From assembly GCF_913775355.1 (NCBI RefSeq), contig NZ_CAJYIU010000044.1:1-33761 (forward strand): a stretch of DNA of 33,761 nt, given 5' to 3'. The first letter of the stretch is position 1; each line of letters starts with the position of its first letter. The DNA is from an uncultured Aureimonas sp. GTDB lineage: Bacteria; Pseudomonadota; Alphaproteobacteria; Rhizobiales; Rhizobiaceae. This document shows positions 1-33,761 of the stretch, in pieces. Both the position numbers and the translations under genes were made by a program. The notes under the pieces are model-generated. The model was not told where the DNA came from and did no database searches. It saw nothing but the letters and a program-made list of their open reading frames with translations.

Positions 1-1330
1 CGACGCGCTTGCAGATCGCAAGCCCCAGACCGGTCCCGCCGAAGCGACGGCCGATCGAGCCGTCGACCTGGCTGAACGCCCGGAAAAGGAGGGGGCGGGA
101 CGCCTCGTCGATCCCGATCCCGCTGTCCGAGACCACGAAGCGGAGGCGGGGACTTCCGGGCGATCCGACATCCCTCAGGGAGACCCGGATCGACCCGTTC
201 TCGGTGAACTTCACGGCGTTGCTGAGAAGGTTCAGGAGGACGCGCCGCAGCCTCGTCGGGTCCCCGAGGAACCAGTCCGCCACGTCCGTCTCCAGGAAGG
301 CGATCGCATTGCCGCGCTCCCGGGCCCGACCCTCCATGATGCCGATGGCCTGCCGCGCGACGTCGGCCGGGTCGAAGGCGATGCTCTCCGGGGGCGCGTC
401 CCCGTGTTCGATCTTGGCATAGTCCAGGATCTCGTTGATCGTCTCGAGGAGGGCCGTGCCCGACGCGCCGATCGCCCTGACGCACCCCGCCTCCCTCTCT
501 TCCAGCCTCGACAGCGACAGGATCTCCGCCATCCCGAGGATCGCGTTCAGGGGCGTCCTGATCTCGTGGCCCATCACCGCCATGAACTCGGACTTCGCGC
601 GGTTGCCGGCCTCGGCGGCCTCGAAGGCGCTCGCGAGCTGGTCCGCCACGACCTGGATCTGGTCGTTGGCCGCCTTGGTCGCACGCAGCCGGCGGACGAG
701 GCTTGCTACCAGCAGCGCCGTCGACAGGGCGAGGGCGAGCACGATCCAGGCGGTGGCCTTCTGGAGACGCATGACCTCGGCGCGGGCGTCCGCCCGGGCG
801 GCGGACACCGCGCTGTTCGTCCTGGCCAGGAGGTCCTCGGCGACCGTGACAAGCTCGGCGACGCGTCCCTGCAACGCCACCGCATCCCTCGCATGGGCCG
901 ATGGTGCGCCGAGCGCGGCGATTGTCGGCTCCATGCCGCCGATCAGCTCCCGCAACCGCGCCCGGCCCGCCTCGATCTCCGGATCGCCCGTGAAGGACGC
1001 CCCGTACTTCGCGGTCTCGAGGATCGACAGGCGGGAGTAGAGGATGTCGTAACGCAGGACGAGCCCCTCGCGGGCGCTCCGGTCGTCGCCGGCGTCGCGG
1101 TCGCTCGTCTCGATCGCCTCCAACAGGGTCCGGGCCTCGCGTCCCATCTGGTAGACCGCCCAGAGAGCGTCCTCGCGGATGCCGTCCTCGAGGTCGGACT
1201 GCCTCATCCAGAGGTTCGCATAGGCCGCGCCGAGGAGGCCGAGGAGAAGAAGCGAGGTCGCGAGGAGCGCTCTGGTGGCGCGGGAGGACTCGCGGACCAT
1301 CTCCCGGCCCCTGTCGAGTTCCGGTGTCAT
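1..1330 (-). CDS. Membrane sensor histidine kinase, partial (C-terminus off left edge)
   Basis: The minus-strand frame is open from an ATG at 1330 to the window edge, giving about 443 residues. Two membrane segments are visible, at about residues 20-38 and 190-211, and they bracket a helical periplasmic region of about 150 residues. The dimerisation/phosphoacceptor domain has the H-box SEFMAVMGHEIRTPLN, with phosphoacceptor His about 255. The ATPase domain shows the N-box (LLNLLSNAVKFTENG), the G1 box (SDSGIGID) and the G2 region (GGTGLGLAICKRV). It autophosphorylates and signals from the inner membrane. A receiver domain may follow beyond the edge. Its ATG overlaps the stop of the upstream molybdopterin-domain gene by four bases (ATGA), so the two are probably translationally coupled and may form a sensory pair. 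The signal sensed is unknown. Confidence 0.93.
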   Translation of the reverse strand, partial: MTPELDRGREMVRESSRATRALLATSLLLLGLLGAAYANLWMRQSDLEDGIREDALWAVYQMGREARTLLEAIETSDRDAGDDRSAREGLVLRYDILYSRLSILETAKYGASFTGDPEIEAGRARLRELIGGMEPTIAALGAPSAHARDAVALQGRVAELVTVAEDLLARTNSAVSAARADARAEVMRLQKATAWIVLALALSTALLVASLVRRLRATKAANDQIQVVADQLASAFEAAEAGNRAKSEFMAVMGHEIRTPLNAILGMAEILSLSRLEEREAGCVRAIGASGTALLETINEILDYAKIEHGDAPPESIAFDPADVARQAIGIMEGRARERGNAIAFLETDVADWFLGDPTRLRRVLLNLLSNAVKFTENGSIRVSLRDVGSPGSPRLRFVVSDSGIGIDEASRPLLFRAFSQVDGSIGRRFGGTGLGLAICKRV

Positions 1331-1827
1331 GGCAGAACCTCGATCTCCCTGATCTGCCAGACCGAGCGGGAGAAGTACTTCTCGTTGTAGAGGTCGGCGG
1401 AACGGTCGAAGGGATAGACGAGGAAGAGCGGCCCCTTGTCCCTGACCGACATCGGCTTCCCGTCCATCCGGGTGGCGAGGATCGTGTCGAGCCCGGTCGC
1501 GTCAGCCGCCGGGATGTCGGCCGAGTAGTCGTTCAGTGCGGTCAGCCGGATCGTGCCGCCATGCGCGCCGACGGCCTCCAGCACGCTGCGCAGGAACGGG
1601 CCTTCGAAGGCGACCTTCCCCTCGGTCCACGGCGTCTCCATCGCGGCGGTCCGGCCCGGCATCGCCTCCAGCGACGTCATGTCGAACTTGGCCAAGGCGC
1701 CTTCGTTGGTGTTGGCGATCTCGCCGGACACGGTCAGCACCACGGGGCCGAGCGGCGGCGGAAGGTCGCCTGCGAGGACGTGACCGGACAGGAGGACGGG
1801 CACAAGGCAGCAGAGGATACGCCACAT
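1327..1827 (-). CDS. Periplasmic molybdopterin-dependent oxidoreductase-like protein
   Basis: This 166-residue protein begins with a signal peptide (MWRILCCLVPVLLSGHVLAG). The rest resembles the short bacterial proteins annotated as oxidoreductase molybdopterin-binding domain. Typical features are the VLTVSGEI start, the FDMTSLEAMP segment, TPWTEGKVAFEGP, LNDYSADIP and the RDKGPLFLVYPFD motif near the end. Such short proteins are often encoded beside sensor kinases, and it is doubtful whether they bind cofactor at all. Its stop overlaps the kinase start by four bases. I infer an accessory sensing role in the periplasm rather than an independent enzyme. The family call rests on motif memory. 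Confidence 0.85.
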   Translation of the reverse strand: MWRILCCLVPVLLSGHVLAGDLPPPLGPVVLTVSGEIANTNEGALAKFDMTSLEAMPGRTAAMETPWTEGKVAFEGPFLRSVLEAVGAHGGTIRLTALNDYSADIPAADATGLDTILATRMDGKPMSVRDKGPLFLVYPFDRSADLYNEKYFSRSVWQIREIEVLP

Positions 1828-2484
1828 CGTTCGATGGCTCGCTTCGGGGTTGGGACGGTCGGTGGAACGCCCCGATCTTACAACTCCCGGTCACTCCAAT
1901 CGCTAACGTGATCGATAAAGTCGTCGCGGTCGGGTCGGTGAAAACACGTAGGCCGACTCGGTCCGAGACGAGCCGTACGGGGTCCTCACGTTCTCTCGGC
2001 CTGGAGGCGGGCAAGGTGAAACGCCTCGGGGCAGTATCGGACTCGCCAAGGCGATCACCGGTCGGGGCGGACGGAACCGGAAGGGCGGGCCGATCGAGGG
2101 GAGCGCGTCCACGGCAGGCGACCTTGGACAAGAGGGCAGGGCCGAAGGACATCGATGCCCGGCATCCGCGAACCGGCTCTTCGCGGCGTCCCCGCGAGCA
2201 ATCGCCCTGCGACATGGTAGGTTGTGTCCTGAAAGCCGGGCAGGCAGTGCCGCTCCCAATGGAGTCTGGTCCGTTCTTTTGCTGCAACGGCCTTGCAATT
2301 CGAAGCATCTCCTCGCCGGACGTACGCACTTCTACTTAGAAACCTCAGATTGTGCATGATGTCCTCCAAATGGTATTTTGGTCTCGGGGTGCCGCGTCCG
2401 ACCCTCACCACGCGTCCGGGTCGACGATCGGGTGCCGGTCGGCAGGCGCATCCCGCATGCCAATCATCCGCGGAGCCAAGACAG
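1828..2484. other. Gene-poor stretch before the XRE regulator
   Basis: No convincing gene is seen in these 657 bases. A minus-strand frame starts at an ATG at 2357 behind a good GGAGG box (spacing 5) and runs 100 codons to 2055, but its Arg/Pro-rich translation resembles nothing I know and looks non-coding. A short inverted repeat, CCAAA-N6-TTTGG (2366-2381), lies about 105 bases upstream of the regulator start. It could be a binding site, but this is weak. Confidence 0.4.
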
Positions 2485-2832
2485 ATGGGAGAGAACTCAG
2501 TCAATGCGCATGTCGGGCGACGCCTCCGGCAAGCGAGGATCGCCCGAGGCATATCGCTCCAGGAACTGGCAAGGACCATCGACGTCAGCTACCAGCAGCT
2601 CTCGAAGTTCGAACGCGGCGAGAACCGTGTCAGCGCGTCCGCCCTGTTCAGGCTGTCGCGAGCATTGGACGTGGAACTGCGATTCTTCTTCGAGGGGCTG
2701 GAGCCGGAAGCGCCGTCCCCGTCGCCTCGCGCCGACGCCGACCTGCATCTCGTGATCGGGCGCGTCGACAATCCGGCCGTCAGGGCGCGACTGGTGGATC
2801 TGGTGAGGACGCTCGAGGTCACCCGTTTCTAG
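2485..2832 (+). CDS. XRE-family helix-turn-helix regulator
   Basis: This is a small DNA-binding regulator of 115 residues. The HTH_3 fold spans about residues 10-65 (RRLRQARIARGISLQELA, then DVSYQQLSKFERGENRVSA, then LFRLSRALDVELRFFFEG). A proline-rich linker follows (PEAPSPSP), then a short C-terminal helix region. The frame is open upstream to 2293, but I choose the ATG at 2485 because it starts just before the conserved domain and follows a CGGAG box at 2471-2475. There is no cupin or peptidase domain, so ligand control is not evident. This type is common in alphaproteobacteria as a solitary chromosomal or prophage-like regulator. Its targets are unknown. Confidence 0.85.
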   Translation: MGENSVNAHVGRRLRQARIARGISLQELARTIDVSYQQLSKFERGENRVSASALFRLSRALDVELRFFFEGLEPEAPSPSPRADADLHLVIGRVDNPAVRARLVDLVRTLEVTRF

Positions 2833-3078
2833 GCCGAGTTGCCCGCCGCCTTTGCTCGCAAACCGTCGATCGGTCGCCTGCGGGCCGCGCGTGCGCCATC
2901 GTGATGCGGGCAACCGCGTACCGAGCGGTCGGGCGCGCAGCTGTGGTAACCGCCCCATGGGGCGCCGATTGCCCGCATTCGGCGCGACGGCTCTCGCGGC
3001 CGGACCCTCGCTGGACGGAAATCTGCTCCGAAGGCGTGCCCGAGCCGGACCGGTTCGAGGACACCGCATCCGGGTGTC

Positions 3079-3348
3079 AAACGGTCCGCGAAACTGAGTC
3101 CTGATCGGCGTCCAGACGACCCCCGAGGTGTGGGGGTACAGACGCGGTTGTAATCGCAGCGGCGCCGCAGGCGGAGCGGAGGTCGGAACCGCGGGCGGAT
3201 GGTCTCGAAGGGGCCAGCGGCGGTTCCTGGAGTCCCAGCTCTCGTTGCCGGTCTAAACGATGTCGCAGTGGTGCGTGAGGCGCTCGAGAAGCGCGGTGGT
3301 CATCCTGGCATCGCCGAAGACTGAGGCCGTTCGTCAAAGGCCTGGTTC
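3079..3348 (-). pseudogene. Decayed IS21-family istB 3' end and element terminus
   Basis: On the minus strand, frames around 3348-3225 read NQAFDERP, then after a one-base frame change SVFGDARMTTALLERLTHHC, then DIV, a TAG stop (3255-3253), then TGNESW. This is the conserved C-terminus of IS21 helper ATPases (IstB), where the stop replaces the usual Glu of the VETGN motif. Downstream sequence containing GGACGCCGATCAGG (about 3100-3113) resembles the repeats at one end of these elements. No istA or complete IstB is present, so this is a relic. It ends only two bases from the stop of the GntR gene and marks the left border of the catabolic island. The family call is from motif recognition. Confidence 0.8.
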
Positions 3349-3350
3349 GT

Positions 3351-4058
3351 TCAGCCTTGCTGCTGAGCCAGGATCGCGAGCGCGATCCGCGAGGCGTTGG
3401 CGACGTGGGTCGCGGCGGCTTCCGTGGCCCTCGCGCGGTCGCCGTCACGGATCGAAGACACGATCCTGGCCATCTGCGCGGGGCCCTCCACGCCGCGACG
3501 CTCGGTCTTGATCGTCATCGACCGCAGGTGATTGATGCGCGTGGTCAGCGAGGTCACGATGTTCCAGGCGACGTCGCATTCGGCCTCCGCGAAAAGGACG
3601 CGGTAGAACTCCGTGGTTTCGGCAAGCACGAGACGCCCGTCGCCTTGCGCGTAGGCCGATCGGATCCGCGCGAGCACATCCTCCAGCTTCTCGGCGGCGG
3701 CCGCCCCCCTGTGCTCGGCGCAGATTCCCGCGGCGAGCCCTTCCAGGGCACCGCGGATCTCGTAGATCTGGCGGGCGTCGTCCAGCGTCGTTTCGGCCAC
3801 GATTGGTCCGCGCTGGGGCACGTTGGCGACCAAGCCCTCGGACTCCAGATGCCGCAGCACCTCCCGCACGATCGTGCGGCTGACGCCGAGCTGCTCGCAC
3901 AGATCGCGCTCGACCAAGCGGTCGCCGGGCTTGAAGTAGCGCTCGATGATCGATTCGCGCATCTTCTCGAGCGTCAGTTCGCGCAACGTCCGCTGGGGCC
4001 GCTCGACGCGCATGCTGGGCGCGTTGGGGGAAGACCCTTCAGAGATTGCCGCCGTCAT
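3351..4058 (-). CDS. GntR-family (FCD) transcriptional regulator
   Basis: This 235-residue regulator has an N-terminal winged helix-turn-helix at about residues 20-85 (TLEKMRESIIERYFKPGDRL, ERDLCEQLGVSRTIVREVLR, LESEGLVANVPQRGPIV). An all-helical FCD ligand domain follows (YEIRGALEGLAAGI and later helices). FCD regulators normally repress catabolic operons and are released by the substrate or an early intermediate. The ATG at 4058 is preferred; an in-frame ATG at 4079 is possible. It is the last gene of the ten-gene operon, 38 bases after the ATPase gene, so it would be co-expressed with the pathway it controls. The inverted repeats at 12900-12918 are the best operator candidate. The IS21 relic begins directly after its stop codon. 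Confidence 0.92.
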   Translation of the reverse strand: MTAAISEGSSPNAPSMRVERPQRTLRELTLEKMRESIIERYFKPGDRLVERDLCEQLGVSRTIVREVLRHLESEGLVANVPQRGPIVAETTLDDARQIYEIRGALEGLAAGICAEHRGAAAAEKLEDVLARIRSAYAQGDGRLVLAETTEFYRVLFAEAECDVAWNIVTSLTTRINHLRSMTIKTERRGVEGPAQMARIVSSIRDGDRARATEAAATHVANASRIALAILAQQQG

Positions 4059-4096
4059 CCGTGCCCCGCTCGCTGCCATTCGTCGTCCCGAACCTA

Positions 4097-5179
4097 TCAG
4101 CAAAAGACATGCGTGGCGCGGGGATCGAAGCCCAGCCACACGGTGTCGCCGCGCGACAGGCCCTCGATCGCCGCATGGCCGAAGGGAAGGCGGACGGCGA
4201 CCGGCTCGCCCCATCCGGTGGTCGCCGCGACATGCACGTTCGAGCCGAGGAAGGTGAGATCGCCGACGCGGACGGGCAGGGTCTTGCCGTCGCCCGGCTC
4301 CCGGCGATGGAGGTTGATGCGCTCGGGGCGGAGGAGGAGCGAGCCTGCGTCCCGCCGGCCGTCGCCGCCATGCACGGGAACCCCGGAGACCACGAGATCG
4401 GGCCCGAGCCGAACGTCGGCGTGGCGCCCGTCGGATGACAGGACCGAGCAGGAGAGGAAGTCGCTGTCGCCGATGAACTCCGCCACGAAGCGGGTTGCGG
4501 GGTTCGCGTAAAGCTCCGGCCCCGTGCCGACCTGATCGATCACGCCCTTGGAGAAGACGGCGATGCGGTCGGACATGCGCAGCGCCTCCTCCTGGTCGTG
4601 GGTGACGTAGAGGATCGTCACCTCCGTTTCCTGGTGAATGCGCCGGATCTCGACCTGGATCTCCTCGCGCAGCTTCTTGTCGAGCGCCGATAGCGGCTCG
4701 TCCATGAGAAGCACCGGCGGATCGTAGGCCAGCGCCCGGGCGAGTGCCACGCGCTGCTGCTGGCCGCCCGACATGTCGGCGGGCTTGCGATCCTCGAAGC
4801 CTTCGAGGCGCACGAGCTTCAGCATCGCCTTGACCTTGGCGTCGATCTCGGCGCGCCCTTTCCGCCGGACCTTCAAGGGAAAGCCGATGTTCTCGGCGAC
4901 CGTCAGGTGCGGGAACAGCGTGTAGCGCTGGAACACCATGCCGATCTGGCGCAGGTGGGACGGCGTCGAGAGGAGCGACCGGCCCTCGAGCAGGATGTCG
5001 CCGGCCGTCGGGTCCTGAAACCCGGCGAGGATGTAGAGCGTCGTCGACTTGCCCGAGCCGGACGGCCCGAGGAAGGTCATGAACTCGCCGCGCCGGACCT
5101 CGAGGTTGACGTCCTGCACGGCGGTTACGGAGCCGTAATCCTTGCGGATGCCGCGGATGTGGAGGTAGGGCGCGCTCAC
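4097..5179 (-). CDS. ABC transporter ATP-binding protein, polyamine/POPT type
   Basis: This 360-residue protein energises uptake through the two permeases encoded just upstream. The nucleotide-binding domain shows Walker A GPSGSGKST (38-46), the Q-loop MVFQRYTLFPHL, the signature MSGGQQQRVALARALA, Walker B VLLMDEPLSALD and the H-loop YVTHDQEEA. A C-terminal TOBE-like regulatory domain occupies about residues 240-360, which matches PotA/UgpC-type lengths. The start codon is GTG at 5179, which overlaps the permease stop by four bases (GTGA). The PotA-like signature suggests polyamines, GABA-like compounds or other small amines, but the substrate is not determined. Confidence 0.96.
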   Translation of the reverse strand: MSAPYLHIRGIRKDYGSVTAVQDVNLEVRRGEFMTFLGPSGSGKSTTLYILAGFQDPTAGDILLEGRSLLSTPSHLRQIGMVFQRYTLFPHLTVAENIGFPLKVRRKGRAEIDAKVKAMLKLVRLEGFEDRKPADMSGGQQQRVALARALAYDPPVLLMDEPLSALDKKLREEIQVEIRRIHQETEVTILYVTHDQEEALRMSDRIAVFSKGVIDQVGTGPELYANPATRFVAEFIGDSDFLSCSVLSSDGRHADVRLGPDLVVSGVPVHGGDGRRDAGSLLLRPERINLHRREPGDGKTLPVRVGDLTFLGSNVHVAATTGWGEPVAVRLPFGHAAIEGLSRGDTVWLGFDPRATHVFC

Positions 5180-5976
5180 GACTTGAATCCTTTCCGGACG
5201 AGGGCGACGAGCAGCATCAGGGCGATCGTCAGGAGGACGAGGAGGGTGGAGGCGCTAGCGATGACGGGCGTCAGGTCCTGGCGCAGCGTCGTCCAGATGC
5301 GCACGGGCAGGGTCTGGAGCGTCGGGCTCGCCATGAAGATCGCCAGCACCACCTCGTCCCACGAGGTGAGGAAGGAGAAGATCGCCGCCGAGAACAGGCC
5401 GTGGCCGATGGCCGGCAGCGTAATGCGGACCTTCGCCTCGAGCGGGCTCGCGCCGCAGAGCACCGCCGCGTCCTCGATCGACTTGTCGAACCCTTCCAGG
5501 GCGTTGGTGATGGCGAGGATCGAGAAGGGCAGGGCGACCACGAGATGGGCCAGCACGAAGCCCGTCACCGTGCCGTTGAGCCCGAGCCGCAGGAAGAAGG
5601 CATAGAGCGCGACCGCCAGCACGACAACGGGCAGGATCATCGGCGTCAGGAAGAAGGCCTTCAGCGTCTCCCGGCCGCGGAACCGCCCGCGCACCAGCGC
5701 GAAGGAGGCGCAGAGCCCGATGGCGACGGACAGAACGGTGACGACGGCCGCGATCCGGAAGCTCGTCCACGCGGATTCCAGCCAGCGCGGATCGGCGAAG
5801 AACTCGCGGTACCACTTCAGCGTCCAGGACGGGGGCGGGAAGATCAGCCACTGCGAGGAGCCGAAGGACAGGGCGGCGATGAAGAGGATCGGCAGGAGCA
5901 GGAAGGCCGTGGTCAGGCCGGTGATGCCGAGCAGCACCCACTTCCACCAGCCGAGGCGCGAGAAGTTCAAGAGCAT
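5176..5976 (-). CDS. ABC transporter permease, PotC-like
   Basis: This 266-residue inner-membrane permease has about six hydrophobic segments, the first at residues 12-34. The cytoplasmic coupling loop near residue 175 reads EDAAVLCGASPLEAKVRITLP, an EAA-type motif that docks on the ATPase. It forms the heterodimeric channel with the adjacent permease. A longer upstream frame exists, but it overlaps the first permease out of frame, so the ATG at 5976, two bases after the previous stop, is the real start. Gene order binding protein, PotB-like, PotC-like, PotA-like is a complete importer. Confidence 0.95.
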   Translation of the reverse strand: MLLNFSRLGWWKWVLLGITGLTTAFLLLPILFIAALSFGSSQWLIFPPPSWTLKWYREFFADPRWLESAWTSFRIAAVVTVLSVAIGLCASFALVRGRFRGRETLKAFFLTPMILPVVVLAVALYAFFLRLGLNGTVTGFVLAHLVVALPFSILAITNALEGFDKSIEDAAVLCGASPLEAKVRITLPAIGHGLFSAAIFSFLTSWDEVVLAIFMASPTLQTLPVRIWTTLRQDLTPVIASASTLLVLLTIALMLLVALVRKGFKS

Positions 5977-5978
5977 GG

Positions 5979-6854
5979 TCAGCGCCCCGCCATCTCGGAG
6001 GTTCCAAACAGCTTGAGCTGCATGGCGTAGAGCGCGAGCGTCGCGACCAGGAGCACGAAGGCCGCGGCCCCGCCCATCCCCCAGTTGACGAGGCTTTGCA
6101 CGAACTGCGCGATGAGCTCGGCCAGCATCATGTTGCTGGTGCCCCCGAGAAGCGCAGGCGTCACGAAGTAGCCGAGAGACATCACGAACACCATGAGGGC
6201 GCCGGCGGCCATGCCGGGGGCTGCGAGCGGCAGGAGGATGCCGCGCAGGCACTGCCAGCGGGTGGCCCCGCAGAGCGCCGCCGCCTGGAGGATCGACGGG
6301 TCGATGCGCCGGATCACGCCGTAGAGCGGCAGGATGATGAAGGGCAGCATGATGTAGACCATGCCGATCGTGACGCCGACGAGGTTGTTGACCAGCGTCA
6401 GGGGAGCGTCGATCAGGCCGAGGTTCATCAGCGTCTTGTTGACGATGCCCGTGCGCTGGAGAAGCACCATCCAGGCGTAGGTGCGGGCGAGGAGGTTCGT
6501 CCACATCGACAGGAGCAGGATCGCGAAGACGATGCGCGCCCAGTGCGCCGGCATGATCGCAAGCGTCCACGCGACGGGAAATCCGACGAGGAGCGAGATC
6601 AGCGTGACGAGACCGGACACGAGGAACGTGTTGAGGAAGACGCGCAGGTAAGTCGACGACCCGAGGAGTTGAGCATAATTGCCGAGCCCCGGCGCCGGCT
6701 CCGTCACGCTGCGCAGGAGCAGCGAGACCACGGGGACGACGAAGAACAGCGCCAGGAGAAGCAGGGCGGGGACCGCCGGGCCGAGGCCGGCCGGCAGCCA
6801 CCGATGCGTCGGTCGCCGCAGCGCGAGCGCGGCCTCGTTCGATGCGTGCGTCAT
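5979..6854 (-). CDS. ABC transporter permease, PotB-like
   Basis: This 291-residue membrane protein has a basic N-terminus, a first transmembrane helix at about 27-48 and five or more later helices. The EAA loop reads LQAAALCGATRWQCLRGILLP. It is the partner of the PotC-like permease, and both belong to the binding-protein-dependent inner-membrane component family. The gene begins 112 bases after the binding-protein gene, across a strong stem-loop. That arrangement normally keeps permease expression below that of the binding protein. Confidence 0.95.
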   Translation of the reverse strand: MTHASNEAALALRRPTHRWLPAGLGPAVPALLLLALFFVVPVVSLLLRSVTEPAPGLGNYAQLLGSSTYLRVFLNTFLVSGLVTLISLLVGFPVAWTLAIMPAHWARIVFAILLLSMWTNLLARTYAWMVLLQRTGIVNKTLMNLGLIDAPLTLVNNLVGVTIGMVYIMLPFIILPLYGVIRRIDPSILQAAALCGATRWQCLRGILLPLAAPGMAAGALMVFVMSLGYFVTPALLGGTSNMMLAELIAQFVQSLVNWGMGGAAAFVLLVATLALYAMQLKLFGTSEMAGR

Positions 6855-6922
6855 GGGTTCACCATCCTGTCGGAGGAGCGCGGCCCGAGGGGCCCGTACC
6901 GCGGCCGTCCTCGGGGTCGGTC

Positions 6923-6957
6923 GGGGCGGTGTCGGAGTCGAGCTCCGCCACCGCCCC
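6923..6957 (-). terminator. Intercistronic stem-loop between binding protein and permease
   Basis: GGGGCGGTG pairs with CACCGCCCC, and inside these CGGAG pairs with CTCCG around a five-base loop, with one T/C mismatch in a stem of about 15 positions. It lies 10 bases after the binding-protein stop (minus strand) and before the permease start. No U-run follows, so it is more likely an mRNA-stabilising or partial-termination element than a full terminator. Confidence 0.7.
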
Positions 6958-6966
6958 GCCGCCGCC

Positions 6967-7974
6967 TTACTGGGCCTGCCAGGCGTACCAGCGCGTGCCG
7001 ATCTCGTCCCGGTGCTCCGCCCAGTAGTTCATGTCGGCGTTGACCTGGGCGGCCTTCTGCTGATCGGGAAGCGTCTTGGCGATGGTCGGGTCCATCAGCG
7101 CCGCCGAGTCGAGGTTGGTCGGGGCGTAGCCGGTGGCGGCCGCCATGTCGGCCTGGGCCTGGGGCGAGCTTGCGAGCGCGATGAACTTCATCGCCGCCGC
7201 CTTGTTCTTGGCGCCCTTCGGCACGACGAGGGAGTCGGCCGCCGTGATGTTGTTGTCCCACGAGGTCTCGACCGTGATCCCGTCGGCGGCGAGCGCGGTG
7301 AGGCGGCCGTTCCAGAAGGAGCCGATGGGCGCCTCGGCGGAGGCGAGGAGCTGCTGCGACTGCGCGCCGCCCGACCACCAGATGATGTCGGACTTGATCG
7401 TGTCGAGCTTCTTGAAGGCGCGGTCGAGGTCGAGCGGGTAGAGCTTGTCGGCAGGAACGCCGTCGGCGAGCAGCGCCGCCTCAATCACGCCGGGCGCCGA
7501 CCATTTGTAGAAGGTCCGCTTGCCGGGGAACTTGGCCGTGTCGAAGAGGTCGGCCCAGGTCTTGGGACAGGCGGACACCGCGTCGGCGTTGCAGCCGATC
7601 ACGAAGGAATAATAGAACGAGCCGACGGAATGGTCGGTCACGAAGCGCGGGTCGAGCTTGGTCTTGTCGATCACCGTGAAGTCGAGAGGTTCCAGAAGCC
7701 CCTGCTTGCCGGCCTGGACGGCGTAGTCGCCCTCGACGTCGACGGCATCCCAAGTGACCCCGTTCGCCTCGACCATGGCCTTCAGCTTGCCGTAGTCGGT
7801 CGGGCCATCCATCAGGACGTTGGTGCCCGTCTCGGCGGTGAACTTGTCGGCCCAGGCCGCCTTCTGGGCGTCCTGCGTGGTGCCGCCCCAGCTCGTGAAC
7901 ACCATGTCCTCGGCTCGGGCGATGCCGGAGAGCGCGAGGGTTGCCCCCAGTGCCGCGATGATGGTCGTCTTCAT
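6967..7974 (-). CDS. Periplasmic solute-binding protein, PotD/PotF type
   Basis: This 335-residue exported protein has a signal peptide (MKTTIIAALGATLALSGIARA). The mature region opens with EDMVFTSWGGTTQDAQKAAW, the usual start of extracellular solute-binding proteins of the spermidine/putrescine-like group. It captures the substrate in the periplasm and hands it to the permease pair encoded next. A GGGAGG box with 8-base spacing supports the ATG at 7974. The ligand cannot be read from sequence. The neighbouring monooxygenase and dehydrogenases argue for an organic amine or N-containing compound. Confidence 0.95.
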   Translation of the reverse strand: MKTTIIAALGATLALSGIARAEDMVFTSWGGTTQDAQKAAWADKFTAETGTNVLMDGPTDYGKLKAMVEANGVTWDAVDVEGDYAVQAGKQGLLEPLDFTVIDKTKLDPRFVTDHSVGSFYYSFVIGCNADAVSACPKTWADLFDTAKFPGKRTFYKWSAPGVIEAALLADGVPADKLYPLDLDRAFKKLDTIKSDIIWWSGGAQSQQLLASAEAPIGSFWNGRLTALAADGITVETSWDNNITAADSLVVPKGAKNKAAAMKFIALASSPQAQADMAAATGYAPTNLDSAALMDPTIAKTLPDQQKAAQVNADMNYWAEHRDEIGTRWYAWQAQ

Positions 7975-8044
7975 GCTCGTTTCCTCCCGAATGGTTGCGT
8001 TGCAGGTCGTCGTTGCGGCGCCGGCCTCCCGCCGGTCGCCATGG

Positions 8045-9517
8045 TCAGCGCATGACGAAAGGGTCCGGGATCGGATCGTCGGACGTCCTCAGCCACACGG
8101 TCTTCGTGCGGGTGTAGTCGAGCGCGGCGGCGAGCCCGCCCTCGCGGCCATGGCCGGAAAGCTTGGTGCCGCCGAAGGGCGCGATCGGCGAGACGGCGCG
8201 GTAGGTGTTGACCCAGACGATGCCCGCACGGATCGCGCGCACCATGCGATGCGCCTTGGCGAGGTTCGTGGTGAAGACGCCGGACGCAAGGCCGAAGGCC
8301 GTATCGTTCGCGAGCGCCACGGCCACGGCCTCGGTCTCGAAGGACACGACGGACAGGACCGGTCCGAAGAACTCCTCCTTAAGACCGGGCGCATCCGCAC
8401 CGTCGCAGTCGAGGATGGTCGGCGGATAGTAGTTGCCGGGTCCCTCCGGCGTGCGACCGCCCGTCACGATCCGCGCGCCCGCGTCCGCGGACCGATCGAC
8501 CAGCCGCTGGATATGGTCGCGCTGACGCGCCGTGCAGAGGGGCCCGACCTCGGTCGCCATGTCGAGCGGAGCCCCGATCGCGACGCGCTCGGCCTTCTCC
8601 TTCAGGATGGCGAGGAAGCGATCCTTCACGCTCTGCTCGACGAGGAGGCGCGAGCCCGCGACGCAGCTCTGGCCGGTGGCCGCGAAGATCGCGGCGACCT
8701 GGGCGTTGGCGGCGCTCTCGAGGTCGGCGTCGGCGAAGACGACGAAGGGCGACTTGCCGCCGAGCTCCAGCGAGGTCGAGGCGAGGTTCTCGGCCGAGGC
8801 GCGCACCACGTGCCGCGCCGTCTCCGGGCCGCCCGTGAAGGCGACGTGGGCGACGAGCGGGTGGCGCGTCAGCGACGAGCCGCAGGCCGGCCCGAAACCG
8901 GTGACGACGTTGACGACGCCCGCCGGAAAGCCGGCCTCGTGGACGAGCCGTGCGAACGCGAGAAGCGGCGCGGGCCCGTCCTCGGACGCCTTGACCACGA
9001 GCGTGCAGCCTGCGGCGAGCGCCGGGCCGATCTTCACCGCCGCCAGGAAGAGCTGGCTGTTCCAAGGTACGATGGCTGCCACGACGCCGATCGGCTCGCG
9101 GCGGGTCCAGACCTCCATGTCCGGCTTGTCGATCGGCAGGACCGCGCCCTCGATCTTGTCGGCAAGGCCCGCGTAGTAGCGGTAGTAGTCGGCGACATAG
9201 GCGATCTGGGCCGACGTCTCGCGGATGATCTTTCCCGTGTCGCGCGTTTCCAGTTCGGCCAGGTCCTGCGCCTTCGCGGCGACGAGATCGGCGAGGCGAT
9301 AGAGGAGCTTGCCGCGCTGCGTCGCGTTGAGCTTCGGCCATTCGCCCTCGCGCAAGGCACGGTCGGCGGCGCGCACGGCGCGGTCGACGTCGGCCTCGCG
9401 CGCCTCGGGCATCTCCGCCCACGGCTCGCCGGTCGACGGGTCGAGGCTTGCGAACCGTGCTTCGCCGTCCACGAACGCGCCGTCGATATAGGCCTGGAAG
9501 CGGCGCATCGCGGTCAT
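8045..9517 (-). CDS. NAD(P)-dependent aldehyde dehydrogenase
   Basis: This 490-residue ALDH-superfamily enzyme oxidises an aldehyde to its acid. The active-site Glu lies in SLELGGKSPFVVFADADL and the catalytic Cys in ATGQSCVAGSRLLV. The cofactor-domain motif PWNSQLFLAAVKIGPALAAG is also present. Length and motifs resemble betaine-aldehyde or hydroxymuconic-semialdehyde type members. Its ATG at 9517 overlaps the monooxygenase stop by four bases, so the two are coupled. That suggests it removes the aldehyde produced by the oxygenase step. An in-frame ATG at 9508 is an alternative start. Confidence 0.95.
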   Translation of the reverse strand: MTAMRRFQAYIDGAFVDGEARFASLDPSTGEPWAEMPEAREADVDRAVRAADRALREGEWPKLNATQRGKLLYRLADLVAAKAQDLAELETRDTGKIIRETSAQIAYVADYYRYYAGLADKIEGAVLPIDKPDMEVWTRREPIGVVAAIVPWNSQLFLAAVKIGPALAAGCTLVVKASEDGPAPLLAFARLVHEAGFPAGVVNVVTGFGPACGSSLTRHPLVAHVAFTGGPETARHVVRASAENLASTSLELGGKSPFVVFADADLESAANAQVAAIFAATGQSCVAGSRLLVEQSVKDRFLAILKEKAERVAIGAPLDMATEVGPLCTARQRDHIQRLVDRSADAGARIVTGGRTPEGPGNYYPPTILDCDGADAPGLKEEFFGPVLSVVSFETEAVAVALANDTAFGLASGVFTTNLAKAHRMVRAIRAGIVWVNTYRAVSPIAPFGGTKLSGHGREGGLAAALDYTRTKTVWLRTSDDPIPDPFVMR

Positions 9518-10554
9518 GCGCCGAAGGCCGGCATGACGCGTTCGATGAAGCGCTCCAGCGAGGCCTTCTTGCGCTCGAACGGCATGCCCGTGTCGATCCA
9601 GAACGAATACTCGTCGTAGCCCATCGCCTCGTAGGCCCTGAGGCGGGCGATCACGTCCTCGGCGCCGCCGACGACGTTGTTGGCGCGCATCGCGGCGGCC
9701 GAGATCATCGGATTGGCGGCGAGTTCCTCCTCGCTGAGGCGCTGGATGAGGCCCTGATGGACCGGGCGCTCGTTCTTGAACCAGGCGAAGAAGTAGTTGT
9801 AGTAGACCGACAGCTCGCGCGCGGCTTCCGCGACATCCGTCTCGTCCGAGCCGACATAGGTGTGGCGCAGGAGCATGATCTTCGGGCGCGCCGTGCCGGG
9901 GCTCGCCGCGCAGGCCGCGTTGAAGCGGTCCATCAGCGTCTTCACCTCGTTGTCGTCCTGCCACAGCGGCGTCACCTGCACGTTGCAGCCGTTGGCGACG
10001 GCGAATTCATGGCTGTTCGGGTCGCGCGCCGCCACCCAGATCGGCGGTCCCTGCTGCTGCACGGGCTTGGGCGCGGAGGTGGTGGACGGGAACGTCCAGA
10101 ACTCGCCCTCATGGGCGTAGTCGCCCTCCCAGAGGGCCTTCACGGCCGGGATCAGCTCGCGCATGCGCTGGCCGGCGCCCCAGGCGTCGAGGCCCGGATG
10201 CAGTCGCTCGTACTCGTAGGAGTAGGCGCCGCGGGCGATGCCGATGTCGAGCCGGCCGCGCGTGATGAGGTCGGTCATCGCCGCCTCGCCGGCGAGCTTG
10301 ATCGGGTGCCAGAAGGGCGCGATCACCGTGCCGGTGCCAAGGCGCGCGGTCTTCACGTGGTTGGCGAGGTCGGCGATCGTGACGAACGGGTTCGGCGCGA
10401 TGGTGAAGTCCATGCCGTGATGCTCGCCGGTCCAGATGGCGTGCATGCCGCCCCGGTCGGCGATCCGGCAGAGTTCGAGGAACTCCTCGTAGAGATCCTC
10501 TTGACGCTGGCTCGCGTCGAGACGCTCCATGTGGACGAACAGGGAGAACTTCAT
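9514..10554 (-). CDS. LLM-class flavin-dependent monooxygenase
   Basis: This 346-residue bacterial-luciferase-like (beta/alpha)8 enzyme uses FMNH2 and oxygen to oxidise an organic substrate. Family features include the start MKFSLFVHMERLD, the segment IWTGEHHGMDFTIAPNPF, the region around RLGTGTVIAPFWHPIKLAGE, and DIGIARGAYSYEYERL. The reduced flavin would come from the flavin reductase encoded three bases upstream, so the pair is a two-component monooxygenase. Homologues act on alkanesulfonates, pyrimidines, chelators and similar compounds. The substrate here is unknown. Confidence 0.94.
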   Translation of the reverse strand: MKFSLFVHMERLDASQRQEDLYEEFLELCRIADRGGMHAIWTGEHHGMDFTIAPNPFVTIADLANHVKTARLGTGTVIAPFWHPIKLAGEAAMTDLITRGRLDIGIARGAYSYEYERLHPGLDAWGAGQRMRELIPAVKALWEGDYAHEGEFWTFPSTTSAPKPVQQQGPPIWVAARDPNSHEFAVANGCNVQVTPLWQDDNEVKTLMDRFNAACAASPGTARPKIMLLRHTYVGSDETDVAEAARELSVYYNYFFAWFKNERPVHQGLIQRLSEEELAANPMISAAAMRANNVVGGAEDVIARLRAYEAMGYDEYSFWIDTGMPFERKKASLERFIERVMPAFGA

Positions 10555-10557
10555 GGG

Positions 10558-11484
10558 TCAGGCCCTTCCGGCGAGCGGATGGACCCGGCCCGCGGTTTCG
10601 TTTCCGAAGTAGACGCCGAAGTTGCCAAGGGTGCTCTCGGCGGCGAAGCGGCGCAGGATGTCGGCCGTCTGCGGCGTGTCGAGGCGGTCCATCGGCAGGT
10701 CGTCCAAGGCGAAGAAACGCCCCTCGCGCGGCGCGCCGTCGGCGGCCCCGGCACGGTAGACGATGGTCTGGCGGCCGCTCGCGCGGTCCTCGAAGACGGA
10801 GAACAGGAAGCCCGCGTTGATGGCGACCCCCGTCGCCCCCTCGACGCCCGCCTGGATTGCCTCGACGGGTTCGCGCTCGCCAAGCACCGCCGACGGCAGG
10901 GCGAAGCGACCGCCTTCCGTCGGCACGAGGAGAACCGCGCCGTCGCGCTCGACCACGGCCGACACCCGCGTGTCCGCCTCTCCCGCCGCGCGCATGGCCT
11001 TCGCCTCGAGCGCCGGGGTGAAATAGCCGCCGCGAACGTAGCCGAGCCCGTTGCGCCCGGAGTTCTCGAAGCCGGCGACGCGGCCGATCAGGATGGCGTG
11101 GTCGCCGGCGTCGACGATCTGTTCCGGCGTGCAGTCGAACCAGGCGCTCGCGTCCGGAAAGATCGGCGAGCCCGCCGGGCCGTCGCGCCAGTCCACCGCC
11201 GCGAAACGGTCCTCGACGGGCCGCGCGAAGGTGTTGGAGACGTCCTTCTGGTCCTCGGACAGGATGTTCACCGCAAAGGCGGCGGCGCCCGTCATGTTGG
11301 CGTAGTTGCGGGAGGTCTTGGCAAGGCACACGAGGAGAAGCGGCGGGTCGAGCGACACGGAGGCGAAGGAGTTCGCCGTGAAGCCGATGGGCGCGCCGTC
11401 GGCCGTCCGGCTGGTCACGACCGTCACCCCGGTGGCGAAGGCGCCGAAGGCGTCACGCAGCGCGCGCGGATCGAATGCCGTCAT
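10558..11484 (-). CDS. Flavin reductase fused to a degenerate Nudix-fold domain
   Basis: This is a 308-residue protein. Residues 1 to about 160 form a split-barrel flavin reductase: RDAFGAFATGVTVVTSRTADG, then IGFTANSFASVSLDPPLLLV, CLAKTSRNY and AAFAVNILSEDQ. It would supply FMNH2 to the adjacent monooxygenase. Residues from about 170 to 285 resemble a Nudix fold (TRVSAVVERDGAVLLVP, then LPSAVLGEREPVEAIQAGVE). In the Nudix box the usual REUXEE metal-binding residues read AGVEGA, so hydrolase activity is probably lost. The ATG at 11484 is chosen over 11487 because the GGGAGG box at 11491-11496 then has 6-base spacing. It belongs to the same operon as the hydrolase 19 bases upstream. Confidence 0.92.
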   Translation of the reverse strand: MTAFDPRALRDAFGAFATGVTVVTSRTADGAPIGFTANSFASVSLDPPLLLVCLAKTSRNYANMTGAAAFAVNILSEDQKDVSNTFARPVEDRFAAVDWRDGPAGSPIFPDASAWFDCTPEQIVDAGDHAILIGRVAGFENSGRNGLGYVRGGYFTPALEAKAMRAAGEADTRVSAVVERDGAVLLVPTEGGRFALPSAVLGEREPVEAIQAGVEGATGVAINAGFLFSVFEDRASGRQTIVYRAGAADGAPREGRFFALDDLPMDRLDTPQTADILRRFAAESTLGNFGVYFGNETAGRVHPLAGRA

Positions 11485-11503
11485 CATCGTCCTCCCAAGT
11501 GGT

Positions 11504-12289
11504 CTAGCGTTGGAGCCAGCGGACGAGGTGACCATTCACCTCGTCCGGGGCCGTCAGGTTCACCATGTGGCGGTGGCCGCGGATGGTTACCGCCTCGCCT
11601 CGGGGCGCGGCCTCCGCCATCGCCTCCGCCATGGCCGGCGTCGAATTCGGATCGCCGTCGCCCGTCATGAAGAGGGCTGGGCAGTGCACGTCGGCCCAAG
11701 CGTCGGCATAGGTCTCGTCGCCGCCGGCAAAGGCGGCGTAGGCGGTGGCGTATCCGGCGGGATCGACGCCCGAAAGCCAGCCGCGCGTCAGCCGGTAGGC
11801 GTCCTCCGTCTCCGGATCGTCGCCGAACCAGCGTCGGAGCGGCGCTTCCAGATCGACGCCGCCCGCGGCGATCTCCCGAGCACGATGAAGCACGGCCTCG
11901 CGCGCGTCCGGCGTGCGCCGATAGACGCCGTTGAGAAGCGCGACGCGCCGGACGCGGGACCCCAGCGTCGCGGCCGCGCCCCCCGCGATCAGAGCGCCCA
12001 TGGAATGGCCCGCGACGTTCGCGGCCTCGATGCGAAGCTCGTCCAGCACCCGAGCCAGCCAAGCCACGAAGGCGGGAAGCGCCGAGCCCTCGGCCAGCGG
12101 CGCGCTTTCGCCATGCCCTGGCATGTCCAGCGCGACGATGCGGTGGGTGCGCGACAGCGCCGCCATCTGCGGCGCCCAGGCTTCCAGGCGCATGCCGACA
12201 CCGTGGATCAGGACCAGCGGCTCGCCGGCGCCCGCCTCCACGAAGGCCGTGCCGCTCTGCGTCCTAGACCGCTGCGGGGTTGGCGACAT
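11504..12289 (-). CDS. Alpha/beta hydrolase
   Basis: This 261-residue alpha/beta-hydrolase-fold enzyme has an oxyanion region IHGVGMRLEAW and the strand LDMPGHGES. The nucleophile elbow is GHSMG (Ser96). A likely acid Asp lies in TGDGDPNSTP and the catalytic His in RGHRHMVNL. It would cleave an ester, amide, lactone or C-C bond produced in the pathway. The start overlaps the end of the AA_synth gene by 26 bases, showing tight coupling. RutD-like proteins beside LLM oxygenases are a parallel, but identity with RutD is not claimed. Confidence 0.93.
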   Translation of the reverse strand: MSPTPQRSRTQSGTAFVEAGAGEPLVLIHGVGMRLEAWAPQMAALSRTHRIVALDMPGHGESAPLAEGSALPAFVAWLARVLDELRIEAANVAGHSMGALIAGGAAATLGSRVRRVALLNGVYRRTPDAREAVLHRAREIAAGGVDLEAPLRRWFGDDPETEDAYRLTRGWLSGVDPAGYATAYAAFAGGDETYADAWADVHCPALFMTGDGDPNSTPAMAEAMAEAAPRGEAVTIRGHRHMVNLTAPDEVNGHLVRWLQR

Positions 12290-12860
12290 CGTGCCCCAGA
12301 TCCTTCAGGTCCTGATAGCGGTCGCCGATCCGGTGATGCGGGCGACCGCCGACGGAGGCGCCGAGGGCGACGAGGATCTCGCCCGCCGCAGGCGCGTCGG
12401 GCACCGACGTCTGGATCGTCAGGTAGTGGGAGCGGCGGCCCTCGTCGTTCTTGTCCATCAGCGGGATCATCACCGGCGCGTTGGCCGGCCCCCGCGTGTT
12501 GCAGAAGGCGAGGTAGGACTTGGCGCCGACCGCCTGGCGGTAGTGGTTGCCGAAGCGCAGCGTGTGGATCAGCGCCGACGCGTGCTCGATCTCGCCGTCG
12601 AGGCCGACGACGGCCGACTTGCCGTAGGCCTCCACCGCCTCGCCCGAGCCGACCGCCTCGAGGATCATGCGGGTCAGGAGCTCGCCGAGGATCGGGGCAC
12701 CCGCGTGGATCTCCGGCTTCAGGTCGTCGACGAAGCCGCGGCCGGCCCAGGGATTGCGGACCACCGCGATGGCGGTGAACAGCTTCAACGGCTTCGATGC
12801 GGCCTTGCCGCCCTCGACCAGCGTCGTCTCGACCTGCAGCAGCGTCTTGCGGATGTCCAT
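12264..12860 (-). CDS. Amino acid synthesis family protein (PF06684, DUF1185)
   Basis: This 198-residue protein matches the AA_synth/DUF1185 family from start to end: MDIRKTLLQVETTLVEGGK, then AVVRNPWAGRGFVDDL, GKSAVVGLDGEIEHASALIH, TLRFGNHYRQAV and VALGASVGGRPHHRIGDRYQD. As I recall, solved members have a variant of the Bacillus chorismate mutase fold and no proven reaction. It is the first gene of the operon. An AAGGCGG box lies just upstream of the ATG, and a promoter candidate is at 12896-12925. Position and family suggest a ring-opening or amidohydrolase-like step, but that is inference. Confidence 0.9.
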   Translation of the reverse strand: MDIRKTLLQVETTLVEGGKAASKPLKLFTAIAVVRNPWAGRGFVDDLKPEIHAGAPILGELLTRMILEAVGSGEAVEAYGKSAVVGLDGEIEHASALIHTLRFGNHYRQAVGAKSYLAFCNTRGPANAPVMIPLMDKNDEGRRSHYLTIQTSVPDAPAAGEILVALGASVGGRPHHRIGDRYQDLKDLGHDVANPAAV

Positions 12861-12875
12861 GAGCCGCCTTTCCGA

Positions 12876-12903
12876 TTGACCTTTGCGATGACAATCTTAT
12901 GGT
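12876..12903 (+). promoter_or_regulatory. Promoter candidate for the divergent aldehyde dehydrogenase
   Basis: TTGACC (12876-12881) and TATGGT (12898-12903) are separated by 16 bases. The -10 box overlaps the operator candidate and the -10 box of the opposite promoter, so one repressor could control both directions. Confidence 0.5.
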
Positions 12904-12925
12904 ATGCCAACATATGGCCTGTCAA
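12896..12925 (-). promoter_or_regulatory. Promoter candidate for the ten-gene operon
   Basis: On the minus strand a perfect -35 box TTGACA (12925-12920) is followed after 18 bases by CATAAG (12901-12896), a 4/6 match to the -10 consensus. It would start transcription about 25-30 bases before the AA_synth ATG. The spacer holds the inverted repeats listed at 12900-12918. Confidence 0.55.
12900..12918. promoter_or_regulatory. Operator candidate for the GntR/FCD regulator
   Basis: Two overlapping inverted repeats share a half-site: TGGTATGCCA (12900-12909; arms TGG/CCA, central AT) and GCCA-N5-TGGC (12906-12918). Short palindromes of this kind with a central AT are typical GntR targets. The site lies between the -35 and -10 of the minus-strand promoter and over the -10 of the plus-strand promoter, which suits repression. 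No direct binding evidence exists. Confidence 0.55.
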
Positions 12926-12973
12926 TTCGGCTCGTCGATTTTCTCTCTCCACGTCGTGCACCAAGGACATGCG

Positions 12974-14434
12974 ATGAACCCGATCGCCGAAAACCCGCTC
13001 TTCCGGCAGCAGGCCTTCTGCGGCGGCGAGTGGGTCGCCGCCACGTCGTCCGGGGCGACCTTCACCGTCCTCGATCCAGCCGACGGCGCGGTGCTGGCGA
13101 CCCTGCCGAACATGTCTGCGGCCGACGCTCGGGAGGCCATCGCGGCTGCGGCCATCGCGCAGAAGGCCTGGGCGAGGGAGCCGGCCAAGGCCCGCGGCAA
13201 GGTTCTCAGGCGCTGGTTCGACCTCGTTGTCGAACACGTCGAGGATCTGGCCCACATCCTCACCGCCGAGCAGGGCAAGCCGCTCGCCGAGGCCAGGACG
13301 GAGGTCCTGTCGAATGCGGCCTATCTCGAATGGTTCGCGGAGGAGGCCAAGCGGCTCGACGGCGAGATCATTCCCGGCCCCGACCCCTCCCAGCGCATCC
13401 TGGTGCTTCGCCAGCCCGTCGGAGTCTGCGCCGCGATCACGCCCTGGAACTTCCCGAACGGGATGATCACGCGCAAGGTCGGCCCGGCGCTCGCCGCCGG
13501 CTGCGCCATGGTGCTCAAGCCATCGGAACTGACGCCCTTGTCCGCGCTGGCGCTGGCGGTCCTCGCCGAACGGGCCGGGCTTCCGAAGGGCGCGTTCTCC
13601 GTCATCACGACGACGGACGCCAAGGCCTTCGGCACGGAGGTCACCACCAACCCGACCGTCGCGAAGATCACCTTCACCGGCTCCACCGGGGTCGGGCGCT
13701 GGCTGATGCGCGAGGGCGCCGGGCAGATCAAGAAGCTGTCGCTCGAACTCGGCGGCAACGCCCCCTTCATCGTCTTCGACGACGCCGACCTCGACGCTGC
13801 GGCCGACGGCGCGCTCGCCTCCAAGTTCCGAAACGCCGGCCAGACCTGCGTCTGCTCCAACCGCATCTACGTCCAGCACGGGGTGGCGGAGGCGTTCACG
13901 CAGAAGTTCCTGGGGCGCGTGGGCGCGCTCAAGCTCGGCCGCGGCACCGGGGAGGGCGTGACGATGGGGCCTCTCATCGACGAACGTGCGGTCGCCAAGA
14001 TCGAGGCGCACATCGCCGACGCGGTGGCCAAGGGCGCGAGCGTTGTCGCGGGCGGCGGGCGCTCAGTGCTCGGCGGCACCTTCTTCGAGCCGACGGTGAT
14101 GACGGGCATCGAGCAGGGCATGCTGGTGACGCGCGAGGAGACGTTCGCCCCGCTCGCCCCGATCATCGTCTTCGACACGGAGGAGGACGTGATCGCCATG
14201 GCCAACGACTCCGAGTTCGGGCTCGCCGCTTACTTCTACGCGCGAGACATGAGACGGGTGTTCAAGGTGGCCGAGGCGCTCGAGACCGGCATGGTCGGCG
14301 TCAATACCGCGGCGCTCGCCAACGAAGCGGCGCCCTTCGGCGGCGTGAAGCAGTCCGGCATCGGCCGGGAAGGCTCTCGCCATGGCATCGAGGGCTACCT
14401 CGAAATCAAGTACGTGGCGCTAGCGGGTTTGTAG
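12974..14434 (+). CDS. NAD-dependent aldehyde dehydrogenase, succinate-semialdehyde type
   Basis: This 486-residue ALDH is of GabD/SSADH-like type. Visible motifs are the substrate/cofactor segment TPWNFPNGMITRKVGPALAA, catalytic Glu in LSLELGGNAPFIVFDDADL and catalytic Cys in NAGQTCVCSNRIYV. The C-terminal motif EAAPFGGVKQSGIGREGS is also present. It would oxidise succinate semialdehyde or a similar short omega-acid aldehyde, feeding the TCA cycle. The frame is open back to 12899, but the ATG at 12974 follows an AAGGA box with 6-base spacing and starts just before the conserved N-terminus. It is transcribed away from the ten-gene operon across a shared control region, so co-regulation is likely. 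Confidence 0.94.
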   Translation: MNPIAENPLFRQQAFCGGEWVAATSSGATFTVLDPADGAVLATLPNMSAADAREAIAAAAIAQKAWAREPAKARGKVLRRWFDLVVEHVEDLAHILTAEQGKPLAEARTEVLSNAAYLEWFAEEAKRLDGEIIPGPDPSQRILVLRQPVGVCAAITPWNFPNGMITRKVGPALAAGCAMVLKPSELTPLSALALAVLAERAGLPKGAFSVITTTDAKAFGTEVTTNPTVAKITFTGSTGVGRWLMREGAGQIKKLSLELGGNAPFIVFDDADLDAAADGALASKFRNAGQTCVCSNRIYVQHGVAEAFTQKFLGRVGALKLGRGTGEGVTMGPLIDERAVAKIEAHIADAVAKGASVVAGGGRSVLGGTFFEPTVMTGIEQGMLVTREETFAPLAPIIVFDTEEDVIAMANDSEFGLAAYFYARDMRRVFKVAEALETGMVGVNTAALANEAAPFGGVKQSGIGREGSRHGIEGYLEIKYVALAGL

Positions 14435-14500
14435 AGGTCAGCTCGATAGGCCAGCGTTCCGTTTCCCGCGGAATGTCAGGTCGGTTCCTCCGACGGAACC

Positions 14501-14529
14501 GCTCGAAAGCGGACGGACCGCTTACGAGC
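14501..14529. terminator. Bidirectional terminator-like hairpin
   Basis: GCTCG, a mismatched A and AAGCGG pair with CCGCTT, A and CGAGC around the five-base loop ACGGA, giving an 11-bp stem with one A/A mismatch. It sits between the convergent dehydrogenase and LysE genes. A second small hairpin (GGTTCC-N6-GGAACC, 14483-14500) precedes it. No strong U-run is present. Confidence 0.6.
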
Positions 14530-14621
14530 GTCCGCCTTTATGGTGTCGATCGGGTGGAAAACGGTCAGGCAGGTTTTGGACCTGAGTTCAAGGAAACGGA
14601 CGTTTCCGGATCGCTTGCTGG

Positions 14622-15260
14622 TCAGCTTCTCGACGCAAGCGTTTCCGACACGAGCCGTGCCCCGAGAATGCCGATCACGGCGCCCGCGGCGCGGTCGAGC
14701 CATACCTTCGATCGTAGATAGGCTGCGCGCGGCCGCTGCGCCGAGAACGCGACAGCCACAACGGTATACCACGAGGACTCCAGCACCAGAACGAGCGGCG
14801 GAAGGGCGGCGTAGAGCAACGCAGGTGCAGGAGCCGGCAAAAGGGCGGCGAAGATGCTGGCGTAGACGATGGCCGTCTTCGGATTGCTGAGTTGCGTGAC
14901 GAGGCCGAGCGCGAACGAACGGGGCACCGTCGATAGTCGAACTGCCTCCGCGTCCGGGAGATCAAGCGGCTCGGTCGCCCCGCGCCAAATCCGGGTGCCG
15001 AGATAGACGAGGCACAAGCCGCCAAGCACGCGCAGCACGATGTACAGCCACTCCACCTGGAGGAGGAGCGTCACAAGGCCAAGCAGCGCGAGCGTGGCGA
15101 AGATCGCCCCCCCAACGCCCATGCCGAGCGCTGCGGCCAATCCATCCCGGCGGGATAATTTCAGTGAGATGCGGGATACGAGGACGAAGCTCGGGCCGGG
15201 ACTGACGGCCCCGACGAGCAGCGCTCCGAGGATACCGAGTAGGGCAAGGGACGCGGACAT
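14622..15260 (-). CDS. LysE/RhtB-family amino-acid exporter
   Basis: This 212-residue membrane protein is predicted to export amino acids or derivatives. It has about six hydrophobic segments. The first helix carries the family hallmark LVGAVSPGPSFVLVSRISLK, followed by DGLAAALGMGVGGAIFATLA. The motif LVTQLSNPKTAIVYASIFAA in the middle is also diagnostic. The ATG at 15260 begins directly before the first helix, so I prefer it to the longer frame from 15338. The gene is convergent with the dehydrogenase and stands alone. Nothing ties it to the neighbouring pathway except position. Confidence 0.93.
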   Translation of the reverse strand: MSASLALLGILGALLVGAVSPGPSFVLVSRISLKLSRRDGLAAALGMGVGGAIFATLALLGLVTLLLQVEWLYIVLRVLGGLCLVYLGTRIWRGATEPLDLPDAEAVRLSTVPRSFALGLVTQLSNPKTAIVYASIFAALLPAPAPALLYAALPPLVLVLESSWYTVVAVAFSAQRPRAAYLRSKVWLDRAAGAVIGILGARLVSETLASRS

Positions 15261-15877
15261 GGGCAGGCTCCATGGATGGAGTGAAGTGCCCAGGCGAGCG
15301 GCGCCGCGAACGATCCGCGCTCCCCGATGGTGATCCATCTATCGTCGCCAGTCACGCGGATCGCGTCACTATGGGCTGAACTAGAACACCGCGCAATATG
15401 GTCGCGGACAACGAGCGCGAACGTCAGCTTTGCGGCAGACTTCATCGGCATCGCGGCGTCTCTGACGGGTCGAAAGCTGCCCTGAACCCGGCGCGGAGCC
15501 AGCAGCCAGGCAAGCGAAGGCCGAGGCTGTCGCGTGTTCGCAGGACACCGCTCCGGGCCAGTGCGGTTTCGTAAAGTCGGGATCGCAGGCGATCGCAGTC
15601 GCTTGAAGCTGGACATGAGCAAGTCGCCTCATGCGACCGACGTCAAGCTCAATAGACGCGTGACGTGTATTTCTGCGATAATCATTGCGGATGCGAGGGG
15701 CGTTCTTGCGCAAAATCTCCGGTTGTGCTCCGGCAGCCGCAGGTAATACAGCCTGCAAGGCGTTCCATTCAATGTAATTCCTCCAGAACCATTTCAAGAT
15801 TCCTTCAATCGATTCGCCTACTGATCGGTCAACTTGCTCACGCTTCGAGCAGCTCCGCAGGATAGCGAACGATTCCG
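15261..15877. other. Gene-free stretch upstream of the chemoreceptor
   Basis: These 617 bases hold no frame I believe to be a gene. Short frames on both strands lack recognisable motifs and good start signals. The last 200 bases are visibly more AT-rich than the flanks and probably hold the chemoreceptor promoter, though I see no clear -35/-10 pair. Confidence 0.4.
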
Positions 15878-17824
15878 ATGACAATCAGCATCAAGACCCG
15901 CCTGGTGGCTTGTCTCGCCGGGCTCGGCATCGCCGTCTGCCTCAACGGTGTGATCGGCTTCGCATCGCTTCACGATGTCGAGGGGCGCCTCCAGTCGGTC
16001 GTGGAGAATCGCGTCGTGCCGTTGCAGCAGCTTAAGGAGGCTGCCGACATGTACGCCGTGAACATCGTCGACGCGACCCATAAGACCCGATCCGGTGTAT
16101 TCACCTGGGACGACGCGTCGGCCAGCATCGCAGCGGCCGAGACGTCCATCACCCGCAACTGGCAAGCGTATCTCGCAACCGAACTGACGCCGCAGGAGGC
16201 CGTCCTGGCGGAACAAGCCAAGGCCGACATGCTCCAAGCAGACAAGGGCGTCGCCAAGCTGAAGGGCATCCTTGGGAGCCGTGACGTCGCGGGCCTCGAT
16301 ACCTTCGTTGCGAGGGAGCTTTATCCCGTCATCGATCCGGTCTCGGTCGCGATCGGAAAGCTCGTCGCACTCCAGATCGATGTCGCTCGAAAGGACTACG
16401 CTATTGCCGCAGAGGATTACCGTTTCACGCTCAGCGTGATGGCGGCGATCGCCGCCTTCTCCTTGGCGATCTTTGCGTTTGCCGTTGCGACCACCATTCG
16501 CCAGGTGACGTCCCCGATGGGTCGTATGACGGCGATGATGCGTCGGCTCGCGGCAGGAGATCACGCCGTCGAGGTCCCCGACCTGCAGCGCGAGGACGAG
16601 ATCGGCGAGATGGCCAAGGCCGTCCAGGTGTTCAAGGAAGCCGCCATCGAGCAGCAGCGACTGGAGGCGGCAGAGGTCGAAGCACGCAAGGCCGCCTCGG
16701 CCGCCCGGGAGCGCCAGGCGGAGATCGATCGCGCCCGAACGGAAGACCTCGGCGCCTTCGTCTCGTGTGTCGGGGAGAGCTTCGATCGGCTGTCTGCGGG
16801 TGATCTGACCGTGCGGATGACCCAGCGCGTCGCGCCTGAGTTCGAACCCGTCCGGGCGCAGTTCAATGGTTCGATCGAAAAGCTCGACCACACGATCGGC
16901 AACGTGGTCGGGTCGATCGGCGCGATCCGAACTGGTCTGAACGAGATCAACGTCGCCTCCAGCGATCTTGCCCAGCGCACCGAGCAGCAGGCGGCAAGCC
17001 TGGAAGAAACCGTGGCAGCGCTCGGCGAGGTGACGCGCGCCGTCAACGAGACGGCGCAGAATGCCAACCAGGCTCGAACCAGCGCGCAGAAGGCACAGCA
17101 CACGGCACAGAACGGCGGCGAGATCGTCGGACGCGCGATCGAAGCCATGCAGACGATCGAGCAGTCGTCCGCCAAGATCGGCGACATCATCGGGGTGATC
17201 GACGAGATCGCCTTCCAGACGAACCTCCTCGCTCTCAACGCAGGCGTCGAAGCGGCCCGCGCCGGCGAGGCGGGCCGGGGCTTTGCGGTGGTGGCGCAGG
17301 AGGTGCGCGGTCTCGCCCAGCGTTCGGCCGAGGCAGCCAAGGAGATCAAGACGCTGATCCAGGCGTCGAGTAAGCAGGTGGCCTCGGGTGCCGAACTCGT
17401 CAGTGCGTCCGGCAACAGCTTGTCGGACATCATCGTCGAGGTCGGGCACGTCAGTCGCGCCGTGTCCGAGATCGCTCAGCGGGCCAAAGAGCAGGCCGTG
17501 AGCTTGCGAGAAGTGTCGACGGCGGCGGACCAGATGGACAAGGTCACGCAGCAGAACGCGGCGATGGTGGAGCAGGCGACGGCGGCGGCGCAGACGCTGT
17601 CGAACGAGACGGACGAACTGGCCCGCCTCATTGCAGATTTCAGGACGGCGGCCACCGCCAACCATGCCCACCAGAGCGAGCGTGCGGTTCAGCGCACCGC
17701 GAGGGGCGCCCCGCGCACCGCCGCTCCGACGGCACGCACAGTCCGTCCCGCCGTCCAGATAAAGCCTGTCGCGCGAGGTAACGCGGCGCTGAAGACGCTG
17801 AAGGACGAGTGGGCGGAGTTCTGA
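15878..17824 (+). CDS. Methyl-accepting chemotaxis protein with CheR-tether tail
   Basis: This 648-residue chemoreceptor has a first transmembrane helix at about 8-30. A helical periplasmic domain of the four-helix-bundle type follows, and the second membrane helix is at about 184-206. A HAMP domain covers about 205-258 and a second HAMP-like segment about 299-340 ([13 protein letters not shown]). The kinase-control hairpin tip at about 443-478 contains [20 protein letters not shown] and [14 protein letters not shown]. The chain ends in EWAEF, which fits the x-aromatic-x-x-aromatic pentapeptide that docks CheR/CheB on long chemoreceptors. It signals to CheA at the inner membrane. No che genes lie nearby, so it is an orphan receptor. 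The ligand is unknown. Confidence 0.96.
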
Positions 17825-17832
17825 GCCGGCGG

Positions 17833-17862
17833 AGCCGAGATCGGACTTGTTCGATCCCGGCT
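17833..17862 (+). terminator. Terminator-like hairpin after the chemoreceptor gene
   Basis: AGCCG-A-GATCG pairs with CGATC-C-CGGCT around an eight-base loop, an 11-position stem with one A/C mismatch. It lies 8 bases after the stop codon. The following sequence is only moderately T-rich. Confidence 0.6.
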
Positions 17863-18002
17863 TCGTGCTCTCCACTTTCGACGAATGATGGGGAGGCCCG
17901 CCGTTTGATGCCGGCGAGCACAACGGGCTACCGCGCCTTGATCATCGTCATGGCGAGCTTGAGGTATGGGCGGGTGGTGCCGTCTTCCGTGGCACCCAGC
18001 GT

Positions 18003-18505
18003 GTCCTCGAACGCGTCCTTTTCCATGCCGCCGCAATCTTGACGGACGTGGACGGCGTCATCAGCGCGCTGGGCACCACCCGCACGCGGACCCCATCGCC
18101 GAAAGCCTACCGGACCATCGACCACGACGACCCGCTGACTTTAACGCGTCTTGAGCGTCCTCACGGCGCGACGCGGCTCGCGCTGGTCTCCTCGCTGGCG
18201 TCGATCCCCGCCGCCGCTTCGCCCACACGCGTCTAAAGGGCGAACTCGAGGCGGCAATCGCTTCGCTGATGTTCCCGTCTCTGACGCTCTTCCGGCCGAG
18301 CGTGCTCGAGGGCGAGCGCCGGGATGCCCGCGTCACCGAGCGGTTGGCCCTCGCCGCCATGAAATCCCTCGGGCCCATGTTACCAACTTGTTGGCGGCCG
18401 AGTTCAGCAGCCGCGATGGCCGGGCTTCTCGTGGGAGAGGCCGTCGCGGCTCCGCAGGGCATTCCAATCCGAACGAACGAGGATGTGAGGGCCCGAGCCG
18501 GGTGA
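18003..18505 (+). pseudogene. Frameshifted NAD(P)-binding oxidoreductase remnant (HTATIP2-like)
   Basis: Two plus-strand frames join to give one recognisable protein. Frame one (about 18039-18205) reads DVDGVISALGTTR, then KAYRTIDHDDPLTLTR and LALVSSLAS. Frame two (about 18209-18505) reads RRRFAHTRLKGELEAAIASL, then MFPSLTLFRPSVLEGERR. These match the order and wording of atypical short-chain reductases related to HTATIP2 and nucleoside-diphosphate-sugar epimerases: ALGTT, then the DHD-P segment, VSSLA, then YxRxKGELE and LRPSxLxGER. The N-terminal glycine-rich nucleotide-binding region is not found. One frame change near 18205 plus the missing N-terminus indicate a dead gene. Confidence 0.72.
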
Positions 18506-19019
18506 CCCTTCGGCGGGGCTGTAGAGAACACCAGTCGGATCGGTCAAACTCGTCTGGCGAAACCGACACCCTTGGCGGCAATCGTTGATTTTGTCAGGCG
18601 AGAAAGACGGGGTGGCACACCGGACAGAATAAATCTGCGAACACGTATGTCATTGTGATTTCGAGAGAAGATCGAAGACGAAGTCTGAACGTTGTTGATT
18701 AGGCCGCCGCTTCGGTAGCTTTGCGGCCAGTCCCGTCAAACCAGGGGAACTCTCGGCGTCTCGAAAGCGGACGTTACGCCAGTTTTGGCGAACGGCCAAT
18801 ATCGGTCCGATCCATGTATTCTCTTCGCCGTTTGTCCGTTCCGTGTAGCTTCTGCGCATGCGAATGACCACGGTCCGCTCGGTCTCGGAGCGGCACGCAC
18901 AAACACACCGATGAAATGCGACCGATCAATCCGATGGGAAGACGAAGACGGGTTCTGCGGCTTCCAATTCTTATTTGCAGAAAGCCTTTGGAGATCGATG
19001 TGGGAGGATCCCGGAAACG
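18506..19019. other. Gene-free stretch downstream of the first CUT2 operon
   Basis: No gene is supported here. It lies downstream of the last permease gene (minus strand). A perfect six-base stem, CCGCTC-N7-GAGCGG (18875-18893), could be a weak terminator for that operon, but no U-run follows. A 73-codon minus-strand frame at 18650-18871 has no family resemblance. Confidence 0.4.
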
Positions 19020-19967
19020 CTAGCGGCGGTCCTGCCAGGACAGGAACAGCATCATTCCGACCAGCGCCCCTCCCACGAAGATGAGTTGCGCGTGCTGGCT
19101 GATATTGTTGATCTGAAGGATGTTGGTGAGGATCGAGACGATCAGCACGCCAGACAGGACGCCGAACACCGACCCGACGCCGCCGGCCAACCGGACCCCG
19201 CCCACAACCACCATGGTGATGGCGACGAGCTCCAGCCCGATGCCGGCATTGGGGTCGCCGATCCCGAGCCGGCTGGACGAGATCACCCCCGCCAGCGCGG
19301 CCAGGAACCCGCTCACGACATAGACGGAGACCTTGACCCGCGTCACCTGGATGCCGAACAGGCCGGCCGTTTCCTCAGATCCGCCGACCGCGTAGATCCG
19401 GCGGCCGTAGCGCGTGTGGTTGAGCACGACGTAGGCGGCGGCGAAGGCGACGATCAGGTAAAAGACGCCGTTGGGAACGTCGCCGATCCGCCCTTGCGCG
19501 ATCGCGTTGAACTCGGCCGGGATCCCTTCGAACAGCGGCGCTCCGTCGGTCATGAAATAGATCACGGAGCGCACGGCGATCATCGTCGCCAGAGTGGCGA
19601 TGATCGGCTCCATCCGGCCCTTGGTGATGAGTAGGCCGTTGACGCAACCGATCGCGGCGCCGAACAGGAGGGCGCCGCCGATCGCGACGGGGATCGGATA
19701 TCCCTGTGCGACCAGAAGGGCGACCGTCACGTTGCCAAGGCCCATGACCGATCCGACGGACAGATCGATGCCCCGCGCCAAGATCACGAACATCATGCCG
19801 ACGGAGATGATGGCCGGCTCTGCCGCGTATTGGAGGATGTTGAGGATGTTGGTCAGATGGGCGAACCTGTCTGACGTCACGGCGCCGAGGACCAGGAGGG
19901 CGCCCACGACCATGACCGGCATATAGTCCAATGCCGGCGTTCTCCTCGCAACGTTCGCATGCGTCAT
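19020..19967 (-). CDS. Sugar ABC transporter permease, CUT2/RbsC type
   Basis: This 315-residue membrane permease has eight to ten hydrophobic segments. The family hallmark GIDLSVGSVMGLG appears near residue 75, GCVNGLLITKGRMEPIIATL near 115, and the YAVGGSEETAGLFGIQVTRV loop near 200, which is the EAA-like ATPase contact. The ATG at 19967 is preferred to the longer frame from 20072. It is the second permease of the operon and ends it. Two different permeases with one fused ATPase suggest a heterodimeric channel. Confidence 0.95.
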   Translation of the reverse strand: MTHANVARRTPALDYMPVMVVGALLVLGAVTSDRFAHLTNILNILQYAAEPAIISVGMMFVILARGIDLSVGSVMGLGNVTVALLVAQGYPIPVAIGGALLFGAAIGCVNGLLITKGRMEPIIATLATMIAVRSVIYFMTDGAPLFEGIPAEFNAIAQGRIGDVPNGVFYLIVAFAAAYVVLNHTRYGRRIYAVGGSEETAGLFGIQVTRVKVSVYVVSGFLAALAGVISSSRLGIGDPNAGIGLELVAITMVVVGGVRLAGGVGSVFGVLSGVLIVSILTNILQINNISQHAQLIFVGGALVGMMLFLSWQDRR

Positions 19968-20052
19968 GACGGCAACTCCGGTACGTCTCTCGACGGTTTC
20001 CTGGCTTTCGGACGGAAGACGGGGACGGGCGGGTGACGCACCGCCGACGCCG

Positions 20053-21600
20053 TCAGGCTGATACGGCCGCAAGGTGTGCGACGGGGCGCTCCCGGTCGTC
20101 TTCGGTTCGCACGAGCGCTTTATCGAGGATGGCCTCCTCGGTCATCTCGGGGCCGGACAAGATGGCGCTGACCCGTCCTTGGCGCATGACCACGACACGG
20201 TCGCACATGCCGATCAGTTCGAGGAGTTCGGACGAGTAGATCACCACCGGCAGACCGCTCTCTGCCAGCGCGTTGATCTCGTTGTAGATGTCGACCTTCG
20301 CGCCGATATCGACGCCGCGCGTCGGCTCTTCGAGAAGGATCACCCGGTAGCGGCCGGTCAGCCACCGGCCGACGAGTGCCTTCTGCTGGTTGCCGCCGCT
20401 GAGGCTCCCGATCTTGGCGAAGCGTCCGTCGGACTTGATGCCCAGCCGCGACACGATCCTCGCCGTCGCCTCCCGCGCGGGCTTGCGCCGAACCACGACG
20501 CCCTTCCAGGAAAAGTAGCGGCGCAGGTCGCCCGTGGTGACGTTGAAACCCACCGTCTTGCCGAGGAACAGCCCGTCGCTCTTGCGGTCCTCGGGGACAT
20601 AAGCCAGGCCCTGGTCGATGCTCCTGCGCGGGCTCTTCAGTTCGACGGCCTGGCCGTCCAGCTCAACCGTTCCCTTGGAGACGCGCCGCAGGGCGAAGAG
20701 CGCCTTGACCACGGAGGTAGCGCCCGACCCCTCCAGGCCGGCGATCCCGATGATCTCGCTCTTGCGTACGTTGAAACTGACATCCTCGAGTTCGCCCGGC
20801 ACGCAGAGGTCCCGGACGCGCATCGCGACCGTGTTCGGCGGCGCAGGCCTCTTCGGATAGAACTCAGGCAGTTCCCGGCCGACCATCAGCCGGACGATCT
20901 CCGCCTCGCTCAGTCGGCTCGCGGCATCGGTCCGGATCAGCTTGCCGTCGCGAAGGACCGAGATTCTGTCGGCGATCTGGAAGATCTCGCGAAGCCGGTG
21001 CGAGACGTAGATGATGCTGATCCCGCGGCTCTTCAGCTTCTCGATCATCGAGAAGAGGGCGTCAATCTCGTCCTGGTTCAGGTTGGCCGTGGGTTCGTCC
21101 ATGATGACCACGGACGCCTGGCGCTTTTGGACCGCTCGGATGATCTCCACCATCTTGCGCGACGAGGGGGATAGGTCCCGCATCCGCATATTGGCATCGA
21201 TGTGGAGGCCGAGTTCGTCGATCTGCCGCTGGGCGCTCGCCCGCAGCCGGGGCCAATCGATGAAGACGCCGAACCTCCTGGGCTCCATTCCGGCGTAGAG
21301 ATTCTCCGCCACGGTGAGATCGGGGATTTCCTGGATCTCCTGGAACAGCGTCGCCACGCCTTCAGCCTGTGCGTCGAACGGGCTGTGAAACCTCACGGTC
21401 TTGCCGTTCAGTTCGATCGATCCCTCGTCCGCGCGGTGGACGCCGGAGATGATCTTGATCAGCGTCGATTTCCCTGCGCCGTTCTCGCCCATCAGGGCGT
21501 GGACCTCGCCCTTCCGGACGGACAGGTTCAAGTCGATCAGCACCCGGTTTGCGGCGAAGCTTTTGGAAACGCCTTGGATCTCGAGGACGGTCTCACTCAT
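20053..21600 (-). CDS. Sugar ABC transporter ATP-binding protein, RbsA type (two domains)
   Basis: This 515-residue protein contains two fused nucleotide-binding domains. Domain one has Walker A GENGAGKST (38-46), Walker B VVIMDEPTANL and H-loop YVSHRLREI, but its signature is degenerate (LSPSSRKMVEI). Domain two has the Walker-A-like GLEGSGATS, the signature LSGGNQQKALVGRWL and Walker B VILLEEPTRGVDIG. Replacement of the second Walker A Lys is usual for RbsA-type proteins. It drives uptake through the flanking permeases. The start at 21600 lies two bases after the upstream permease stop. A much longer upstream frame overlaps that permease and is not used. Confidence 0.96.
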   Translation of the reverse strand: MSETVLEIQGVSKSFAANRVLIDLNLSVRKGEVHALMGENGAGKSTLIKIISGVHRADEGSIELNGKTVRFHSPFDAQAEGVATLFQEIQEIPDLTVAENLYAGMEPRRFGVFIDWPRLRASAQRQIDELGLHIDANMRMRDLSPSSRKMVEIIRAVQKRQASVVIMDEPTANLNQDEIDALFSMIEKLKSRGISIIYVSHRLREIFQIADRISVLRDGKLIRTDAASRLSEAEIVRLMVGRELPEFYPKRPAPPNTVAMRVRDLCVPGELEDVSFNVRKSEIIGIAGLEGSGATSVVKALFALRRVSKGTVELDGQAVELKSPRRSIDQGLAYVPEDRKSDGLFLGKTVGFNVTTGDLRRYFSWKGVVVRRKPAREATARIVSRLGIKSDGRFAKIGSLSGGNQQKALVGRWLTGRYRVILLEEPTRGVDIGAKVDIYNEINALAESGLPVVIYSSELLELIGMCDRVVVMRQGRVSAILSGPEMTEEAILDKALVRTEDDRERPVAHLAAVSA

Positions 21601-21602
21601 GA

Positions 21603-22589
21603 TCACGATCTCCCCGACCCGCGGGCCGACACAACAACCACGATGATGATCATGGCCAGCACGAAGCGCTGGAACCAGATTCCCATTCCCAGGAGCACGA
21701 AGAAGTTGAGCATGATGGCGCTCACAAGTGCGCCCAGGAACGCGCCGACGACGGTTCCCTTGCCGCCGCTGAGATTGCCGCCTCCTAGAACGACAGCCGC
21801 CACCGCCATGATGACGATCTCGACCGGCGTGCCACCGGTTGCGGCCGTGGCGGGCTGGAACGTCCCCGAGCGTGCGGACGTCAGGAAGCCCGCGAGCGCC
21901 GCCAGCGTCCCGCTGAGGACATAGACGGAGCACTCGACGATCCTCGTGCGGATGCCGATGTTGAAAGCGGCGGCCTTGTTGGCGCCTACGGCATAGATAT
22001 TGCGCCCGTAGACCGTCTGGGTGGTGACCCACCAGAACAGCACAACGATCAGGATCATCGCGATGGCCGGATTGGGAATGCCCGCGACGTTGCCGCTGCC
22101 GATGAGCCGGAACGTCCGGTCGATCCCGCGCGGCGCGACGCCGTTGCCCTGGGTGTAGGTCATGACGATGCCGGTCATGATGCCGCCGGTCGCGAGCGTC
22201 GCGATGAAGGCCTGCATCCGCACGTATACGGTCAGAATGCCGTTGACGAGGCCGAGCACCGAGCCGAGGACAAGGGCTACCAGCAGGGCCGTCCAGGCCG
22301 ATGCGCCGGAGCCGAGCAGAAGTACGGAACACAGGCCGACGAGCTGCATGATGGCGCCGACCGAAAGATCGATCCCGCCGACGACGAGCACGAGGGCCAT
22401 GCCCACGGCGACGATCGACAGATACGAGGCCTGGCGGCTGAGGTTGAATAGGTTCTCGGGCGTAAAGAAGTACTCCGACAAGAGCGGCCCGCCTGCGAAG
22501 ATCAGAGCGATGAACACTGCCAGTATGATTTCCGACCGATATTCCGGAAGCCAGCCGGGCAGCTTGCGGGAGGCGTAACTGGCTTGCAT
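21603..22589 (-). CDS. Sugar ABC transporter permease, CUT2/RbsC type
   Basis: This 328-residue inner-membrane permease has the same architecture as its partner at 19020-19967. It shows GGIDLSVGAIMQLVGL, GLVNGILTVYVRMQAFIATL, and the YAVGANKAAAFNIGIRTRIV coupling loop. It ends in a hydrophobic helix and a short RGSGRS tail. It directly precedes the ATPase gene. The 336 bases upstream separate it from the BKACE gene and contain a perfect 11-bp stem-loop and a tandem repeat. Confidence 0.95.
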   Translation of the reverse strand: MQASYASRKLPGWLPEYRSEIILAVFIALIFAGGPLLSEYFFTPENLFNLSRQASYLSIVAVGMALVLVVGGIDLSVGAIMQLVGLCSVLLLGSGASAWTALLVALVLGSVLGLVNGILTVYVRMQAFIATLATGGIMTGIVMTYTQGNGVAPRGIDRTFRLIGSGNVAGIPNPAIAMILIVVLFWWVTTQTVYGRNIYAVGANKAAAFNIGIRTRIVECSVYVLSGTLAALAGFLTSARSGTFQPATAATGGTPVEIVIMAVAAVVLGGGNLSGGKGTVVGAFLGALVSAIMLNFFVLLGMGIWFQRFVLAMIIIVVVVSARGSGRS

Positions 22590-22740
22590 CGAATGCCCTT
22601 CCTACTGATCCGCAGGTCTTGGGAGGTAAGGTGAATCAGCCGATCGGCACCGCGTGCGCCGGGTCCATCAGCTCACAGCGACGGACGGTCGCGAGGCGGG
22701 TGCGCCGGATGACGCCGTGAAGGTGCGAGTGAGGCGGTCC

Positions 22741-22760
22741 AAGGTTTAGAAAGGTTTAGA
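22741..22760. repeat. Tandem 10-base repeat AAGGTTTAGA x2
   Basis: Two adjacent perfect copies of AAGGTTTAGA lie in the intergenic region between the BKACE gene and the first permease. They stand out as AT-rich in a GC-rich stretch. Repeats this close could bind a regulator or be chance. Confidence 0.5.
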
Positions 22761-22850
22761 CTCGTGGCGCAGCCTCTGGCCTGTTCCGCCGGCGGCGACC
22801 GCTCTGAGGTCGGTTCCGCCCGAGGAGACTCGGCCGGAGGCAGGGCGCCG

Positions 22851-22880
22851 GCCATCGCACCCAGCCTCAGGTGCGATGGC
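22851..22880 (-). terminator. Perfect 11-bp stem-loop after the BKACE gene
   Basis: GCCATCGCACC and GGTGCGATGGC are perfect reverse complements around an eight-base loop. It lies 45 bases after the BKACE stop (minus strand) and about 260 bases before the permease start. It may attenuate read-through or protect the upstream mRNA. No U-run is visible. Confidence 0.7.
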
Positions 22881-22925
22881 GAGCCTTGAGGGCGCGCCCG
22901 CGTCGGCAGGCGCCAAGCGAACCGG

Positions 22926-23912
22926 TCAGGCCGCCTTGTAGCCGCGCGCCGACTGTTCGGCGATGCCGTAGATCTCGCGCGCCTGCTGCTGCGTCGCCAG
23001 CGGACGGCCGACCTCGCGGGCGATTTCCTGGACTTCTCGAAGCAGCTCGAGATTGGTCGGGTTGCGTGCCGGGTCGTAGAACAGTTCGAGGCCGGTCTTG
23101 ACGTGACCGCCGAGTTCGATGGTGCGCTTGATCACGTCGCGCGTGTCGCGGTCTCCCTCGCCCCAGATCGAGATGCACCAGTTCGGCGTCTTCCCGGTCT
23201 GGTTGAGCTGCTCCATCATGTCGAGATAGTAGTAAAGGCTCTCGCGCGTCGGCTCCATACCGGAGGTGCCGATCGGCTTCGTCGAGGTCAGGGCGTAGGG
23301 TCCGATCAGGTAGAAATCGACGAACGAGCCCGGCGTGGACATGCCGCGGTTGATGTAGTGCATCGCGAGCCGCAGCTGACCCGGCTCATAGACGCCCCAG
23401 ATGATGCTCATCTTGTTGGCCAGCGCCTGATCGACCTGGCCGGCGACCTGCTTGTAGTTCCAGCCATATTCCCGACCCTCGATGTGGCCCTTCTCGTTCA
23501 CGTCGAACGCGAAAAGGTTGATGCCGGTGTCGATGCAGGAAATGTTGACGTTGTGCGTCTTGTGAAGGAACCCGCTGTGCTCGGTGCCGAATTCGTCCTC
23601 GGACAAAAGCTCGCGGTTGCACGTCGTCGGGTACCACACGAGGTCGGGCCGCTGGCGCAGCACCTCGTCGTAGACGGGATGATAGTCCTTCGCCGCCTCC
23701 TCGCCGTGCAGGTTGAAGTTGGTGTTGTGCGTGTGGATCGCGCAGGAGCCGGCGTCCCAGCAGGCGATCGCGTCATCGATCACTTCCTGGTAGGTGCGGG
23801 GCGTATTCGGATTCATCTCCTTCGTACGCTCGCCGTTCAGGTGCGATTCAATGATCAGCGGCGTATCCCAACCAGGCGCGCGGTTCGCGAACTTGTCGAG
23901 CGAAGTGGCCAT
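22926..23912 (-). CDS. Beta-keto-acid cleavage enzyme family protein (BKACE, DUF849) with variant active site
   Basis: This 328-residue TIM-barrel protein is of the BKACE/Kce family, whose members use Zn2+ to condense a beta-keto acid with acetyl-CoA and split it. N-terminal ESHLNGERTKEMNPNTPRT is followed by the zinc-ligand pair HTH (His60 and His62). Near the C-terminus HVKTGLELF holds the third ligand Glu276. Compared with characterised Kce as I remember it (Arg226, Glu230, Asp231), the Arg is Lys272 and the Asp is Leu277, so this is a divergent subgroup. The ATG at 23912 is preferred because GGGAG lies 8 bases before it; an ATG at 23927 is also in frame. It sits between the sugar-binding protein and the permeases, so it probably acts on the imported compound. 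Confidence 0.9.
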   Translation of the reverse strand: MATSLDKFANRAPGWDTPLIIESHLNGERTKEMNPNTPRTYQEVIDDAIACWDAGSCAIHTHNTNFNLHGEEAAKDYHPVYDEVLRQRPDLVWYPTTCNRELLSEDEFGTEHSGFLHKTHNVNISCIDTGINLFAFDVNEKGHIEGREYGWNYKQVAGQVDQALANKMSIIWGVYEPGQLRLAMHYINRGMSTPGSFVDFYLIGPYALTSTKPIGTSGMEPTRESLYYYLDMMEQLNQTGKTPNWCISIWGEGDRDTRDVIKRTIELGGHVKTGLELFYDPARNPTNLELLREVQEIAREVGRPLATQQQAREIYGIAEQSARGYKAA

Positions 23913-23963
23913 ACTAATATCTCCCATTACGGTATGGTGTAACGATCATCATGTCGGAACGAG

Positions 23964-23997
23964 CGGTGCCGATACGTCTTCCCGCATATCGGCACCG
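23964..23997 (-). terminator. Perfect 11-bp stem-loop between binding protein and BKACE
   Basis: CGGTGCCGATA and TATCGGCACCG are perfect reverse complements around a 12-base loop. It follows the binding-protein stop by 50 bases and precedes BKACE. It probably protects the binding-protein mRNA or reduces downstream expression, as in many ABC operons. Confidence 0.7.
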
Positions 23998-24015
23998 TCG
24001 GGTCTGGTCCGCGGG

Positions 24016-24031
24016 AGCCCTCGCGAGGGCT
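24016..24031 (-). terminator. Second stem-loop after the binding-protein gene
   Basis: AGCCCT-CGCG-AGGGCT forms a six-base stem with a four-base loop, 16 bases after the binding-protein stop. It stands next to the larger hairpin at 23964-23997, so two stem-loops follow this gene. Confidence 0.55.
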
Positions 24032-24047
24032 TTCGCGCTGGCGCCGC

Positions 24048-25139
24048 CTACTTCAGACGCTTGTCGAGAACTTCCTTGGCGTTGGCCTTCGTGATGAGGG
24101 CCTCCTTGTACCAGACCTGGGGGGCGATCACGGCGCCGTCCGCCACGGCGAGCGCGGCATCGACGACGCGCGTCATGTCGGACTCCCAGAAGACGGTGGC
24201 TTCCGCAGGCGAGCCCTTCTCGATCTCCTGCACAAGGTCCTTCTGGCCGTCGACGCTGACCATCACGACACCCTTGTCACGGCCGGCGCTCCTCAGCGCC
24301 TGAAGGACGCCCATTCCCATCTCGTCGTTCATGGCGTAGATGCCATCGATCTGGGGATTGGCCTGCAACAGGTCGGCGGCGGCCTTCATGGCAGGCATGC
24401 GGATCCAGGCACCCGACTGCCTCCCGACGATGTGGATGTCGGGATACTTGTCGATGACTTCCATGAAGCCGCCGAGGCGGTGCTCGTAGTTCGACGATTC
24501 GGCGACTCCCTCGATAACGATGACGTTGCCCTTGCCCTTCAGACGATCGGCCATGTACTGGCCGAGCAGCCGGCCGTTCTCCCAGTCGTCGGGGCTGATG
24601 AAGGACGTGTACTTGATGTCCGTCGCGCTGTCGTCCGGAATGCCGGAATTGTTGATGATCAGCGGGATACCGGCCTCGTCGATCTCCTCGTAGGCGGGAT
24701 AGACGGCGGTGCCCGAAAGGCTGCTGACGATCATGACGTCGGGCTTGCGCTGGATCAGGCTCTCGATGTTGGCGATCTCGACGCCGCTGTCGCCATTTCC
24801 TTCCGTCACGTCGCAGGTGACGTTGGAGTACTTGGCGCAGTTCGACTTGAACGTGTTGACCATGTTGATGCGCACGGGGTGGTTCATCACCACCTGCGAG
24901 AACGCGAGCTTGATGGGCTTGCCGGAGCCGTAAACGCCCTTCTTCTCCCCTTCACGAGCTTTCGCCGTGAACTGCTCGACGGTCATGTAGTTCGGATCCT
25001 TCAGGATCGCGTCGGGCGTCGGATTGTAGACGGACTTGAATGTGACGCCTTCTGCGAGCGCCGAATGGCCCGGCAGTGCAAGGCATGCGACGCCGGCAAA
25101 CAACAAGGCGGCTCGCACCGAATTCCTCATGCGGATCAT
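24048..25139 (-). CDS. Periplasmic sugar-binding protein, CUT2 (Peripla_BP_4) type
   Basis: This 363-residue exported protein has a signal peptide ending near HSALAEG. Before the core is an N-terminal extension of about 60 residues (YNPTPDAILKDPNYMTVEQF). The core then starts KLAFSQVVMNHPVRINMVNT, with later motifs IESLIQRKPDVMIVSSLSG, IPLIINNSGIPDD, DGIYAMNDEMGMGVLQALRS and VMVSVDGQKD. These are typical of the ribose/galactofuranose-binding clade. The ATG at 25139 is chosen because GGGAGG then has 9-base spacing; the ATG at 25145 would leave only 3 bases. It is first in its operon behind a strong promoter candidate. The ligand is unknown. Confidence 0.95.
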   Translation of the reverse strand: MIRMRNSVRAALLFAGVACLALPGHSALAEGVTFKSVYNPTPDAILKDPNYMTVEQFTAKAREGEKKGVYGSGKPIKLAFSQVVMNHPVRINMVNTFKSNCAKYSNVTCDVTEGNGDSGVEIANIESLIQRKPDVMIVSSLSGTAVYPAYEEIDEAGIPLIINNSGIPDDSATDIKYTSFISPDDWENGRLLGQYMADRLKGKGNVIVIEGVAESSNYEHRLGGFMEVIDKYPDIHIVGRQSGAWIRMPAMKAAADLLQANPQIDGIYAMNDEMGMGVLQALRSAGRDKGVVMVSVDGQKDLVQEIEKGSPAEATVFWESDMTRVVDAALAVADGAVIAPQVWYKEALITKANAKEVLDKRLK

Positions 25140-25202
25140 GCTCATTCTCCTCCCGTGATCATGATCGAAATCGCGGGCCTCCCGACCAAGCGACTGGAGG
25201 TA

Positions 25203-25231
25203 GCGATATTTTGGCTGTGAACCTTTGTCAA
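25203..25231 (-). promoter_or_regulatory. Sigma-70-type promoter candidate for the CUT2/BKACE operon
   Basis: A perfect TTGACA (25231-25226) and TATCGC (25208-25203) are separated by exactly 17 bases on the minus strand. A TTCTAGAA palindrome (25234-25241) lies directly upstream of the -35 box and could be a site for the divergent SorC-type regulator. Confidence 0.6.
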
Positions 25232-25563
25232 TCTTCTAGAACAAAAATACAATTCCGAATGCTTCGAGATGCCGCGCGCAGCCAGAGTCTCGCCTAAGTC
25301 AGCGGAAAAGCGGCACCACAGCAGCACGACTAGGGCGCCGGCGGCTTGACGAGCGGCGCTTTGCGCGCACACATTTGTCTGTGCCATGATAATTTTGAAC
25401 GCACACTGGTGGCTGGGTTCTGACAGCCGCAACGCCAACCGAGAGATGCTGCAAACCGGACGCGCGGGGGGCAGTGGCGATCACTGGACTTCGGACGAAG
25501 AGTCTTCATCCGCGATCGTCGTCAGCGTGATCGCGTCCGACCGGACCAAAGGGGGGCAAATCC
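25232..25563. other. Divergent control region between binding protein and SorC regulator
   Basis: No gene is seen. It contains the TTCTAGAA palindrome (25234-25241). The regulator's own ribosome-binding stretch is AAAGGGGGG (25549-25557). The middle part shows no clear operator to me. Confidence 0.45.
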
Positions 25564-26499
25564 GTGGGCGAGACCGGGTGCGACACGGCGGTGAGAGTGG
25601 CGCACCTCTATGCCGAGGAGGGGCTCACTCAGGATCAGATCGCTGCCGCGCTCTCCCTGCCGAAGCATCGCGTGATCAAGATCATCGCCCAGTGCTTCAC
25701 ACGAGGTGACATCACGATCAGCCTCCTCGCGAAAGCGAGGCCGTTGGCCCACCTCGAAGCGAGGCTTTGCGACAGGCTCGATCTGGCGGATGCGATCATC
25801 GTCCCGATCCCGCAGAGGTCCGAACTCCTCGACAGCGTGATCGGGCGAGTCCTCGGAGAGTACCTGTCGGGCGCGATGGCCGATGGAATGGCAATCGGGG
25901 TCGGGTGCGGCCGGACGCTGGCAGCGTCGTTGGCCTCGATCAACGCGCCACAGAACTGGCACCTGAAAGTTTACGCCTTGCACGGGGGGCCGGCGAGCGT
26001 CACTTCCGAAAGCCCCTTCCACATCTCACTGCGGCTCGGAGCGCGTCTGTGCGCTGAAACATACCTCGTGCACGCACCGCTTCATGCTCCAACCCCGCAC
26101 CTGTGCAAAATCCTGCTTCGGGAGACGATCAATCGTCACCTTTGGGGCGGCGCCGTGTCACTCGACCTCGTCGTCGCCGATGTTGGCGACTGCAGCCGGT
26201 CGCGGTCGCACGATCTGCTCGGCGATCTCGGCGACGCGGAGTTGGCCTCAATCGTCGGCGCTGGGGCCGTCGGCCACGTGCTTGGCCGGTTCATCGATGT
26301 CGAGGGGGTTTGCATCGATCACGACATCAACGATCGCGCCATAGCGATGGACGTCGCAAGCGTGCGCGCGGCGGGGCATATCGTCCTGGCCACCGGAGGA
26401 ACGCAGGACGAACGCGCCGTGAGAGCAGCCGTCAAAGCTCTGTCGCCAGCCGTGCTCGTCACGGACCAGAAGATGGCTGGGCGCCTCCTCGGCATTTGA
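25564..26499 (+). CDS. SorC/DeoR-type sugar-binding transcriptional regulator
   Basis: This 311-residue regulator has an N-terminal helix-turn-helix at about 10-48 (VRVAHLYAEEGLTQDQIAAA, LSLPKHRVIKIIAQC) and a long C-terminal sugar-phosphate-binding domain. Typical segments there are IGVGCGRTLAASLASI, LHGGPASV, VVADVGDCSRS, IVGAGAVGHVLGRFIDVEG and GHIVLATGGTQDERAVRAA. The family senses phosphorylated sugars or polyols. The start is GTG at 25564, after AAAGGGGGG. It is divergent from the CUT2/BKACE operon, so it most likely controls that operon. The motif VGAVG.ILGRFFD in better-known members reads VGHVLGRFID here, still a good match. Confidence 0.93.
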   Translation: MGETGCDTAVRVAHLYAEEGLTQDQIAAALSLPKHRVIKIIAQCFTRGDITISLLAKARPLAHLEARLCDRLDLADAIIVPIPQRSELLDSVIGRVLGEYLSGAMADGMAIGVGCGRTLAASLASINAPQNWHLKVYALHGGPASVTSESPFHISLRLGARLCAETYLVHAPLHAPTPHLCKILLRETINRHLWGGAVSLDLVVADVGDCSRSRSHDLLGDLGDAELASIVGAGAVGHVLGRFIDVEGVCIDHDINDRAIAMDVASVRAAGHIVLATGGTQDERAVRAAVKALSPAVLVTDQKMAGRLLGI

Positions 26500-26611
26500 A
26501 GCCCCGTCCGCCTGCCGCGCCTGCGATCCGCCCTGAAAACGAACTCCCTGATTGGAAATGCCGTTCAGCGCCATCTCCCTGACAACGGCGTTCGCTTCTT
26601 CCCGGCAGAGG

Positions 26612-26704
26612 TCAGCCTTCGTACCGGAGCTGCCCGGCGTAGGTCGGGAGCTCGGGATCGACGACAGTTGCGACCAGTGCGGACCTGATCGGATTCAAGG
26701 ACAT
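26612..26704 (-). CDS. Possible short ORF or gene remnant beside the IS element
   Basis: This minus-strand frame reads MSLNPIRSALVATVVDPE and ends LRYEG (30 codons). Its third positions are GC-rich, as in the flanking genes, and it is open upstream to the IS boundary (SVFNEAV). A GAGG lies 8 bases before the ATG. I do not recognise it. It could be the tail of a gene cut by the insertion, a small gene downstream of the lactonase, or chance. The rest of 26500-26732 shows nothing else. Confidence 0.25.
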   Translation of the reverse strand: MSLNPIRSALVATVVDPELPTYAGQLRYEG

Positions 26705-27126
26705 CGACACCGCCTCGTTGAAGACGCTCCTAGGGGGCAGGATGCATCAGTTCCGACCCGAGAGAGGACGGTGGCTGCGAGCGCGATGGCGGAGAAGAAG
26801 ACGGTTGGACAGCGGTCGTAGCGGGTCGCGACACGGCGCCAGTCCTTGCGGCGGCCGAACATGATCTCGATGCGGTTGCGTCGCCGGTAGCGACGTTTGT
26901 CGTGGCGCACTGGCGCGTTGCGCGACTTGCGACCTGGAATGCAGGGCTTGATGCCCTCCGCTGCAAGAGCGTCCCGGAACCAGTCGGCGTCGTAGCCCCG
27001 ATCGCCGAGCAGCCACTGCGCCTTGGGCAGATCGTCAAGCAAGGCTGCTGCGCCGGTATAGTCACTGACCGGCCCAGCGGTCAGGAAGAAGCTCAGCGGA
27101 CGACCGTTCGCATCGGCCTCAGGCAT
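26695..27126 (-). pseudogene. IS5-family transposase, ORF B, frame-disrupted
   Basis: The C-terminal transposase part reads DANGRPLSFFLTAGPVSDYT, LLGDRGYDADWFRDALAAEG, RRYRRRNRIEIMFGRRKDWR and VFFSAIALAA, containing the second Asp and catalytic Glu regions. Between the A6G4 slip site and this frame, two single-base insertions are needed to rebuild the usual GRTKGGMNTKLHA...DANGR sequence: an extra A near 27154 and an extra T near 27126. The normal stop is also missing, and the frame runs through the element end to 26695. Confidence 0.8.
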
Positions 27127-27573
27127 GAAGCTTGGTGTTCATGCCGCCTTTTGGTGCGGCCGATCAGGCGACCAAGACCCCTTTTTTGACCGCAAGGCTC
27201 GATGCCGTACGATGGGCCTTCAGGTAGGTCGCATCGATCATGACGGTTCTGGGATCGGCGCCGACTGCTGCCAGACCTTCCATCATTCGGACAAAGACGC
27301 CCGCTTCACCCCAACGCTTCCAACGGTTGTAGAGCGTCTTCGCGGGCCCATAGTCCTTGGGCGCATCGCGCCATCGCAGGCCGTTGCGATTGACGAAGAT
27401 GATGCCGCTCAAAACCCGCTGATCGTCGACCCGTGGTCTGCCGTGGCTCTTGGGAAAGAAAGGCCGCAACCGCTCCATCTGATCGTCCGTCAGCCAATAC
27501 AGATCGCTCATATCCAGTCCCCCGGACGGAGCCTGAATCAGACCGCGCGCCTCAAATCAATGGGTCCTGACCC
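26733..27573 (-). mobile_element. IS5-family (IS427-like) insertion sequence, degenerate
   Basis: An element of about 841 bp is bounded by imperfect inverted repeats: inward from the right end GGGTCAGGACCCATTGATT, and from the left end GGGGGCAGGATGCATCAGTT. With one inserted base, about 15 of 20 positions agree. A TA dinucleotide flanks both ends (26731-26732 and 27574-27575), as expected for a TA target duplication. Two transposase reading frames fill it. The insertion point is inside the stop codon of the metallo-beta-lactamase gene. The transposase carries extra frame disruptions, so it is probably inactive. Confidence 0.8.
27164..27511 (-). CDS. IS5-family transposase, ORF A
   Basis: The N-terminal transposase part is 115 residues: MSDLYWLTDDQMERLRPFFP, then VLSGIIFVNRNGLRWRDAP, YNRWKRWGEAGVF, and VMIDATYLKAHRTASSLAV, which carries the first catalytic Asp. 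It ends after a slippery A6G4 run (about 27182-27191). A -1 shift there continues the protein as GLGRLIGRTK, the normal programmed frameshift in this group. Confidence 0.88.
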   Translation of the reverse strand: MSDLYWLTDDQMERLRPFFPKSHGRPRVDDQRVLSGIIFVNRNGLRWRDAPKDYGPAKTLYNRWKRWGEAGVFVRMMEGLAAVGADPRTVMIDATYLKAHRTASSLAVKKGVLVA

Positions 27574-28415
27574 TAAGACGCCTTCACGATCCGGAACCCG
27601 TCGATTTCCTCAACCACTGGCAGGTTCGGCCAGCGCTGCATGTCATGCAGGATGACAAGTCGACCGAGGTCGCCGCCGATCTCGCGGTTGATGCGATCAA
27701 AGGTCTTGAGCTGGTCCCAAACGCTGCCCGTCGCGTTAGCGAGGGGAACATAGACCCCGTCATGGTTGTGGCCGCAGATGTTGCGCTTGGAGTAGACGCA
27801 GTCACCCGAGATCACGAGCCGCCCGCGCGCTGTCTGAACGATCACGAACTGCTGGCCGACCGTATGGCCGGCGCCAAGTCTTAGGTGCAGGCCGGGCAGG
27901 AGGTCATCGACGTCGCCCTCGACCAGGTTGAGACGGTGCTCCAGCGAGGCGTCGAAGGCGTGGCGAAGGTCGTCCGGGTTGATGATCTCGGTGAGGTAGC
28001 CGAACTGGCGGGGCAGGGCGAGCGCTTCGATCCAGGACAGGAGCTCGGACTTCTGGATGTGGAGCCGAGCTCTCGGAAACTCGTGGATCGCGCCCATGTG
28101 GTCGAAGTGGGCATGGCTGAGAACGATGTCGGTGACGTCGTCCGGCGCAACGCCGAGGGCGGCGAGCATGCGGAGCGGCGAGATCCAGAAGGGCACGCCG
28201 AACTTCTCGCTCATGGCCTCGCCCGAGCCCTCCTTCATGAAGCCGGTATCCACCAGCACGACGTGGGTCCCGCTCCGGGCGAGCACAAAGGAGAAGGGAA
28301 CGTCGACCGTACCCTCGTCGTAAGCGCCATGGACGAGACCGGCGACGAGCTGGTCCTTCGAGCGAGCGAACTCGATGACGTGGACGTCCCAGTTCAGGCT
28401 ACCGATGTCGGGCAT
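27573..28415 (-). CDS. Metallo-beta-lactamase-fold hydrolase, AHL/sugar-lactonase-like
   Basis: This 280-residue enzyme has the dinuclear-metal motif SHAHFDHMG (HxHxDH). Further ligands are in GAGHTVGQQFVIV, in VISGDCVYSK and in the late ILHDMQRWP. It is of the type annotated as N-acyl homoserine lactonase family, which opens lactone rings. The ATG at 28415 lies 4 bases after the permease stop, so I reject the longer frame from 28541. Its last codons read KAS and then TAG, where TA is the target site of the IS element and G is the first element base. Position in a sugar-import operon favours a sugar or other imported lactone, but quorum quenching is possible. Confidence 0.9.
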   Translation of the reverse strand: MPDIGSLNWDVHVIEFARSKDQLVAGLVHGAYDEGTVDVPFSFVLARSGTHVVLVDTGFMKEGSGEAMSEKFGVPFWISPLRMLAALGVAPDDVTDIVLSHAHFDHMGAIHEFPRARLHIQKSELLSWIEALALPRQFGYLTEIINPDDLRHAFDASLEHRLNLVEGDVDDLLPGLHLRLGAGHTVGQQFVIVQTARGRLVISGDCVYSKRNICGHNHDGVYVPLANATGSVWDQLKTFDRINREIGGDLGRLVILHDMQRWPNLPVVEEIDGFRIVKAS

Positions 28416-28419
28416 GGGT

Positions 28420-29415
28420 TCAGCTCTCCGCGATCGAGCGGCCGAGGCTCGAAAGCCCGACAGCGAGAATGAGAATGGCACCTTGCAGGACATACTGCGA
28501 GAAGGTGGGGGCACCGAAAATGTTGAGGCCGTTGAAGCCAAAGGCGATGATCAAGGCGCCGATCAGCGTGCCAAGGATGTGGAACTCCCCATCCCGCAAC
28601 GTGGCGGAGCCCAGGAACACAGCGGCAAATGCCGTCAGGAGGTAGCTGTCGGCGGCGCTCGCCGTGCCACTGCCGAGGCGCGAGGCGAGGAGGATACCGG
28701 TCAGTGCGGCACAGACGCCCGAGATCACGAAACCGAGGATCTTGATGCGATCGACGTCGATGCCAGCGAGCCGCGCGGCTGCCGGATTGCCACCGACTGC
28801 CTGGATCTCCTGGCCAAGGGCCGAGCGCTCCACCAGAACCCAAAGGCCGCCGACCACGAGCGCCATGATGACGATGTTGTTCGGAATGCCGAAGAGCCAG
28901 CGGCCCAGCGACAGCTGAAGGAAGGTTTCCGGGACGCCCGAGACGATGGGCACGCCGGCCGAATAGGCGAAGGCGAGCCCTGTCAGGATCGTGCCGACAC
29001 CGAGCGTCGCGATAACCGAGTTGACCTTGATCTTAGTCACGATCAGTCCGTTGACGAGACCGATCAGGGCACCCGCGCACAGGACGATCAGGATCGCGAG
29101 CGGGATCGGCAAACCATTGGAGACAATGAGACCGGTGACGAGGATGCCGTGCAGGCTTGCCGCAAAGCCGACGGACAGGTCGAGTTCGCCGACCACCACC
29201 GCGAGCGTCAGCCCGGCCGCGATGATCATTGTGAGCGAGGCCTGGTTGAGGACGTTGGTGAAGTTGTTGAGGGTGGGAAAGGCGCGCGGGGAGAGGACCG
29301 CGAACGCCGCGATCATGACAAGAAGGCCGATGATCGTCGCATAACGCGCGAAGATGCCGAGCGCGGTCTTCGCCTTCGAGGACAGACGGCGGGGGGAGAC
29401 GCTGGCATTGGTCAT
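28420..29415 (-). CDS. Sugar ABC transporter permease, CUT2/RbsC type
   Basis: This 331-residue permease has many hydrophobic segments. The hallmark GELDLSVGFAASLHGI lies near 80, IGLVNGLIVTKIKVNSVIAT near 120, and the QAVGGNPAAARLAGIDVDRI coupling loop near 215. It is the only permease of this operon, so the channel is presumably a homodimer, unlike the two-permease system at 19020-22589. Its start overlaps the ATPase stop by four bases. Confidence 0.95.
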   Translation of the reverse strand: MTNASVSPRRLSSKAKTALGIFARYATIIGLLVMIAAFAVLSPRAFPTLNNFTNVLNQASLTMIIAAGLTLAVVVGELDLSVGFAASLHGILVTGLIVSNGLPIPLAILIVLCAGALIGLVNGLIVTKIKVNSVIATLGVGTILTGLAFAYSAGVPIVSGVPETFLQLSLGRWLFGIPNNIVIMALVVGGLWVLVERSALGQEIQAVGGNPAAARLAGIDVDRIKILGFVISGVCAALTGILLASRLGSGTASAADSYLLTAFAAVFLGSATLRDGEFHILGTLIGALIIAFGFNGLNIFGAPTFSQYVLQGAILILAVGLSSLGRSIAES

Positions 29416-30983
29416 TGTCTTGGGTCTCCGGCGTTGCGCCCTTCGGCGTAACTCGCCTCGATGATGGCGTTGCGGGTGAAGGCGGGTCCCGTCAGTTCGC
29501 GCACGATCCGACCTTCCGCCATGACCAGCACCCGGTCGCAGAGGTCCGGCAGTTCGTCAGGCTCGGACGAGACGACGAGCACCGCCATGCCCTGGCGTGC
29601 CAGGCCGCGGATCAGGCGATGGATCTCACCACGGGCGCCGATGTCGACGCCGCGCGTCGGTTCGTCGAGGATCAGGATCTTGGGCTTGCGCAGCAGCCAG
29701 CGGCCGATGACGACCTTCTGCTGGTTGCCGCCGCTGAGACGACCGACCGGCGCATGCCGATCCGGCGTCCGGATAGCGAGGTCGCGGATCATATCGTTGG
29801 ACAACGTGCGCTGCCGGGCGGAGCTGACGAGCGGCAGGAGATTGCCCGAGACGATCCGAGACAGGCTGGACAGATGAAGGTTGAAGGCAACGCTCTTCGT
29901 GAGAATCAGACCTTCGCTGCGCCGCTCTTCAGGCACGAGGCCGAACCCGGCCTTCACGGCGTCCGTGGGGTGGCGAGGCGCGAACGACCGCCCCTCAAGG
30001 CGCATCGTGCCGCCATCCGGGCGGTCGGCGCCGTAGATGAGGCGCATGAGTTCGGTCCGTCCGGCGCCGACGAGACCGCCGATGCCCAGCACTTCGCCAC
30101 TATGAAGTTCAAAGCTGACATCGCGTACGCGCGGGCTCCGCGTCAGCCCGGATACGGCGAAGACGACCTCGTTGCGGCGATGGTCGCCTAAAGGCTTTTG
30201 GAGGTTCTCGACGGCGCCGCCGACGATCGCCTCGACAAGCGCGGACCGCGTCAGGCCGTCGCCTTCCAGCATTGCCACCGACCGCCCGTCGCGAAACGCG
30301 GTGACGCGGTGGCAGAGGCGCAGGATCTCATCGAGGCGGTGCGAGACGTAGAGCACCGCGACGCCCGAGCCCGAGAGGTCCTCGACGATGCGCAGCAGCG
30401 TCTCGGCCTCGGTCGCCGAGAGCGAGGCTGTCGGCTCGTCCATGACGATGAGCCGGGCCTTTCGCACGAGGGCGCGGCAGATGTTGATCAGCCACTTCTC
30501 GGCGACCGACAGGCCTTTGACGCTGGAGAAGAGTGGTGCAGCGAGGCCGACACGCCGCGCCACCGGCTCGACCTCGCGGGCGATCGATCGCCAGTCCACC
30601 ACACCAAAGCGCTGGCGTTTGGGCAGTCCGAGCATGATGTTCTGGAGAACCGTCATGCCGGGCACAAACGCCAGTTCCTGGTGGATGAACGTCATGCCGA
30701 GATCGGCCGCACGCTGGGGCGCGGAGATTGCGGTACGCTCGCCGTCGACCGCGATCCGTCCCCGGTCGGGCTGCGTCAGCCCAGACAGGATGCGGATCAG
30801 CGTCGACTTGCCTGCCCCGTTCGCACCAACAAGGCCGTGCACTTCGCCCGGCCGCACGGCAAGCGAAACGCCCTTGAGCGCCTGGACGCCGCCATAGGAC
30901 TTGGCGACGTCCTCTGCGACGACGAAGGGCTCGGCATCGGCCATCGGAAATCGCTCGGCCGGGCGCCGCGCGGCCTGCGGCAT
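29412..30983 (-). CDS. Sugar ABC transporter ATP-binding protein, RbsA type (two domains)
   Basis: This 523-residue protein is a fused pair of nucleotide-binding domains. Domain one shows Walker A GANGAGKST, the signature LSVAEKWLINICRAL, Walker B LIVMDEPTASLS and YVSHRLDEI. Domain two shows GLVGAGRTELMRLI, LSGGNQQKVVIGRWLLRKP and ILDEPTRGVDIGA. The first ATG (30983) overlaps the binding-protein stop by one base (TGATG), which suggests coupling. An in-frame ATG at 30941-30944 (MADAEP) starts closer to the conserved domain and may be the true start. Confidence 0.95.
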   Translation of the reverse strand: MPQAARRPAERFPMADAEPFVVAEDVAKSYGGVQALKGVSLAVRPGEVHGLVGANGAGKSTLIRILSGLTQPDRGRIAVDGERTAISAPQRAADLGMTFIHQELAFVPGMTVLQNIMLGLPKRQRFGVVDWRSIAREVEPVARRVGLAAPLFSSVKGLSVAEKWLINICRALVRKARLIVMDEPTASLSATEAETLLRIVEDLSGSGVAVLYVSHRLDEILRLCHRVTAFRDGRSVAMLEGDGLTRSALVEAIVGGAVENLQKPLGDHRRNEVVFAVSGLTRSPRVRDVSFELHSGEVLGIGGLVGAGRTELMRLIYGADRPDGGTMRLEGRSFAPRHPTDAVKAGFGLVPEERRSEGLILTKSVAFNLHLSSLSRIVSGNLLPLVSSARQRTLSNDMIRDLAIRTPDRHAPVGRLSGGNQQKVVIGRWLLRKPKILILDEPTRGVDIGARGEIHRLIRGLARQGMAVLVVSSEPDELPDLCDRVLVMAEGRIVRELTGPAFTRNAIIEASYAEGRNAGDPRQ

Positions 30984-31927
30984 CACTTGCCGAGCGCCTC
31001 GGGATGCTGCTTGACGAAATCGGCGACGGTTTCCTTCGTGACAAGGATGGCCGGCACCTCGGCAGCCTTCGGCGTCCAGTCGGCGCCGGCCTTCTTGATC
31101 TCGTCCAGCATTTCCACCATCCGCTGGCCTTCAGTGAAGCTGTCCTCCCAAGCAGTCGCGGTCATGTGGCCGTTCTGGACGTTCTCGATCGCCTGCGCGT
31201 TGCCGTTGACACCGTAGACCTTCACATCGTCCCGGCCCTGCTGGCGCAGCGCTCCGATCGCTCCGATCGCCGGATCGTCCCAGCAGCCCCAGATGGCGAG
31301 GTTGCCGTCACCGGCCGGGTGAGAGGCGAGCCAGGCGTTCGCATACTGCGCGCCGTCTTCGAAGTAACCGGGAATACGCACCTCATTCTTGGTGACGGTG
31401 ATGCCGGGGCTGGCCTTCAGCATCTCGTCGAGAAGAACCTCGCGGTTCCGGCAGACCTCTCCGGTGCGATAAGTCAGGGCGAGGAGGCTGCCCTGGCCGC
31501 CGAGATCAGCGATCATCTTTTCGATCACGGGCTGGGCAATCGGCGCGCCCGATCCATTGGTCGCTGCGACCGATGAGCCGAGACCTCCGCCCCAGGTGAC
31601 CACGGGGATGCCCGCATCCTTGGCCGCGGCCAGACCCGCGCCGATCGACGAATAGGGGAAGACCATGTCGATGATGGCGCCGGCGCCGCGACCAGCGAAG
31701 TTCTGGATCGCCGAGTTAGCCTGATCGGCACTGCCGGCGGCGTCGATGACGGAGACGGTCCAGCCGGCTTTCTCGGCGGCGGCGGTCGCGCCCGCGATAT
31801 AGCGCACGTTGTTCGCTTCCGTGGCCGAGATCGAGACGATCCCGAGCAGCGGCTTGTCCTGCGCAGTGGCAGGAGCGAGCGTCGCAGCGAGGCCTGCCGC
31901 GACAATTGCGATCGTTGAAGCGTTCAT
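30983..31927 (-). CDS. Periplasmic sugar-binding protein, CUT2 type
   Basis: This 314-residue exported protein has a signal peptide (MNASTIAIVAAGLAATLAPATAQ). The core begins KPLLGIVSISATEANNVRYI, followed by GWTVSVIDAAGSADQANSAI and GAGAIIDMVFPYSSIGAG. Later come DGNLAIWGCWDDPAIGAIGA and VYGVNGNAQAIENVQNG. These motifs fit the ribose-type Peripla_BP_4 family, although they are more divergent than usual. GGGAGG with 5-base spacing supports the ATG at 31927. It is the first gene of the operon, divergent from the LacI regulator. Confidence 0.94.
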   Translation of the reverse strand: MNASTIAIVAAGLAATLAPATAQDKPLLGIVSISATEANNVRYIAGATAAAEKAGWTVSVIDAAGSADQANSAIQNFAGRGAGAIIDMVFPYSSIGAGLAAAKDAGIPVVTWGGGLGSSVAATNGSGAPIAQPVIEKMIADLGGQGSLLALTYRTGEVCRNREVLLDEMLKASPGITVTKNEVRIPGYFEDGAQYANAWLASHPAGDGNLAIWGCWDDPAIGAIGALRQQGRDDVKVYGVNGNAQAIENVQNGHMTATAWEDSFTEGQRMVEMLDEIKKAGADWTPKAAEVPAILVTKETVADFVKQHPEALGK

Positions 31928-31987
31928 AGGATCCTCCCACGGTTGCTTCGGCTCCCGTCACCCTCCCGACGAACAAGAGCGAACCGT

Positions 31988-32006
31988 TTTGCCAGTTTGT
32001 GCCAAA
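31988..32006. promoter_or_regulatory. Inverted repeat near the binding-protein start
   Basis: TTTGCCA and TGCCAAA flank the spacer GTTTG; the arms match at 6 of 7 positions. It lies about 60 bases upstream of the binding-protein ATG and could be an operator for the divergent LacI regulator. Confidence 0.4.
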
Positions 32007-32049
32007 TGCTAGGCGTAATGCAAGTCCCATTGACGTTGGGGCCCCTTCA

Positions 32050-32061
32050 GATAACGGTATC
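32050..32061. promoter_or_regulatory. LacI-type operator candidate 1
   Basis: GATAACGGTATC has perfect GATA/TATC arms around a central CG, the symmetry typical of LacI-family operators. It lies in the divergent intergenic region between the binding protein and the LacI gene. Confidence 0.5.
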
Positions 32062-32089
32062 GAAGATGGGAGCGACTTCGGCGCATTGC

Positions 32090-32102
32090 CGAAACGGTTA
32101 GC
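32090..32102. promoter_or_regulatory. LacI-type operator candidate 2
   Basis: CGAAACGGTTAGC shares the AACGGT core with the first site 40 bases away and lies just before the regulator's ribosome-binding region. Two spaced related sites suit looping or autorepression. Confidence 0.4.
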
Positions 32103-32114
32103 TACGGGGCATGT

Positions 32115-33119
32115 TTGGCAACAATCCGAGACGTCGCAAAAGTGGCTGGGGTTTCTACGGCAACCGTGTCAGCGGTGGTCAACGATACTGCCTATGTCAG
32201 TCCCTCGTTGCGGGCCCGCGTTCTGGCTGCAATCGGCGACCTCGACTACGCCCCGATGTCGGCCGCCCGCAATCTGAAGCGCGGCCGCAGCCAGCTGATT
32301 GCGTTGGCCGTATCGGATTTGAGCAATCCGTTCTTCGCCCGCATTGTCTGCGCCGCCGAGGCGGCGGTGGCCGACTGGGGTTACTCGCTGGTTCTCTTCA
32401 ACAGCGATGAGAAGCCGGAGAACGAGCGGCGGATTCTCGCTCGGGTTCGTGCCCTGTCGTGCGACGGGCTCATGCTGGTTCCGATCGATGCGAGCCTGCG
32501 CCTCGATGGCCGCGATGGGGAAGGCGGCCGGATCCCGACCGTTCTCTTCGGGCGACGCGTTGCGGACGATCGCTGTGACACTGTCACGATCGATAATGTC
32601 TCGGCGGCTCGGCAGGTCGCCAACTACCTCTTGGATCTTGGTCACCGCCGCATCGCGACGATCACCGGACCGCTTCATCTGACCACTGGGCGAGGGCGTC
32701 TCGACGGTCTCCTAGAAGGAATGGCGGCACGGGGTCTGGAGCCTGAGCCTTCGCATATCCGCAACGGAGCGTTCCGAGAGGACGTCGCATATTCGGTGGC
32801 TCGAGAGCTGCTGACGAGCGCTGACCGTCCCACCGCGATCTATGTCGCCAACGGCGTCATGGCGCTCGGTGTCATGCGGGCGCTCGCAGACCTTGGACTG
32901 TCGTGCCCGAACGACGTGTCCATCGCGTCCACCGACACCATTCCGGGCATCGGCGGACTGCGCCCGCGCCTGACGCGAACGGAGCATCCGATTTCGGACA
33001 TGACCAACGAAGCGCTGCGGCTGCTTGTCGACCGTATCGAGCGGGGGACCGCCGCAGATCCTCGGAATGTCGTGTTCCAGCCTGCCCTGATACTCGGAGA
33101 AAGTTGTAGACCGGTTTGA
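32115..33119 (+). CDS. LacI-family transcriptional regulator
   Basis: This 334-residue repressor-type protein has the HTH at 1-25 (ATIRDVAKVAGVSTATVSAV), hinge helix RNLKRGRSQ near 55 and a periplasmic-binding-protein-like effector domain: LIALAVSDLSNPFFARIVCA, GLMLVPIDASLR, VTIDNVSAARQVANYLLDLG, DVSIASTDTIPGIGGLRPRL. The start is TTG at 32115, because the conserved domain begins there and GGGG lies 5 bases before; the ATG at 32111 is out of frame. It is divergent from the CUT2/lactonase operon and probably represses it until the sugar or lactone is present. Confidence 0.94.
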   Translation: MATIRDVAKVAGVSTATVSAVVNDTAYVSPSLRARVLAAIGDLDYAPMSAARNLKRGRSQLIALAVSDLSNPFFARIVCAAEAAVADWGYSLVLFNSDEKPENERRILARVRALSCDGLMLVPIDASLRLDGRDGEGGRIPTVLFGRRVADDRCDTVTIDNVSAARQVANYLLDLGHRRIATITGPLHLTTGRGRLDGLLEGMAARGLEPEPSHIRNGAFREDVAYSVARELLTSADRPTAIYVANGVMALGVMRALADLGLSCPNDVSIASTDTIPGIGGLRPRLTRTEHPISDMTNEALRLLVDRIERGTAADPRNVVFQPALILGESCRPV

Positions 33120-33342
33120 GCTGTATCGAGCCGTTATACGTCTGCGCATGGATCTTCGGGGCAAATATTCATCGTCCGACCTACAGAGTGGTTGGTCCGC
33201 CTTCGGCCCGCAGATGTCGCTCTACTGGCATGTTGGCCCGTAGAATGCCCTAGGTTGCGTGGCGGTGATATTTCCTTCCGAACGACGTGAAATGGAAATC
33301 ACGACTGAGTATGACGCACCGGCACATGTGGCCGTTCTGTTT

Positions 33343-33643
33343 TCACTCGTCGCTGAGCTGTTGGAGTTCCGCCAAACCGATGCGACCTTCGAGATAATCG
33401 GACTGCGCCTGCAGCGCGCTCGATGACGCCACCCAGCCGTGCACGATTGCCCGCAACTTAAACTCCCGCACGACGGCACTTCGGTCCGGCTCGCCTACCG
33501 CCTGCAGAAAACTGACATCAGGGCCATCGATAACCGCGGCCGTCAGAATGCCCGATTGGAACGCACCGGTATCGATAGAAATGCGATTCACAGTCACAAC
33601 GGGCAGATCGCCGATGATCGTATGCCCGTGCACCCTGGTAGCG
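33343..33643 (-). pseudogene. 3' part of a PP2A-like metallophosphatase gene
   Basis: The minus-strand frame reads TRVHGHTIIGDLPVVTVNRI, SIDTGAFQSGILTAAVIDGP and VSFLQAVG. These are the last metal-binding His motif (VHGHT) and the NRIxIDTGAF motif of serine/threonine-type phosphoesterases of about 220-250 residues. Only the last 95 or so residues remain. Upstream of VHGHT the sequence changes abruptly into an IS110-type transposase on the other strand. The N-terminal catalytic GDxHG and GNHD motifs are absent from the window. Confidence 0.75.
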
Positions 33644-33761
33644 ATCGACATGTCGAAGCATCGGCAGGAGATCCTGATCGAGCGACCGGAGGGCGGCCGC
33701 CGACGCCGCATGACCGTGATGGCAGCCAAGCCCGACTACGACCGGCTGGTGGACGATCTCA
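33638..33761 (+). mobile_element. IS110-family transposase, 5' part (runs off right edge)
   Basis: The plus-strand frame reads VAIDMSKHRQEILIERPEGG and then RRRRMTVMAAKPDYDRLVDD up to the edge. It is the N-terminus of DEDD-type IS110 transposases, where the conserved Asp of xAIDxxKxxxExxI is the first catalytic residue. The frame is open back to an ATG at 33614 (MIVCPCTLVAIDM), but that part overlaps the phosphatase remnant. The start is therefore uncertain: ATG at 33614 or 33650. The closeness of catalytic Asp to the junction suggests the transposase lost its normal leader. Confidence 0.7.

Follow-up and report, generated by a model that had tools for sequence, protein, structure and literature searches.

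A probable trigonelline uptake and degradation (tgn) cluster in an uncultured Aureimonas sp.

The closest described system is the trigonelline (N-methylnicotinate) pathway of Acinetobacter baylyi ADP1, which Perchat et al. reportedly described in 2018 and from which the tgn names are said to originate. The same work reportedly covers the chemistry from reduced-flavin ring opening through to succinate. For Sinorhizobium meliloti, the available part of one report states that strains without pSymA do not grow on trigonelline (PMC4207669), and the title of Goldmann 1991 locates trigonelline genes on pSym, in the symbiotic region. Ruegeria pomeroyi grows better on trigonelline than on homarine, as given in the accessible text of PMC8269262.

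We analyzed a 33,761-nucleotide stretch of DNA from an uncultured Aureimonas sp. (contig NZ_CAJYIU010000044.1), hereafter the window. Every gene listed in the initial annotation was recovered as an open frame in an ORF survey, and its gene families, together with its divergent second aldehyde dehydrogenase (ALDH), were all borne out by ORFs, Pfam and the NCBIfam SSADH model. At 3351-12860 lie ten genes on the minus strand, and together with a divergent gene for succinate-semialdehyde dehydrogenase (SSADH; 12974-14434) they make up a single compact locus; the original count of ten holds for the minus strand, and the SSADH gene brings it to eleven. Pfam families on the minus strand comprise GntR+FCD, ABC ATPase+TOBE_2, two BPD_transp_1, SBP_bac_8, Aldedh, Bac_luciferase, Flavin_Reduct, alpha/beta hydrolase and AA_synth. 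The features are as follows.

3351..4058, minus strand: GntR/FCD regulator, proposed for the cluster (Pfam GntR + FCD; start ATG 4058 chosen by comparison)
4097..5179, minus strand: ABC importer ATPase, Pot/Phn-type (Pfam ABC_tran + TOBE_2)
5176..5976, minus strand: ABC importer permease 2 (Pfam BPD_transp_1; start ATG 5976)
5979..6854, minus strand: ABC importer permease 1, PotB-like (Pfam BPD_transp_1)
6967..7974, minus strand: periplasmic solute-binding protein (Pfam SBP_bac_8)
8045..9517, minus strand: ALDH, putative TgnC counterpart (identity to annotated tgnC; GQSC and LELGGK motifs)
9514..10554, minus strand: luciferase-like monooxygenase (LLM), putative TgnB counterpart and ring-opening oxygenase (identity to annotated tgnB; tree)
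10558..11487, minus strand: flavin reductase with C-terminal Nudix-like domain, putative TgnA counterpart (identity to annotated tgnA; PDB 3RH7 match)
11504..12289, minus strand: alpha/beta hydrolase, putative TgnD counterpart (identity and position in Acinetobacter; GHSMG, DPN and GHRHM motifs)
12264..12860, minus strand: AA_synth (DUF1185, PF06684), putative TgnF counterpart (Pfam 223 bits; identity to Acinetobacter gene)
12897..12912, between the divergent genes: predicted operator palindrome, TGTTGGCATACCATAA on the minus strand
12974..14434, plus strand: SSADH, putative TgnE counterpart, divergent (NCBIfam SSADH; start 12974 chosen)

With the chosen starts, three joints overlap (ALDH/LLM and ATPase/permease 2 by 4 bp each, hydrolase/AA_synth by 26 bp) and the other six minus-strand joints have gaps of 2-112 bp; the operon is compact, but start/stop overlaps do not run throughout it. 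An alternative reductase start at 11535 would overlap the hydrolase as well. The divergent ALDH scored 671 bits against the cut-off of 646 for the NCBIfam SSADH model, and a promoter-like site precedes it at 12876-12903 on the plus strand. Further downstream, a LysE gene (14622-15260) has no counterpart of at least 40% identity in any of the 98 tabulated loci, and Pfam places a chemotaxis receptor gene at 15878-17824.

As reference for the tgn identities, we used plasmid NZ_CP094644.1 of Acinetobacter sp. PK01 in place of the A. baylyi ADP1 proteins. The names tgnA, tgnB and tgnC come from the annotation of this record, which gives no tgn name to its AA_synth, GntR and SSADH genes or to the hydrolase gene, labeled alpha/beta hydrolase only. 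The GntR, AA_synth, hydrolase, TgnA, TgnB and TgnC genes stand there in the same order as in the window, the SSADH gene also lies within the cluster, and a palindrome of the same type is present. The Acinetobacter cluster differs in having a cytosine-permease-type gene where the window has the ABC importer, a DUF1330 gene adjoining GntR, a divergent GntR gene and a downstream SSADH gene. Proteins of the window and the plasmid are one-to-one best matches. Identities are 71% over 345 aa for the LLM with annotated TgnB, 70% over 485 aa for the ALDH at 8045..9517 with annotated TgnC (only 35% with the other Acinetobacter ALDH), and just 46% over 299 aa for the flavin reductase with annotated TgnA; the AA_synth, SSADH and GntR proteins are 71%, 53% and 42% identical to their counterparts. 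The hydrolase is 51% identical to the one preceding tgnA and occupies the same slot between AA_synth and tgnA; GHSMG and RHM motifs are found in all 11 tgn-type rows of its alignment and in none of the three others.

These sequence comparisons lead us to assign the eleven-gene locus to trigonelline uptake and degradation (tgn), with a probability of about 0.92. Counting against this are the indirect link through an Acinetobacter strain other than ADP1, the missing tgn names in its record, the low TgnA identity, the different importer of Acinetobacter and, as given below, the exceptions to the core and the palindrome, the few linked SSADH genes, the wider spread of AA_synth and the negative glutamine synthetase search. 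The initial annotation could name no pathway to which precisely this gene set had been assigned, a view that gives way to the Acinetobacter cluster, with tgnA, tgnB and tgnC annotated in the same order. This cluster is a close homolog that has already been assigned, which the initial annotation had itself named as evidence against its view.

In the proposed pathway, trigonelline would enter through the Pot-type ABC importer (4097-7974). The TgnA reductase (10558-11487) would supply reduced flavin to the TgnB oxygenase (9514-10554), which would cleave the ring between C5 and C6, yielding an N-methylformamido-methylene hydroxybutyrolactone. The TgnC ALDH (8045-9517) would oxidize this product to (N-methylformamido)methylene-succinate, from which the TgnD hydrolase (11504-12289) may release methylamine, formate, CO2 and succinate semialdehyde. 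Conversion of the latter to succinate would fall to the divergent SSADH (TgnE), aided by the DUF1185 protein (TgnF). The route originally envisaged, in which a small nitrogen-containing compound is taken up, oxygenated, hydrolyzed and oxidized at the aldehyde stage, ending as succinate semialdehyde, coincides with that of trigonelline. A search of the genome for the type III glutamine synthetase (TIGR03105) of methylamine use returned nothing above cut-off.

The importer appears Pot-like (polyamine/opine/phosphonate) by family resemblance, all scored subunits being under their NCBIfam cut-offs: the ATPase matched PhnT2 best (343 of 458 bits) and potA next (326 of 356), permease 1 matched PotB (166 of 348) and the SBP_bac_8 protein PotD (60 of 582). 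The binding protein is 83% identical to its counterpart on S. meliloti pSymA. That plasmid carries an orthologous cluster between noeB and the nifT/nifB block, with the core, ABC importer, GntR and SSADH genes in one neighborhood, as in the window, at 58-85% identity. It differs in that GntR lies ahead of the operon, SSADH lies past the ATPase on the same strand, and a NIPSNAP-family gene is added. This cluster probably corresponds to the place where the classical trc genes lie. The core also occurs on a plasmid of a Ruegeria strain other than the one grown on trigonelline. The parts of PMC4213383, PMC10228743, PMC11633110 and PMC12239276 that were available contain nothing on the cluster genes.

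A five-gene core, of which DUF1185 is part, was found in 93 of the 95 loci whose LLM is at least 60% identical, which argues that the gene arrangement is not due to chance. These 95 are the 101 loci minus six with LLM below 60% (L019-L022, L112 and L113); nearly all are from alphaproteobacteria and four (L107, L111, L115 and L116) from beta- or gammaproteobacteria, and L107-L117, being hand-picked from match lists, are a non-random sample. At one locus (L018, genome G040, LLM 65%), the flavin reductase is the sole core gene adjoining the LLM. In the fetched stretches of two later loci, L122 and L123, there was no AA_synth, hydrolase or ALDH match, and full-cluster status is not established there. 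Outside the core, only 23 of 98 loci have a linked SSADH gene of at least 55% identity, and importers vary between lineages. The distribution is patchy: tgn-type LLM genes (at least 60%) occur in seven of 61 related genomes, and the cluster in two of 21 genomes from the genus of the window, one of the two being the window's own. AA_synth is present in 18 of 61 related genomes, and this family is therefore not exclusive to the tgn pathway.

A palindrome common to these loci suggests how the cluster may be regulated. Of 94 stretches, 91 contain, upstream of AA_synth, a match at up to four mismatches to the consensus TTATGGTATACCATAA, which was derived from the very upstream regions that were then scanned. 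The 94 include the window and at least one duplicate (L015 and L079 cover a single place), and the random controls, drawn from the same loci, may include the palindrome itself. Sites were missing at this threshold from L017, L026 and L086, for the last of which the wrong stretch was scanned (reported offset 4029). In the window, 12897-12912 matches with three mismatches and is the sole position with up to four. As an independent check, later loci L122-L127 were scanned over their whole 20 kb rather than just upstream of AA_synth, and five of the six contain a site at up to two mismatches; L127 has the full core, yet no palindrome at up to three. By acting at the palindrome, GntR would keep both divergent transcripts repressed until the inducer is present.

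Two proteins of the core have features of their own. The C-terminal tail of the reductase, initially described as a Nudix fusion, does resemble PDB Nudix entries weakly in sequence (E 0.012), but its Nudix box is degenerate; with Pfam, the tail alone matched nothing in the proteins of the window and of S. meliloti and gave weak matches only in two others. The alignment of reductase orthologs matches PDB 3RH7 (SMa0793 of S. meliloti, nearly identical to the pSymA reductase) at full length, i.e., over 292 columns and both domains at 62% identity. The orientation of the domains is unsure, since the AlphaFold model has a pTM of 0.52 and a Foldseek TM-score to 3RH7 of 0.41, with an rmsd near 14.

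The DUF1185 protein is similar in fold to RutC, a protein of the Rut pathway. The DUF1185 fold is Bacillus chorismate mutase-like; amino-acid synthesis, the function in its Pfam name, was considered and set aside, its basis in the available text of the structure paper being fold and genome context (PMC2954203). According to the accessible part of PMC7913881, TgnF, a relative of the DUF1185 protein HcdD, stimulates TgnE-dependent succinic semialdehyde oxidation, and its authors were unable to demonstrate an effect like that of TgnF with HcdD, their own protein. It is a tentative and rather doubtful idea that the DUF1185 protein acts on an unstable ring-opened intermediate as an enzyme or chaperone, and that proteins of its family are recurrent partners of luciferase-like ring-cleaving oxygenases. 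We rate it lower because only two of six loci in a second clade of related clusters have DUF1185: in L113 it lies in the same gene run as the LLM, in L112 it is encoded on the opposite strand at a distance of about 6.5 kb, and none was seen near the LLM in L019-L022.

This second clade, which includes Ensifer canadensis pT173c and Agrobacterium fabrum pAt (L112 and L113), has LLM proteins 40-43% identical to that of the window. Its clusters consist of flavin reductase, ALDH, LLM, hydrolase and carboxymuconolactone-decarboxylase-family genes; they share enzyme families with the window and differ in gene order and in nearby amino-acid or ProX-type ABC genes; no palindrome was found in them at up to three mismatches. 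Since such related clusters exist, the gene set alone does not fix the substrate. A pathway of the same type could have a different N-methylpyridinium or pyridine as its substrate (homarine, N-methylnicotinamide or nicotinate derivatives), with trigonelline a side substrate or unused, and the varying importers would suit this as well. We consider it improbable, because the window LLM groups in the tree with annotated TgnB, outside the second clade (branch support 100/100), and the S. meliloti ortholog agrees with the trigonelline phenotype of pSymA. The available text of PMC8269262 argues that action of TgnA/TgnB on homarine is unlikely. Among the papers listed in the literature search, none had a homarine gene cluster as the subject of its title, and nothing direct turned up on pathways for pyridine or other small N-heterocycles; the parts of PMC9723723 and PMC12817926 at hand do not mention trigonelline.

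Two further explanations are highly improbable. An LLM, a flavin reductase and an alpha/beta hydrolase are also the family trio of the Rut pyrimidine-degradation pathway (RutA, RutF and RutD), of which the locus might be a variant. RutF and RutD membership failed in NCBIfam (94 bits, cut-off 255, and 57 bits, cut-off 239), no RutA model is among the LLM matches listed (25 of 26), none of the 11 genes belongs to the RutB, RutC or RutG families, and SSADH and AA_synth are not known to be part of Rut. The genes could also be unrelated neighbors outside any single pathway, as the divergent SSADH and the unlinked transporter and SSADH genes of some relatives might suggest; the near-constant core, the common upstream palindrome and the fusion of hydrolase and flavin reductase into one gene in Mesorhizobium ciceri speak against this.

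Trigonelline degradation thus stays the preferred reading, and the locus is very probably a useful annotation of an already worked-out pathway rather than a new discovery, with modest additions in the conserved palindromic operator, the Pot-type importer and the Nudix-like reductase tail. A locus of unknown substrate becomes a named, testable pathway, and annotation would be corrected: annotated rhizobial plasmid records among the matches listed (60 of 326) name the LLM by enzyme class only. Trigonelline accumulates in higher plants, as the available text of PMC8269262 notes. The patchy tgn cluster would flag strains able to feed on this compound, and the conserved palindrome would offer a direct handle on the regulator.

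The locus comprises ten tightly packed minus-strand genes and one divergent gene, and frames, protein families and spacing confirmed the gene set claimed for 3351-14434 in the initial annotation:

3351-12860, minus strand: from promoter to end, AA_synth (DUF1185), alpha/beta hydrolase, flavin reductase, luciferase-like monooxygenase (LLM), aldehyde dehydrogenase (ALDH), solute-binding protein, two permeases, ABC ATPase and GntR/FCD regulator
12974-14434, divergent from the preceding genes: succinate-semialdehyde dehydrogenase (SSADH)

Three joints of the minus-strand run overlap and the remaining six are spaced 2-112 bp. The window is one contig of a 4.2-Mb genome in 337 contigs. Slightly past the locus lies a chemoreceptor with a TarH-like ligand-binding domain (15878-17824); a beta-keto acid cleavage enzyme gene (BKACE, PF05853; 22926-23927) adjoins a sugar-type periplasmic binding protein (24048-25145), and with frames resembling ABC transporter genes the region 19020-25145 is perhaps another small catabolic cluster. 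A metallo-beta-lactamase-fold protein is encoded at 27573-28541.

A plasmid scan with the window LLM returned 326 matching records, of which 60 were listed, and a second scan with the Acinetobacter baumannii ortholog (L107) retrieved Acinetobacter sp. PK01 (NZ_CP094644.1); the matching gene there carries the name tgnB, for the oxygenase component of flavin-dependent trigonelline monooxygenase. TgnA/TgnB is described as the opener of trigonelline's aromatic ring (in text from PMC8269262). In PK01 a divergent GntR gene is followed by AA_synth, hydrolase, tgnA, tgnB, tgnC, a cytosine permease, one hypothetical gene, SSADH and a CMD family gene. Identities between window and PK01 proteins are 71% for LLM and TgnB, 70% for ALDH and TgnC, 46% for the reductase and TgnA, 71% for AA_synth, 51% for the hydrolase, 53% for SSADH and 42% for GntR; the pairing of the two dehydrogenases is specific (70 and 53% with their own partners, 35 and 34% when swapped). 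The claim that the operon belongs to no assigned pathway fails, since the cluster matches genes annotated tgnA, tgnB and tgnC at 46-71% identity. Judged by sequence, the locus is very probably the known trigonelline pathway in a new genome, a useful annotation. The additions to the known pathway are small: a predicted operator, an importer swap and domain make-up.

By orthology, trigonelline brought in by the Pot-type ABC importer would have its ring opened by the TgnA/TgnB counterparts and would then be oxidized by the TgnC counterpart; tgnC of PK01 is annotated as (Z)-2-((N-methylformamido)methylene)-5-hydroxybutyrolactone dehydrogenase. Hydrolysis by the TgnD counterpart would release methylamine, formate, CO2 and succinate semialdehyde, the products reportedly found for TgnD (Perchat et al. 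2018), and TgnE with TgnF would oxidize succinate semialdehyde to succinate. Directly upstream of tgn on the PK01 plasmid (L115:1453-8407) are purU, folD and sarcosine-oxidase-like genes, which would suit the handling of formate and methylamine from the pathway.

The cluster is distributed patchily in the window's genus. LLM matches at ≥60% identity occur in 7/61 genomes (G000, G019, G023, G029, G031, G054 and G040), only G000 and G019 being among the 21 of the genus, a count that includes the window's own genome, and AA_synth is wider (18/61). A phylum sample gave LLM matches at E ≤1e-60 in 23/398 genomes, 15 at ≥61% identity (window's own genome included), five at 49-53% and three at 39-42%. 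Genome scanning found at least 570 confirmed relatives among 591 stretches, the best 80 (75-89% identity) being from rhizobial and related genera by title. Among 101 loci (L013-L102 and L107-L117), 95, nearly all alphaproteobacterial, have an LLM at ≥60%; 93 of the 95 carry the complete core from AA_synth to ALDH, and of the other two, L018 is a real absence and L044 a 3.4-kb fragment. A Pot-type importer accompanies 85/95 and a cytosine-permease-type gene 4/95, L116 being listed with both. G040, a genome of the same order (loci L018, L020, L021 and L022), has 29 LLM matches, and its 65% copy (L018) has flavin reductase as the sole core gene alongside.

In an LLM tree of 33 rows, a clade of six at ~40% identity split from the window LLM and TgnB with support of 100/100; this clade holds long branches flagged by the program, and the tree leaves the deep order among tgn-type rows unsettled. 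A second cluster type on plasmids of Ensifer canadensis (L112:7463-12271) and Agrobacterium fabrum (L113:7466-13255) contains flavin reductase, ALDH, LLM (40-43% identity), hydrolase and a carboxymuconolactone-decarboxylase-family protein, with NIPSNAP and AA_synth additionally in L113; it represents a related pathway.

Rhizobia lend the trigonelline reading independent support. On Sinorhizobium meliloti pSymA (CP140958.1), GntR, AA_synth, hydrolase, reductase, LLM, ALDH, NIPSNAP, solute-binding protein, two permeases, ATPase and SSADH stand in a row, flanked by noeB and a nifT/nifB block. Growth on trigonelline separated wild-type S. meliloti, which grows, from the ΔpSymA strain, which does not (in text from PMC4207669); the mapped trigonelline genes of the S. 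meliloti pSym would be this cluster. On Mesorhizobium ciceri pMESCI01 (L114:8205-10004), the tgn hydrolase and flavin reductase are fused in a single frame of 599 residues, whose annotation mentions just the hydrolase; the fusion supports a shared pathway for both.

Enrichment of 8-mers upstream of AA_synth singled out GGTATACC. The 16-base consensus TTATGGTATACCATAA (≤4 mismatches) was found within 250 bases upstream of AA_synth in 91/94 stretches, window included, compared to 43/1880 random 250-base stretches from the same loci. The only window site (12897-12912) overlaps a promoter-like -10 of the divergent SSADH (12876-12903) and is preceded by TTGACA on the minus strand; PK01 has the consensus without any mismatch, in the stretch that separates GntR from AA_synth. 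Five of six later-fetched loci have a site with ≤2 mismatches anywhere in 20 kb, and four of these five have an LLM only 49-52% identical; AA_synth, hydrolase and ALDH were not found in the stretches of two of the four (L122 and L123). At ≤3 mismatches, no site was found in the 20 kb of L127, which has the full core, or in L112, L113 and L018. The GntR protein may repress both divergent directions at the window palindrome.

The flavin reductase had been called Nudix-fused, and this probably holds for fold rather than activity. No Pfam match was found for its 140-residue C-terminal tail. A profile of 40 orthologs gives an end-to-end match to PDB 3RH7 (E 1.2e-159) and, at positions 172-296, also picks up Nudix proteins (E 0.012), and 3RH7 is the top Foldseek match of the AlphaFold model (pLDDT 79, pTM 0.52). 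The Foldseek listing names 3RH7 as SMa0793 of S. meliloti 1021, and the pSymA reductase is nearly identical to it. The tail is probably Nudix-like in fold given these matches, but Nudix hydrolase activity is unlikely because the Nudix box is not conserved.

In A. baylyi ADP1, TgnF, a relative of the DUF1185 protein HcdD, is reported to stimulate the TgnE-dependent oxidation of succinic semialdehyde (PMC7913881, with reference to Perchat et al. 2018). For HcdD itself, the authors of PMC7913881 failed to demonstrate an effect of this kind.
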